64,000 nucleotides of DNA from Globisporangium splendens (lineage: Eukaryota; Oomycota; Peronosporomycetes; Pythiales; Pythiaceae): contig VFIW01000032.1 of assembly GCA_006386115.1 (NCBI GenBank), positions 330,668 to 394,667 on the forward strand. Reading direction: 5' to 3'. A program made the position numbers and the translations under genes. Below the pieces are notes generated by a model that saw nothing but the letters and a program-made list of their open reading frames with translations, did no database searches and was not told where the DNA came from. Shown piece after piece: positions 1 to 64,000 of the stretch (its first letter is position 1; each line of letters opens with the position of its first letter).

Positions 1-223
1 TTTCAGCTGTAGCTTGGGTCTGGCACGCTCCAATGGACGCGAGTTGCAGCGTCGGCCGTGAGCACTGAGCGAGCTCCAACTCGCAAACGGACCTGTACGT
101 GATGCCGTCTGAACCACAGAGCAGCTCCTTCGTTGCCGTGGTGCACGATTCTGGCGCGCATGAGACTGCTGAGGTTGAGGCAACGGAGGTAGTCACGAGG
201 GCGAGAGCGAGTAACTTGACCAT
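1..223 (-). CDS. Secreted Kazal-like serine protease inhibitor K1 (3' end off window)
   Basis: The predicted protein starts with a hydrophobic signal peptide (MVKLLALALV..., about residues 1-21). It is followed by one six-cysteine Kazal domain, Cys22 to Cys67, with the hallmark CGSDGITYRSVC. By analogy with classical Kazal inhibitors, P1 is the second residue after Cys2, here Thr29. The reading frame stays open to the window edge, so a second domain or tail may lie outside. Domain 1 closely resembles domain 1 of K3/K4 (both share ELELAQC and SIGAC/SMGAC), so these are paralogues. Oomycete Kazal proteins of this type are secreted and inhibit extracellular subtilisin-like proteases; the target here is inferred, not shown. 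The start at 223 is chosen because the signal peptide begins there and an Inr/FPR-like element lies 17-30 nt upstream. Confidence 0.85.
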   Translation of the reverse strand, partial: MVKLLALALVTTSVASTSAVSCAPESCTTATKELLCGSDGITYRSVCELELAQCSRPTLQLASIGACQTQATAE

Positions 224-239
224 TTTCGTATGTTGAAGC

Positions 240-253
240 AGATTGGGGAATGG
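240..253 (-). promoter_or_regulatory. Oomycete Inr/FPR core promoter for K1
   Basis: On the minus strand this reads CCATTCCCCAATCT, close to the oomycete consensus TCATTYYNCAWTTT. It lies directly upstream of the K1 start codon. Confidence 0.5.
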
Positions 254-2030
254 GGAGCGCTGTGTGGACAGCGGGTGCAGCAAGCTTTGGGTAAATCGAA
301 GCCACTTTGGAGATTCCCATTTTTGAGTTTCGTGGGAAGGATGCATGGGGAGTCTCGAATCTGGACACGACGACAGTCCAACAGCTGTTTCACCTCACGT
401 GATGAACTATTTGTATATAGAAAGGTATTTGAGTCTACTTTGAGTTAAATATGCTGTGACTATGTCTTTTAAAAAGGGGGTATACTAGGTAAGAAGGCGC
501 GAGTAGAGCGTTTTGCAATCTTCTTTTATGTGGGTGCTGTACCCATCCTGCTGAATCTCGCATGCACCAAAAACCGATCAAAATTTCTTCTTCTTTTTTG
601 TGTGTGTGTGTGTTTCTGAAGCGACAGAAGCACTCGCATCCGGACTATACACACATTGAAGACAGCAATTGTCACCGAGCTGCCTCGGCTCAGTTGTCGA
701 GAGCCTCGCAATTGTGAGGGCGGACCTGAAAGAGACCCACTCCCTGTCTCCTCGCTCGCTAGACACTCGTCTCAGCTTTTTTGCGTGCTTGGTGACTAAA
801 CGGACTTTGGACAATCACCAAGTATCTCTCTGCACTCCCAAGCACCATTGAACAGTGCAAGTGACTGTGTGAAAACCAGACAAAGTGGACCGTTTGAATG
901 TGGAGGGCAGTCACCTACTTGACGCGACTCAACTTGGCTTGCACTGGGAATTTTTGTGCCACCCTGACCAAAAGGTAATTGCTTCACACTCACCCCCGCC
1001 AAGCACCACTGAACAGCGTGAGTCTTGTCTGAATGCAGTCAAGTGGACCATTTGATCCAGGAAGGTAGGCAGTTCGAGATCGCTTGCAACGTTTCTTGCG
1101 CAGTTGGAAGCACTTGTACTACGCTTTAACATGCAATCTCCGCACTGCACCGGCACGTCACCAATCTGTGCAACCATAATGCAACACCACTGCCCAGCAC
1201 TTACACCTGCATAGTGATAGCTGCGTTTAATTTCACACTTTCTGGTATTCGTAGCAATTTCGCTAATGCTGAGCTGCGAGAGCACAGTGTCATGACTGTT
1301 TCAGCTCGAAGTCTTATCGAGCGCTCGACGCGTTGGCTTGGGTTCACGCACCAGAAGGTGTCGAAGCTTCATCACGAGTCGTTTGCGATGCCATCCGATG
1401 CACACACGCGGTCTTCATCAAACGAACGAGGTGAGCATGCAACCGGCTCATTCCCTTACCTGTAATTGACCCGCCAAGACAGACCGTTGTAGAGATCGAC
1501 TCGTCCTGTTCACTCCAAAGAAGTAAATCACGCATGCCCCCTTCTTCGCTGTACTCCCGCATATCATGCGACGAAAGAGAGGCAGGATTCGAGCCTTTGG
1601 TGCCTGCACATCGCAAATCTTTGTGGCACTCAGAGGAAAAGAGTTGGCTCATTAAATGAGCGACCCTAACGCTCGAACGACCAGACTACAGGGTCGTGTC
1701 TCGAGGCAAAGTCCAACCAAAGCCACGTGCTCACTGTCAAGTGATGACTGTGCGAGCTGCTGGTGCATTTCTCACTCGGCGCGCTGTGCTTACTCCTCTA
1801 CTCTGAATACGATCTGCACAGCCTGACACCAGCATTGTGGAAAGAGATTAATTAGTAGGCGGCGCTGTGATCACGAGTACAAACTTTCAAGGTTGTCACA
1901 TGCACGTCCAATGCTGCATTGCGTTGTCAATGCACACGATACAACAACAAGCCGTTAGCAATTGCAAAGCAGCTCTCTGTGGAACGTTTTGAACTTACGA
2001 ATTGAGATCAATTACTCTTAATGCTTCTTC
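254..2030. other. Intergenic, no supported gene
   Basis: No convincing coding region was found in either strand. It contains a short (GT)n run at about 599-613 and a degenerate direct repeat (839-915 and 999-1073). Confidence 0.5.
839..1073. repeat. Degenerate direct repeat, about 75 bp units
   Basis: Two related blocks at 839-915 and 999-1073 both begin CAAGCACCAYTGAACAG and share the AAGTGGACC(G/A)TTTGA core. They are 160 bp apart. The origin is unknown; they could be a decayed element. Confidence 0.5.
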
Positions 2031-2429
2031 CTACTTAGTATTTGCCTTGCAGACTCCGTAATGCGCTGGTTCGACTTGATGATTTCTGCAGAAGGCTTCT
2101 TCCAGGTGACACGGATTCCGGTACGTGATGCCATCATTACCGCAGATCGGAGACCACGAGTCTTCACACGAAAGCTCACAGTGGCTCTCTCTGGTGCACG
2201 GCGCAACGTGGACGTCGTCAAGACTCGGGTTCTTGCATTTCGCGAGCTCGAAAGAGCACAGAGACTCATATTGCGCTCCATTGGATCCGCAGACGGGATT
2301 GCCGCTTCGCCAGCTCCCTGAACACTCTATCGTCTCGCACAATGACGACAGAGAATGATTCGCTGCGGAGTCGGTAGTCGCAGTCTCGAATAGAAAGAGC
2401 ACCAAAAGCACGAGGACTCGCTTCATCAT
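2031..2429 (-). CDS. Secreted two-domain Kazal-like protease inhibitor K2
   Basis: A 132-residue protein. Residues 1-22 form a signal peptide (MMKRVLVLLVLFLF core). Two six-cysteine Kazal domains follow: domain 1 from Cys31 to Cys78 (VCGSNGAQYESLC) and domain 2 from Cys84 to Cys127 (ICGNDGITYRNPC). Inferred P1 residues are Gly38 in domain 1 and Asp90 in domain 2. Asp at P1 is common in oomycete inhibitors. An upstream in-frame ATG at 2525 would add 32 non-hydrophobic residues before the signal peptide and lies upstream of the likely transcription start, so 2429 is preferred (2426 is an equal alternative). All Kazal genes here share the minus strand, which suggests tandem duplication. The target protease is unknown. 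Confidence 0.88.
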   Translation of the reverse strand: MMKRVLVLLVLFLFETATTDSAANHSLSSLCETIECSGSWRSGNPVCGSNGAQYESLCSFELAKCKNPSLDDVHVAPCTRESHCELSCEDSWSPICGNDGITYRNPCHLEEAFCRNHQVEPAHYGVCKANTK

Positions 2430-2470
2430 TCGCTCTTTGACTTCGTCGACTTTGTGTCCTTCGGCTGTGG

Positions 2471-2485
2471 AAGATTCAGTAATGA
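2471..2485 (-). promoter_or_regulatory. Possible Inr element for K2
   Basis: The minus strand reads TCATTACTGAATCTT, 42-56 nt upstream of the start. The initiator half matches the oomycete consensus well; the FPR half is weak. Confidence 0.35.
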
Positions 2486-2489
2486 AGAA

Positions 2490-3078
2490 GGGGATTCGCT
2501 TCCAACAGCGCATCCCATCCTGCACTCCATCAAATCGCTTAAAGCCTTCACGCTCTCACGCAGCCTCGGTGGCACACACTTCCGTTTGACGTGTCCGTAT
2601 GGTTCTAAGAGGCAAATCGCTGCGACACCACGGTCGATTACTGCTTATGAGGTGGTAGTAATGGCATGTAGTAAACATCCTCAGTTGATGCACGTCCATT
2701 TGTAATAGCACTTGAAAGGGATCGTGGAAGGGATTGAAAACGGGATGGCAGTAAGCAAGGAGATAGAACAACTCGGTACTGTAGCAACGCATTAGTACCG
2801 CAAGTGCTGCTGCTGACTTCATGTGAAGGACAGCGTGTTGGTCTTGACGAAAAACTCTTTCCGTCCATATTACCTCCCGATGCCGTTGCTGAAAAGTATC
2901 GTTGGCAAATTTTGGTATTGAGGCTGATGCAGCACTGGTTTAGTGACACAACGCTCCGTAATGAATGTGTTCGGTCAATGATTAATTTAGTTTAGTTTAC
3001 AATCGCTTTTGTTTCTTGTTCTAGTACCCTAGGCGTGAAGGCAATCGCTTGGCTTCAACACCACACTGCTTGCTTCTC
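2490..3078. other. Intergenic between K2 and K3
   Basis: No supported gene. Short open frames on both strands lack domains, signal peptides or repeats. Confidence 0.4.
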
Positions 3079-3504
3079 CAGGGTTTACCCTCGGAGAGAT
3101 GACAGCGAGGACGTCGTCGGCTTGCACGCGCCGTATCCCATTGGAATCAAATCGTTGTTCTTGCAGTACGCGCGGTCAAAGTAGCACGCGTTCTGGTACG
3201 TCACACCGTCGCTGCCGCAGATCGGGTACGACCAGTCTTCGCACGCTTCTTGTTCACTGCACTTGGTGGTGGTGGCAGTGGCTGCACTACCACATGCACC
3301 CATGGACGCGATCTTCAAGTCCGGTCGAGTGCATTGTGCGAGTTCGAGTTCGCAGATCGATCGGTAGGTGACACCATCGGAGCCGCAGAGAAGCTGAGGC
3401 ACCGAGACGGTGCATGAGTCGGGGTGGCAGGACGCCGCGTTGACGAGGCTGGTGGTGGAGGAGACAACGGCGGTAGCCATGAGCACGATGGCTGAGAAGT
3501 TCAT
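3079..3504 (-). repeat. 426-bp identical duplicate of 7207-7632 (coding sequence of K3/K4)
   Basis: By eye, the block is identical to 7207-7632 from 6 bp beyond the stop codon to the start codon. Similarity stops sharply at both edges. Confidence 0.85.
3085..3504 (-). CDS. Secreted two-domain Kazal-like protease inhibitor K3
   Basis: A 139-residue protein. A signal peptide covers about residues 1-23 (MNFSAIVLMATAVV...). Kazal domain 1 runs from Cys26 to Cys71 (LLCGSDGVTYRSIC), then a Thr/Ala-rich linker, then domain 2 from Cys82 to Cys127 (ICGSDGVTYQNAC) and a short Ser-rich tail. Inferred P1 residues are Val33 in domain 1 and Asp90 in domain 2. The architecture matches the two-domain secreted EPI-type inhibitors of oomycetes, which block subtilisin-like proteases; this identity is by family, not by name. 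The start at 3504 begins the signal peptide and lies 35-48 nt below an excellent core promoter. The coding sequence is identical to that of K4 at 7213-7632, while the flanks differ. Confidence 0.92.
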   Translation of the reverse strand: MNFSAIVLMATAVVSSTTSLVNAASCHPDSCTVSVPQLLCGSDGVTYRSICELELAQCTRPDLKIASMGACGSAATATTTKCSEQEACEDWSYPICGSDGVTYQNACYFDRAYCKNNDLIPMGYGACKPTTSSLSSLRG

Positions 3505-3538
3505 GGTGGTGGAGGTGCTGCTGTGAGTGTTGAGAGGC

Positions 3539-3552
3539 AAATTGGTCAATGA
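3539..3552 (-). promoter_or_regulatory. Inr/FPR core promoter of K3
   Basis: The minus strand reads TCATTGACCAATTT, an almost exact match to TCATTYYNCAWTTT, 35-48 nt upstream of the K3 ATG. The same element in K4 reads TCATTGTCCAATTT, although the surrounding sequence differs. Confidence 0.75.
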
Positions 3553-4089
3553 GACTTTGAAATGAGGAGCTGCTCGAAAACGTGAGACAAGGAGGCAAAG
3601 GTGGACACGATGTTATGGTGGTGTCCGGATAGTTTCACTGACTTTTGCTCGTTTCAAGATATTATCCGGCTCATTGATCCGGACATTGTACAATGTATGC
3701 GGGAGTATACGTTGGAGAGTATATCTCAGTGGTGGACACGTTGGGATCTGTTGCGATTCCCAGCTGGCGCGCTGGCCATAAACGCGGCAAGTGAGACTGT
3801 AGCCGTCCGCAGTCCAACAGCGCAATCTGAGATCCTTCCTCTTAGCCACCAGCCAGAGCGCGGAAGTTGTGGCGCTGGTGCTCAGTCTGGTGGACCAAAT
3901 GTGAGGATTTGTAAAGGTGTCGAGAAGAACGGACCACTGAGGCACGAAAGAATGCCGTTGGATACGCAGCGACTGGCGCAAAAGATAGCGAATGCAGAGA
4001 TGCTGGTGCTTGTGTCCTGCGATCCTCTACATGCCGATTGTAGAAATGAGATGTAAGAGATTGCCTGAAAGGCGCTGCATCCATGTAGC
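3553..4089. other. Intergenic, no recognised gene
   Basis: Open frames exist on both strands (3601-4056 plus, 3613-3981 minus), but neither shows a domain, signal peptide or promoter. A short inverted repeat TGTCCGGAT / ATCCGGACA lies at about 3621-3690. Confidence 0.4.
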
Positions 4090-4099
4090 GAATGCCATC

Positions 4100-5008
4100 A
4101 TATGGCGATCATGATGACCAGATTAGTGGCAAGAATGCGAAACCTCACACGACTCGCTGAAGCGCAAGCTGGAGACTCGGACGGTCACACGGTTGCAGCA
4201 GTTCTCAAGGCATATGTCGATTGCTTTCTCAGCCAAACCGACGCCATCCCCTTGACTTCAAGTGATACTCGCGGCGTATACCTGTTGTTTTTCGATGGTG
4301 GATCACGCGGCAATCCAGGACCAGGAGGGACTGGATCCATTATCGTGCGTGTCCATAAGGAGTCGCACACAGCCAGTTCAATTTGGACCGCCAGCATGGC
4401 GTATAGCAGGAAGGACACGACCAACAACTTTGCCGAGTACTGGGGTCTCATACACGGACTCCGAGAAGCCCAACGCAGTCACTTCGAACCGTTGTACGTG
4501 ATTGGAGACAGTGCACTGATTATCTCCCAACAGAGAATGCATCGGTCCCCTCGACAGCACCGATTGGCACGTTTATACCAGACAAGTCGACGACTCGCGG
4601 ATTGCATCGACATCCGAGGATGGTACCATCACTACCGTGCCTTCAACAAGATGGCGGACTCAGCCGCCAACCTAGCCATGGACACCAGAACCTCAACGCA
4701 GGTTCACTTCCCAACTCAAAGAGCTGCTTTCAACAATCTCACCCAGGATCTTGACAACGACGTCATGCATTGGCTTATGAGAAGTTCGGAAGACCCAAGG
4801 TCATTGGACAACACAAGGCAGCCTCACATAGGACCAAGAGAACATGCCATCCTGGTCAAAGATTATTTAGTATTCAGAAGTGATCTATTGCAATCCGCGC
4901 TGTAGACACATTTACACTCCTAGATGAAATTCGTAATGAAGATTAGTTAGGAGAATGGATATTGTAGGTCACGAAGATGAACCTAAATATACCTCACCTT
5001 ATAAAGAT
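4100..5008 (+). mobile_element. LINE family 1, 5'-truncated copy (LINE1-a)
   Basis: The copy contains only the last part of the element: the RNase H domain, then a roughly 105-nt 3' UTR ending in a GATAAA-type tail. The 5' end is truncated at the point corresponding to ATGGCGATCATGATGACC of the longer copy. GAATGCCATC at 4090-4099 recurs at 6960-6969, beyond the neighbouring inverted copy, so a single target-site duplication brackets both copies. Confidence 0.85.
4102..4905 (+). pseudogene. LINE 1 RNase H domain fragment
   Basis: 267 residues, corresponding to the C-terminal fifth of the LINE 1 polyprotein. RNase H type I signatures are visible: LLFFDGGSRGNPGPGG (first catalytic Asp), TNNFAEYWGL (Glu), VIGDSALII (Asp) and MADSAANLAM (final Asp). 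RNase H degrades the RNA strand during target-primed reverse transcription. The frame is intact to its natural stop, but reverse transcriptase and endonuclease are absent because of 5' truncation, so the copy is dead on arrival. The first Met is an internal codon of the parent protein. Confidence 0.85.
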
Positions 5009-6960
5009 AAAGAATTTCATATCGGAGTGTAAATGTGTCTACAGCGCGGATTGCACTAGATCACTTCTGAATGCTAAATAATCTTTGACCAGGATGGCAT
5101 GTTCTCTTGGTCCTATGTGAGGCTGCCTTGTGTTGGCCAATGACCTTGGGTCTTCCGAACTTCTCATAAGCCAATGCATGACGTCGTTGTCAAGATCCTG
5201 GGTGAGATTGTTGAAAGCAGCTCTTTGAGTTGGGAAGTGAACCTGCGTTGAGGTTCTGGTGTCCATGGCTAGGTTGGCGGCTGAGTCCGCCATCTTGTTG
5301 AAGGCACGGTAGTGATGGTACCATCCTCGGATGTCGATGCAATCCGCGAGTCGTCGACTTGTCTGGTATAAACGTGCCAATCGGTGCTGTCGAGGGGACC
5401 GATGCATTCTCTGTTGGGAGATAATGAGTGCACTGTCTCCAATCACGTACAACGGTTCGAAGTGACTGCGTTGGGCTTCTCGGAGTCCGTGTATGAGACC
5501 CCAGTACTCGGCAAAGTTGTTGGTCGTGTCCTTCCTGCTATACGCCATGCTCGCGGCCAAATTAAACTGGCTGTGTGCGAGTCCTTATGGACACGCACGA
5601 TAATGGATCCAGTCCCTCCTGGTCCTGGATTGCCGCGTGATCCACCATCGAAAAACAACAGGTAAACGCCGCGAGTATCACTTGGAGTCAAGGGGATGGC
5701 GTCGGTTTGGCTGAGAAAGCAGTCGACATAGACCTTGAGAACTGCCGCAACCGTGTGACCGTCCGAGTCTCCAGCTTGCGCTTCAGCGAGTCGTGTGAGG
5801 TTTCGCATTCCTGCCTCTAATCTGGTCATCATGATCGCCATCTCAGCAGTCGATTCGATTGGATCCGAATCCATGCGTCGCAGATGCGCACACCAAATGG
5901 CTTGTATGAGCGACGCGCTCATATATCGCCACAGCATGTGTGCGACGGAATAGAGATGATCTTGGAGATGTTCATTGGAGAACTTGTGTCCGATAATGTG
6001 TCTCTTGATCGTGGTCCATGCATGCCTTGGAGTATCTGGTAGATCCAGACTGAAGATCCAGATTGCGGGGTCGTGACCAGGAGTGATTCCGATCTTCGCC
6101 CATAGCGCATAGAAGTAGTTCCACACCAGTTTGGCTTTCGGACACTCCCAGAATAGATGTTGAACAGAAGATTGGACAACTTGGGAGCATTCGGGATTCG
6201 AGCAGGATAGATCAGCTTTCTCCTAGTTCCACATGGAGAGTCGGTTGGCTTTCAGCCGGAGAAGAGTCTGAGCCGTATAAGCAGTAATCCCTGGGATGTT
6301 GTGTAATTCGCTCCACTGGATTAATTGCAGTCCTGGCCACAGAGATCCTGCTGTTTGGACAGCTTTGTTGACTGCTGCATCTCGAGTATCTTTGCCAATT
6401 TGTGTCCTCGTTGCTGCAACTTGTTGCCGATAGAAAGATCTGGTCGTATTGTATCGTCCGTTGCCACTCCATAGGTGCACGATTCTTGTGAAACGTGGAT
6501 GTGCATGGAACGACACCTTCTGCCCGTTCAAGTCTCTTGTTGCCATGATGTCACAGTCCATTGCGGAGCGAACTGCATGCGTAGCTTTGACTAGGGTCGT
6601 GTCGACGTGGGTCAGAGTTGCTTCACTGGTGTGCAGATGCCATTCGTGGTTGTAATGACGTTGCCCGTTGTACAGCCGAAGCACATTTGTTTGCTGTGGT
6701 CGATACAGAAGCTGTGGGAAGTTGGATACCAACGTAGCACATAACCGCTCGAGTGTTCGAATAGACGGCCGGGAGAATCCGGAGATTCCACATGTTGGGA
6801 TGAAGTTAAGCACTCCTGGTCTTATCCACTCCCATCGAAGTATGTCGCCCAGTTGTGCTGTTCCAACTGATTCCGACATGAAATTCGCAATGAAGATTAG
6901 GTAGGAAAATGGATATTGTAGGTCGCGACAATGAACCTAAATATACCTCACCTTTTAAAG
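5009..6960. mobile_element. LINE family 1 copy with inverted 5' part (LINE1-b)
   Basis: 5009-6871 is LINE 1 in minus orientation, from within the 3' UTR back to the middle of the polyprotein. 6872-6958 is the remaining end of the same 3' UTR in plus orientation. The two parts overlap by about 14 nt (TCCGAYATGAAATT). This is the structure expected from twin priming: an inverted 5' segment joined to a sense 3' segment, so the insertion as a whole is plus-oriented. It abuts the tail of LINE1-a, giving a tail-to-tail inverted pair. Confidence 0.8.
5039..6879 (-). pseudogene. LINE 1 polyprotein fragment (C-terminal half, broken)
   Basis: Reading the minus strand: 6879-6223 encodes the post-RT connection region and stops at a TAG where the intact copy has TAT (Tyr). 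The frame resumes through the zinc-knuckle-like region (the intact copy reads CSNPECSQVVQSSVQHLFWECP) to about 5555. There a 1-bp deletion (GCGGCCAAATT versus GCGGCCCAAATT) shifts the frame. The RNase H domain then continues to 5039. The two defects plus the missing N-terminal half make it a pseudogene. Compare 10323-13953. Confidence 0.85.
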
Positions 6961-7212
6961 AATGCCATCGTATTTGAGCAGGAGGCACGGCTGATAAACA
7001 TGCGATGAAATATAACGAAAATTGCAAAGAAACCTCGACTACACTACGAAACAAAGCGTGCTCATCATCAGTCCACACATTTCCTTCGAGTATGTAAAGA
7101 GAGTGATTTGCGCTAGGCTGAATTTAAATATATCCCATTTTACATCTTATTGTTCAGTTGCCTATTCGAGCTGCAGCGAAGGTGATCAATTCACTGATAG
7201 CATCTTCAGGGT

Positions 7213-7632
7213 TTACCCTCGGAGAGATGACAGCGAGGACGTCGTCGGCTTGCACGCGCCGTATCCCATTGGAATCAAATCGTTGTTCTTGCAGTACGCG
7301 CGGTCAAAGTAGCACGCGTTCTGGTACGTCACACCGTCGCTGCCGCAGATCGGGTACGACCAGTCTTCGCACGCTTCTTGTTCACTGCACTTGGTGGTGG
7401 TGGCAGTGGCTGCACTACCACATGCACCCATGGACGCGATCTTCAAGTCCGGTCGAGTGCATTGTGCGAGTTCGAGTTCGCAGATCGATCGGTAGGTGAC
7501 ACCATCGGAGCCGCAGAGAAGCTGAGGCACCGAGACGGTGCATGAGTCGGGGTGGCAGGACGCCGCGTTGACGAGGCTGGTGGTGGAGGAGACAACGGCG
7601 GTAGCCATGAGCACGATGGCTGAGAAGTTCAT
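7213..7632 (-). CDS. Secreted two-domain Kazal-like protease inhibitor K4 (identical to K3)
   Basis: The encoded 139-residue protein is identical to K3: signal peptide, Kazal domain 1 (Cys26-Cys71, P1 Val33) and Kazal domain 2 (Cys82-Cys127, P1 Asp90). Only the coding sequence is shared. The 5' leader, promoter surroundings and 3' flank differ from K3, so the two copies can be regulated separately. A core promoter lies 50-63 nt upstream of the ATG at 7632. An upstream in-frame ATG at 7692 lies within the promoter element, which argues against its use. Confidence 0.92.
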   Translation of the reverse strand: MNFSAIVLMATAVVSSTTSLVNAASCHPDSCTVSVPQLLCGSDGVTYRSICELELAQCTRPDLKIASMGACGSAATATTTKCSEQEACEDWSYPICGSDGVTYQNACYFDRAYCKNNDLIPMGYGACKPTTSSLSSLRG

Positions 7633-7681
7633 TGTTGAAGTCTGTTTGGGTGCGTAAAAGATCTCTTGCTGCCTGGGAGCC

Positions 7682-7695
7682 AAATTGGACAATGA
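7682..7695 (-). promoter_or_regulatory. Inr/FPR core promoter of K4
   Basis: The minus strand reads TCATTGTCCAATTT, followed by GGC. It matches the oomycete composite core promoter, 50-63 nt upstream of the K4 start. Confidence 0.75.
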
Positions 7696-8467
7696 ATCAT
7701 CGTCTCTGCGGCGCTAACAACCTCTGAGGCAGGCGCTCGTTCATGTTGGACACGAAAGAAGGGAGCCAGAATGAGTTGGGAAGATTATACGGACAACACC
7801 CGGATCAATATACGTTGGAAAGTATACTCGCTCGTACTGTTTATGCCACAGCTACTGTCCAATTCCGAGTCACACACACACACACGTCCAGATGAGCCAG
7901 AATAATGGACACTACGGATGACTCCACGAGTTTACTCTGCGCCATTATGGCAAGACGAGTATCTTGGCTCGCTGTGAGGCTGGTCCATGAATCTGACTTA
8001 ACCGAGGGTGCTGATCTATGGATCTGACGTGGCCGAATGAGCAAGTCGACATCCTTTTCACGTGCCAAAATGAGCTGATATGAGCGCCAGGCATTTTCTC
8101 TCAAGGGTTCCACATGTTTTGCCAATCACTGACGTTCACCTTCTGATCATTTCCAGGCACAGCACACTCTTTCAAGGCACAATGAGCGTCCGTGTGAATG
8201 CCCAACTTGCGATGAAAGCATTGGCAGAGCACGAAATACTTCTGCCGACCTTCGTTTGCGAATTAAGGACGTGGGGGTCTTTGGGGAATCGCCTATTATT
8301 GACAGTGTGTTATTCTCCGGATGACCCAGGAAAGAAAATGGAGCAGCCATAAAGGCGGTCGATAGCATTGACTCGGGCGTATGCATGTCCAACCTGCCTT
8401 GAAGAAACGGTAACGGGACCAATGAACGATTCAACTATAGTGGTCAAACACGAGACAAGCAAAGCTC
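7696..8467. other. Intergenic, no supported gene
   Basis: Short overlapping open frames only, with a (CA)n run near 7872-7886. Nothing recognised. Confidence 0.4.
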
Positions 8468-8691
8468 ATTCGCTTACGCAAGTACACGAAAACAAAAAAC
8501 AAACAAAAACAAACGCGCACATACGGGGAATACACACGCACACAACATGTTCGACTTATGTGTGCCCAATTATGTCCTGCTTGTTTGGGCGACTTGGTTA
8601 TAATACTATTCCACTGAACACCATACGCCACGCTGCCTTTACTTCAATAACTTGACCCGATTTCTTTGGCCGCCGTTCGTCCACGCACTCA

Positions 8692-8985
8692 CTACACGCG
8701 TAGGAGCTCTTCTTGGCACTCGCCGTTGTACAGTGACCGCACGTTGTGATCCTCGCAATACGCTTCTTCAAGTTTGCACGCGTTGCGGTACGTGACACCA
8801 TCGGAGGCGCAGATCGGAGACCAGTGGGTTCCGCACTCGAGGTCGCACTTCCTGTCGCCCGCTCCGTTACTGGATTCGTCTCGTACACTGCTCAGCGCAC
8901 CGCCGCACAGGAGACACACTACGGCAAAGAAGAGCAGTAAGCGCATCGTCACAAGGCACCTGACCGCCATGGCCGTGAGGATCAT
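8692..8985 (-). CDS. Secreted single-domain Kazal-like protease inhibitor K5
   Basis: A 97-residue protein from the first ATG. Met14 (start 8946) also begins an excellent signal peptide (MRLLLFFAVVCLLCGGALS) and Met6 (8970) is possible, so the exact start is uncertain. One six-cysteine Kazal domain runs from Cys47 to Cys90 with ICASDGVTYRNAC; inferred P1 is Thr53, followed by His-Trp-Ser-Pro. A 29-bp direct repeat lies just upstream (9003-9060). The gene is duplicated at 58042-58335 with three amino-acid differences, one of them in the reactive loop. It is likely secreted; the target protease is unknown. Confidence 0.88.
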   Translation of the reverse strand: MILTAMAVRCLVTMRLLLFFAVVCLLCGGALSSVRDESSNGAGDRKCDLECGTHWSPICASDGVTYRNACKLEEAYCEDHNVRSLYNGECQEELLRV

Positions 8986-9002
8986 ATTGTAGTCGAATTG
9001 AT

Positions 9003-9060
9003 TGATCTTGACTCGAGATCTAGTCGAGTGATGATCTTGGCTTGAGATTTAGTCGAATGA
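9003..9060. repeat. Two 29-bp direct repeats upstream of K5
   Basis: TGATCTTGACTCGAGATCTA... at 9003 and a diverged copy at 9032, in the probable 5' leader or promoter. The same pair is kept upstream of K6 at about 58352-58410. Confidence 0.6.
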
Positions 9061-9159
9061 ACGATCTGTCGGAATGAGAAAAACGGGAGGACAGGTTGAG
9101 ATTCTGGGGAGAGAGCGATTTTGTTGGCATTCTCGTCGGATCTTGAAAGTGGACACTGC

Positions 9160-10192
9160 GCTTCTAGAATGATGGTCTCATTAAAGTAGCGACAGTTTAG
9201 GGTACTTATCTTCCCAAAAAACGGTGAAATTTCGGTGATACGCTGAGAAAGAGGACTCAAAGTGGTGCTTTCCATCCTGCTCACTTGTTGTCAATGCACC
9301 GTGTTCTGAGAATTCGACTGTAAAATGGCCACCGCGTCAACGTGTGATTGCTACATTGTTCGGATTACACATTCGAGTCGCTTCTGGCGCCTGATGGTTC
9401 AAAGCCTTTGATAGCAGTTGGCACAGAGACTCTTTGCAGCTGTGTGACGAGTTTACCACGCAGCTCTCGCCTGAGTCAAGCAATAGGTTTCCAGCAGCGC
9501 AACTGCCAGCATTGCTGCGCAATGCCCTCAGCGCCAAAGTGCGGACATCCGACCAGAATGTTGCATCCACAGTTGCCCCAGCAGTTGACAAGAGTGTCCT
9601 CCACAGCTTTTGTGCAAAGCTCCGTACTGTATCCTAATAGTCTGCGATCCTTTCTTGAGCACTTTGCTCTCGAATCCCAGGCACTCTTTTTTTCTTCTTC
9701 TTTTTTTCGGTCCTTTAGTGTTGCAATCGACGTCGTTGCTATCGATGAAACCTTACAGAAGCGATCAATTGTGACTCAGACTATAACTCGAGCTTCGAAA
9801 GTCACCAGAATTGTCCCGAACACCAGGGCGTCCAGAACATCCACTTGAAACAGCATAGCACGATGAGAGCAAACGTCAAGGTGCCAACCTCCTGACCACG
9901 AGTCGATGGCGCTTCAGGAACTGGTGCACTCGGTGTCTGCTGTTGTGGCTGTGGTGTCAGATATTTCGTTCGATACCCAGTGAATTTGCGGTTATTTCTT
10001 CCGTAAGCGAAGAAGTCAGGCGAAAAGAGAACTATGTGGGGCACTCATACTTTTTTAAATCGATTTGAGCCGTTCTACAGCACAACAATAGTGTGACTTT
10101 TCAAACTGGAAGCACGGATATGTATACCTTGTTTTGTTCTGACTCCATACGCCTTCTCTCGAAAGTCTCGGCTTTGCCACTCAGTATTTCGT
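9160..10192. other. Intergenic, no supported gene
   Basis: Contains a long pyrimidine tract at about 9687-9712. Open frames at 9337-9591 (minus) and 9348-9848 (plus) overlap each other and show no family features. Confidence 0.4.
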
Positions 10193-10207
10193 TTGTTCGA
10201 CATTGTT

Positions 10208-13200
10208 ATCTTTATCTTTATCTTTATAAGGTGAGGTATATTTAGGTTCATCTTCGTGACCTACAATATCCATTCTCCTACCTAATCTTCATTACGAATT
10301 TCATCTAGGAGTGTAAATGTGTCTACAGCGCGGATTGCACTAGATCACTTCTGAATGCTAAATAATCTCTGACCAGGATGGCATGTTTTCTTGGTCCTAT
10401 GTGAGGCTGCCTTGTGTTGTCCAATGACCTTGGGTCTTCCGAACTTCGCATAAGCCAATGCATGACGTCGTTGTAAAGATCCTGGGTGAGATTGTTGAAA
10501 GCAGCTCTTTGAGTTGGGAAGTGAACCTGCGTTGAGGTTCTGGTGTCCATGGCTAGGTTGGCAGCTGAGTCCGCCATCTTGTTGAAGGCATAGTAGTGAT
10601 GGTACCATCCTCGGATGTCGATGCAATCCGCGAGTCGTCGACTTGTCTGGTATAAACGTGCCAATCGGTGCTGTCGAGGGGACCGATGCATTCGCTGTTT
10701 GGAGATAATCAGCGCACTGTCTCCAATCACGTACAACGGTTCGAAGTGACTGCGTTGGGCTTCTCGGAGTCCGTGTATGAGACCCCAGTACTCGGCAAAG
10801 TTGTTGGTCGTGTCCTTCCTGCTATACGCCATGCTCGCGGCCCAGATTAAACTGGCTGTGTGCGAGTCCTTATGGACACGCACGATAATGGATCCAGTCC
10901 CTCCTGGTCCTGGATTGCCGCGTGATACACCATCGAAAAACAACAGGTAAACGCCGCGAGTATCACTTGGAGTCAAGGGGATGGCGTCGGTTTGGCTGAG
11001 AAAGCAGTCGACATATGCCTTGAGAACTGCTGCAACCGTGTGACTGTCCGAGTCTCCAGCTTGCGCTTCAGCGAGTCGTGTGAGGTTTCGCATTCCTGCC
11101 TCTAATCTGGTCATCATGATCACCATCTCAGCAGTCGATTTGATTGGATCCGAATCCATGCGTCGCAGATGCGTACACCAAATGGATTGTATGAACGACG
11201 CGCTCATATATCGCCACAGCATGTGTGCGACGGAATAGAGATGATCTTGGAGATGTTCATTGGAGAACTTGTGTCCGATAATGTGTCTCTTGGTCGTGGT
11301 CCATGCATGCCTTGGAGTATCTGGTAGATCCAGACTGAAGATCCAGATTGCGGGGTCGTGACCAGGAGTGATTCCGATCTTCGCCCACAGCGCATAAAAG
11401 TAGTTCCACACGAGTTTGGCTTTCGGACACTCCCAGAATAGATGTTGAACAGAAGATTGGACAACTTGGGAGCATTCGGGATTCGAGCAGGATAGATCAG
11501 CTTTCTCATAGTTCCACATGGAGAGTCGGTTGGCTTTCAGTCGGAGAAGAGCCTGAGCCGTATAAGCAGTAATCCCTGGGATGTTGTGTAATTCGCTCCA
11601 CTGGATTAATTGCAGTCCTGGCCACAGAGATCCTGCTGTATGGACAGCTTTGTTGACTGCTGCATCTCGAGTATCTTTGCCAATTTGTGTCCTCGTTGCT
11701 GCAACTTGTTGCCGATAGAAAGATCTGGCCGTATTGTATCGTCCGTTGCCACCCCATAGTTGCACGATTCTTGTGAAACGTGGATGTGCATGGAACGACA
11801 CCTTCTGCCCGTTCAAGTCTCTTGTTGCCACGATGTCACAGTCCATTGCGGAGTGAACTGTATGCGTAGCTTTGACTAGGGTCGTGTCGACGTGGGTCCG
11901 AGTTGCTTCACTGGTGTGCAGATGCCATTCGTGGTTATAATGACGTTGCCCGTTGTACAGCCGAAGCACATTTGTTTGCTGTGGTCGATACAGAAGCTGT
12001 GGGAAGTTGGATACCAACGTAGCATATAACCGCTCGAGCGCTCGAATAGACGGCCGGGAGAATCCGGAGATTCCACATGTTGGGATGAAGTTAAGCACTC
12101 CTGGTTTTATCCACTCCCATCGAAGTATGTCGCCCAGTTGTGCTGTTCCGACTGATAATGATGTGCGAGCAAGCTTGTAAGGGGAGCCGTTGGAATCAAG
12201 AAGCCACCCATCTGCAGTCGAGGTCATGTATGGCAGCCATTCTGCACAGAATGTCCCACGTAGCTTTCGTCCTTCAGCGATGATACCTGGAAACCTGTCA
12301 GACATTTTAGAGCTGAGGTCGATCTGGAACACATCGCCGTCCCATTGAGTCTGCACAATTGTCGACTTGAAGTGCTCGTAACACCAACGTACGTTATCAC
12401 GTTCTCTGGGCTCGTAGGGTCGAGAATGGGGCGACGCACACAATGCTGCGCCAGTTGTCCACATGTTATCACGAAGCTGGAGTGGCCGCCTTGGAATTGC
12501 ATCGAGCGGCGTGATGTACGTCGTAGAAGCCCTTGTGTTGTGCAGCAAGATTTCCCCGATGACCTGATCGATGTGATAGGTAGTGATTGCCCATCTGGAG
12601 ACTGCTGTGGCACTCATCGTCATCAGCTCAGTTCTGATGTTGGGTACTGACAAGCCTCCATTCATTTTTTTGAGCTCAGCTTGTTCTTCCTTCATCCACG
12701 GTTTCGCAGGCTTGCCATTCCTTGAGCCCCAGACAAATTGTTTCACTAGGTCGTGTAGCTGATTGACAATAGCCGTAGAGGGCCAGGAGTGCCTGACCAC
12801 GTAAAGCACTTTGGGTATGATGACGGCACTGGCAATTGCTGCGCGCTGGGCGACAGAGTGAGTTTTGAGACGCGCAAGTCGAAGTCTGACACGTAAGGCT
12901 TGGATGCACTTGGACCAGTTACTTGCATTCGAAGGCATTTGTCCGACTTGGATGCCGAGGTAGCGGCAATGTTCCTCACGTTGTAGCACATGAATGTCAC
13001 TGACTGACTCTTCGGTGGAGCTAAATTCCTTGTTCAGCGGTAATACTGCAGATTTGTGCCGATTGACTCGAAGCCCAGAAGCTGCTCCATATTTATCCAG
13101 GATTGCAAACACGGCGTTAATATCCTTGGGATCGCTAAGATAAATGGTCGTGTCGTCTGCGTATCCTCCAAGTCTAACCTCAGTTGCGCATCCTGCTGCC

Positions 13201-13953
13201 TGGAGTTCCACGCCGTGTATTTCGTCACTCGCTTCGATTTTCCGATAAAGAACCTCTAACGCCAAGATGAAGAGAAGAGGGGCCAGCGGACATCCTTGAC
13301 GAATTCCGGATGTTACGTTGTACTTTCTCGACAGGAAACCGTTGACAATGAACTTGTAAGTTGTTTGAGAGTGTAACACCTTCACTAAGTGTACGAACTT
13401 CAATGGGAACCCAAGATGCTGGAGCGCTTGTGCCAGAAAGCTGCGATCGAGTGAATCATAGGCTTTAGCAAAATCAAGGAGCAACGCGATCGCTCTGGAC
13501 ATGGCGGGGTCGCTCGTGGCCCGCTGTTGTGCAGCCAATAACACATCGATCGTAGTCGGGATTGCTCGCCCTGGAACGAAACCAGCTTGCATGTGATGGA
13601 TAAGCCAAGGGAGCACAGTTCGTAATCTGGTTGCAAATATCCGTGTGAATATTTTGTAATCAGAGTTGAGGAGTGCGATTGGCCTGTAGTCCAGCGGCGA
13701 TGCAGCAGAGACGGACTTTTTTATGCAGTGAATATGGGCTTCACTGAACGAACTTGGTAGAACGCATTCGGGTATCCACAAGTTGAAAAGTCGCTCGAAT
13801 AGACCGGTAATCTCGTCACAGTGGTCTCTGTACCAGTCGTTGCCGAGTTCGTAAGGACCGTGAGCTTTGCCTCTCTTGCATTTCTTCACAGCCTGTTTAA
13901 TTTCACTCGAATCGATCGGTTTGAGCAGGAAGCCTAATCTGTCCGACGGAGGA
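10208..13953 (-). mobile_element. LINE family 1, longest copy, 5'-truncated (LINE1-c)
   Basis: The 3' tail at 10208 is a TTTATC repeat (GATAAA in sense), followed by the 3' UTR and one long polyprotein ORF. The 15-bp target-site duplication TTGTTCGACATTGTT is present at 10193-10207 and at 13954-13968, fixing both ends. The endonuclease and the start of the RT are missing. This is the reference copy for LINE1-a, -b and -d. Confidence 0.88.
10323..13953 (-). CDS. LINE 1 reverse transcriptase-RNase H polyprotein (5' truncated)
   Basis: About 1,210 uninterrupted codons belong to the element; the frame continues a few codons into flanking DNA to an ATG at 14030. Order: RT fingers and palm (LDYRPIALLNSDYKIFTRI; AIALLLDFAKAYDSLDRSF with the first catalytic Asp; GIRQGCPLAPLLF; GYADDTTIYLSD with the catalytic Asp pair), RT thumb, a connection region with a CCHC-like motif (CSNPECSQ...HLFWECP), then RNase H (LFFDGVSRGNPGPGG, NNFAEYWGL, VIGDSALII, MADSAANLAM). 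It reverse-transcribes its own RNA at the nicked target and removes the RNA strand. RNase H carries Val in place of the usual Gly after FDG. The open frame suggests recent insertion, but the lost 5' end makes it non-autonomous. Confidence 0.88.
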
Positions 13954-13968
13954 TTGTTCGACATTGTT

Positions 13969-14335
13969 GATGGGGCCAAGATAACCTTAACTTGGACTTT
14001 CTTCTCTGCCAGAATAGCACGGTCCAACATAATGATAAATAGGCTAGTATAATCTGAGATCCTAAGGCTGCCGGTTGAGGTGACCTTGGGTGTTTACAAG
14101 GGCTTGGAGAGTTTTGGATCGTTGTCGATCGTGTAGTTAAGAGCGAAGCGGATGTGGAGGAGGACGACATAGTTCACACTGAGGTGATTAAGACGATGGT
14201 AGCGGTGGGTCTTCGAGTTAGCGTTTGCAGTTGTTGCAGTTTCTCCAGAGGAACGAAAAGATGACGCTTCTGGTGACATTCATGTCAAGAGAGGTCCGCG
14301 GGTTTGTTTCTTCCACTTGGGTCAAGAGGTAGGTC
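13969..14335. other. Host DNA between two LINE insertions
   Basis: Short open frames on the minus strand (14094-14279) lack recognised features. It may be continuous with 15425-15741 before the LINE1-d insertion. Confidence 0.35.
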
Positions 14336-14352
14336 CATTCCAAAGAGTACTT

Positions 14353-15407
14353 TATCTTTATAAGGTGAGGTATATTTAGGTTCATCGTCGTGACCTACAA
14401 TATCCATTCTCCTAACTACTCTTCATTACGAATTTCATATCGGAGTGTAAATGTGTCTATTGCGAGGATTGCACTAGATCACTTCTAACTGCTAAATAAT
14501 CTTTGACCAGGATGGCATGTTCTCTTGGTCCTATGTGAGGCTGCCTTGTGTTGTCCAATGACCTTGGGTCTTCCGAACTTCTCATAAGCCAATGCATGAC
14601 GTCGTTGTCAAGATCCTGGGTGAGATTGTTGAAAGCAGTTCGATGAGTTGGGAAGTGAACCTGCGTTGAGGTTCTGGTGTCCATGGCTAGGTTGGCAGCT
14701 GAGTCCGCCATCTTGTTGAAGGCACGGTAGTGATGGCACCATCCTCGGATGTCGATGCAATCCGCGAGTCGTCGACTTGTCAGGTATAAACGTGCCAATC
14801 GGTGCTGTCGAGGGGACCGATGCATTCGCTGTTGGGAGATAATCAGTGCACTGTCTCCAATCACGTACAACGGTTCGAATTGACTGCGTCGGGCTTCTCG
14901 GAGTCCATGTATGAGACCCCAGTACTCGGCAAAGTTGTTGGTCGTGTCCTTCCTGCTATAGGCCATGCTGGCGGCCCAAATTAAACTGGCTGTGTGCGAG
15001 TCCTTATGGACACGCACGATAATGGATCCAGTCCCTTCTGGTCCTGGATTGCCGCGTGATCCACCATCGAAAAACAACAGGTAAACGCCGCGAGTATCAC
15101 TTGGAGTCAATGGGATGGCGTCGGTTTGGCTGAGAAAGCAGTCGACATATGCCTTGAGAACTGCTGCAACCGTGTGACCGTCCGAGTCTCCAGCTTGCGC
15201 TTCAGCGAGTCGTGTGAGGTTTCGCATTCTTGCCTCTAATCTGGTCATCATGATCGCCATCTCAGAAGTCGATTCGATTGGATCCGAATCCATGCGTCGC
15301 AGATGCGCACACCAAATGGCTTGTATGAGCGACGCGCTCATATATCGCCACAGCATGTGTGCGACGGAATAGAGGTGATCTTGGAGATGTTCATTGGAGA
15401 ACTTGTG
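14353..15407 (-). mobile_element. LINE family 1, 5'-truncated copy (LINE1-d)
   Basis: The 3' tail is at 14353 (TATCTTTATAAGG...) and the truncated 5' end at 15407. The 17-bp target-site duplication CATTCCAAAGAGTACTT is present at 14336-14352 and 15408-15424. The copy holds the 3' UTR and the coding region for RNase H. Confidence 0.88.
14457..15407 (-). pseudogene. LINE 1 RNase H fragment
   Basis: About 316 codons open from the truncation point. RNase H motifs are visible: LLFFDGGSRGNPGPEG, NNFAEYWGL, VIGDSALII and MADSAANLAM. The second Gly of the usual GPGG is changed to Glu. RT and endonuclease are missing. The apparent start Met comes from fusion of target-site DNA with the LINE and has no biological meaning. 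Confidence 0.85.
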
Positions 15408-15424
15408 CATTCCAAAGAGTACTT

Positions 15425-15741
15425 GATTTCACGTAACTGAGTTTTGGGAGAGAGCTGACCATTGCTGTAACGTCGAGAGTTCGAGGAGCGATGAACCTTC
15501 GAAGCCGGATTGCATGGTTTTGGAGTTGGTGAGCCTCGAAGTCAGGAGCGGTGACATGCCGTAAGAAAGAATGGATTCTGCTGGGAGTCTTGGAACTTGC
15601 GAGGGACATGTAGATCACTTTAGACGGGATTTTCGGGAAAAATAGGTCTTTCAACATCGTTGATGTGTGTGTGCCGTCGGCAAAGCCAGAGTCAAAAGAG
15701 CTGCTGGCTGATGCACTGTAATGGGAGAGTGTTGGTCCCAC
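15425..15741 (-). CDS. Hypothetical ORF interrupted by LINE1-d
   Basis: About 105 open codons on the minus strand run into the target-site duplication of LINE1-d. The sequence is basic and contains KDLFFPKIPSKVIYMSL and SRIHSFLRHVTAPDFEAHQL. No domain is recognised, and no clear core promoter lies upstream of the ATG at 15741. Removing the LINE and one duplication would give a stop five codons later in the same frame, so it may be a short gene, an exon, or a chance ORF. I do not assign a function. Confidence 0.22.
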
Positions 15742-15780
15742 AGATGAACTTCGTGGGATTTGTCCCCCTCCTGACTGAGG

Positions 15781-15795
15781 TCATTCTCAAAAACG
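15781..15795 (+). promoter_or_regulatory. Possible Inr of SDR-a
   Basis: TCATTCTCAAAAACG, 69-83 nt upstream of the SDR-a ATG. The initiator half is a good match; the FPR half is A-rich rather than CAWTTT. Confidence 0.4.
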
Positions 15796-15863
15796 CGCCA
15801 GAGCCCTCAATACCTCAAGCCACCAAGACCTGAATCCACCACCAGCCAACCGCAAGAGAGGAA

Positions 15864-16674
15864 ATGGACCAGGAGACGGTGCTGATCACAGGAAGCACGC
15901 GCGGCATCGGGCTCAAGTTTGCCGAACTCTACAAGCAGCGTGGCTGGAAGGTCATCGGCGCAGCTCGTGACCTCAACCAAGCGGAGCAGGTAGGTTCTCA
16001 GCAGTTCCGAGTCCATCCTCTGATCATATGCACTTGGCGTCTTCTGGTGAGTCACGGGTGTCTTGTTATCTGCCGAAACTGTGCTAGCTGAAGCGCTCGA
16101 GCCGTTCAAGATCGTGCAACTCGACACGGGTGACGAAGCGTCGATTCTGAACGCAGCGGAGGAGCTCGAAGGGGAAGCCATTGATTTTCTGATCAACAAT
16201 GCGGGCATCTTTGCTGGAGGCCACCTGGATGCAACGACGAAGGACGATTTGCTCAAGCAGTTCGAAATCAATTCTGTCGGCCCGTTCCTGGTCACACGCG
16301 CTTTCCTCCCGCACTTGCGGCTGGCTGTGAAGGCGCGCGGCAGCGCGCACGTCGTCCACGTCACGTCGCGTTTGGGCAGCATCGCGCTCTGCGGCGAGCC
16401 GTACTTTGGCTTCAAGACTGGCGGGTACTATGGCTACCGCGCGTCCAAGGCGGCGCTCAACATGATCAATGCGAGCCTGGCTGTGGATCTCAAGCCAGAC
16501 AGCATCGGCACCTTCGTGCTGCACCCGGGCTTCGTGATGACCGACCTCACGGAGAACCACGGCGACATCACCGCCGACACCAGCGTGTCGGGCATGATGC
16601 GCGCCATCGACTCGCTTGCGCTGGCGGACAGCGGCAAGTTCTTCGATTTCAAGGGGGAGGCTCAGCCGTGGTAG
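15864..16674 (+). CDS. Short-chain dehydrogenase/reductase SDR-a (two exons, frame-ambiguous junction)
   Basis: Classical SDR of the C-factor/sniffer-like type: a Rossmann NAD(P)-binding oxidoreductase. Exon 1 (from 15864) encodes the cofactor motif TGSTRGIG and AARD. Exon 2 (16088-16674) encodes NNAG, the catalytic YGYRASK (YxxxK), and a C-terminal PW shared by the paralogues. In the other two paralogues the intron lies after codon 42 in phase 0. Here the equivalent strong donor CAG|GTAGGT at 15990 would put exon 2 out of frame, because exon 2 starts CTGAAGCGC with one G fewer than expected. A second GT four bases downstream (15994) restores the frame, giving 238 residues. So it is either a gene with a shifted splice donor or a frameshifted pseudogene. 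The substrate is unknown. Confidence 0.75.
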
Positions 16675-17064
16675 AGGATGGTGCCGGCGCATTCTCACGC
16701 TTCTGCTTTAAAGCATGCCGTATGCGTATGGTTCACTCGTAGCAGAGCAGCACCTAAGCATAACTTACAATGATCTATTGTTTCTTCAGCAGCAACAGAC
16801 ACCGTCGTTGTGCACCTTGTTGCTCTCCATCGTTGAGACTGCACGCGGGATCATCAGCACGCAGACGACTGACGACGACGGCGTGGGGCTCTTCGAACAG
16901 AGCAATCGCCCACGTTCGTAGGAGCGCGGAAGAGACTGGCGCCATCTAATCCGCGTCTGCCGCCGCAGCGCATGTGCTGGCGGCAGCGCCGAGGTCGCCG
17001 CCATCGCGCTATGAGGCAGGTCTCTGGAAACTGTACGAGACCCTCGAGGGTCTGGATAACCCAC
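16675..17064. other. Intergenic between SDR-a and LINE 2
   Basis: No supported gene. The last bases (17065-17075) are the left copy of the LINE 2 target-site duplication. Confidence 0.4.
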
Positions 17065-17075
17065 GTGTGCCATTC

Positions 17076-17661
17076 CAAGTGGACAAATCGCACAGTCGCT
17101 ATCAAGCCCAAGGGAGTGGTGTGGATTAACGTGTACGCACCCAACAAGAAAGCAGAGCAAGAACACTTCTTCCGACGCCTAAACGAGGAGTTCTGGACTC
17201 ATCGTGCAGCAGCAGTGCTCGGAGGTGACTGCAATTGTGTGCTCGACAAGCAACGGGACCGGTACCAAAGAGGAGTTCTGCTACCGATGCAATGCGAAAG
17301 TGCAGAACTGAGAAGATTAGTGACGGAGTGGAACATACACGACGCACGGGAGCTAGTGGAGGATCCGGAGTGGCCAGTGTAGCGGGAACCAACGGAGCAT
17401 TTCACATACTGGAGAAAAAACTTAGCCAGTCGACTTGACCGATTCTATATAGCAGGGAATCTGGGCAGCGCCGTGCAATGGGAGGCCATAGAGCTACCCA
17501 AGCGCTACTCGGACCACCAAGCAGTAGTTCTGCATTTGAAATGGACGAGTCAACCGCAGAGACCAAGGAAGGTGAACAAGTGCAGGTACCCGATACGTAC
17601 TTCGCGTCCTGACTTGGTGAGGACTGGGGTGCAAAAGCAATCAGTCGCGAGCTGGAGCTGA
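17076..17661 (+). pseudogene. LINE 2 apurinic-type endonuclease fragment
   Basis: Matches the C-terminal part of LINE APE-type endonucleases: VVWINVYAPNKKAEQEHF, then VLGGDCNCVLD (catalytic GDxN-like), LDRFYIAG, and YSDHQAVVL (the SDH motif). The frame is broken by a stop at 17380-17382 (after DPEWPV), and reading resumes beyond it. The enzyme nicks target DNA to prime reverse transcription. The N-terminal half is missing. Confidence 0.8.
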
Positions 17662-17683
17662 TGCAGAGTGAAGGACCAATCGA

Positions 17684-19363
17684 GTGGAGCCACCTGGAGC
17701 AGCGATCATCAAAGCAATACTGAGAGTAAGTCGAGCAGAGAAGCGGCAAGTGCGAAGATATCGACAAAAGTTGGAGGATCAGCAGCAACAACCTGTGAAA
17801 CGCTCAAGGCGTCAGCTGATCGAAGAACAAGCAAACGCGGCAAGAGAGGCAGCAGAGTTTAAATTCGGTAAGTATATGCAAGCAACGCAGGGGGATGCTC
17901 GTCACTTCTTTCGGAGGATCGCCAACTGGCAGCGGGATCAAACAATTTCGCGATTGGAACCAACCTCCGGAAGATACCACCCACCAAACGCGAGTCTAGC
18001 GGACATCACGGGGGCTGAATGGCACCAAATCACCGGCCAGAGCCATGCTACGGTCCCTCCGCACAAGGCTGAACAACGATTCGATGCATTGGTGTACATT
18101 CCGGAAACTCGGAAAGTCACGGAAGCGCAAAACCAAGACTTGATGGCACCCATTACTGAAAAAGAAGTACGAGAGGCAATCGCGGCTTTACATCGGCATA
18201 AGGCAGGTGGCGTGGACAGTCTGAACAATGACTTCTACAAGGATCGCGAGGACGTGATGGTCGACGTTTTGGTGCGGGAATTCAACAACATCCAACGCGG
18301 AGCACCCATGCCAAGATCATTCGGTCAAGGAATCGTTATTCCGTTGCGCAAGAAAGGAGATTCGCCAAATCCCCTCGATTACAGACCAATCACTCTGCTT
18401 ACGACCACCTACAAGTTGTTTGCAAAAGTCCTAGCAACAAGGCTGCAAGACATCCTTCTGTGGATCGTCGGAGAAGAACAACAAGGATTCGTACGCGACC
18501 GACTGATGGAGAACGCGATCCTCATCATGCAAGCCGCATTGGATAAAGCGTACCACAGCAGCACTGAAGGGTTCGATGACGCTCCGGGAATTGTGGTGCT
18601 TGACTTCATGAAGGCTTACGACACATTGGACAGAGACTTTCTGTACCTTGTGCTGAGCAAGTTCGGCTTTGGGCGACAATTTGTAGATTTAGTACGTCGA
18701 ATGCACACGGACACTACAGCACAGTACCTGGTGAACGGTGAACTGTCGAGAGAATGGGAGGTCAAGTCGGGCATTCGTCAAGGTTACCCCCTGGCCCCTC
18801 TGCTGTTTATCGTTGCCGCGGAGATTCTCGCACTGGCAGTACAATAAGACCCCCATTTGAAAGGAATTCGTATGACCAGATCCGGAACAGAACCCCATCT
18901 TATTTCGACCTTCGTCGACGACTCCGCTGTCTTTTTGAAACAAGGGAAACAGCTGCCTCGACTGATGCAGCTGCTGTCCGAGTTAGGCCACCAATCAGGT
19001 CTGCACGTGCAGCCAACGAAAAGCAGCTACATCTGTCTCAACACAGCAGTAGTCCAAGAACAAAGATGCGGTATTCCAATCCTGAAGCATGGAGAGACGG
19101 TGAGGTACCTTGGCATCCACATAGGAACCGGGAACATCATGCAGGCTAATTGGGAGGACCACCTGCAAAATCTCCGAACCAGATTGATCATCGCAGCCAA
19201 AGTCTCCAACAGTGTGGTGGGGAGAGTACTTCTACTGAATTCGGTCTTGCTACCGTCGATTCTGTTCACTGCCAGCTACATCGAGCCCCCAGCGAAGGTC
19301 GTGGACCAGCTAGTGAATCTACAAAAGCAATTTTCGTGGAAATCGACACTTGGTACAAGGTGA
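17684..19363 (+). pseudogene. LINE 2 reverse transcriptase (broken)
   Basis: 17684-18847 encodes the fingers and palm: LDYRPITLLTTTYKLFAKV, VVLDFMKAYDTLDRDF (first catalytic Asp), and GIRQGYPLAPLLF. A TAA at 18845-18847 ends this frame. 18857-19363 continues with TFVDDSAVFLKQ, where the catalytic pair is in FVDD rather than the usual YADD, then RYLGIHIG and the thumb. Another frame change near 19336-19363 leads to the connection region. The stop and frameshifts make the RT non-functional. Confidence 0.85.
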
Positions 19364-20998
19364 GTCCTTCCCTGCTCTACCTGCCGGTCAAGGAAGGAGG
19401 TATTGGTCTCTATTCAATACCTCTGGCAATAAAGCGACAAGCGATGCGGCGGACAACTCGGTGGCTACAGCGAGTGCGAGACAGGTATACAGAAGCTTGG
19501 CATGAACAGGTTCATCGGGACAAAAGTCAAAACTGGGGATGCTGCGCGATCTCACCCAAGGAGCGAAGCCAGCACGCACAGACAAGGCTGTACCAGACGA
19601 ACAATATCCACAGACTCGGGTGGGAGTACCTCGGTGAAGACCTGATGGCTGCAGAGGGGCGCAATCCCGCGTGGAAAGACAATCTGAAGCGGCAAATAGA
19701 ATCCTTGCTACCGACCGTGGACCTCGAGTGGAGATCAGATGGACGTGTAGGTGTGTACTTTGGGGGAAAACCTGAGCAGACGATACATCAACTATCGGAA
19801 GAGACTCGAGCGTTCTGGCCATCCTTTCAGTGGAACAACAACCCCTGGATAATCGACAGTCAAGGCGAGCAGTACACGGCCAAAACGGTTTCTTTCCTGA
19901 AGGAATGCAATTTGGCCAGCTTCAACGTGAGAAGGGAAGAAGAGCGAGTGTTCTCCGTGCGACTACCAACCATGACGGCGACTCTCACGTCCAAACGAAG
20001 GGCCGTCCTGCGAAAACTCGTAACCAGCATCATTCTATGCTCACCGGAGATAGAAATCGATGCAGGCAACCAGCTAATCAGTCACCAGGAGCCGTGGAGC
20101 AGGAAACACACAAAACGAGAGTACAAGTGGATCAGCAACGGCATGGGAACCATCACCGGGGTGCCAGTATCGGAGAGGAACCACACGGACTACATTCAGA
20201 TGCAACGGCAAGCAAACGGAGTTCTCTGGACAGTGACCGACTGGACCGGGGATGCTACCTGCCAACAAGACGTTGCAATGATCGAAGAAGAAATAAAAAC
20301 TGTAGGGTGGACATTCAAACCGCACCCGCTCACGACGCACTGTCCATGGCTGGTGCACGAACGTACTCCCCCCAAACAGCACCCAGAAGACAATTGACTG
20401 AGCACGAACACGGAGGTTGCACAGCAAGTTGCATCAAGGTCCCGGAGGACTCGTAGACAAGCTTAACGAGGTCGCGAAAATTGATCGGTGGTACAGTCAT
20501 GTGCAGTACCGACTACCAGCAGATCTATGGAAACAACGAGGATGTCTTACGCCGTATCAGATGTGGACGACATACCGGATTTCTACGATGCAGCTCAACC
20601 TGTTCCATCCGGGAAGGATCGAGTCTTCGGCGTGCCCAAGCAATGCCGGATGTGGGGAGACAAAAGAAACTATCTCACACATAGTCTGGAGTTGCAAGCG
20701 AGCACAAGCCGCGTGGACGGCGTTCCTCGGGCGATGGATTGGCCGAACATTGACGGAGCAAGCACTCAATCTCTTCCTACCTCACATTGCTAGCCGCACA
20801 GCCCCGCCAGGTCAACGATCTTTGCTCCGGGAATTGGAAAAGCACTTCGGGTTCATTACTCCGGAACACTCGACAGCACTACAGAAACTGTGGTTTATCG
20901 TCACATCAAGCATCCTAGTATTGCTGTGGAGAATGAGAGTGGAAATAATGCATGAACGGCAACACGTCACTATCGAAGAAAGCATCCAGCGTGTGTGA
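19336..20998 (+). pseudogene. LINE 2 RT-RNase H connection region (broken)
   Basis: An open frame to 20397 (TAG-rich beyond) encodes the long connection region after the RT thumb (GGIGLYSIPLAIKRQAMRR; WKDNLKRQIESLLP). A frame change near 20400 leads to 20417-20998, which has the cysteine-rich CPSNAGCGETKETISHIVW motif typical of this LINE type. The segment ends at TGA 20996-20998, where the copy at 57387 has TGG (Trp). Confidence 0.75.
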
Positions 20999-21712
20999 AC
21001 AGCGTGTGTGATGCAGGTGCGGGCTGTGGCTCGTCGGATGAGAACGCTCAAAGGAGAAAAGATCAAGGCAGCTTGCCTGAGCCAACTGCTCAGCGTACTG
21101 GAGAGACAAGACTTGTCGCGCCAACTGGGAGCATGGGCGACGGCGCATCTGTATTTCGATGGAGGTGCACGCGGCAACCCAGGTCCAGGAGGCAGCGGTT
21201 GGGCATTCATCTTCCTGAATGAACGAAGCAATCGATGGGGACTCAAAGCATGCGGCTATGCGTACATGGGACCGGAAGCCACGAACAATTGGTGCGAATA
21301 CAGCGCACTGGAAGATGGTCTGGCATACAGTGCACGCTACCTTCAGCACTATGAAGTCCAGTTGGAAGTCTTCGGAGATAGTCAAATGATTATCGCATCC
21401 CAGAACGGGATCGCCTCAATACGCCAGACCGAGTTGCAGCCACTAGCAGTTCGGGTAAATCAAATCATCGCCAACTTTGCGTGGATCTCCTGGAATCACA
21501 CAAAACGAGAACAAAACAAAATGACCGATCTTCTCGCCAACATGGCAATGAACTCCAAGAGTGCGAAGATACTTACCGACGAATCGCGGGGAAATGATCA
21601 AGTTCTTATGTCCCAAGTCGCAGCTCTACTCGACAATGATATCGGTGCCACACCGTCAAAACTTAGAAACACTTCGCTCTCAGCAGTGTTAATGAGACTC
21701 AGGAATTCTTAA
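20999..21712 (+). pseudogene. LINE 2 RNase H domain
   Basis: Open from the premature TGA to the natural stop. Motifs: LYFDGGARGNPGPGGSG (Asp), ATNNWCEYSAL (Glu), VFGDSQMIIA (Asp) and NKMTDLLANMAM (Asp). The domain itself looks intact, but it is separated from the RT by several disruptions. Confidence 0.82.
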
Positions 21713-21874
21713 AGTATATGTAGATCATAAGTTAAATAGAATTATCTTCTCTCTCTCCAAGTGTGCCATTCGGTGTGCCAACGGGATGCTGACGTCGACA
21801 TGTGTGACGTCTGATTGGCTGAAAAGCAAAGTGCAAGTTTGGACTTGTACAGAGTGATTGTCGCTCTCTGGCGC

Positions 21875-21889
21875 ACGATTCCGCATTTT
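21875..21889 (+). promoter_or_regulatory. Inr/FPR core promoter of SDR-b
   Basis: ACGATTCCGCATTTT, followed by GCG, matches TCATTYYNCAWTTT with an intact FPR half. It lies 55-69 nt upstream of the SDR-b ATG. Confidence 0.55.
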
Positions 21890-21943
21890 GCGGAGCACTC
21901 CACACAAACAACAGAGCCCAAAGAAGCACTGAATCAGTCGAGT

Positions 21944-22738
21944 ATGGCACCTAAGACGGTGCTGATCACAGGAAGCACACGCGGCATCGGCCTCACGCTC
22001 GCGGAGCACTACGCCAAGCTCGGATGGCACGTCATCGGCGCGGCGCGCGACCCGGCGGCAGCGGACACGGTACGGCGGCTGTGCGACTGCACGAGGAGAA
22101 AGCCGATGGGATATCACAAACCTGCCAGAAGCATATATATATATACTCACATGCTCTGATGGCACTTGGATGACTGTTTTGGTGTGGATGGCGATAGCTG
22201 AGAGTGCTGGGGCCGTACAAGATCGTGCAACTCGACAGCACCGACGAAGCGTCGATCCAGAGCGCTGCACAGGCACTTGAGGGCGACGCAATCGATCTGC
22301 TCATCAACAACGCAGGCATCTTTTCCGCCGACGGACTGGAATCGGCCACGAAGACCGAGCTGATGAAGCAGTTCGAAGTCAACAGTGTCGGTCCGTTCTT
22401 GGTGACGCGCGCGTTCATCCCGCACCTGAAGGCAGCGGCGGCGCAGTGCGGATCGGCGTTTGTGGTCCAGATCTCGTCCTACATGGGCAGCATCGAACGG
22501 AATGTGGACGGCGGCTGCCGTGAATATGATCAACTCGAGCCTTGCGATCGATTTGAAGAGCGACAGCATTGGTGCTTTCGTTTTGCACCCTGGCTATGTG
22601 ATCACGGACCTCACGGGTCACGAGGGGGACGTGACCTCTGATACGAGCGTCGCTGGCCTCGTTGGTGTGATCGACAAGTTCACGCTTGCGGACTCGGGCA
22701 AGTTCTACGACTTTACGGGCAAGAACCTTCCGTGGTAA
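21944..22738 (+). pseudogene. Short-chain dehydrogenase SDR-b, catalytic segment deleted
   Basis: Paralogue of SDR-a and SDR-c. Exon 1 is 21944-22069 (42 codons; TGSTRGIG; AARD; donor ACG|GTACGG). Exon 2 begins at 22198 after GATAG. NNAGIF and the NSVGPFLVTRAF region are intact. At about 22505, after SYMGSIERNVDGG, the roughly 24-25 nt that encode the catalytic YGYRASK in the paralogues are missing, and the frame shifts. The remainder (AAVNMINSSLAIDLK ... GKNLPW) continues in another frame to 22738. Without the catalytic Tyr and Lys it cannot act as an SDR. The promoter and splice sites still look sound, so the loss may be recent. Confidence 0.82.
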
Positions 22739-23514
22739 TACGACACGCAGCCAAACGTAAGACACAGAAATGCGATGGAGTTGAGCCAAAAAATAGCGGT
22801 CTGGCTTCGCAGCATGCAAAAGAAACTAAACGGCGGTAACGACGTCTTTGGCGAAATTCACACTGCTGGACCATGCGCTTTGAATTATACGAATCCAAAC
22901 GTAAAAACAAGAACGCTGGACGCGTGTCGCGAAACAGTGAAAAGTGATCAAGACAAGGTGCGAATACGTTTCCTATCTCTGCATCCCAAAATACTTGTTT
23001 ATTTTTTGTCGTATTGACCAGGCTCGATGAAAGCCGAAGACACACATGCAACGGTTCAGCGGCGGCAGCAACGAGAAAATCATGCAACCAAAGCTGTGAG
23101 GTATATTATGTTATGCTTTGCGAAATAGAATATCCATTACCCTCCCTATACTACAGAGAATGGATATTCTAGTTTCTACGTTTTGACAGGGTTCGAGTGA
23201 AGACTACTTTAAGCTGACTCAAATGAAGGTGACCTTGGGTAGACCTATCGCAGCACAAAGTTCGAATATTCAGTGTGCTATTCTCATTGAGTAAACAAAC
23301 TGCACCCACTCAACTGCTGCTGCTGACATTCTCAAATGCAGAAATGAGCTCAAAAGCAAAGAAAGAAGTTGCCAAGAGCTGCGATCGTGCGCATCGATTT
23401 TCGGAAACTATCCACCACTTGCATTACATTTTGTGAGAGCCGAGTTACTAAGTGCACAATATGTTTTGTTTGGATTTGGCGTACTTCAGGCGTGCACCAT
23501 CTGGAGACAGATAT
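22739..23514. other. Intergenic between convergent SDR-b and SDR-c
   Basis: No gene recognised. It contains a 13-bp inverted repeat (23126-23171). Confidence 0.4.
23126..23171. repeat. Hairpin with 13-bp arms
   Basis: TAGAATATCCATT at 23126-23138 pairs perfectly with AATGGATATTCTA at 23159-23171, with a 20-nt loop. Part of the right arm resembles the LINE 1 3' UTR (GAATGGATATT). Confidence 0.6.
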
Positions 23515-24312
23515 TTACCATGGCAGGATTTCGCCGGTGTAGTTGTACAACTTGTCGGTGTCTTCAAGCGTGAACTTGTCGATGACGCTGACGAGACCGT
23601 TGACGCTCGTCTCAACCGTGATCTCGCCTTCACCCTTGTTCATATCCGTTTGCACATATCCAGGGTTCAACGCAAAAGCGCCGATCTGGTCGTTCTTCAG
23701 ATCAATCGCCAAACTCGAGTTGATCATGTTGAGCGCAGCCTTTGACGCTCGGTAGCCGTAGAAGCCACCAAAGTTCTGGGTAATGCTGCCAACGACTGAC
23801 GAGATCTGTGCGACGTACGCCGATCCGTGCTTGGCCACAGCAGCCTTGAGGTGTGGAATGAACGCGCGCGTGACCAGGAACGGCCCCACACTGTTAACTT
23901 CGAACTGCTTGAGCATGTCTTCCTTGGTCGTCGACACTAAGGTACCGCTGCCGAGGAGAATGCCGGCGTTGTTGATGAGCAAATCGATCGCTTCGCCCTC
24001 AAGCGCCTTCGCCGCGTTCAAAATGGACGCTTCGTCGCTGCTGTCGAGCTGCACGATCTTGTACGGCGACAGCGCCTTCAACTAAACGTACGACAAAGAG
24101 ATATGATGACACCCAAAACGTACACATGGTTAGCGGGTCGTAAATGCGCGGTTAGCTACGAGAGTGCGTCATGGATTGACACACACCTGGTCGGCCGTCG
24201 CAGGATCGCGAGCAGCGCCGATGACGTTCCACCCGCTCTTGATGTAGTGCTCTGCGAGCTTGAGGCCGATGCTGCGCGTGCTGCCAGTGATGAGGACCGT
24301 CTTCTGGACCAT
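23515..24312 (-). CDS. Short-chain dehydrogenase/reductase SDR-c (two exons, intact)
   Basis: Exon 1 is 24187-24312 (42 codons; donor CAG|GTGTGT) and exon 2 is 23515-24081 (acceptor ...GTTTAG|TTG), with a 105-bp phase-0 intron. The 230-residue protein has a Rossmann cofactor motif TGSTRSIG, in which the middle Gly of TGxxxGIG is Ser. It also has AARD, NNAG, a Ser in SSVVGS, the catalytic YGYRASK and an ILPW C-terminus. The family comprises cytosolic NADPH-dependent carbonyl reductases of the C-factor/sniffer type; the substrate is unknown. The gene converges on SDR-b and is the only one of the three with an undisturbed catalytic core and frame. The TGxxxGxG substitution could affect cofactor binding. 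Confidence 0.88.
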
Positions 24313-24321
24313 CGTTCGTGG

Positions 24322-24336
24322 AAAATTGAAAAGTGA
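24322..24336 (-). promoter_or_regulatory. Inr/FPR core promoter of SDR-c
   Basis: The minus strand reads TCACTTTTCAATTTT followed by CC, an excellent match to the oomycete composite element. It is only 10-24 nt from the ATG, implying a very short leader. Confidence 0.65.
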
Positions 24337-24520
24337 AGGACGTGAACGCGAACGAAGCTTTTTCACAAATCACATGGGATCCGATTGAGGATCATGACAG
24401 AGATCAACACTTTCGAGTTCAATGGCTCAGTCACAAAATAGCAATGGAAACGCATAAGAGGGGGAAATCAAGTCGAGTTTGTTTGAAGTGTGAAACCCCA
24501 TTTTTTTCAATGCTGGGATT

Positions 24521-25096
24521 ACATCTCGTTAGTGACATTCTCCAATATTCCAAGTCAAGAACAAGCGGTCCAGTTCCAGCCTCAGCGGTCCAGTTTGGGC
24601 CGGCCCATCCCAGGGAGAGAATCTCTCCTTCTTGGAGGCCCTGGTGTGGTGAGGAATGGAATGCACGACCAATTTGAGCACGACTATTGACCCGCTGTAC
24701 GTGACCAATCGTCACGCAGCACAACGAACCGGCAACGTCGCTAACAAGCGACGCAGCACAAGACCCCCGCTATCTGCGACTACCACACCGCGCAGCACAA
24801 GACCCCCCGCTGTTTGCGGCCACCACACCGCGCAGCACAAGACCCCCGTGACAAAGCCAACCGGCTCTGCCGCACCAAGACCCCTCGCAATGAAACCCAC
24901 AAGTGACGATGCGCCCACACGAAGAAAATAAATGACATAAAAACTAGAAAATCACGAAAACCCCGGACGCAAGTGTGAAAACGCTTGTGTTACGGCAGGA
25001 TATGATAGCTGAGAACCTACCAATTCTCTTCCCCGGGAAATCTTAAACTTTACGTTCAATAGATCTCTAATCATCTCATCACATCTCGTTAGTGAC
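24521..25096. repeat. 16-bp direct repeats bracketing a 544-bp segment
   Basis: ACATCTCGTTAGTGAC occurs at 24521-24536 and 25081-25096. The segment between includes a C-rich tandem repeat. A 16-bp exact repeat fits a target-site duplication, but no transposase or RT is visible. Confidence 0.45.
24752..24850. repeat. C-rich tandem repeat, about 39-40 bp unit, 2.5 copies
   Basis: CGCAGCACAAGACCCCC begins units at 24752, 24791 and 24831. The open frame through it (24656-24931, Thr/Pro/Ala-rich) is judged a by-product. Confidence 0.75.
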
Positions 25097-25230
25097 GTCA
25101 TACGAACAACATTCCGTTCTTGATTAGTACATAATGAAATCACTCTGCACTAATTAGTCCATGAGATCAATGTTCTGCACCGATTAGTTCAGAAGTCCCA
25201 GCCTGAGTCTTCTATACCAATCAGCGCAGA
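25081..25230 (-). mobile_element. Diverged LTR remnant related to the element B LTR
   Basis: Patches such as GATTAGTACATAATG and TTCTGCACCGATTAG resemble the minus strand of the B LTR (GATTAGTACATGAG, TTCTGCACTGATCAG) in the same order. It is heavily diverged with no clear ends. Confidence 0.4.
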
Positions 25231-25689
25231 ATGTTGATCCATTTGCCTTTACGCCTACAAAGCTTGACGTCAAATGATCAGTCTGTTGCGCAGTTAACGT
25301 CCAAGTCAACAATCAAAAATGCGGCTTGCGACTCAATGACAACACGACAGGCTGGAATGTTGCTCTGAAGCAACATCTCGGTGTTATAACAGATATCTGC
25401 CACTTAACCCTTCATCCACGATGCAGTATCTACCAACAAATCCGGACCAGGTCCGAGGACTCGGACATGAAATACTTGATAGATGCACTGTGACATGAGC
25501 GAAATACGGGTGTATCTCACAGCCAGATCATCCTCCATAATTAAATATCTGTCTTAAATTACTAAAATGTGAAAAGTTATCGGCACGCTTCACGACCAGG
25601 TTTTCCTTTGCCTCCTCCACAAACACCTCCCACCACCCACCCACCCACTCACCCCTTCCTCTCCCACCAGCACCTCGAAAGACGGATCA

Positions 25690-26129
25690 GCACAAAAGAT
25701 CAAGCAGAGGGGAACCGATGGCAGACGTCGTCCTCGGTAAACGTGGCCAACGCGCAATCGCTACATAACGCTGTGGTGAACGTCCTCGCTCGTCAGGACA
25801 ATGAACGGCCGGCAAACACACAAAAGCAGTACATGAACAAGCAAAAGGAGTACCGTGAGTGGTGCGCGTCCAAGGGCTTTTGTGATGGCGAGCTGGTGTG
25901 TGAAGCGAAGCTCGTTGACTTTCTGGACAACTTTTTCATCCCGCGAGGAAACAAGCGGTCTAAGATGGCCGACGGAACTCCGCAAGCGCTAGGGTCGATC
26001 CATTGACGCGTATGTGAAGGCCATTGTTGACCAGTGCTAGCAGCAGAAGTCTCTCGGCATGAAGAAAGAATCGCATCCTCGTGGAGTCGCACTCCGTGCT
26101 CTCGTGGACCTATTGAAACGCAGTGAAGT
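25690..26129 (+). pseudogene. Crypton-like tyrosine recombinase N-terminal fragment
   Basis: The plus-strand translation contains PANTQKQYMNKQKEYREWC, then LVDFLDNFFIPRGNK, then AYVKAIVDQ and SHPRGVALRALVDLLKRSE. This order matches the N-terminal region that precedes the recombinase core in Crypton-type and related eukaryotic tyrosine recombinase elements. That identification rests on pattern memory and is moderate. A frameshift near 25992 and a TAG at about 26038 break it, and it is cut off at 26129 by the 5' LTR of element A. No continuation lies beyond the far end of element A. Confidence 0.5.
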
Positions 26130-26663
26130 TGTAACGGGGTTACACTGTAACATGGTTACGCACTTGTGTTGTGCCACACAACCAAACCGAACCTTGTGGT
26201 ACGTAGAGTACGCGCAACAAGTTTAAGACCGAACCATGAGGTTCGTCGTACTTGCTCGAACCTTCACGGTGGAGCCGGCAGCCAGTCTGAGTGACGGCGT
26301 CTCCGATTGGATATAATTGAACATGCATTTCATCCAATCACATAAGACAACTAGCGTTAGTCTTTCATAGCCACTCATTGCCCCATTGGGAGTAATTACA
26401 CTTGAGATTGCTATTGTTCATAGTTACATAAAGATAATCCAGGTTGTCCTACAGAGGGCAACCTCCAACAAATAAACAGTTCCATTTTTACCGTTAACTA
26501 AGTCTTTGGTTATCGACGGTTACTCTATAGAGACCTGTAGGTAACCGATTGTTGCACTGCAGGAAGCAGGCAACCGCTCTCGGAACAGAGTCCTTGAGAG
26601 AAGCGTTGCATACGCTTCCTCACACACGTACCGTGCTGCGTAACTCGGAAGTGTCCGGTTACA
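26130..26663 (+). repeat. Element A 5' LTR (534 bp)
   Basis: Begins TGTAACGGGGTTAC and ends GTCCGGTTACA (TG...CA). The core-promoter-like ACAGTTCCATTTTTACC is at 26476-26492. Four further copies are at 38287, 42241, 47397 and 51354. Confidence 0.9.
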
Positions 26664-26665
26664 AC

Positions 26666-26680
26666 TGGTAGCACTTGTAG
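26666..26680 (+). other. Primer-binding site of element A
   Basis: TGGTAGCACTTGTAG starts two bases after the LTR. The initial TGG is complementary to a tRNA CCA end. Element B has the same TGGTAGCACTT at 30598. Confidence 0.6.
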
Positions 26681-26741
26681 TCAATCTACGACCCGGCAGA
26701 GGTGACTGCCTGAATCGCTTCCTCAAGGATTCATAATCGCG

Positions 26742-27896
26742 TCAATTGACCCTGCGCAGTTCCCGCACCTCTCGGCTGAACACCGGAGTGTGCTGACCCG
26801 AATGGCACAAGCGCTAGGCGACCAAGTCGCTCTAGACGTGCTCTCGGCGTCGCCGGAACAGCAAATCTTTCGACTCGAGCAGTTCGAGAACTTCTCGAAC
26901 GCTCAGCGCCTCGAAGGAGAACGAAGTGCGCAAGCACAAATGCAAGCCACCGCAAGCTTGACCGCAGAGATGCTGCGCTCAGCTGCTGAGTCGCGCGAAG
27001 CGCTCGAGCGAGTGGTATCTGTGGTTGCTGGTGCAGCCACGTCTTTGTCGAGTGCGGCTTCTGCGCCTCAGACACCCGCGTCCCAAACTCCCCGCCCAAG
27101 AGCTGTCAAGATTGACGCTCCGAAATTCGATGGTGCGGATGGCGACAAGCTCATCCACTGGCTACTCGCCGTGGAGCGTTGCGCCAAGGCTCAGCTCATC
27201 GACAGCAACGAGCAGATGGTGTCTTACGCCATCTCGAACCTGCGCGGTCGAGCGTCGGAATGGGCATTCTCGACGTTGCTCGCCGATGAGTGTGCATTCA
27301 ACACGTGGGATATTTTCCGTGCGAGAATCACCGCCATGTATCAGCCTCCGAACAACGAAGTGCTGTTGCAAGGTCGTTTCTTCTCCTTGAAACAAGGGAA
27401 GCTCTCGCTGGAACGATACATCCAGGAGATTAGAAGCCTGTGCGCGGCGATCACGACCAGCCCTTTGCCTGAGTCTGTGAAAGTGCCTGCGTTTCTCAAC
27501 GGACTCAACAGTGGACCAGCGCGTCAGGAGTTGTACCGACGCTTGCCGGCCACGATGGAAGATGCGATCCGCATTGCGCTCGTTGAGCAGCAATCGTTCA
27601 GAGTCAGTCGACCTGATTGGAACGCTGGCCGCCACAACGGTGCGCATCACAGCCACCGAGCAGTCGCGAATGAGCGGCGCTTCCATGGTCCGACACCAAT
27701 GGATCTCAGCAGCGCCGAAGTGACCTGCTTTAATTGTGGCAAGCGAGGACACTATCAGTCGAAGTGTCCCGCTCCAAGGCAGTCTGCTCCTCGCACTGGA
27801 AATCAGGCGAGGGACTACCAAACGCCGCGCAGCAACCACGCTCATCGAGGTGGCAGATCTGCTGTGGCAAGAAAGGGAAACGGAATGCCTCGGTAG
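26742..27896 (+). pseudogene. Element A gag (outer copy, start codon lost)
   Basis: About 384 codons, colinear with the intact gag at 46164-47324. The start ATG of that copy reads ATC here; the next in-frame ATG is at 26802. The order is capsid-like retrotransposon gag (VKIDAPKFDGADGDKLIHWL; FFSLKQGKLSLERYI), then a CCHC zinc knuckle (CFNCGKRGHYQSKC), then a basic tail. Gag forms the cytoplasmic particle that packages the RNA. The frame ends at TAG 27894-27896, just after a -1 slippery heptamer. Confidence 0.85.
27875..27881 (+). promoter_or_regulatory. -1 ribosomal frameshift heptamer, element A gag-pol
   Basis: G GGA AAC, in the gag frame, fits X XXY YYZ exactly. It lies 13-19 nt before the gag stop, and pol lies in the -1 frame. 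The antisense copy keeps the same heptamer (46179-46185). Confidence 0.65.
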
Positions 27897-29945
27897 AAGC
27901 GGGACGCTCTACTGAGACAGACTCTATAGCTTCGGCGTCGCCGACTACTAGAGTCGTGCAGATGGGAAGTTTAGTCCCAGGAGCTCTTGGCAACAAGGCT
28001 CCGAGTGAGATGTTGGTATATATCGCCGATGTGAAGGGCTATGAGAAGAAAATGACGGTTCTTGTTGACTGCGGTGCGTCACAGAACTTCGTCTCTAAGT
28101 CAGCTCTGAAAAAGAGTCTGCAAGCGTATGACCGACTTGTCCACAGTGGCAAGCGCGAGAAGATGATCGTACGTCTGGCCGATGGGTCGACAGTACACAC
28201 TGAAGGGGTTCAAGTCGAACTCTCTTTCAGTTTTTGCGACTTTGTCTGCAAAGAAACGTTCGTGGTACTAGCGATGGGGTCGAAGTACGATCTCATCCTA
28301 GGGATGCCTTGGCTGGCGAAACATCAGCCTTGGATCGATTGGCGAGCACGCACAATCGGACGCTCCACCCCTTCCTCTGATGAAGAGCGAAGGTTGCGGG
28401 AAAATTTCCACGCAATGGATGCGAGCTTTGAACACGCTGTGGCAGGGAGCCCAGCAAAGAGATCAACTGCGGCAGGTAGCCCAGTTTGTGCGGAAGCGCC
28501 ATAAAGTCCAGACGTGGACACTGGTGCGCAAGTGTGCGGCTCCAGAGCACCCGAGCCAGCCCCCGCAAGTGGCAGCGACAGTACAGGTGTACACGCGTCA
28601 ACCAGCTCGTACCACCCCGACGGTGCAGTACTGGAGCTCAGAACCGCGAGGTCGCGCGTTCGCATCAACCGACGAGGGCGACGCAAGTTGTCAGCTCGCG
28701 AGAGAGACAGTGCATTGGCATCTGTTGCTGAGGAAACGACCGCCTCGCATATGATTGCCCCATCTCTCAATGCAGGTGCAACTTCGCTGCGCGCCTTCGA
28801 CAGGATCTCGGATCCGTCGATAGATCGCGCTCACGTTGACGTGGCGCTCAGACGCGCGACACGCAGTCCGGAAGCAAACGCATCAGACGAAGTGTTCTTC
28901 GCTGAATTTGCGGCGCTCCATGAGCCGCCGAGTACCGCTGAGGCGATTGTATCCCTCGAAGAAATGAGCTATGAGCTCTTTCTTACGGATCTAGAGCGTG
29001 ATCAGATCCGCGAGATCGTCGTTCCGACTGCGTTCACGCGTAGCAAACTATGCACCTCGTCCACTGCGGATGAGAGTGTTTTGGAGCCAGACAAACAGAA
29101 ACGGTTTGCTGCTCAGGATTGGGACGCCGTGAAAGGCAGTCCATACTTTGACTTGTTGTGGGAGTTCAAAGATGTCTTCCCCGACAAAGTGCCAAGTGCC
29201 CTGCCCGTTGATCGTGGCGTACGGCACGAGATTGACCTCGAGCCCGGGAGCAAATATTGCGTGACCAGACAATGGCCGCTGCCCCGCGAGCAGGTTGAGG
29301 CTATCGACGAGTTCTTCGCGAAACGAGCCCTCGCCGGTCATGTGAGAGAAAGCAAGTCTCCACACAGCTCACCCACGTTTTGTGTGCGGAAAGCGACTGG
29401 TGGCTGGCGCATTGTTCACGCTTTCAACAAGCTGAACGCCGCCACCATTCCGGCACAAACGCCGATCCCAAGAAAGGATGTCTTAATCGACTCCATGGGC
29501 GGCTCGACAGTTTTCTCCGCACTGGATCTCATGGATGGGTTCTATCAGATCCTCATGCGAGAGAGTGACGTTCCCTTGACGGCAGTAAGCACACCCAGCG
29601 GGATGCTGTGGGAGTGGCTCGTTATGCCACAAGGTTTGAAGAATGCACCAGCGACGTTCAATCGTCTGGTAACGCATCTTCTGCGTCCTCATCGTGCGTA
29701 TGCACCGAGCTATTTCGATGACATCTTCGTGCACAGTCGTGCCGAAGGAGGTCTCAGTGTCGTTGACGTGCACAAGAGACATTTGCGCTCAGTGTTGCAG
29801 TGCTTACGAGACAACAGTCTGTATTGCAACCTGAAGAAATGCATCTTTGGCGCCTCAGAGATACCGATCCTGGGCTGCTATGTTGGCAAAGCTGGCGTCC
29901 GCGCGGACCCAGAGAAGATCAAGGCGATCGCCGACTGGTCGATCC
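27882..29945 (+). pseudogene. Element A protease-reverse transcriptase (outer copy, interrupted)
   Basis: Pol in the -1 frame relative to gag. The protease has MTVLVDCGASQNFV (catalytic DCG) and YDLILGMPWL. TAA at 28502-28504 replaces GAA of the other copy and ends the frame after AEAP. It then continues through HEIDLEPGSKYCVTRQWPL into the RT (FSALDLMDGFYQI; MPQGLKNAPATFNRL; APSYFDDIFVHS with the catalytic Asp pair). The RT is cut at 29945 by element B and resumes at 37595. Both the nonsense mutation and the insertion inactivate it. Confidence 0.87.
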
Positions 29946-30595
29946 TGTAATGGGCTATAACCAGCCATTACATGAAGGTGGATCTGTTCCCAGATCTAGT
30001 CTGGCACACACCACCTTCAGCGTGCATTGTGGAGACACAAATAACAAAGGGATTACGGTAATACAGTCCCCACATGCACGTGTGACGTCATTCGATGACG
30101 TCGCGAGTGTTCTCTGTGCTGATCAGTGCAGAATGTTGTTCTCATGTACTAATCAGTATTGAGCAATGACATCCATGTACTAATTAAGCACTGAGTGATG
30201 ATTCCTGCTTGGGAAACCGCACTGGCGACGAGACCGACGTGTCTCTGCCGCCTGAAGTGAGTGACTCGCGCCACTCACTTTGCAGGGATTTTAAATAAGA
30301 CTTGAAGTTCAAGCTTCTCGAAGATCCCGTAGGTTCAACCTCAGTGTACCCAAGGTTTTATATATCAGATTCATAGGTTTTATTGTGCATGTTTAGGTTT
30401 TAGTTATAAAACCTGTAGGATCCCTTGGGGTTCATTTGTAAGTAGCGACAGGAACCATAACTACATTTCAATTCAGTTGCAAATTTTCCTCCAAGTACTC
30501 AAGTTTTCTTCCTCCCTCCAAGTCGGAGATCGCTTCCTCTGGCACAAGCGTGTGTGCCGTGTTTGAGGGACTGTTGTGAACAGCGCCCTCTTACA
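29946..30595 (+). repeat. Element B 5' LTR
   Basis: 650 bp. TTCAGTTGCAAATTTTCCTCC at 30472-30492 resembles the oomycete Inr/FPR core promoter. Diagnostic variants versus the 3' LTR: GGCTATAACC, GTCTGGCAC, GACGTCGCGAG, CCATGTAC, GTGCATG. Confidence 0.92.
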
Positions 30596-30597
30596 CC

Positions 30598-30612
30598 TGG
30601 TAGCACTTTGAG
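30598..30612 (+). other. Primer-binding site of element B
   Basis: TGGTAGCACTTTGAG lies two bases after the 5' LTR and shares its first 11 bases with the element A site. Confidence 0.6.
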
Positions 30613-30714
30613 CGGTCCTTCCAACGACCCAGTGAAGTGAAGAGGTTTGACGACGCGGCTTTAAGCACGTCGAGCATTCCTGTCCAAGACCCTGCGAGGA
30701 TCCTTGTTTGGAAC

Positions 30715-31764
30715 ATGGATGCTACAGGAACCCCACTCGGTCCAGCAGTACCGGAAACTGTCGAGTTGACTATTGTGGGTTTCCCTCATTTGTCTTCTCA
30801 TGAGTGGATGGCGCTTGAGCGCATGCGAGATGTCATCGGAGAGGCTGCTGTGGTCAGTCTTCTTCGATCGGCGTCTACGGAGGACCAGAAGAGTGCGGTG
30901 GTCAGCTTCATGCACCACGAGATCATGTCCTCCCGGAAGCAGGTCGCAACCCCTGTTTCCTCACTCAGGACGGTGCCACTGAAGCTTGACGTCTCTCCGT
31001 ATCGCGGCGGAGAGAGCGAACCTCTCTCGCGATGGTTCGTCGAGTTGGATGCAGCTACCACTGCAAGACAACTGCGAGACCCTTCGCAGCAAGTGTTGTT
31101 CGCGATGTCCAACCTTGCGGGTCGTGCGAAGAGCTGGGCGTATGGCAAGCGTTTAGCCGATCTAAACTGCTTCCCCAGCTACTACCACTTCAAGACCGAA
31201 CTCAAGAAGGCGTTTGAACCTCCACAGAGTGAGTTCCGTGCGCGCACCGAGTTCCTCAAGCTTCGTCAAGGCCGTTTCGACCTTCACTCGTATGCACAAC
31301 GTGCTCGCTGCTTGGTGTCGAGCATCGTTGACGAGCCGATTGACGTTCCGACGCAAGTCGTGACGTTCATGACGGGTCTGAACGATGGTCCGATTCGGAA
31401 CCAACTGTTCCGCGAGTATCCCAAGACGCTGGACGAAGCCATCGAACGTGCGATGCAAGAAGAGTTCAGCATCAAGCAAGCGAAATTCCATGGCCTTGCG
31501 TCGAGACCAATACGGCAATCAAATGCCGTGTATGACGGTCCCGAGCCCATGGACATCTCGTACATTTCCACGCCTGGAAATGAGCGTCCTCGCAACGATG
31601 GGAAGTGTTTTCGTTGCGGGAAGCCGGGTCACATTGCTCGGAACTGCAAGGTGTCTTTGCCGGGTCGGCAAACGACACAGGGTGCTCGTTCGAACAACCG
31701 CGATCGTTCTTACGGTCGTCGGTTCGAGCGGTCACCTGGGCCAAAAAACGGGAATGGACAGTAG
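30715..31764 (+). CDS. Element B gag
   Basis: 349 codons from the ATG at 30715; the frame is open further upstream but has no ATG. The order is an N-terminal region, capsid-like gag (LKLDVSPYRGGESEPLSRWF; FLKLRQGRFDLHSYAQRAR; FMTGLNDGPIRNQLF), a CCHC knuckle (CFRCGKPGHIARNC), and a basic Arg/Asn-rich tail. It is homologous to the element A gag in layout. It forms the particle and binds RNA. This is the only sense ORF of B that looks fully intact apart from the integrase region. Confidence 0.88.
   Translation: MDATGTPLGPAVPETVELTIVGFPHLSSHEWMALERMRDVIGEAAVVSLLRSASTEDQKSAVVSFMHHEIMSSRKQVATPVSSLRTVPLKLDVSPYRGGESEPLSRWFVELDAATTARQLRDPSQQVLFAMSNLAGRAKSWAYGKRLADLNCFPSYYHFKTELKKAFEPPQSEFRARTEFLKLRQGRFDLHSYAQRARCLVSSIVDEPIDVPTQVVTFMTGLNDGPIRNQLFREYPKTLDEAIERAMQEEFSIKQAKFHGLASRPIRQSNAVYDGPEPMDISYISTPGNERPRNDGKCFRCGKPGHIARNCKVSLPGRQTTQGARSNNRDRSYGRRFERSPGPKNGNGQ
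31743..31749 (+). promoter_or_regulatory. -1 ribosomal frameshift heptamer, element B gag-pol
   Basis: A AAA AAC in the gag frame, 13 nt before the gag TAG (31762-31764). Pol lies in the -1 frame. Confidence 0.68.
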
Positions 31765-33150
31765 GGGAGAGGCCTCCTACTGGCCCGGAAAAGAGGACTG
31801 TGGACGTTGTAGAGACACAGGACTCTGGCTCCTATGTGCATCAAGCACATGCAGTTTCCACTATGAGTGAGAAGAGTGTCAGTCAAACGTCAAGTTTGAT
31901 CGTTCACAGAGTTCATGTAGACGGTATTGCAACGCCTCTACGAGCTTTGGTTGGCATTGGTGGGTCGAACAACTTTGTTCGAAATGAAGTGATCGTCAGG
32001 CATGGTGTCTTCGTGCCTGATGCGAATGAAGAGAAGACAATGATTGTCCGGTTGGCAAATGGGTCAACTGTGAAGATGTCGAAGCGCGTGGTGCGCTTGG
32101 CGATGAAGTGTGAAGATTTACGAGGTGAAGACGAGTTTATTTTACTCGACCTCGATGACAAGTTTGACATCATCCTGGGAATGCCGTGGTTGAAGCGTTA
32201 CCAACCTAGCATTGACTGGATGAATATGAAGATCTCCGTTGACAAGTCACGCGATGTTGACTTGTGCTGCACAACAACGGATGAAGTGGTATGGGTGTAT
32301 ACATCTGTGGAAGAGATCCCAGATGACCCTTGTGATATTGCGGTGTGCGATGGCCCCCATGTTCACAAGTGGTACCCATTTTGAAGACGACGAACGGAGG
32401 TGGAGCAGTCAGGCGCCAGGAAAAAACTGTCTCCTTTGCCATCGACGACGAGAAGGTTCGCGATGGCGTTGACAAGAGTGAATGGAAGTGGAACAAACAC
32501 CCTTCCCAAGAAGAAGAAGACCAGCAAGAGAAGTGTTCCGTCAAGAGTTTCGAGTACCACTGATCAAGGTACAAGTGGTGATGACGAAGGGAGTGTCCAA
32601 GCACAAGACATTCCAAGCGAGTTTGCGAATGTCGCGGTCTACAATGAAGAAGGTGACGTGGATGTCGTCCGTCACGTGAAGATTGAAAATCCTCCAAGTT
32701 CAGTCGAAGAGTTGGTTTCCTTGCCATCGATGAGCAAGAAGACACTGGAGCGCAGCCTAGCGAGAGGCGATATTGCGCAGGTGTGTGTGATCGTCGAAAT
32801 GGTCGACGAAGGCTTCGTCAACACAGCATCGAGTGCGGATGCAGATGTGTTGGACGAAAAGACACGGAAGGAAGGTTCGAGGAGCAGTCGTGGGACGCCC
32901 TCAAGAAGAACCCCGTGTATGCGCTTGCCAGGGAATATGAAGACATTTTCCCTGACAAGGTGCCGGACGAATTGCCATTCGACAGAGGCATTCGTCATGA
33001 GATTGATGTACTCCCTGGCACGAAGTACTGCATCACAAGACAGTGGCCGTTGCCAAAGGAACAAGTCGAGGCAATCGACGAGTTCTTTGCACAACGTGCT
33101 AAGGCTGGTCATGTGCGGGAGAGCAAGTCTCCGCATTGCAGCCCACTTTC
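31750..33150 (+). pseudogene. Element B protease and N-terminal pol (broken)
   Basis: The protease region reads LRALVGIGGSNNFV where element A has LVDCGASQNFV: the catalytic Asp is Gly, so the protease is dead. FDIILGMPWLKRYQP follows. TGA at 32382-32384 ends the frame. The linker resumes in the same frame to about 32870 (VLDEKTRKE), where a frameshift moves it to the frame with IFPDKVPDELPFDRGIRHEIDV and the start of the RT. A second 1-bp loss near 33145 (GCAGCCCACTTTC) shifts it again. Confidence 0.85.
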
Positions 33151-34401
33151 TGTGTGAAGAAGGCAACTGGAGGTTGGCGCATTGTTCACGCTTTCAACAA
33201 GCTGAACGACGCGACAATTCCAGCCCAGACTCCGGTCCCACGCAAGGACATGATCCTTGATGGAATGGTTGGCAGCACCGTCTTTAGTGCTGTCGATCTG
33301 AAAGATGGGTTCTATCAGATTCGAATGCGCGAAGACGATGTTCCACTAACCGCAGTGAGTACCCCGAGTGGTATGCTGTGGAAATGGTTAGTGATGCCAC
33401 AGGGACTGAAGAATGCTCCTGCGACCTTCAATCGAATGGTCACGAACGTTCTTCGTCCTCTGCGAACATTTGCACCAAGTTACTTGGACGACATTTTCGT
33501 TCATAGTAAGGCCACGAATGGGAAGTCTGATGTCGATGTTCATCTCGATCATCTTCGTCAAGTCTTCCAGGTCATGCGTGAGAACAAGCTCTACACAAAC
33601 TTGAAGAAGTGCATGTTCTTCGCCCCCGAGATCCCTGTTCTCGGTTGTTTTGTGGGCAAGAGCGGTGTTCGAGCCGATCCGGAGAAGGTCAAAGCTATTG
33701 ACGATTGGCCTGTGCCAAAGAATGTCAAACAGCTGCGACAATGGTTGGGTCTAGCCAACTACTTGCACAAGTACACGCGCAATTATGCAGCGTTGGTGCA
33801 ACCCCTCACACAGCTCTTGAAGAAAGACGTTGAGTGGGAGTGGTCGAAAGACCATGAGACGGCATTCGAAGAAGTCAAGAGGAGTCTTCGAGAAGCTCCT
33901 GTGTTGGCTCTGCCAAACCACGACAAGCCGTTCCACGTCGTCTGCGATGCGAGCGACTATGCCATCGGTTGCGCCTTAATGCAACACGATGATGAGGGTC
34001 ACGAGCGAGTTGTGTCGTATCAGTCACGACAACTCCGACCCGCAGAGCGGAACTGCCCAGTTCATGACAAGGAACTTCTGGCGATGAAGTATTCTTTGGT
34101 CAAGTTCCGTGTGTATCTGCTTGGCGAGGAGCGCTTTGCTATCTACACTGACCACGCATCTCTGCGTACGGCAGTGAAGACTCCTCATTTGTCGCAAAGA
34201 ATGGCGAGATGGTTCTCCTTCTTTGCAGAGTACAACTTTGTTGTACACTACAAGCCAGGCAAGACGAACATCTTAGCCGATGCGCTGTCAAGACGTCCGG
34301 ATTACGATCCGAAGACCAAGAGTGAAGGCACGGACGGAGCGTGTCGACTCTGTGAAGATGTTCAAGCGATCGCGGTGCGAGCTGCGACTACAGTGCGATA
34401 A
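33136..34401 (+). pseudogene. Element B reverse transcriptase and RNase H
   Basis: A long open stretch from within the RT. RT motifs: FSAVDLKDGFYQIRM, MPQGLKNAPATFNRM and APSYLDDIFVHS (the catalytic Asp pair, as LDD). RNase H follows: FHVVCDASDYAIGCALMQ, HDKELLAMKYSLVKFRVYL and YTDHASLRTAV, then the ADALSRRPDY end signature. TAA at 34399-34401 interrupts an otherwise continuous frame into the integrase. Reverse transcription would occur in the cytoplasmic particle. The upstream disruptions leave it without a translatable start. Confidence 0.87.
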
Positions 34402-36525
34402 GAGATCGTCGAAGGGTACAAGTCTGACGAAACATGTCAGGACTTGTTGAAGTACTTCAAGGACCCTTCCGACAAAGCACTGCAAGGTCTTCCGTCGCGC
34501 ACAAGATCGCGAGTTCACCGCTTTCGAGTACACAATGGGTTGTTGTACTACGCGGTCGAACAAGGGGATACAGCAAGGGTTGTTGTTCCCAACGACGAAG
34601 GTCTGCGTCATCGACTCTTGTATGAGTACCATGACAGTACTTCGGGTGGCCATCTCGGACGTGAGAAAACGTTTCTCAGCCTTTCCCGGGATTACTACTG
34701 GCCACACATGTACAAGTGGGTTCGCAAGTATGTGAGGACTTGCGAGATCTGCCAACGAGTGAAACCTTCTGGTTCCACGCAGGCACCACTTCGTTCATTG
34801 GCTGTCCCATCGGACAGTTGGAAGTCTGTGAATATGGATTTCATATTCGGACTTCCAAGAGACACACATGGACGCAATGGCATCCTTGTGTTTGTGGACC
34901 GATTCAGCAAGATGGTTCATCTTGCGCCTGTTTCGGACAAGATCTCTGTTGAGAAGACTGCCAAGGTCTTTGTAGACGTCGTATTCCGTCTACACGGACT
35001 ACCAGTCGAGATCGTGTCTGACCGTGACACCCGTTTCACGTCCAAGTTCTGGCGTGCACTGTTCGGACTTCTGGACACCAAGTTGTCCATGTCAACAGCG
35101 GCACACCCTGAAACGGACAGTCAAACAGAGCGAGTGAATCGTGTCCTCGAAGACGTGTTGCGCAGCTGCGCAACGTCTTTCAAAGAGTGGAGTGGGTTTC
35201 TCCCTCTTGCCGAGTTTGCGTTGAACAACTCCACGCATATCTCGACAGGTCACTCTCCATTTTATGTGAACTATGGCATTCACCCTCGAGTGCCTGCTTC
35301 CATAATGGGTGAGGTCTCTACCTTAAGTGGGGGAGGGACTCCGGCTCACGGAAACAAGCCGAAGTCGTCTTACGACCTGAATGCTGCTTCCGAGTTGAAA
35401 GCCAATTTTGACTCGATGAAACCCCTCGACGACCTAACAAGTCGTGAAGAGCAGCAAGTCGATGACTTTATTGTGAGGAGACAAGCCGTTGTGAGGTTTG
35501 TTCGAGACGCAATCGCGAAGGCTCAGGATCTGCAAAAGGAACAAGCAGACAAGAGTGGAAGGAAGAACAAGCAAGTATATAAGATCAATGATCTTGTATT
35601 ACTTAGCACGGCGAACCTGCCTGAACATGCAGTGTCCAACTTGGGAAGCTCAAAGCTTCTGCCAAGGTTCATCGGACCGTTCAAGGTAGCGAAATGCAAT
35701 GGTGATGCCTACACGCTAGACATACCTACACGCATGCGTCTACACCCAACATTTTATGTGGGTAGACTAAAGCCTTACCTTCCAAGTGGATCTGCGGATC
35801 CTACGAGATCTTCCGCAAACGATCGAGCTGATCGTGAAGCTTCTCCACGTGATTGCGAAGAGCAAACAGCTCATCGCTCTGGAGATTCTTCTCGGCGTAC
35901 AGGAGTTGCAGGATGTCGAAGGATTGGTCCTTCACTGCCTCCAACGCTTGAAGACGAGAATGGTACTCGCCACGAAGTACCTCGAGAGCCGAGCCTGCCT
36001 CTTCCACAGAGCGCAACAGGCGATCGTGAGCCAACTCACGGGACTTCTCGTTCTTCTGGAGTCGAACAAGTTCGTCCTGAACCTGTTGGAACCGTTCCTC
36101 ATAACGGGACTCCAAAGCCGAACACTGGGCAGAACCTTCTGTCAGATCGTCGATCTTCGACTCGTGATCGGCGACAAGGTTCTCGAGACTCTCGCAGCGT
36201 TCCGCAAGTGTCGAACAACGCTGCTGCAGCGCCTCGATTTGCCCACGATGAGCGCTCTTCCACTTCCAGAGTCGCTCAATCGTTTTCTCGTTCAGCCCCA
36301 CCCCCGTTGTTAGACTCTCAGGGAGAGCATCGCTGGGTGGTTGAGTCGATTGTTGATCATGAAGATCGACCGACTCATCGTCGAGGAAAGAAGCGGTTGA
36401 ACCATCAACGCTTCTACAGAGTTCGGTGGTGTGGATATCCACCGAGCTCGGACACGTGGGAGCCTCGTCAGACATTGGAGTCTGATGTTCCCGATGTGGT
36501 CCGCAGCTATGAGAACTGCTTGTAG
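34402..36525 (+). pseudogene. Element B integrase with chromodomain
   Basis: In frame with the RT apart from the TAA. HHCC zinc finger (GGHLGREKTFLSL ... CEICQRVKP). DDE core: VNMDFIFGLP (Asp), EIVSDRDTRFTSKF (Asp) and DSQTERVNRVLED (Glu). C-terminal GPY-like domain (LLPRFIGPFKVAK; HPTFYVGRLKPYLP), then a 200-residue Ser/Arg/Pro-rich linker, then a chromodomain (WVVESIVDHED; FYRVRWCGYPPSSDTWEP) that would direct integration to modified chromatin. The linker and chromodomain overlap an antisense ORF (35801-36868). The integrase itself reads intact but depends on a broken upstream pol. Confidence 0.87.
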
Positions 36526-36868
36526 CGTCGCCAGGGGCGACACTACGACGACCAGAGCTACGGTTCGCTCTGTCGTCGGTGGGAGTTCTTCTTTGGGCAC
36601 GAGCATTGCCACGACGAAGAAGACGCTCCATCTTGTTCTCGTTCTCAAGACGAACAAATGTTCGCCATGAGTCTCGCTGGGCTGCGATGTGTTGGTTCGG
36701 ATCATCGCGATCGTTGATCCGACGCCAACTGAAGAACCGCTCCTTGTAGAACTCGAGCTCCCCCTTCTTCTTCAGAATGGGAGAGATGTCGAAGAGTTCT
36801 GGAGCTGTCCGCTGTCGCTTGGACGACGGACGTTCTTCTCGGTTCACTTGGTCACTTGGTCGCTTCAT
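35801..36868 (-). CDS. Element B antisense ORF, coiled-coil protein
   Basis: 355 codons from the ATG at 36868 (MKRPSDQVNREERPSSKRQR, a nuclear-localisation-like basic start). The middle is low-complexity and polar. The C-terminal 150 residues are strongly helical with heptad character (IEALQQRCSTLAERCESLEN; HRLQALEAV-type repeats; LRNHVEKLHDQLDRL). It begins between the pol stop and the 3' LTR, and stops about eight codons past the integrase motif FYVGRLKPY on the other strand. A core-promoter match ends 5 nt upstream of its ATG. The sense strand over the coiled coil encodes only a low-complexity linker, suggesting that the antisense frame carries the constraint there. Its function is unknown, and no family was recognised. 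Element A has an ORF in the equivalent place. Confidence 0.6.
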   Translation of the reverse strand: MKRPSDQVNREERPSSKRQRTAPELFDISPILKKKGELEFYKERFFSWRRINDRDDPNQHIAAQRDSWRTFVRLENENKMERLLRRGNARAQRRTPTDDRANRSSGRRSVAPGDATSSSHSCGPHREHQTPMSDEAPTCPSSVDIHTTELCRSVDGSTASFLDDESVDLHDQQSTQPPSDALPESLTTGVGLNEKTIERLWKWKSAHRGQIEALQQRCSTLAERCESLENLVADHESKIDDLTEGSAQCSALESRYEERFQQVQDELVRLQKNEKSRELAHDRLLRSVEEAGSALEVLRGEYHSRLQALEAVKDQSFDILQLLYAEKNLQSDELFALRNHVEKLHDQLDRLRKIS

Positions 36869-36872
36869 TGCC

Positions 36873-36886
36873 GAATGAAAAGTGAA
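36873..36886 (-). promoter_or_regulatory. Inr/FPR-like element for the element B antisense ORF
   Basis: The minus strand reads TTCACTTTTCATTC, then GG, 5-18 nt upstream of the antisense ATG. It resembles the SDR-c promoter (TCACTTTTCAATTTT). Confidence 0.5.
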
Positions 36887-36931
36887 CTGCTCCGAAAGGT
36901 CTGCAAAAGTACGCAAGGTACTTGTGACTTT

Positions 36932-36944
36932 AAGGAGGGGATGA
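36932..36944 (+). other. Polypurine tract of element B
   Basis: AAGGAGGGGATGA directly precedes the 3' LTR. It primes plus-strand DNA synthesis. Confidence 0.7.
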
Positions 36945-37594
36945 TGTAATGGGCCACAACCAGCCATTACATGAAGGTGGATCTGTCCCCAGATCTAGTG
37001 TGTCACACACCACCTTCAGCGTGCATTGTGGAGACACAAATAACAAAGGGATTACGGTAATACAGTCCCCACATGCACGTGTGACGTCATTCGATGACGT
37101 CACGAGTGTTCTCTGTGCTGATCAGTGCAGAATGTTGTTCTCATGTACTAATCAGTATTGAGCAATGACATCCGTGTACTAATTAAGCACTGAGTGATGA
37201 TTCCTGCTTGGGAAACCGCACTGGCGACGAGACCGACGTGTCTCTGCCGCCTGAAGTGAGTGACTCGCGCCACTCACTTTGCAGGGATTTTAAATAAGAC
37301 TTGAAGTTCAAGCTTCTCGAAGATCCCGTAGGTTCAACCTCAGTGTACCCAAGGTTTTATATATCAGATTCATAGGTTTTATTGTGTATGTTTAGGTTTT
37401 AGTTATAAAACCTGTAGGATCCCTTGGGGTTCATTTGTAAGTAGCGACAGGAACCATAACCATTTTTAATTCAGTTGCAAATTTTCCTCCAAGCCCTCAA
37501 GTCTTTATCCTCCCTCCAAGTCGGGAGATCGCTTCCTCTGGCACAAGCGTGTGTGCCGTGTTTGAGGGACTGTTTGGAACAGCGCCCTCTTACA
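36945..37594 (+). repeat. Element B 3' LTR
   Basis: 650 bp. Diagnostic variants: GGCCACAACC, GTGTGTCAC, GACGTCACGAG, CCGTGTAC, GTGTATG and a changed stretch before the core promoter. Followed by TSD GATCC. Confidence 0.92.
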
Positions 37595-38286
37595 GATCCC
37601 AAAGAATGTCAAGGACTTGCGCAAGTGGCTTGGCTTGGCAAAATACTTGCACAAGTGCAGCCACAACTATGCGGCGAGAGTCCGTCCGCTCACGCATCTC
37701 TTGAAAAAGGATGTCGAGTGGGACTGGACGAATGATGTCATGAATGCATTCATTGACGTGAAGGAGTCGCTCGTTCGCGCTCCTGTCCTGGCGTTGCCGG
37801 ACCACACGAAAGCCTTCAGTGTCGTGTGCGATGCCAGCGATTTTGCAATCGGCTGTGCGCTGATGCAGAAGGATGATGACGGCCATGAGCGCGTCGTATC
37901 ATACCAAAGCAGACTGCTTAAGGCAGCTGAAAAGAATTATCCTGTGCACGACAAGGAGCTGCTTGCGATCAAGTACGCCCTCTTGAAGTTCAGGGTCCAC
38001 CTTTTGGGTGCGACACCGTTCGTTGTGTACACGGATCACGCGTCCTTGCGGACCGCGATTAATTCCCCCCATTTATCGCAGCGAATGGCGCGATGGCTTG
38101 CATTCTTCTCCGAGTTCAACTTTCGGGTCGAATACAAGCCGGGAAAGGAAAATGTTCTGGCGGACGCGCTCTCGCGCCGTCCAGATTACGAGTCGAGCGC
38201 TGACAGCAGCTCTGACGCCCTGTGTTTGGAGCGCACTCCTGATCTCATGCATCTGAGCATCAGTCGAGTGCAAACAAAGCTCAAGG
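37595..38286 (+). pseudogene. Element A RNase H (outer copy, second piece)
   Basis: Continues the RT of 27882-29945 after element B: the RT thumb (KNVKDLRKWLGLAKYLHK), then RNase H (FSVVCDASDFAIGCALMQ; HDKELLAIKYALLKFRVHL; YTDHASLRTAI) and ADALSRRPDY. It ends at TSD CAAGG (38282-38286), where the antisense A copy is inserted. Integrase resumes at 47931. Confidence 0.87.
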
Positions 38287-38820
38287 TGTAACCGGACACT
38301 TCCGAGTTACGCAGCACGGTACGTGTGTGAGGAAGCGTATGCAACGCTTCTCTCAAGGACTCTGTTCCGAGAGCGGTTGCCTGCTTCCTGCAGTGCAACA
38401 ATCGGTTACCTACAGGTCTCTATAGAGTAACCGTCGATAACCAAAGACTTAGTTAACGGTAAAAATGGAACTGTTTATTTGTTGGAGGTTGCCCTCTGTA
38501 GGACAACCTGGATTATCTTTATGTAACTATGAACAATAGCAATCTCAAGTGTAATTACTCCCCATGGGGCAATGAGTGGCTATGAAAGACTAACGCTAGT
38601 TGTCTTATGTGATTGGATGAAATGCATGTTCAATTATATCCAATCGGAGGCGCCGTCACTCAGACTGGCTGCCGGCTCCACCGTGAAGGTTCGAGCAAGT
38701 ACGACGAACCTCATGGTTCGGTCTTAAACTTGTTGCGCGTACTCTACGTACCGCAAGGTTCGGTTTGGTTGTGTGGCACAACACAAGTGCGTAACCATGT
38801 TACAGTGTAACCCCGTTACA
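38287..38820 (-). repeat. Element A LTR, 3' LTR of the antisense copy
   Basis: 534 bp, reverse complement of the 26130 LTR. Adjacent to the PPT (reverse complement CCACCCCCCACTT at 38821-38833). Confidence 0.9.
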
Positions 38821-38904
38821 CCACCCCCCACTTAAAGTGCGAAACACTCGAAGGGTCGGTGTGAGAAACGTGTGGATCTCGCGCGTGTGCGCCGAGAAAG
38901 GGGA

Positions 38905-38921
38905 ACATTCGTGTATTCCTC
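38905..38921 (+). promoter_or_regulatory. Possible core promoter for the element A antisense ORF
   Basis: ACATTCGTGTATTCCTC resembles the Inr/FPR composite, 84-100 nt upstream of the ATG at 39005. The match is weak. Confidence 0.3.
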
Positions 38922-39004
38922 GGGAAAGAGCACAGCGGCGACGCGTGCGTTAATTTCACCGAGTGTTGGCACATATAGTCACTGTGCTCGCGCACGTGAG
39001 TATC

Positions 39005-40549
39005 ATGGCCACCAACAAAGCTGTCCGCGAGAAGCTCGCGCGACAAAAAGGGGAAGGCGTCGGCACTCTCGTCGAAACTCTGCGCAAGCGCGAGGAAGAC
39101 AGAGAGGTCGCGTCGAGCGCAAGACGAACGACAGTCACCGCGGATGCGGTCGACGTGCCTGCGGAGAGCGACGGCAGGTCTGCTCTCACATCTGATAGCG
39201 CTCCTGCTATAAGCAGTGAGCTGCGATTCGGAGATCTCCCTTCCGTGAAGCCGTTGCTTGCGCGTGCTTTGGAAGAGGAGGAAGCGACTGAGGAATTCCT
39301 CGTCGTTGACAATGACGGGAGCTCGCTTGAAGACGAGGGAGCGCTCACTGAGAAGAGAGGCTCCATCGACGAGTGGGTCGAGTACGAGGAGTTGCAAAGC
39401 AAGCGACACGCCGCTTATCTCCACGAGCTCGAGCGAGATCCCTCGGCAGACGTCTCGATGTATCGGACGAAGGAGGAAAATAACGCCGTTGAGGCTGTCA
39501 ACAATCGCAAGAGGAAGCACGAAGTCCTCATTACAAACGAAGAGGCAGGAGTGCGAGCTATCGTTCACGATGAGCTCAAGTACTCACTGCCCGAAATGCC
39601 GCCGCCAGAACTATGGCCGGCTGGCAAGACCGCATCGAATCTGCTCGCGAGAGCCAGACTTTGTGCGTGGGACTATGACGCTCAATTTAAAAATTGGCGT
39701 GAAAAGCGATTGCGGGATGAAAATGGGGAATTGCGTATTCACCCGATCCCAGTCGTCCTCTTTGTTGGAGAGACGGAAGAAGAGTACGATGCCGACTTCA
39801 TGTCGTGCATCAATAAAATTAAGGGAGGTAGCACTCGCACAGTGTCTACCGATCCGACAGCGCAACGCAGTCAACGCATGCAATTTGCAGTTGACCGTGT
39901 TCGTCTGTTTCGCTCCAAGCAGGGCGGTGGCACGCCTCTGCGAGCGGGTGGTCGCGCTGGTATCAGGCGACAAATTACTCGCGCGAATGACAGTCCCTCA
40001 GTTGCGCCTCAAAGGCGTCAACAAGATCCGGGACGTCTTCGCGAAGACGCTCAGCAGGCTCCCACGAGCTCTGCGACACATCGTACCCACGCCACTTCAC
40101 AAGGTAGTGGGTGTTCCCCTTACGCCGCTGCACACGCAGCAGGCGCTCAACATGGTTGTGGCGCTGTCCCTGCTTGTCAATCAGCGGGACAGGTGGCGCC
40201 CTACTTCGCTTCAGCATCGGTGGTTGCACCAGATGCGATGGTTCAGATGGTTCACGCGAACGCATCGTCTTTGGGGGCGCTACAGCAAGCCGTCCGTACC
40301 CTTCGCCAGCAATATCTGGACGAAACCTCGCTGTTGAAGCAGAGGGTGACAGCGCTTGAGACGGAGCTGAAGGAAGCTCGTCAGATGCTGGAGGAGTACC
40401 ATGTCCGCGGGAAGCACTTCCACGCGAGGTACGCTCCGCGAGTGAAGACGCTTTGGGAGAGGCACAACGCGCTCGTGTCTCGATGGGCGGCGTCTGAGCC
40501 CCCTGATGAGACCGACGTTCTCCCGGACTGGGATAAAAATCCACAGTAG
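39005..40549 (+). CDS. Element A antisense ORF (copy in the nested element)
   Basis: 514 codons from the ATG at 39005 (TATCATGGCC, a favourable context). N-terminal basic/acidic region (MATNKAVREKLARQKGEGVG; ARALEEEEATEEFLVVDNDG). A central segment (LLARARLCAWDYDAQFKNW; HPIPVVLFVGETEEEYD) may be a folded domain. Then comes a low-complexity part lying opposite the chromodomain, and a C-terminal coiled coil (LLKQRVTALETELKEARQML). The ORF ends at TAG 40547-40549, three to four codons past the FYVGLLKRY motif of integrase on the other strand. The equivalent ORF in the outer copy is also intact with about seven amino-acid differences, while pol is broken in both. It is antisense to the host element, as in element B. 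No family recognised. Confidence 0.6.
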   Translation: MATNKAVREKLARQKGEGVGTLVETLRKREEDREVASSARRTTVTADAVDVPAESDGRSALTSDSAPAISSELRFGDLPSVKPLLARALEEEEATEEFLVVDNDGSSLEDEGALTEKRGSIDEWVEYEELQSKRHAAYLHELERDPSADVSMYRTKEENNAVEAVNNRKRKHEVLITNEEAGVRAIVHDELKYSLPEMPPPELWPAGKTASNLLARARLCAWDYDAQFKNWREKRLRDENGELRIHPIPVVLFVGETEEEYDADFMSCINKIKGGSTRTVSTDPTAQRSQRMQFAVDRVRLFRSKQGGGTPLRAGGRAGIRRQITRANDSPSVAPQRRQQDPGRLREDAQQAPTSSATHRTHATSQGSGCSPYAAAHAAGAQHGCGAVPACQSAGQVAPYFASASVVAPDAMVQMVHANASSLGALQQAVRTLRQQYLDETSLLKQRVTALETELKEARQMLEEYHVRGKHFHARYAPRVKTLWERHNALVSRWAASEPPDETDVLPDWDKNPQ

Positions 40550-42235
40550 CGTCATGGTAGCGCTTAAGCAAACCCACGTAGAACACGGGGTGCGTTGCCA
40601 TTCGCGTTGGGAGATCGAGCTTGTAATTCAAGTCTCCAATCTTCTCCACAACAGTGTATGGCCCGATAAATCGTGGCAACAACTTACTCCCGCTGGGGAG
40701 CGTTGTGGCTGCATCGTTTGGTAGGTTTTTAATGCTCAATAGCACTTTATCACCCACACAAAACGTTTGTTTGTTCTTTCTACCCGATTTATCGGCGTAG
40801 AGCTTTTGCTTGTCTTGCGCAGCAGCTAGTTGGTCGCGCACGCGATGCAACAATGCTGCGCGCTCATCGACAAATTGCCGCGCTGCCGCGACGGCTTTGT
40901 CTTGCTTTTTCGTTGCTCTCGCAGCGCGTGCTGCAGAGAGATCTATTTCTGCGCCGGTGGGTGACACCGCGCGTCCTTCCCTTTCGTGGCTGACGCTCGC
41001 ACGAGCAGTCGCCTGATTCCGTCTGAGACTGGCTATTTTTAGCATGAGTACCGTAACTCGGTACCGTGGGAGATCCATCTATAGGGACACGAGTACCGTA
41101 ACTCAGTACCGTGGGAGATCCATCTATAGGGACACGAGTACCGTAACTCTGTACCGTGTTTTTCTCTCCAAATGTGGAACGCGTGCCGTCCGGTAAGACC
41201 GTGACAGATTCGGAACGCGATCGCACAGGCGGCGCATCGCGCGCGTCCACATGAGCGGCTAACGCTACGTCTGGTGACGGAGGTCGCGCGCTCGCATCGA
41301 GCGCAGCGAGTTGCCCTCCCACCGCAGAACGTTCGACGCCCTCAAACAGAGTGGCGGGTGCCGCAGCGAGTTAAAATAGAACGGAGTCACGGCCGTAGAG
41401 GCGTGCTCGCTGCTATTTATAGCAAACTCGGCGTACGGCAGCCAGCGGCTCCAGTCGCGGGGATGGTCGACAGCGATGCTGCGAAGAATATCCTCGACGA
41501 CACGGTTCACGCGCTCAGTTTGCCCGTCTGTCTCGGGGTGATCGGCAGTGGACAACGCCAGATCTGTGCCGAGCAGGCGAAAGAGTTCGCGCCAAAAGGC
41601 AGCGGTAAAACGCGGGTCCCGGTCTGATACAATAGACTCGGGCAAGCCGTGATAGCGGAACACGTGCTCTAAAAATAGGCACGCCGTCTCTTGCGCAGTG
41701 ACATGCTTGCGCACGGGTGCAACATGCACCATTTTGCTCAGTCGATCGACGAACACGACGACGCCTGTGTTGCGCGCCTTGTCTTCCGGGAAACCGAAGA
41801 CGAAATCCATGCTGACCGACTTCCAGCAGTCTTGCGGAATCGGCAGCGGATGCAGCGGCGCTTTGTTCTTGCCCGCAGGCTTCACGCGCTGGCACTGCTC
41901 GCATGAGCGTACATAATTGGCCACCCATTTGTATTGGTGTGGCCACCAAAACACATTAGACACTTGCAAGAAGGTCTTTTCACGTCCGAGATGCCCACTC
42001 GCTGGTGCATCGTGAAACTCATGCAGGATCGAAAGTTTCAGATCCTGGTCATGCGGTACATACACACGCGGGTAATCAAAGTTGGACAGTCGATGCCACA
42101 ACAACCCGTCGTGGTAACTAAACCGAGCAAGCTTTGACTCGAGTTTGGCAGGCAATGACTCTTTGGACGAGCCGTCAAAGTGAGCAAGCAACAAGCGACA
42201 TTCATCGTCCTTTGGATAAAGCGACTGAATATTGT
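39975..42235 (-). pseudogene. Element A integrase-chromodomain (antisense copy, frameshifted)
   Basis: 42235-41350: integrase zinc finger (SGHLGREKTFLQV ... CEQCQRVKP) and DDE core (VSMDFVFGFP, SIVSDRDPRFTAAF, DGQTERVNRVVED). An 8-bp loss near 41365 relative to the outer copy shifts the frame. The linker (41322-40990) carries a 45-bp tandem repeat, and another 1-bp shift occurs near 40980. 41078-39975 then encodes a spacer helix, GPY-like domain (LLPRFIGPYTVVEK; HPVFYVGLLKRY), linker and chromodomain (HVERLLRVQRRKGNTHYLVKWRGYD). The last third overlaps the antisense ORF. Confidence 0.85.
41044..41165. repeat. 45-bp tandem repeat in the integrase linker
   Basis: Units with GAGTACCGTAACTC, then GTACCGTGGGAG, then ATCCATCTATAGGGACAC, about 2.7 copies. 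45 bp is 15 codons (SYGTRVPIDGSPTV in the linker frame). A diverged version is at 49018-49135. Confidence 0.75.
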
Positions 42236-42240
42236 CCTTG

Positions 42241-42773
42241 TGTAACGGGGTTACACTGTAACATGGTTACGCACTTGTGTTGTGCCACACAACCAAACCG
42301 AACCTTGCGGTACGTAGAGTACGCGCAACAAGTTTAAGACCGAACCATGAGGTTCGTCGTACTTGCTCGAACCTTCACGGTGAGCCGGCAGCCAGTCTGA
42401 GTGACGGCGCCTCCGATTGGACATAATTGAACATGCATCTCATCCAATCACATAAGACAACTAGCGTTAGTCTTTCATAGCCACTCATTGCCCATGGGGA
42501 GTAATTACACTTGAGATTGCTATTGTTCATAGTTACATAAAGATAATCCAGGTTGTCCTACAGAGGGCAACCTCCAACAAATAAACAGTTCCATTTTTAC
42601 CGTTAACTAAAGTCTTTGGTTATCGACGGTTACTCTATAGAGACCTGTAGGTAACCGATTGTTGCACTGCAGGAAGCAGGCAACCGCTCTCGGAACAGAG
42701 TCCTTGAGAGAAGCGTTGCATACGCTTCCTCACACACGTACCGTGCTGCGTAACTCGGAAGTGTCCGGTTACA
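42241..42773 (+). repeat. Solo element A LTR inside the antisense A copy
   Basis: 533 bp, opposite in orientation to its host element. TSD CCTTG is at 42236-42240 and 42774-42778. It is the most diverged of the five A LTRs (three small indels and a few substitutions). Confidence 0.88.
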
Positions 42774-42778
42774 CCTTG

Positions 42779-43465
42779 AGCTTTGTTTGCACTCGACTGA
42801 TGCTCAGATGCATGAGATCAGGAGTGCGCTCCAAACACAGGGCGTCAGAGCTGCTGTCAGCGCTCGACTCGTAATCTGGACGGCGCGAGAGCGCGTCCGC
42901 CAGAACATTTTCCTTTCCCGGTTTGTATTCGACCCGAAAGTTGAACTCGGAGAAGAATGCAAGCCATCGCGCCATTCGCTGCGATAAATGGGGGGAATTA
43001 ATCGCGGTCCGCAAGGACGCGTGATCCGTGTACACAACGAACGGTGTCGCACCCAAAAGGTGGACCCTGAACTTCAAGAGGGCGTACTTGATCGCAAGCA
43101 GCTCCTTGTCGTGCACAGGATAATTCTTTTCAGCTGCCTTAAGCAGTCTGCTTTGGTATGATACGACGCGCTCATGGCCGTCATCATCCTTCTGCATCAG
43201 CGCACAGCCGATTGCAAAATCGCTGGCATCGCACACGACACTGAAGGCTTTCGTGTGGTCCGGCAACGCCAGGACAGGAGCGCGAACGAGCGACTCCTTC
43301 ACGTCAATGAATGCATTCATGACATCATTCGTCCAGTCCCACTCGACATCCTTTTTCAAGAGATGCGTGAGCGGACGGACTCTCGCCGCATAGTTGTGGC
43401 TGCACTTGTGCAAGTATTTTGCCAAGCCAAGCCACTTGCGCAAGTCCTTGACATTCTTTGGGATC
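42779..43465 (-). pseudogene. Element A RNase H (antisense copy)
   Basis: Near-identical to 37595-38286: RT thumb, then RNase H (FSVVCDASDFAIGCALMQ; YTDHASLRTAI; ADALSRRPDY). It is flanked by the solo A LTR on one side and the solo B LTR on the other. Confidence 0.87.
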
Positions 43466-44115
43466 TGTAAGAGGGCGCTGTTCCAAACAGTCCCTCAAAC
43501 ACGGCACACACGCTTGTGCCAGAGGAAGCGATCTCCCGACTTGGAGGGAGGATAAAGACTTGAGGGCTTGGAGGAAAATTTGCAACTGAATTAAAAATGG
43601 TTATGGTTCCTGTCGCTACTTACAAATGAACCCCAAGGGATCCTACAGGTTTTATAACTAAAACCTAAACATACACAATAAAACCTATGAATCTGATATA
43701 TAAAACCTTGGGTACACTGAGGTTGAACCTACGGGATCTTCGAGAAGCTTGAACTTCAAGTCTTATTTAAAATCCCTGCAAAGTGAGTGGCGCGAGTCAC
43801 TCACTTCAGGCGGCAGAGACACGTCGGTCTCGTCGCCAGTGCGGTTTCCCAAGCAGGAATCATCACTCAGTGCTTAATTAGTACATGGATGTCATTGCTC
43901 AATACTGATTAGTACATGAGAACAACATTCTGCACTGATCAGCACAGAGAACACTCGCGACGTCATCGAATGACGTCACACGTGCATGTGGGGACTGTAT
44001 TACCGTAATCCCTTTGTTATTTGTGTCTCCACAATGCACGCTGAAGGTGGTGTGTGCCAGACTAGATCTGGGAACAGATCCACCTTCATGTAATGGCTGG
44101 TTATAGCCCATTACA
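43466..44115 (-). repeat. Solo element B LTR inside the antisense A copy
   Basis: 650 bp, TSD GGATC (43461-43465 and 44116-44120). Its 5' half carries the variants of the 29946 LTR and its 3' half those of the 36945 LTR, as expected for a product of recombination between those two LTRs. Confidence 0.9.
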
Positions 44116-46178
44116 GGATCGACCAGTCGGCGATCGCCTTGATCTTCTCTGGGTCCGCGCGGACGCCAGCTTTGCCAACATAGCAGCCCAGGATCGGTAT
44201 CTCTGAGGCGCCAAAGATGCATTTCTTCAGGTTGCAATACAGACTGTTGTCTCGTAAGCACTGCAACACTGAGCGCAAATGTCTCTTGTGCACGTCAACG
44301 ACACTGAGACCTCCTTCGGCACGACTGTGCACGAAGATGTCATCGAAATAGCTCGGTGCATACGCACGATGAGGACGCAGAAGATGCGTTACCAGACGAT
44401 TGAACGTCGCTGGTGCATTCCTCAAACCTTGCGGCATAACGAGCCACTCCCACAGCATCCCGCTGGGTGTGCTTACTGCCGTCAAGGGACGTCACTCTCT
44501 CGCATGAGGATCTGATAGAACCCATCCATCAGATCCAGTGCGGAGAACACTGTCGAGCCGCCCATGGAGTCGATCAAGACATCCTTCCTTGGGATCGGCG
44601 TTTGTGCCGGAATGGTGGCGGCGTTCAGCTTGTTGAAAGCGTGAACAATGCGCCAGCCACCAGTCGCTTTCCGCACACAAAACGTGGGTGAGCTGTGTGG
44701 AGACTTGCTTTCTCTCACATGACCGGCGAGGGCTCGTTTCGCGAAGAACTCGTCGATAGCCTCAACCTGCTCGCGGGGCAGCGGCCATTGTCTGGTCACG
44801 CAATATTTGCTCCCGGGCTCGAGGTCAATCTCGTGCCGTACGCCACGATCAACGGGCAGGGCACTTGGCACTTTGTCGGGGAAGACATCTTTGAACTCCC
44901 ACAATAAGTCAAAGTATGGACTGCCTTTCACGGCGTCCCAATCCTGAGCAGCAAACCGTTTCTGTTTGTCTGGCTCCAAAACACTCTCATCCGCAGTGGA
45001 CGAGGTGCATAGTTCGCTACGCGTGAACGCAGTCGGAACGACGATCTCGCGGATCTGATCACGCTCTAGATCCGTAAGAAAGAGCTCATAGCTCATTTCT
45101 TCGAGGGATACAATCGCCTCAGCGGTACTCGGCAGCTCATGGAGCGCCGCAAATTCAGCGAAGAACACTTCGTCTGATGCGTTTGCTTCCGGACTGCGTG
45201 TCGCGCGTCTGAGCGCCACGTCAACGTGAGCGCGATCTATCGACGGATCCGAGATCCTGTCGAAGGCGCGCAGCGAAGTTGCAGCTGCATTGAAAGATGG
45301 GGCAATCATATGCGAGGCGGCCGTTTCCTCAGCAACAGATGCCAATGCACTGTCTCTCTCGCGAGCTGACAACTTGCGTCGCCCTCGTCGGTTGATGCGA
45401 ACGCGCGACCTCGCGGTTCTGAGCTCCAGTACTGCACCGTCAGGGTGGTACGAGCTGGTTGACGCGTGTACACCTGTACTGTCGCTGTCACTTGCGGGGG
45501 CTGGCTCGGGTGCTCTGGAGCCGCACACTTGCGCACCAGTGTCCACGTCTGGACTTTCTGGCGCTTCCGCACAAACTGGGCTACCTGCCGCAGTTGATCT
45601 CTTTGCTGGGCTCCCTGCCACAGCGTGTTCAAAGCTCGCATCCATTGCGTGGAAATTTTCCCGCAATCTTCGCTCTTCATCAGAGGAAGGGGTGGAGCTT
45701 CCGATTGTGCGTGCTCGCCAATCGATCCAAGGCTGATGTTTCGCCAGCCAAGGCATCCCTAGGATGAGGTCGCACTTCGACCCCATCGCTAGTACCACGA
45801 ACGTTTCTTTGCAGACAAAGTCGCAAAAACTGAAAGAGAGTTCGACTTGAACCCCTTCAGTGTGTACTGTCGACCCATCGGCCAGACGTACGATCATCTT
45901 CTCGCGCTTGCCACTGTGGACAAGCCGCTCATACGCTTGCAGACTCTTTTTCAGAGCTGCCTTCAAGACGAAGTTCTGTGACGCACCGCAGTCAACAAGA
46001 ACCGTCATTTTCTTCTCATAGCCCTTCACATCGGCGCTATATACCAACATCTCACTCGGAGCCTTGTTGTCAAGAGCTCCTGGGACTAAGCTTCCCATCT
46101 GCACGACTCTAGTAGTCGGCGACGCCGAAGCTATAGAGTCTGTCTCAGTAGAGCGTCCCGCTTCTACTGAGACATTCC
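44116..46178 (-). pseudogene. Element A protease-reverse transcriptase (antisense copy)
   Basis: Continuous from the gag overlap to 44482: protease (MTVLVDCGASQNFV; LILGMPWL), linker (intact here, with GAA where the outer copy has TAA) and N-terminal RT (FSALDLMDGFYQILM). A 1-bp deletion at about 44485 (GACGTCCC versus GACGTTCCC) shifts the frame. The rest of the RT (MPQGLRNAPATFNRL; APSYFDDIFVHS) reads in another frame to the solo B LTR at 44115. Confidence 0.87.
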
Positions 46179-47324
46179 GTTTCCCTTTCTTGCCGCAGCG
46201 GATCTGCCACCTCGATGAGCGTGGTTGCTGCGCGGCGTTTGGTAGTCTCTCGCCTGATTTCCAGTGCGAGGAGCAGACTGCCTTGGAGCGGGACACTTCG
46301 ACTGATAGTGTCCCCGCTTGCCACAATTAAAGCAGGTCACTTCGGCGCTGCTGAGATCCATTGGTGTCGGACCATGGAAGCGCCGCTCATTCGTGACTGC
46401 TCGGTGGCTGTGATGCGCACCGTTGTGGCGGCCAGCGTTCCAATCAGGTCGGCTGACTCTGAACGATTGCTGCTCAACGAGCGCAATGCGGATCGCATCT
46501 TCCATCGTGGCCGGCAAGCGTCGGTACAACTCCTGACGCGCTGGTCCACTGTTGAGGCCGTTGAGAAACGCAGGCACTTTCACAGACTCAGGCAAAGGAC
46601 TGGTCGTGATCGCCGCGCACAGGCTTCTCATCTCCTGGATGTATCGTTCCAGTGAGAGCTTCCCTTGTTTCAAGGAGAAGAAACGACCTTGCAACAGCAC
46701 TTCGTTGTTCGGAGGCTGATACATGGCGGTGATTCTCGCACGGAAAATATCCCACGTGTTGAATGCACACTCATCGGCGAGCAACGTCGAGAATGCCCAT
46801 TCCGACGCTCGACCGCGCAGGTTCGAGATGGCGTAAGACACCATCTGCTCGTTGCTGTCGATGAGCTGAGCCTTGGCGCAACGCTCCACGGCGAGTAGCC
46901 AGTGGATGAGCTTGTCGCCATCCGCACCATCGAATTTCGGAGCGTCAATCTTGACAGCTCTTGGGCGGGGAGTTTGGGACGCGGGTGTCTGAGGCGCAGA
47001 AGCCGCACTCGACAAAGACGTGGCTGCACCAGCAACCACAGAAACCACTCGCTCGAGCGCTTCGCGCGACTCAGCAGCTGAGCGCAGCATCTCTGCGGTC
47101 AAGCTTGCGGTGGCTTGCATTTGTGCTTGCGCACTTCGCTCTCCTTCGAGGCGCTGAGCGTTCGAGAAGTTCTCGAACTGCTCGAGTCGAAAGATTTGCT
47201 GTTCCGGCGACGCCGAGAGCACGTCTAGAGCGACTTGGTCGCCTAGCGCTTGTGCCATTCGGGTCAGCACACTCCGGTGCTCAGCCGAGAGGTGCGGGAA
47301 CTGCGCAGGGTCAATTGACGCCAT
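46164..47324 (-). CDS. Element A gag (intact)
   Basis: 386 codons starting at ATG 47324 (MASIDPAQFPHLSAEHR). Coiled N-terminal region (ERSAQAQMQATASLTAEML), then capsid-like gag (VKIDAPKFDGADGDKLIHWL; ITAMYQPPNNEVLLQGRFF), then a CCHC zinc knuckle (CFNCGKRGHYQSKC) and a basic tail. This is the best gag of family A in the window; the outer copy differs by a handful of residues and a lost ATG. It overlaps pol, which is in the -1 frame. Confidence 0.88.
   Translation of the reverse strand: MASIDPAQFPHLSAEHRSVLTRMAQALGDQVALDVLSASPEQQIFRLEQFENFSNAQRLEGERSAQAQMQATASLTAEMLRSAAESREALERVVSVVAGAATSLSSAASAPQTPASQTPRPRAVKIDAPKFDGADGDKLIHWLLAVERCAKAQLIDSNEQMVSYAISNLRGRASEWAFSTLLADECAFNTWDIFRARITAMYQPPNNEVLLQGRFFSLKQGKLSLERYIQEMRSLCAAITTSPLPESVKVPAFLNGLNSGPARQELYRRLPATMEDAIRIALVEQQSFRVSRPDWNAGRHNGAHHSHRAVTNERRFHGPTPMDLSSAEVTCFNCGKRGHYQSKCPAPRQSAPRTGNQARDYQTPRSNHAHRGGRSAAARKGNGMSQ
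46179..46185 (-). promoter_or_regulatory. -1 frameshift heptamer of element A (antisense copy)
   Basis: The minus strand reads G GGA AAC in the gag frame, 13 nt before the gag stop at 46164-46166. Confidence 0.65.
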
Positions 47325-47396
47325 GATGAATCCTTGAGGAAGCGATTCAGGCAGTCACCTCTGCCGGGTCGTAGATTGACTACTAGTGCTACCAGT

Positions 47397-47930
47397 TGTA
47401 ACCGGACACTTCCGAGTTACGCAGCACGGTACGTGTGTGAGGAAGCGTATTCAACGCTTCTCTCAAGGACTCTGTTCCGAGAGCGGTTGCCTGCTTCCTG
47501 CAGTGCAACAATCGGTTACCTATAGGTCTCTATAGAGTAACCGTCGATAACCAAAGACTTAGTTAACGGTAAAAATGGAACTGTTTATTTGTTGGAGGTT
47601 GCCCTCTGTAGAACAACCTGGATTATCTTTATGTAACTATGAACAATAGCAATCTCAAGTGTAATTACTCCCCATGGGGCAATGAGTGGCTATGAAAGAC
47701 TAACGCTAGTTGTCTTATGTGATTGGATGAAATGCATGTTCAATTATATCCAATCGGAGGCGCAGTCACTCAGACTGGCTGCCGGCTCCACCGTGAAGGT
47801 TCGAGCAAGTACGACGAACCTCATGGTTCGGTCTTAAACTTGTTGCGAGTACTCTACGTACCGCAAGGTTCGGTTTGGTTGTGTGGCACAACACAAGTGC
47901 GTAACCATGTTACAGTGTAACCCCGTTACA
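47397..47930 (-). repeat. Element A LTR, 5' LTR of the antisense copy
   Basis: 534 bp, reverse orientation. The PBS (reverse complement AGTGCTACCA) lies at about 47385-47394, and TSD CAAGG follows at 47931-47935. Confidence 0.9.
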
Positions 47931-47935
47931 CAAGG

Positions 47936-50199
47936 ACAATATTCAGTCGCTTTATCCAAAGGACGATGAATGTCGCTTGTTGCTTGCTCACTTTGACGGC
48001 TCGTCCAAAGAGTCATTGCCTGCCAAACTCGAGTCAAAGCTTGCTCGGTTTAGTTACCACGACGGGTTGTTGTGGCATCGACTGTCCAACTTTGATTACC
48101 CGCGTGTGTATGTACCGCATGACCAGGATCTGAAACTTTCGATCCTGCATGAGTTTCACGATGCACCAGCGAGTGGGCATCTCGGGCGTGAAAAGACCTT
48201 CTTGCAAGTGTCTAATGTGTTTTGGTGGCCACACCAATACAAATGGGTGGCCAATTATGTACGCTCATGCGAGCAGTGCCAGCGCGTGAAGCCTGCGGGC
48301 AAGAACAAAGCGCCGCTGCATCCGCTGCCGATTCCGCAAGACTGCTGGAAGTCGGTCAGCATGGATTTCGTCTTCGGTTTCCCGGAAGACAAGGCGCGCA
48401 ACACAGGCGTCGTCGTGTTCGTCGACCGACTGAGCAAAATGGTGCATGTTGCACCCGTGCGCAAGCATGTCACTGCGCAAGAGACGGCGTGCCTATTTTT
48501 AGAGCACGTGTTCCGCTATCACGGCTTGCCCGAGTCTATTGTATCAGACCGGGACCCGCGTTTTACCGCTGCCTTTTGGCGCGAACTCTTTCGCCTGCTC
48601 GGCACAGATCTGGCGTTGTCCACTGCCGATCACCCCGAGACAGACGGGCAAACCGAGCACGTGAACCGTGTCGTCGAGGATATTCTTCGCAGCATCGCTG
48701 TCGATCATCCCCGCGACTGGAGCCGCTGGCTGCCGTACGCCGAGTTTGCTATAAATAGCAGCGAGCACGCCTCTACGGCCGTGACTCCGTTCTATTTTAA
48801 CTCGCTGCGGCACCCGCGCGTACCCGCCACTCTGTTCGAGGGCGTCGAACGTTCTGCGGTGGGAGGGCAACTCGCTGCGCTCGATGCGAGCGCGCGATCT
48901 CCGTCACCGGACGTGGCGTCGACCGCTCACGTGGACGCGCGCGATGCGCCGCCTGTGCGATCGCGTTCCGAATCTGTCACGGTCTTACCGGACAGCACGA
49001 GGGTATTGACATGACGGGCACGGTACTGAGTTACAGTACTCGTGTCCCTAAAGATGAATCACCCACGGTACAGAGTTACGGTACTCGTGTCCCTATAGAT
49101 GGCTCTCCACGGTACCGAGTTACGGTACCGTGCTAAAAATAGCCAGTCTCAGACGGAATCAGGCGACTGCTCGTGTGAGCGTCAGCCACGAATGGAAGGA
49201 CGCGCGGTGTCACACACCGGCGCAGAAATAGATCTCTCTGCAGCACGCGCTGCGAGAGCAACGAAAAAGCAAGACAAAGCCGTCGCGGCAGCGCGGCAAT
49301 TTGTCGATGAGCGCGCAGCATTGTTGCGTCGCGTACGCGACCAACTAGCTGCTGCGCAAGACAAGCAAAAGCTCTACGCCGATAAATCGGGTAGAAAGAA
49401 CAAACAAACGTTTTGTGTGGGTGATAAAGTGCTATTGAGCATTAAAAACCTACCAAACGATGCAGTCACAACGCTCCCCAGCGGGAGTAAGTTGTTGCCA
49501 CGATTTATCGGGCCATACACTGTTGTGGAGAAGATTGGAGACTTGAATTACAAGCTCGATCTCCCAACGAGAATGGCAACGCACCCCGTGTTCTACGTGG
49601 GTTTGCTGAAACGCTACCATGACGCTACTGTGGATTTTTATCCCAGTCCGGGAGAACGTCGGTCTCATCAGGGGGCTCAGACGCCGCCCATCGAGACACG
49701 AGCGCGTTGTGCCTCTCCCAAAGCGTCTTCACTCGCGGAGCGTACCTCGCGTGGAAGTGCTTCCCGCGGACATGGTACTCCTCCAGCATCTGACGAGCTT
49801 CCTTCAGCTCCGTCTCAAGCGCTGTCACCCTCTGCTTCAACAGCGAGGTTTCGTCCAGATATTGCTGGCGAAGGGTACGGACGGCTTGCTGTAGCGCCCC
49901 CAAAGACGATGCGTTCGCGTGAACCATCTGAACCATCGCATCTGGTGCAACCACCGATGCTGAAGCGAAGTAGGGCGCCACCTGTCCCGCTGATTGACAA
50001 GCAGGGACAGCGCCACTACCATGTTGAGCGCCTGCTGCGTGTGCAGCGGCGTAAGGGGAACACCCACTACCTTGTGAAGTGGCGTGGGTACGATGTGTCG
50101 CAGAGCTCGTGGGAGCCTGCTGAGCGTCTTCGCGAAGACGTCCCGGATCTTGTTGACGCCTTTGAGGCGCAACTGAGGGACTGTCATTCGCGCGAGTAA
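47936..50199 (+). pseudogene. Element A integrase-chromodomain (outer copy, third piece)
   Basis: Integrase resumes right after TSD CAAGG: NIQSLYPKDDECRLLLAHF, zinc finger (SGHLGREKTFLQV; CEQCQRVKP) and DDE core (VSMDFVFGFP; SIVSDRDPRF; DGQTEHVNRVVED). The frame stops at TGA 49012-49014 in the repeat-bearing linker. From about 49099 it reads on in another frame: GPY-like domain (LLPRFIGPYTVVEK; HPVFYVGLLKRY), linker and chromodomain (YHVERLLRVQRRKGNTHYLV). TAA is at 50197-50199. Linker and chromodomain lie opposite the antisense ORF 49625-51169. Confidence 0.86.
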
Positions 50200-51169
50200 T
50201 TTGTCGCCTGTTACCAGCGCGACCACCCGCTCGCAGAGGCGTGCCACCGCCCTGCTTGGAGCGAAACAGACGAACACGGTCAACTGCAAATTGCATGCGT
50301 TGACTGCGTTGCGCTGTCGGATCGGTAGACACTGTGCGAGTGCTACCTCCCTTAATTTTATTGATGCACGACATGAAGTCGGCATCGTACTCTTCTTCCG
50401 TCTCTCCAACAAAGAGGACGACTGGGATCGGGTGAATACGCAATTCCCCATTTTCATCCCGCAATCGCTTTTCACGCCAATTTTTAAATTGAGCGTCATA
50501 GTCCCACGCACAAAGTCTGGCTCTCGCGAGCAGATTCGATGCGGTCTTGCCAGCCGGCCATAGTTCTGGCGGCGGCATTTCGGGCAGTGAGTACTTGAGC
50601 TCATCGTGAACGATGGCTCGCACTCCTGCCTCTTCGTTTGTAATGAGGACTTCGTGCTTCCTCTTACGATTGTTGACAGCCTCAACGGCGTCATTTTCCT
50701 CCTTCGTCCGATACATCGAGACGTCAGCGGATGGATCTCGCTCGAGCTCGTGGAGATAAGCGGCGTGTCGCTCGCTTTGCAACTCCTCGTACTCGACCCA
50801 CTCGTCGATGGAGCCGAGCTTCTCGGTGAGCGCTCCCTCGTCTTCAAGCGAGCTCCCGTCATTGTCAACGACGAGGAATTCCTCAGTCACTTCCTCCTCT
50901 TCCAAAGCACGCGCGAACAACGGCTTCACGGAAGGGAGATCTCCGAATCGCAGCTCACTGCTTATAGCAGGAGCGCTATCAGATGTGAGAGCAGACCTGC
51001 CGTCGCTCTCCGCAGGCACGTCGACCGCATCCGCGGTGACCGTCGTTCGTCTTGCGCTCGACGCGACCTCTCTGTCTTCCTCGCGCTTGCGCAGAGTTTC
51101 GACGAGAGTGCCGACGCCTTCCCCTTTTTGTCGCGCGAGCTTCTCGCGGACAGCTTTGTTGGTGGCCAT
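49625..51169 (-). CDS. Element A antisense ORF (outer copy)
   Basis: 514 codons from the ATG at 51169, colinear with 39005-40549. About seven residues differ (for example LFARALEEEEVTEE versus LLARALEEEEATEE, and KLGSI versus KRGSI), none of them a stop. The first 320 codons lie in the 1.15 kb between the pol stop and the 3' LTR, where no sense ORF exists. The remainder runs antisense to chromodomain and linker. A C-terminal coiled coil is predicted from heptads (LLKQRVTALETELKEARQML). Function unknown. Confidence 0.6.
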   Translation of the reverse strand: MATNKAVREKLARQKGEGVGTLVETLRKREEDREVASSARRTTVTADAVDVPAESDGRSALTSDSAPAISSELRFGDLPSVKPLFARALEEEEVTEEFLVVDNDGSSLEDEGALTEKLGSIDEWVEYEELQSERHAAYLHELERDPSADVSMYRTKEENDAVEAVNNRKRKHEVLITNEEAGVRAIVHDELKYSLPEMPPPELWPAGKTASNLLARARLCAWDYDAQFKNWREKRLRDENGELRIHPIPVVLFVGETEEEYDADFMSCINKIKGGSTRTVSTDPTAQRSQRMQFAVDRVRLFRSKQGGGTPLRAGGRAGNRRQITRANDSPSVAPQRRQQDPGRLREDAQQAPTSSATHRTHATSQGSGCSPYAAAHAAGAQHGSGAVPACQSAGQVAPYFASASVVAPDAMVQMVHANASSLGALQQAVRTLRQQYLDETSLLKQRVTALETELKEARQMLEEYHVRGKHFHARYAPRVKTLWERHNALVSRWAASEPPDETDVLPDWDKNPQ

Positions 51170-51340
51170 GATACTCACGTGCGCGAGCACAGTGACTATA
51201 TGTGCCAACACTCGGTGAAATTAACGCACGCGTCGCCGCTGTGCTCTTTCCCGAGGAATACACGAATGTTCCCCTTTCTCGGCGCACACGCGCGAGATCC
51301 ACACATTTCTCACACCGACCCTTCGAGTGTTTCGCACTTT

Positions 51341-51353
51341 AAGTGGGGGGTGG
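51341..51353 (+). other. Polypurine tract of element A
   Basis: AAGTGGGGGGTGG directly upstream of the 3' LTR; also present at 38821-38833 in reverse. Confidence 0.75.
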
Positions 51354-51887
51354 TGTAACGGGGTTACACTGTAACATGGTTACGCACTTGTGTTGTGCCA
51401 CACAACCAAACCGAACCTTGCGGTACGTAGAGTACGCGCAACAAGTTTAAGACCGAACCATGAGGTTCGTCGTACTTGCTCGAACCTTCACGGTGGAGCC
51501 GGCAGCCAGTCTGAGTGACGGCGCCTCCGATTGGATATAATTGAACATGCATTTCATCCAATCACATAAGACAACTAGCGTTAGTCTTTCATAGCCACTC
51601 ATTGCCCCATGGGGAGTAATTACACTTGAGATTGCTATTGTTCATAGTTACATAAAGATAATCCAGGTTGTCCTACAGAGGGCAACCTCCAACAAATAAA
51701 CAGTTCCATTTTTACCGTTAACTAAGTCTTTGGTTATCGACGGTTACTCTATAGAGACCTATAGGTAACCGATTGTTGCACTGCAGGAAGCAGGCAACCG
51801 CTCTCGGAACAGAGTCCTTGAGAGAAGCGTTGCATACGCTTCCTCACACACGTACCGTGCTGCGTAACTCGGAAGTGTCCGGTTACA
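51354..51887 (+). repeat. Element A 3' LTR (outer copy)
   Basis: 534 bp, plus orientation. Immediately followed by GCTACTCATCG, which is gag of element C. Confidence 0.9.
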
Positions 51888-52951
51888 GCTACTCATCGAA
51901 GAAGTCAGTGATGCATGCTGAATCCTCTGATTTTGTGACTATGATATCCAGTAATTTGGGTAAGACTGTCCTTAACTGGTACCGCGCCTTCTCGGCTCAA
52001 TGCGAGTCTGAGAACGTGCCGAAGTCATGGTCGTTGTTTAAAACTAGACTTCGTGAACGTTTCCGCCCCAAAGATTTTGAGTATAATCTGCGGGAGAGGT
52101 TGTTTCACCTCAAACAAACTGGCTCGATCCATGAGTATGTCTCGCGTTTTCAAGACTTACTCTCGCAGTCAGAGTTGTCAATTTCCGAAATGGAAAAGCG
52201 ATTCTACTTCCAAAACGGATTGAGGAATGAGACAGCCAAGAAAATAAAGGAGGAAAGTCCTAACCGTCTGGCTGATGTCATTGAGATTGCATCGAATTTT
52301 GAGTTTGCTCATTTTGCTGGCAAGTCCCCGCAAACCAGCAGCGCTGGAAGTATCAGCAAACCAAAAGCGGAAAAGAAGCAATTCTCACAAAAATCAAAGG
52401 ACAAGCAGAAAGACGACTGGAAGAAGACTGCCATCTGCCACAAATGTGGAAAGAAAGGGCATATCGCACCGGATTGCCGGGCAAAGAAGGAGACAGCCAA
52501 TTTTATCAACGGTTCTTTCTATGCAATTCTGGAAGTAAGTGCGAAAGCTTTCAGTGAAGATACCGAACAGGTTGATGTTTCCATCTTCATTGACAACGGA
52601 TGCAGTATAAATGGCATTTCACCTGAACTGGCAGAAAAGCTCCACTTGATCGTTGAAGAAGATCCATCCCAGACTATGCAAATTAGTCTTGGGTTTGGCG
52701 AGACGATTGTAAAGCCAAAGCGATTGGCAGTGATGCATCTTGCTATTACTGGATTTCCGATGTTACGCCAGAAATTTCAGGTTATGCCAATTCCTGAAGG
52801 AAAGGATGTGATTTTGGGTATGATGTGGTTACGTGAGCAGAATCCAGAAATCGACTGGGAAGCTCTCACGTTGAAGCCTAGAGACGTCGAGCTCTTGCTT
52901 GAATTAAACAAACCACTTGTAAAGGTTCCACAGCCAGTCAAGCATCGTTAA
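51888..52951 (+). pseudogene. Element C gag-protease fragment
   Basis: Gag capsid-like region (WSLFKTRLRERFRPKDFEY; LFHLKQTGSIHEYVSRF), Lys-rich spacer, CCHC knuckle (CHKCGKKGHIAPDC), then protease in the same frame (VSIFIDNGCSINGIS with catalytic DNG; VILGMMWL). Unlike A and B, no frameshift separates gag from protease. The start is truncated at 51888. TAA at 52949-52951 interrupts a frame that is otherwise continuous into the RT. Confidence 0.84.
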
Positions 52952-54489
52952 CTGGCGAAGCAAAACAAAGAGATTTTTAATTTCTATTGTGAGCACGGTC
53001 ATCAAGGATCTTTTGGGGAGACAAAAATTATCACCCCTACCGAGTTCGAGAAAGAACTTCGGCAAAGTAAGGACTTAGAGGCAGTGTTTGCGATCAATCC
53101 TCATGTCTCTGAGAAAGCAGAACGATTTCAGAAACAAGGATGGGCCCAATTGAGAAATAATCCACCATATGAAGTCTTGCAAAAATACAAAGATTCCGTT
53201 TTTCGTACTGAGTTACCTAACTCAACTCCGCCAATCCGTGACGGCATTGAACATGAAATTCAGTTGGTGCCGGGCACGAAGCCAATTAGCGTTCGTCAGT
53301 GGAGACAGAGCCCTGAACAGCGCAAAGTGATCATGGAGTGGACCAAAGAGATGGTCAAAGCTGGAATTATTCGGCCAAGTACGTCTGCATTCAGTGCACC
53401 AACCTTTTGTGTGAAGAAACCGGTTGGATGGAGAATTGTCCATGACTACCGTCAATTGAATCAGAAAACGATTTTACCCGCCATTCCTATGCCGCGCAAG
53501 GAAGGCACTTTTGACGCCATGTCAAAGAGTCAATGGTTTTCGTGTATGGATTTACTTTGGGGTTATTACCAAGTCAAACTCCGAGAATCCGACATACCAT
53601 TTACCGCATTTTCTACCCCCGATGGGTTGTTTGAGTACCTTGTCACTCCAATGGGTCTCAGCGGTTCTCCTGGTACTTTCAATCGTCTGTTGCAGAAAGT
53701 ATTCAGTGATTTGCGCGATGTCATGCGCATCTATTTTGACGACATCTACGTCTTTACAACCGGCAGGGACGTGAAGGAACATGTAGCAGCTTTGGACAGA
53801 GTTCTGAAACGATGTGAAGAACAACAGCTCTACATTAAGTTGTCAAAATGTCAGTTTTGTGTCGAGGAAATTCCATGCTTGGGAGACTTTGTAGGTCGAA
53901 ATGGAGTCCGGATGGACCCAGACAAAGTCAGGGTCATTACTGACTGGCCAGTACCCAAGACCAAGCACCAAATGGAAAGCTTTCTAGGGACTACTGTTTA
54001 TGTCTCTAGATTCTGCAAGGACTATGCGCAATTTTCTGGTCCTTTGCACGAAGCGCTCAAAGGCAAACGTTCCAAAGACACTGTCCGGCTTGACAGCAAT
54101 CAGCTACAGTGTTTTGAGGAGCTTAAACGTCGCCTTTCTACTCCTCCAGTACTTGCGTTGCCAGACTTTGACAAACCGTTTGGCATTCGCATGGATGCAT
54201 CGAACTACGCTGTGGGAGGCGTCCTCTTTCAAAAGGAGGGAGGGATTGAGCATCCGATAGCGTTTACTGGCAGGAAAATGAAAGCTGCAGAACTCAACTA
54301 TCCCGTTCAGGAACAGGAGTTGTTGGCTATTATGCACGCTTTGCGAGTTTGGCGCATTTATTTGGTCGACAAACCATTTATGGTGGAGACCGATCACAAG
54401 AGCTTGGAAACTATTCTGACTCAAAAGACCACAAACCGTCGCATCGCGAGATGGTTTAACGAGCTCGCTGAGTTTCAGCCTCAGTTTTA
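52952..54489 (+). pseudogene. Element C reverse transcriptase and RNase H
   Basis: Same frame as gag-PR after the TAA. RT motifs: FSCMDLLWGYYQVKL, TPMGLSGSPGTFNRL and RIYFDDIYVFT (the catalytic Asp pair). RNase H motifs: FGIRMDASNYAVGGVLF, QEQELLAIMHALRVWR and ETDHKSLETIL. At about 54489 one T is missing in TTTTATGGATTGCGGGC (other elements predict Y-W-I-A-G-K), which shifts the frame before ADALSRRPDF. Confidence 0.85.
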
Positions 54490-56124
54490 TGGATTGCGGG
54501 CAAAACTAATGGCATCGCAGATGCCTTGTCCAGACGTCCAGACTTTGAACATAAAGCAGCTCAAGTGAGTCTGAAGGAATTGTTGAAAATAGTCCAAGAC
54601 CGTGAAATTGTGGCTACTATTACCGCCATTCCAGTGGAAATGGAAGCCAAGAAGAAATATGCCTTTGACAAACGCATTCTTGACATAATGAATCGTTTAA
54701 ACAATAGTGAAGAGGTTCGTAATTATACTCTTCACGAAGGTCTTTTATTTTTTCGGACCAAAGAGGACAGTGAAGCCAGATTGGTCATTCCGGATGATGA
54801 AGATTTGAAAAACCGCGTGATATACGAGAATCATGATGTTGTCACAGCGGGACATCCCGGACATTTTAAGACCTATGTTCATGTACAAAAGAAGTACTAT
54901 TGGCCACGCATGCAGAAGTATATCCAACGCTACATAAACACTTGTGAACGTTGTCAGCGTATTAAGGCTCGGCAAGAGAAGCCGCCGGGATTGCTTCAAC
55001 CCTTGGAGGTTCCAAGTGGTAGATGGATTGATATTGGAATGGGCTTCATGACAGCCCTTCCGATCACCAAACATGGCAACGATGCCATCATGGTCATTGT
55101 CGATAGACTTACGAAGAGAAGTAAGTTTATGTTGACGAAGTCGACTGCAAGCGCAGAAGACACTGCTATCTTGTTCACAAAGCATTATGTGAAAGACCAT
55201 GGTATTCCGAAATCGACAGTATCGGATCGAGACACCAAATTCACGTCAAAGTTTTGGACGGAGTTAATGAAGAGTTTGGGAACCAAACACAATTTGTCTT
55301 CCGCATTTAGACCTCAAACCGATGGTCAGACGGAACGGACGAATAGGCTCATCGAAGACTATCTTCGCGGTGTTGTGAATCCGTCCCAGAATGATTGGGA
55401 TGAATACTTATCGTTGGCAGAATTTGCTTACAATCGGCGAGTGCATTCAGCAATTGGAATGTCACCGTTTGAAGCTGACCTTGGATACAACCCCTATATG
55501 CCAGATGATGTTGCAAGGGATCCACAATTCACCAATTTGGTCAAATCTGCCAAAGACTTCGTTCTGAAGCAAGAAGCGTTTTTGAAAATGACTCAAGACG
55601 CAATGAGCGAAGCTCAAGAAAGAATGAAGCATTATTATGACCGAAACAGGAACCACCAGGAGTTCCAAATCGGTGACGAAGTGCTGCTAAACGGCAAAAA
55701 CTTGGATATTCGCCACAAAGGTTTTGCTCAAACCACAAAGCTGGCGCCAAGGTATATCGGACCTTACAAAATCATCCGTAAAGTCCATAAAGACTCTTAT
55801 GAGTTATTGTTGCCGAAAGGACTTAAACTTCACCCAGTGTTCCATACGTCCCTTCTGAAGCCATATCAGAAAGATGATAAACGGACCCAAGAGGTGAGAA
55901 AGATTATCCTAGCGGATGGTTCAGAGGGACAGCTCGTCAAAGCTGTAATTGGCCACCGCAAAAGAAAAAGCCATATGCAGTATAAGATTTGGTGGCTAGG
56001 AGAAACTAAAGAGTCCGCAACATGGGAGCCTATCGACAACCTTAAACAGGTTCAAGGCCGCATTGATCTGTACTGGGATGCTCAGAAGAAGAAAAGCCGC
56101 TCTTCTTCAAAGGAGGTCATGTGA
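54490..56124 (+). pseudogene. Element C integrase with chromodomain-like tail
   Basis: Zinc finger (AGHPGHFKTYVHVQKKYYW; CERCQRIKA). DDE core: the first motif reads IDIGMGFMTALP, with Gly where the catalytic Asp is expected; STVSDRDTKFTSKFW (Asp) and DGQTERTNRLIED (Glu) are normal. GPY-like domain (LAPRYIGPYKIIRK; HPVFHTSLLKPYQ) and a tail (MQYKIWWLGETKESATWEP) like a divergent chromodomain. It overlaps the first bases of the 3' LTR. The Asp-to-Gly change alone should abolish integration. Confidence 0.85.
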
Positions 56125-56526
56125 CGCATGTCACTTCCAGCTACTGGATTGCTGGGTAGTGACACCTCAGAGTGTTTAAAAATGCGCGATTGTCGGCGCA
56201 TATCAATGTGAACTCTGTGCATGTCAATGTCAATATTGTTATTGTTGACCAATGGATTGTCAATATTGTGGATATCTTATATCAGAAATTGGCGCATGTC
56301 AATATTGCGGAGAACTGACGCAAGGCGCATATCTGTGTAAGATTCATTGCCACCAAGTAACATGCATTAGTTTATATTGAGTTTTATATACAGATCAAGA
56401 TTCATAGCAGTACTGAGCAGTAGTAGTAAGAGTGAGTTTTTCTTCTTTCAGATTTTGTAACTCTTATTCAATTCACTTTCAATTTTTCCTTCCAAGCATC
56501 AAGCCTTCCTCAAGATAAAGTGTTAC
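56120..56526 (+). repeat. Element C 3' LTR
   Basis: Starts TGTGACGCATGTC after the PPT (CAAAGGAGGTCA) and ends near GTGTTAC; the right end is approximate. Contains TTCACTTTCAATTTTTCC (56472-56489), an Inr/FPR-like element. Confidence 0.7.
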
Positions 56527-56595
56527 TGGAACACTCGACAGCACTACAGAGAGAGAGAGAAGATAATTCTATTTAACTTATGATCTACATATACT

Positions 56596-57411
56596 TTAAG
56601 AATTCCTGAGTCTCATTAACACTGCTGAGAGCGAAGTGTTTCTAAGATTTGACGGTGTGGCACCGATATCATTGTCGAGTAGAGCTGCGACTTGGGACAT
56701 AAGAACTTGATCATTTCCCCGCGATTCGTCGGTAAGTATCTTCGCACTCTTGGAGTTCATTGCCATGTTGGCGAGAAGATCGGTCATTTTGTTTTGTTCT
56801 CGTTTTGTGTGATTCCAGGAGATCCACGCAAAGTTGGCGATGATTTGATTTACCCGAACTGCTAGTGGCTGCAACTCGGTCTGGCGTATTGAGGCGATCC
56901 CGTTCTGGGATGCGATAATCATTTGGCTATCTCCGAAGACTTCCAACTTGACTTCATAGTGCTGAAGGTAGCGTGCACTGTATGCCAGACCACCTTTCAG
57001 TGCGTTGTTTTCGCACCAATTGTTCGTGGCTTCCGGTCCCATGTACGCATAGCCGCATGCTTTGAGTCCCCATCGATTGCTTCGTTCATTCAGGAAGATG
57101 AATGCCCAACCGCTGCCTCCTGGACCTGGGTTGCCGCGTGCACCTCCATCGAAATACAGATGCGCCGTCGCCCATGCTCCCAGTTGGCGCGACAAGTCTT
57201 GTCTCTCCAGTACGCTGAGCAGTTGGCTCAGGCAAGCTGCCTTGATCTTTTCTCCTTTGAGCGTTCTCATCCGACGAGCCACAGCCCGCACCTGCATCAC
57301 ACACGCTGTCCACACACGCTGGATGCTTTCTTCGATAGTGACGTGTTGCCGTTCATGCATTATTTCCACTCTCATTCTCCACAGCAATACTAGGATGCTT
57401 GATGTGACGAT
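56596..57411 (-). pseudogene. LINE 2 RNase H region (LINE2-b)
   Basis: About 270 open codons to the natural stop: the tail of the connection region (LWRMRVEIMHERQHV; here TGG Trp where LINE2-a has TGA), then RNase H (LYFDGGARGNPGPGG, TNNWCENNAL, VFGDSQMIIA, MTDLLANMAM). The catalytic residues look intact. Upstream RT and endonuclease are absent. Confidence 0.82.
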
Positions 57412-57420
57412 AAACCACAG

Positions 57421-57783
57421 TGTGACGGATGCGTCAGCTTAGCTTCTCAAAGCTAAAGCGTGATTCGCATACGTCATTCGAAGAGATTGCAATGAACATT
57501 GATTGCATAAAAGCACGACAGAAAACAGAAATTGCATATCATTGCACTCAAGTTAGTGGTGTGGTTTTTATTCGTAAATGAATCCACTACGCAGTAGAAA
57601 AAGAAGCTAAGCGTAGGACACTAGTAAGCATGTCTATGAGGCACTCATGGCCACTGCTTTGCCACTCCATGTACGAGCAAGCGCTAGAAAACACCTTAAC
57701 TATAAATCTCACTTTCCATTTTACCTTGATCCACTCAAGTTCCATTCCAAGCATCGTATCCCAAAGCGCCTACTACTGTGACA
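57421..57783 (+). mobile_element. Solo LTR D (363 bp), related to the element C LTR
   Basis: Starts TGTGACGGATGCG and ends CTACTGTGACA, with a 5-bp TSD CACAG (57416-57420 and 57784-57788). ACTATAAATC (TATA-like) and TCACTTTCCATTTTACC (57709-57725, Inr/FPR-like) indicate plus orientation. TTCCAAGCATC near the end is shared with LTR C. Confidence 0.8.
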
Positions 57784-57818
57784 CACAGTTTCTGTAGTGC
57801 TGTCGAGTGTTCCGGAGT

Positions 57819-58509
57819 ATTCGCTTACGCAAGTACACGAAAACAAAAACAAACAAAAACAAACACGCACATACGGGGAATACACACGCACACAGCATGT
57901 TCGACTTATGTGTGCCCAATTATGTCCTGCTTGTTTGGGCGACTTGGTTATAATACTATTCCACTGAACACCATACGCCACGCTGCCTTTACTTCAATAA
58001 CTTGACCCGATTTCTTTGGCCGCCGTTCGTCCACGCACTCACTACACGCGTAGGAGCTCTTCTTGGCACTCGCCGTTGTACAGTGGCCGCACGTTGTGAT
58101 CCTCGCAATACGCTTCTTCAAGTTTGCACGCGTTGCGGTACGTGACACCATCGGAGGCGCAGATCGGAAACCAGTGGGTTCCGCACTCGAGGTCGCACTT
58201 CCTGTCGCCCGCTCCGTTACTGGATTCGTCTCGTACACTGCTCAGCGCACCGCCGCACAGGAGACACACTGCGGCAAAGAAGAGCAGTAAGCGCATCGTC
58301 ACAAGGCACCTGACCGCCATGGCCGTGAGGATCATATTGTAGTCGAATTGATTGATCTTGACTCGAGATCTAGTCGAGTGATGATCTTGGCTTGAGATTT
58401 AGTCGAATGAACGATCTGTCGGAATGAGAAAAACGGGAGGACAGGTTGAGATTCTGGGGAGAGAGCGATTTTGTTGGCATTCTCGTCGGATCTTGAAAGT
58501 GGACACTGC
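57819..58509. repeat. 691-bp segmental duplicate (Kazal K6 block), copy 2
   Basis: Duplicate of 8468-9159 in the same orientation. Its left edge joins the LINE 2 fragment directly. Confidence 0.85.
58042..58335 (-). CDS. Secreted single-domain Kazal-like protease inhibitor K6
   Basis: A 97-residue paralogue of K5 (8692-8985). Only three nucleotide differences are visible in the coding sequence, and all change the protein: Val22 to Ala in the signal peptide, Ser56 to Phe at the inferred P3' position of the reactive loop, and Ser84 to Pro. The Kazal domain runs from Cys47 to Cys90 with P1 Thr53. The alternative start at 58296 (MRLLLFF...) is equally plausible. The upstream region, including the 29-bp direct repeats, is duplicated too, so K6 likely has the same expression signals as K5. 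Confidence 0.88.
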   Translation of the reverse strand: MILTAMAVRCLVTMRLLLFFAAVCLLCGGALSSVRDESSNGAGDRKCDLECGTHWFPICASDGVTYRNACKLEEAYCEDHNVRPLYNGECQEELLRV

Positions 58510-59487
58510 AATCTTGCTGTGATATTCCTCAATAATCTATAGTGTACTGCAGTCAAAATTCGACTGTATATGAACGTCTGGTGAGAACTCACTCATAAAC
58601 TTCAATAATTGACACCAGAATGGCTTTCTCCATTTCCATGCCGAACTCATTTCACCATTGTGAATCTTTCCACAAACTAAAGAGTGAGTTCTACCATCCC
58701 CAATGTAGCCACAACTAAAAACGCGACAAAATCACATTTTCACGTCGAGCGACCGCTGCCACTTAGAGGAACGGAGCGTCCAGTCGTCCGAGACTTGGCA
58801 TGAATGGCTCGCACAAAATGTTGTCACCTGAAGTTGACCACGTCAATGCATGGGAACAAAGCCTCATTAATAGCGGCGCGTTGACATCTTTGGTCTGCGT
58901 GCGCAGTCCACTAACGCTGAAGATTTCCTTGGTCGCCTTCTGCTCGGGAGCAAAGGCTCACGAATCCTGAAAACCATTGCGTGCTACAATTCTGTAGATG
59001 TCGGTCGCATACGAGCCTGCTGTCTTTGCTTAGCTGGGGAGAGGCGACACCCCCCAGCTAAGCAAATGACAAATCCACAGAGGAATTGCTGGACAGCAGG
59101 AATATGATTTGGTGCACCAATCGCTCTCATGAGACACATTTTAAAAAGCAGGTTAATCTATAAGGTAACTCTGCACCATACCTAAAGTTTCCTTCGTTTT
59201 CTTGCTCATACGTGTATCCGCAAGTGTGTGCGCAGCAGAAAGCGGCTGTCGTTCCTTTTTGCATGCGTATCAAACGCGTGGAAACCCGGAAAGCCCCTGG
59301 ATCTGGGACCCGCCTCGTGTGACGTAATAACAATAAACCACAGAAGGCGCTCCATCACTTCCATTGCCATTGCGCACAGCATCCCCGACACACTCTTGTT
59401 CTTCTTCTCTCTCCGACGCGGTCTTCATCCAAAATCGATGCATGACCCACGCTCCCTCTGGCTCTTCACTTCGCGCTAGTAATCCGT
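58510..59487. other. Intergenic between K6 and K7
   Basis: No supported gene. It holds a perfect 15-bp hairpin (59025-59066). Confidence 0.4.
59025..59066. repeat. Perfect hairpin, 15-bp arms, 12-nt loop
   Basis: TTTGCTTAGCTGGGG (59025-59039) pairs with CCCCAGCTAAGCAAA (59052-59066). It could be a structured RNA, a terminator-like element or a small transposon remnant. Confidence 0.7.
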
Positions 59488-59733
59488 TTATGAGGACGAG
59501 CTGACACAGTCCCCGTAGTGCATGGGCAGGAGCTCGTTGTTCACGCAGTGCGCTTGGTCAAAGAGGCACGAGTTCGCGTACGTGACGCCGTCGCTCGCGC
59601 AGATCGGCGCGCGGTTCGAGCCGCAGTCGCGCGCACACGAGCCGCGCACAGCGGCAGCGGCAGCAGGTGGAGTCCACGTAAGGCAGACGACGACGACGAC
59701 GGAGGCGAGCAGAGTCTGGAGGAATGGCGCCAT
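59488..59733 (-). CDS. Secreted single-domain Kazal-like protease inhibitor K7
   Basis: An 81-residue protein. The signal peptide is about residues 1-28 (hydrophobic LLASVVVVVCL core, then an Ala run). One six-cysteine Kazal domain runs from Cys33 to Cys76 (ICASDGVTYANSC), with inferred P1 Ser39, and a short Ser tail follows. It is GC-rich relative to its relatives. Start 59733 is the first in-frame Met and lies 32-45 nt below a good core promoter. K7 is closest in form to K5/K6. It is a likely secreted inhibitor of serine proteases; the target is unknown. Confidence 0.9.
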   Translation of the reverse strand: MAPFLQTLLASVVVVVCLTWTPPAAAAAVRGSCARDCGSNRAPICASDGVTYANSCLFDQAHCVNNELLPMHYGDCVSSSS

Positions 59734-59764
59734 GGCGAGCGATCACTTGAGCAAGAGGAGAGTC

Positions 59765-59778
59765 TAAATGCAGAATGC
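59765..59778 (-). promoter_or_regulatory. Inr/FPR core promoter of K7
   Basis: The minus strand reads GCATTCTGCATTTA, matching TCATTYYNCAWTTT at all but the first and last positions. Confidence 0.65.
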
Positions 59779-59779
59779 A

Positions 59780-60541
59780 CCATCAGAAGAGAAAAAGAGA
59801 ACGTGAGGGCGGGAAGAGGGAATGGATGGGAACAGAGGGGGATGCGTCCTCAACACGTCATAGAGGAAAGGGCAACACGGCAATGGGTGGTGTGATTAAC
59901 TTCAAGTCACGGTGTGTTCTGCAATCTTAATACTGCAACAGATACATATACTTTGAAAATAGATGTCTCGAGTGGTCTGCAAAGTGGAGAGAGGTACCTC
60001 GATATCAGCACTGCTTCCTTCAAACTCTCCACTTTGTCTATTTCTGTCGTCGACAAGAAACATGTGGTTTTGTTATCGAGTTTCCTTGTTTCAGTGGCTT
60101 GTCGCTGACAAACAGTGCTTGAATGATTAAATGTACTGATATTTTGCATCTTTGGGGAAGATTCAAAACGAGATGGACAGATTCTTGTTTGTGTCGGCTG
60201 CGTGTTTGGTTCAGAAGCGAGGCAGCGCGAGAGTGTATCCAGAGGATGATCCACTTTCTATAAATGCGCGCGCTGCGTCATTATTCCTGGCAGGAAACAA
60301 TTGTTGCTCACGATTTCAGCCTCTGCTACTCACGACGACGTAAATCCCTTCGCATCAAGCTTCAAACGTGAAAGCTACGGAAGAGGTAACTAACGAGTCT
60401 AACGACTTCTCCCACTGGCATTGAACGTTCTTCGGTACTCAAAACTCTAACGTACTGCTCGTGCTGCTGTGCTCTCGCTTACGAGCTTTCGACGAATTGG
60501 TTTGCTAGTTCTTGATTGCGTGCGTGTCCCGCGATTGACGA
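59780..60541. other. Intergenic, no supported gene
   Basis: Nothing recognised in either strand. Confidence 0.4.
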
Positions 60542-61012
60542 TCAACAACATTTGGCACTTTCAATCGTTGCAACACGCACTTGGTTTTCTGGATACACCC
60601 CAAATTGTAAGCGCATGGGTCGGAAGTTGCAGCGTACGCAAACGTCAAGAATCTTTTTGCAGCGCGTCGCACGCACCTCGATACGTCGCGACGATGCCGC
60701 TGCATTGTACGCTTTGAGTTTGCATACAAATTCTTGCTTCGCAGCGTGTAAATCGTCCCAAGCGTCGTGAGACTCTTGCCATGCCTCTTCTTGCGCGAGC
60801 TTTGCCTTGCCAACCTCGTTTTGCAGAGACTTTGCCACTGGATCCTCGGTACCATGCACCTGCCGATTCGCACAGCGCCACTCAAACAGTGCACACCGTG
60901 TCACTTTCAAGTCCTGACCGCAACTGGTATGGATCGCTTTCAGCGTGCGAAACACGGCTTCGGCAGCTTGCATGTTCTCCACGGCCTGTCGTACATCTTG
61001 AGCAGTCGCCAT
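60542..61012 (-). CDS. Hypothetical helical protein
   Basis: 156 codons from the ATG at 61012, with no family recognised. The first 110 residues look helical and charged (VRQAVENMQAAEAVFRTLKA; EVGKAKLAQEEAWQESHDAW), suggesting a coiled coil. The last 40 residues are Cys/Arg-rich (RCKKILDVCVRCNFRP) and could be retained-intron translation. There is no signal peptide. An in-frame ATG at 61051 lies upstream of the promoter element and is unlikely to be used. The close core promoter is the main reason to believe this is a gene. Confidence 0.5.
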   Translation of the reverse strand: MATAQDVRQAVENMQAAEAVFRTLKAIHTSCGQDLKVTRCALFEWRCANRQVHGTEDPVAKSLQNEVGKAKLAQEEAWQESHDAWDDLHAAKQEFVCKLKAYNAAASSRRIEVRATRCKKILDVCVRCNFRPMRLQFGVYPENQVRVATIESAKCC

Positions 61013-61021
61013 CCTTTGTGC

Positions 61022-61037
61022 GCAAATTAGAGAATGC
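61022..61037 (-). promoter_or_regulatory. Inr/FPR core promoter of the 60542-61012 gene
   Basis: The minus strand reads GCATTCTCTAATTTGC, close to TCATTYYNCAWTTTNC, 10-25 nt upstream of the ATG. Confidence 0.6.
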
Positions 61038-61080
61038 TGCAGTAAGTCCAACAGCGCAGCATCGACGTCGCGGCGCGTTC

Positions 61081-61137
61081 ATGGCGAGTCGATTCCGCAT
61101 GTGCTCGTTTCCTTTGAATGCGGAATCGACCCGCCAT
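61081..61137. repeat. Near-perfect 20-bp hairpin, 17-nt loop
   Basis: ATGGCGAGTCGATTCCGCAT (61081-61100) pairs with ATGCGGAATCGACCCGCCAT (61118-61137), 19 of 20 positions. Confidence 0.75.
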
Positions 61138-61991
61138 GCTCATGAAAAGCGCCAGTTCCAGTCGCCACTGTGCACGCCGCTTCCCATTATTTTCTTTCTA
61201 GGCAGCTCGTCAACCGCGCACTGCCGCAAAAGCAGATCTTTCCCGCTCGAGAGAGTGTGCACGAGATGGGTGCAGCCGACCGGCTCCCTCGCGAAACGGA
61301 AACTTGCATCTGCCAGTGAGCTGGAGTGTCCATGCATCCAGACTGATATCCAGTGACGAACAGTCAGCTGGTTGGTTGCCTTCCACGTTGAGCGTTTTTG
61401 CTGAAGTGGACTTTTTGAGGAGTCAGACAATCGCGGTGGCAACTTGGCTTCTGCATGAATGAACCCATCTCAAGCACTTCAACGCTCCGGACTGCAAGCT
61501 CGCTCTCTTAGCGTAGAGAGATGCCTGCGAATTGCATAAACTGTCAAGAGTCCATCAACAATCTCTCTCATCGATCCATTTCCACTTGAGTTTCCATGTC
61601 GCTCTTACTTTGACGAACGATGGGTGCAACTGACTGCATCTTGCGAACTATCACGAGGCGTTTGCTTTTTCGCGGTGCCTGCTCAAGCATATCAGAATCT
61701 GGCGTGTCAAAGTCAGCAGTGAATGCCAGCGAGAGAGACGCCTATCAAAACAGCTGGTTCGCTTCAACGTTGAAGTGAACTGGCCGACTGATCAGGAGGC
61801 AGGCGATGTCCAAACAAACAAGTATCCAGGATGCTTGACGATGCCTTCAGCAATGACACGGCAACATCTGTTAATGGAGGCGGGGCTTAACGCTGTTGTG
61901 TCTCTTCCTCTTATACGTTCGTCGAGGTGCTAACAATGCACTACATCAAGTCAAGTCATGCTCTCACAGTTCATACACGCGTTCCATCCAC
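61138..61991. other. Intergenic, no supported gene
   Basis: Short frames only, including 61140-61442 minus (Ser-rich, no features). Confidence 0.4.
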
Positions 61992-63646
61992 TCAGGGCAT
62001 CGAGTCTCTTGGGCGCTTGATGATCACGGTCTTGTTCTCCAAGTAGCCGTGGAGACCGTGTTGACCATTTTCACGGCCGATGCCCGAGTCTTTGAAGCCG
62101 CCGAACGGCGTGTTCGAGTCGAACACGTCGTGGCAGTTGACGTACACCGTGCCTGTGCGAATGCCGTTGGAGATCTTGATCGCGTTGTCGATGCTCTTGG
62201 TCACGACGCCGGCGCCAAGGCCATAGTTTGACTCGTTCGCGCGCTTGATCACCTCGTCGATGGTCTTGAACTTGAGAATCGTCATGACAGGACCGAAGAT
62301 CTCTTCGCGCGCAATGGTCATGTCGTCATCAACGTCAGCGAACACGGTTGGCTCAATGAAGAAGCCCTTGTCGCCCACACGCTTTCCACCCATCAAGAGC
62401 GTGACACCTTCCTTCTTACCGATCGAGACGTAGTTCAGGATCTTCTCGAATCGGGCACGATCAATTTGTGGACCTTGGTCGGTCTTGACCGAGAACGGGT
62501 CGCCGACAACGCGTGCCTTGGCCGCTTCCACAGAGCGACGCAGGAATTCGTCGTAGATGCCCTCTTGCACATACACGCGAGTGCCGGCAATGCAGCATTG
62601 ACCTTGGTTGAAAAACAAAGCAAGCTGCAATTGAGCAATCGCAAGGTCGATGTCAGCGTCGTCGAGAATAATGTTGGCCGACTTGCCACCGAGCTCGAGC
62701 GTCACACGCTTCAAGTTGCTGACGTGGGACGAGCGCATGATCTGGTAGCCGACTTCAGTGGATCCCGTGAACGCGACCTTGCCGACGTCGGGTGCTGCGC
62801 GAGGTGCTTGCCAGCGGTTGGACCTTGGCCAGGCACGATGTTAACGACACCCGGTGGGAATCCAGCTTCCACGATCAACTCGCCGAGACGAAGGACAGTC
62901 AATGGGGTTTGTTCCGCTGGCTTCAGCACAACCGTGCAACCCGAGGCAAGCGCTGGACCAAGCTTCCACGCAGCCATCACCAATGGAAAGTTCCATGGGA
63001 TGATTTGCGCGCACACGCCGACTGGTTCCGACTTGGTGTAGCAAAAGAATGGACCAGAAATCGGAATCGTTTGCCCCACGATTTTGTCTGGCCAGCCCGC
63101 GTAGTAACGCAGGCTGTTGATCGCGAGATGAAGCTCGACGTGCCTGGCGGCGCTGTAAGGCTTGCCGCCGTCCAACGCTTCCAAGGCAGCGAGTTCGTCA
63201 ATGTTTTTCTCGACGAGGTCTGCCAGCTTGCCGATGAGACGGCCACGCTCCGGGGCAGCCATGGTTCTCCATGGCCCTTCAAACGCTGTGCGAGCAGCCT
63301 TGACGGCTTCATCGATGTCATCTGGCGTGGCTTCCGCGACCGTCGCGATCTTGTCTTCCGTCGCAGGGTCGAACGTGTCAAACTTGGCTCCGTTCACCGA
63401 GGACACGAACTTGCCGTTGATCAGCAAGTTGGTTTGCTTGACAGACACGTTGGACGAGAACTGACGCAACCGCGTCGCGTTGGTCGCTGTCGCCTGATCG
63501 AGCGTGCGCGCCGAGTGTGCGCTCACAGCGCGTGGCAGTTGACGGAGAATGTGGCGCTGCGTGGGCTTCAGGAGGAGTGCTTGGCTGGCTGCTTCTTGAG
63601 CTCGGCTTGCCAGGGAGCTGGCAAATTGCGGGATGAAGCAGCCCAT
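61992..63646 (-). CDS. Mitochondrial-type NAD aldehyde dehydrogenase (one frameshift)
   Basis: Aldehyde dehydrogenase of the ALDH1/2 class, which oxidises aldehydes to acids with NAD+. An Arg/Ala/Ser-rich N-terminus of about 70 residues ([18 protein letters not shown]...) looks like a mitochondrial presequence. Then [25 protein letters not shown] (cofactor binding), [10 protein letters not shown] (general-base Glu), [14 protein letters not shown] (nucleophilic Cys), EEIFGPVM and [13 protein letters not shown]. The total is about 551 residues, full length for the family. A single base is missing at about 62790-62793: CACCCGACGTC is read where CAC-CCx-GAC-GTC is required, between AGKHLAQHP and VGKVAFTG. 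It could be a sequencing error or a recent null mutation; everything else is intact. Confidence 0.88.
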
Positions 63647-64000
63647 GCAAAGCGAGGCCGGGCGTGGTCATTTGGAAGCTTCAAATCGTAAACCATGCTT
63701 TTGTGAAACTTCAAGTTGAATCGACACCACCGAAAAGAGGGAGATTGGGCTAAACCCAGTTGGGACAAACTTAAAAGTTGCTTCTCTGTTGCGCGATAGA
63801 ATTTACGTTGCTCTAAAGTTGCCTTTACCCATCTCGCAACGAATAGGGAAGTGGCTTCTCGGAGTAATTGGGCTTCTAAGGAGAGGCTGAAAACAAAGAC
63901 TGCTCTGAGGGCTGTTGGTGATACTGCAGTCAGCGTCCATGCCCCAATTGCGAGTGATGTCCAATATGAAGTTTGTATATGGACAACAATAGGCAGTCTT
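63647..64000. other. Upstream region of ALDH
   Basis: The likely promoter of the ALDH gene on the minus strand lies here. No unambiguous Inr/FPR match was found and no other gene is seen. Confidence 0.35.

Follow-up and report, generated by a model that had tools for sequence, protein, structure and literature searches.

Antisense ORFs in two Ty3/gypsy families

The window analysed here, a 64-kb stretch of Globisporangium splendens DNA, contains elements of two Ty3/gypsy families, A and B, in which gag, protease, reverse transcriptase and an integrase with an SH3-like fold and a chromodomain lie between LTRs, as seen from Pfam matches and LTR mapping (Table 1). The pol reading frames of both families are interrupted in the window copies, and since the A ORF is cut short, its RVT_1 match falls below the cut-off. 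At both families an intact ORF was verified on the strand opposite gag-pol, at exactly the places and on the strands that a first-pass annotation, made from the sequence alone, had given. As it had also claimed, the antisense ORFs start between the pol stop and the 3' LTR; the B frame is open further upstream, to an ATG at 36967 inside the LTR, and the ATG at 36868 is the start common to most aligned B relatives. On the opposite strand pol terminates at 36525 in B and at 39975 and 50199 in A copies 1 and 2, and 322 of the 514 codons of the A antisense ORF lie outside the overlap with pol. The ORFs stop just past the codons for the integrase motif FYVGxLKxY, where the measured distance is 2.3 codons in both A copies and 7.3 in B, rather than the 3-8 originally given. 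The two A copies are about 98-99% identical and were therefore counted as one observation.

Table 1. Features of the family A and B elements (positions within the window)
Feature	Position	Strand	Basis or remark
B antisense ORF, 355 aa	35801..36868	-	Predicted: helical N-domain, disordered middle opposite chromodomain, long C-terminal helix
B pol ORF: integrase H2C2, core, SH3_Tf2-1, linker, chromodomain	34444..36525	+	Pfam matches
B overlap, linker half: antisense strand under constraint	35801..36333		Codon-position test
B overlap, chromodomain half: sense strand under constraint	36334..36525		Pfam and codon-position test
B antisense N-domain, outside pol	36526..36868	-	dN/dS 0.21-0.32
B antisense leader	36869..36944	-	INR-like YCAYTYY about 17 nt before ATG
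B 3' LTR	36945..37594	+	
B 5' LTR	about 29946-30595		
A copy 1 antisense ORF, 514 aa	39005..40549	+	
A copy 1 pol 3' part: SH3_Tf2-1, linker, chromodomain	39975..41078	-	Pfam matches
A copy 1 overlap, linker half	40155..40549		Codon-position test
A copy 1 overlap, chromodomain half	39975..40154		Pfam and codon-position test
A copy 1 antisense N-part, outside pol	39005..39974	+	dN/dS 0.31-0.66
A copy 1 3' LTR	38284..38820	-	Ends within a few bases
A copy 1 5' LTR	about 47394-47931		
A copy 1 gag (Retrotrans_gag, zf-CCHC)	46164..47324	-	Pfam
A copy 2 antisense ORF, 514 aa	49625..51169	-	
A copy 2 pol 3' part	49099..50199	+	
A copy 2 3' LTR	51353..51890	+	
A copy 2 5' LTR	about 26130-26666		

Predicted antisense proteins

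In predicted models each antisense protein ends in a single long helix (residues 409-496 in A, 208-354 in B). Of the C-terminal coiled coil suggested previously, the long helix is thus borne out, and going by these models the helices of A and B are probably coiled coils; domain searches gave only weak and varied coiled-coil matches. The sense linker opposite the helix is indeed of low complexity, with P, S, R, A, T and G making up 64% of it in A and 63% in B, and the antisense segment opposite the chromodomain, also described as low-complexity, is predicted to be disordered in both families (residues 307-407 in A, 94-183 in B; pLDDT < 50).

None of the antisense proteins in hand from families A, B and a further family, D, had a Pfam match above the cut-off, and no match in the fold and domain searches pointed to a function. 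The D protein includes a domain that contains cysteines. TRP28 (PF04195) was absent from the complete match lists (E <= 1) of A, B, D and the N-part of D2, from another profile search, and from the 25 of 54 families listed in a further domain search; the bZIP family was likewise absent from the full domain lists and from those 25. The N-terminus of B carries a basic bipartite cluster resembling a nuclear signal. By eye, a large share of the aligned B sequences retain it, and no such conserved cluster is visible in the A alignment.

Conservation outside the overlap

Homologues of the antisense proteins numbered 34 for A (down to 37% identity, 28 of them named G. splendens) and 80 for B (down to 43% identity, 62 named G. 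splendens), the others deriving from ena, jgi and lgn sources. The antisense ORF is present and conserved in most family copies found, the frame being stop-free in 47 of 61 full-length A rows (our own count) and 84 of 106 B rows, in searches that favour intact copies and are blind to copies lacking the ORF, because they were seeded with the antisense protein and only the best candidates were scored. Stops accumulating freely in this frame, which would have spoken against a gene, were thus not observed, nor was a dN/dS near 1: outside the overlap it was 0.31-0.66 in five chosen A pairs and 0.21-0.32 in four chosen B pairs. In two A comparisons dN/dS was slightly lower for the mirror sense frame than for the antisense frame (0.57 vs 0.59 in L001-L044, 0.63 vs 0.66 in L001-L018), and this mirror frame contains stops.

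Codon positions in the overlap

In eukaryotes it is difficult to demonstrate that antiparallel overlapping genes are functional. In the present overlap the second position of sense codons coincides with the third of antisense codons and vice versa, and parsimony steps at sense positions s1, s2 and s3 can be compared free of any substitution model. In the B linker we counted 136 steps at s1, 150 at s3 and 259 at s2 (p 8e-8), i.e. the usual pol pattern is inverted, also on internal branches (s1/s3/s2 77/64/157, p 3e-10), and the B chromodomain shows the normal pattern (21/36/20). The pair L009-L088 had 1, 5 and 27 changes at s1, s2 and s3 in a pol-only control adjoining the overlap, against 34 at s3 and 72 at s2 in the linker. 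The last 88 codons of B showed no skew in the pair L088-L092 (29/34/32).

In A, the chromodomain (s1/s3/s2 40/67/25) and the linker (80/89/116) differ in the same direction, the linker being borderline when taken alone (p 0.07). Its signal hinges on one divergent locus, L017, without which internal steps were 11 at s3 and 18 at s2 and terminal steps were reversed (37 at s3, 28 at s2). The contrast between chromodomain and linker was significant in both families (Fisher, p 2.8e-6 for A and 1.2e-4 for B). An inverted pattern opposite the linker combined with a normal one opposite the chromodomain implies that constraint passes between the strands, and the high copy number, the several subfamilies and the favourable phase make this switch at the linker/chromodomain border visible as a model-free signal. 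The comparison of sequences supports purifying selection on each frame in its own right in the B overlap and in the chromodomain half of A, the linker half of A remaining borderline. The first-pass proposal of a constraint shared out between the two frames is accordingly supported, clearly for B; for A, support comes from the region outside pol, from the chromodomain stretch and from the comparison of that stretch with the linker. Overall, its observation is confirmed and its interpretation largely holds.

Other families and the length of the linker

Families D and D2 share the layout and phase of A and B. With A, B, D and D2, at least four families have the antisense ORF, and it occurs in many deeply diverged subfamilies. 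One D2 locus, L098, has a single stop in the antisense frame, and in the D pair L097-L095 the linker showed few changes (s1/s3/s2 1/4/1). By domain boundaries, the linker between integrase and chromodomain measures 96 aa in D, 133 in A and 185 in B, and 23 aa in the short-linker family C, which lacks a comparable antisense ORF. Such an ORF was absent from two chromodomain families with short linkers, each represented by a single copy. A tentative reading, to which we give somewhat less than an even chance, is that the long linker of this oomycete clade exists because of the antisense gene: the coiled coil would be primary and the linker its read-through complement, hence linker length would follow that of the coiled coil, the clade would have inherited the layout from its common ancestor, and N-domain and coiled coil would have been exchanged as modules between subfamilies. 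If the sense linker is such a by-product, an unrelated protein sets the length of the tether between the integrase and its targeting chromodomain.

A probable accessory gene and alternative explanations

Judging from sequence comparisons, we consider it very likely (probability roughly 0.88) that each element carries a real accessory gene opposite gag-pol, conserved and protein-coding in the antisense frame. This gene begins in the narrow gap separating pol from the 3' LTR, extends back through the 3' end of pol and stops beside the SH3-like fold of the integrase. Opposite its long helix the sense strand encodes a free spacer that joins the integrase to the chromodomain, and opposite the sense chromodomain the antisense protein is a predicted disordered tether, so that two genes share the DNA with little conflict. 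The protein may oligomerise through its coiled coil and act in the nucleus, regulating transcription, copy number or integration. By analogy with plant antisense ORFs (aORF-3R), for which a nuclear role has been proposed (PMC7264820; PMC11963269), it could be an element-encoded nuclear regulator, a suggestion to which we give somewhat less than an even chance. One may also consider a part in the structure or assembly of virus-like particles, for instance as a coiled-coil scaffold, a role with which the long predicted helices and the retention of the ORF in many copies agree and against which no domain argues. The nuclear-signal-like cluster of B (A having no conserved one by eye) speaks against it, as does the antisense placement, which would mean independent expression, odd for a structural protein; we regard this role as unlikely.

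The sense linker being of low complexity, the open frame might be a by-product of this coding and of codon bias. Yet when codons for the unchanged sense protein were redrawn according to the pooled usage of gag-pol, only 0.35% of 2000 draws left the antisense frame free of stops across the overlap, in A as in B; the greater part of the A ORF and a third of the B ORF are not covered by pol; and s3 is slower than s2 in the linker, a pattern that sense-only selection cannot give. The position flip in B refutes this explanation, which retains virtually no credibility. The antisense RNA itself could be functional, in silencing or autoregulation, with the open frame secondary, as non-coding antisense RNAs of other retroelements have been assigned a silencing role (PMC7264820, as a proposal). 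However, codon positions and dN/dS indicate selection on the amino acid sequence, and antisense position 3 exceeding 1 and 2 is not predicted by RNA function, which leaves this reading largely refuted and extremely improbable. Recent capture of a host gene in reverse orientation has precedents in other LTR elements (PMC7264820) and would suit the window's A and B proteins, without Pfam matches above the cut-off as they are, but it is highly improbable given the spread over at least four families and many subfamilies at deep divergence and the fact that all homologues with an organism name are predicted proteins of G. splendens, no separate host gene turning up among these matches.

Relation to known antisense genes

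Plant and fungal elements are already known to carry antisense accessory genes; the present case adds oomycete hosts, new proteins and an overlap with pol in which constraint is partitioned. HTLV-1 HBZ and HIV-1 ASP are likewise antisense genes, in retroviruses; HBZ is a bZIP protein, whereas the oomycete ORFs showed no bZIP match in the lists above and differ from both in host, sequence and domain content. HIV-1 ASP is described as overlapping env (PMC4335690, PMC8781085). The plant aORF-3R examples Grande gene23, RIRE2, Retand ORF4 and PvRetro13 (PMC7264820; PMC11963269) resemble our ORFs: they too are antisense, lie in the region from pol to the 3' LTR, occur in most copies and lack clear homologues elsewhere. 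Unlike them, the ORFs described here have an oomycete host, showed no TRP28 match in the lists above, and overlap the chromodomain end of pol; the pol-LTR region of Retand is given as 2.9-6.6 kb, and the cited descriptions of aORF-3R do not mention overlap with pol. By its description, brtn of Boty/BcGypsy1 in Botrytis cinerea is also similar, as an additional antisense gene of a fungal Ty3/gypsy element (PMC7264820; PMC8365987). Chronos is, like our elements, an oomycete Ty3/gypsy with a chromodomain, and the main text of its paper does not use the word antisense (PMC5348765). Antisense accessory genes of LTR elements thus extend to oomycetes, at least three protein families are added, and a natural system becomes available for studying the origin of overlapping genes and the role of antisense genes in retroelements.

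Leader motif

A promoter of its own, in the 3' LTR or next to it, would drive the antisense gene; a review places the promoters of retroviral antisense genes in the 3' LTR (PMC10186651). The interval from the 3' LTR to the antisense ATG is roughly 75 bp long in B and 185 bp in A. The YCAYTYY of the B leader corresponds to a published oomycete initiator motif (PMC3599244). It is missing from the window's A leader and from the D leader of L097, a chance match within 80 nt was obtained in 20% of shuffles, and the 17-nt spacing to the ATG in B would make the 5' UTR very short against a published median of 50 nt. Across the B loci, the motif stands at one position, to within 1 nt, in 28 of 29.

Conservation of the antisense frames

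The three antisense ORFs of the Ty3/gypsy families A (copies 1 and 2) and B, frames opposite pol that start near the 3' LTR and run back through the 3' end of pol, lie on the window sequence where the first-pass annotation had placed them (see table). Stops do not accumulate freely in these frames across copies in the 53.3 Mb assembly. Among A rows running from residue 6 or earlier to residue 528 of the query, 47 of 61 were stop-free by hand count; for B the figure was 84 of 106, and for a further family, D, 35 of 42 rows covering residue 1 to at least 270. These figures favour intact copies, since the query was the antisense protein and only the best candidates were scored. Six-frame counts (46-47 A copies, 32 B copies) gave 0.03-0.13 stops per copy in the antisense frame, 0.62 (A) and 1.22 (B) in the pol frame within the overlap, values that may include the terminal stop of pol itself, and 3.5-13.8 in the other four frames there.

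Features of the window (positions in nucleotides)
Feature	Position	Strand	Remarks
Element A, copy 2	26130-51890		contains copy 1 and element B
Element A, copy 1	38284-47931		nested within copy 2
Element B	29946-37594		inside A copy 2
Antisense ORF, A copy 1	39005-40549	+
Antisense ORF, A copy 2	49625-51169	-
Antisense ORF, B	35801-36868	-
A LTRs			~537 bp; 6 differing positions in copy 1 pair, 5 in copy 2 pair
B LTRs			~650 bp
A-type LTR within copy 1	42240-42776
B-type LTR within copy 1	about 43466-44115
CACGTG upstream of A antisense ATG (example)	about 38990-39000
RVT_1 / RVT_3 (RNase H) ORFs	4069-21712; 56596-57438		several; no integrase match
Aldehyde dehydrogenase coding stretch	61992-62840	-	apparently part of a host gene

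Outside the overlap with pol, dN/dS of the antisense frame is not near 1 in either family, being 0.59, 0.66, 0.33, 0.42 and 0.31 in five chosen A pairs (codons 1-322) and 0.21, 0.28, 0.32 and 0.22 in four B pairs (codons 34-147). Likewise low values (0.38-0.63) are seen in the mirror frame of the sense strand, but this frame contains stops, and its low dN/dS is the expected shadow of the antisense frame, although in two close A pairs it was slightly lower than that of the antisense frame itself.

Division of constraint between the strands

The integrase of both A and B closes with an SH3_Tf2-1 domain, followed by a linker and then a chromodomain (Pfam). In A, B, D and D2 (a relative of D) the coordinates give one common phase, in which antisense positions 1, 2 and 3 face sense positions 1, 3 and 2 (s1, s3, s2); hence selection on the sense frame alone should let s3 change often and s2 seldom, with the reverse under selection on the antisense frame alone. 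The trees used for counting comprised only unique copies, 47 among 56 A loci and 32 among 37 B loci. Parsimony steps (s1/s3/s2) numbered 136/150/259 in the B linker and 21/36/20 in the B chromodomain stretch, and 80/89/116 and 40/67/25, respectively, in A, the contrast between the stretches being significant in both families (p 2.8e-6 in A, 1.2e-4 in B). In the B linker the skew is sharper on internal branches alone (77/64/157, p 3e-10) than on all branches, with 59/86/102 (p 0.27) on terminal ones; since terminal branches also show a coding skew in the non-overlapping part (p 6e-5 in A, 0.002 in B), they are not simply neutral.

The pol-only codons adjoining the B overlap show 1, 5 and 27 changes at s1, s2 and s3 between the loci L009 and L088, and four other pairs are similar (s3 13-28, s2 1-5). 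Classifying changes by both frames gave the same answer as the position counts: in the B linker of this pair the rate was 0.46 at sites synonymous only in the antisense frame and 0.17 at sites synonymous only in the sense frame, versus 0.10 and 0.37 opposite the chromodomain. The earlier proposal that two overlapping frames divide the constraint is thus near certain for B, as is the existence of a real, conserved, protein-coding antisense gene; for A the case is strong on both counts, with the linker signal hanging on one divergent locus, L017, because the common A subfamilies are nearly identical there.

The antisense proteins and their possible role

The A protein (514 residues) is predicted to have a core at about 190-305 (fair to good confidence) and, beyond a disordered segment, a helix of 88 residues (409-496, good confidence; overall mean pLDDT 57.5, pTM 0.29). 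In the B protein (355 residues) four helices are predicted within 29-93, then disorder (94-183) and a helix almost to the C-terminal end (mean pLDDT 73.6, pTM 0.31). A Pfam scan of the A and B proteins of the window gave no family above the cut-off. At E ≤ 0.001 there were 34 A homologues among the best 7995 candidates by shared words (28 named G. splendens) and 80 B homologues (62 named G. splendens), the best matches being predicted G. splendens proteins and the remainder entries of ena, jgi and lgn origin. With a profile search the number for A was 37. In A the longest run of invariant residues lies in the part without pol overlap, and therefore its conservation cannot be borrowed from pol.

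Divergence changes stepwise along the ORF. Compared with L001 in 20-codon blocks, two A loci (L045, L060) show differences at 17-72% of sites within codons 1-340 and at just 0-10% from codon 361 onward; the B locus L090 departs from L009 by 10-48% within codons 1-240 and by 0-8% beyond them, and L091 shows the reverse. The N-domain and the long helix therefore have separate histories, which may most simply have arisen through recombination.

That elements can carry an additional antisense ORF between pol and the 3' LTR is established for plants and for the Botrytis element Boty, and nuclear localisation has been reported for Grande (PMC7264820, PMC11963269 and PMC8365987). The G. splendens genes resemble this class and fit it by position and conservation among copies, but differ in their oomycete host, their sequence, their overlap with pol and the lack of a TRP28 match; we found no account of such a gene in any oomycete in the freely licensed literature. 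Our best guess, at a probability of about 0.4, is that the product is a putative oligomeric nuclear accessory protein, while its main rival, a component of the particle, appears rather unlikely.

Related families

Family D was found by chromodomain and SH3 searches, each covering the best 150 of more than 600 candidates. Its linker has 96 residues, and its antisense ORF, of up to 565 codons, ends in a shorter stretch that is heptad-like by eye. The D antisense protein (L097, 239-1936) has a cysteine pattern, C-x6-C-x8-C-x2-C, that is kept together with the N-domain in D2 (L098, L099), with x7 replacing x8, and suggests a metal-binding N-domain; the C-terminal stretch of D2 differs from that of D. 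In both D2 copies examined the pol frame is interrupted by a stop inside the linker; in the antisense frame, L099 has 563 uninterrupted codons and L098 one stop; the D2 chromodomain may no longer belong to pol. Collinear similarity between the B and D N-domains is suggestive at most. Two chromodomain families with short linkers, C in the window (23 residues) and that of L096 (by eye), lack an antisense ORF of similar length in this region in the one copy of each examined.

Upstream sequences

YCAYTYY, the redefined oomycete INR according to PMC3599244, stands just upstream of the B antisense ATG at a fixed place (at most 1 nt shift) in 28 of 29 loci, including five with an otherwise different leader. 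This would be compatible with a promoter of the gene's own, weakly when taken alone, because one match is expected by chance in 20% of shuffled B leaders and an INR there would imply a short 5' UTR. The motif was not found close to the ATG in A leaders. CACGTG occurs at most 8 nt from the A antisense ATG in all 11 A loci compared by eye, divergent subfamilies included.

Arrangement of the elements

The two A copies are about 98-99% alike. Element B looks older than both, because its LTRs are only 96.9% identical. The A-type LTR within copy 1 occupies the site that copy 1 itself occupies in copy 2, with an identical 5-bp flanking duplication (CAAGG/CCTTG, by eye), and the B-type LTR stands where copy 2 carries the whole B element. 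Either LTR-LTR recombination followed by gene conversion must have produced these shared sites, or they are an artefact of assembling two near-identical stretches in inverted orientation. The RVT_1 / RVT_3 ORFs are probably remnants of non-LTR retrotransposons.
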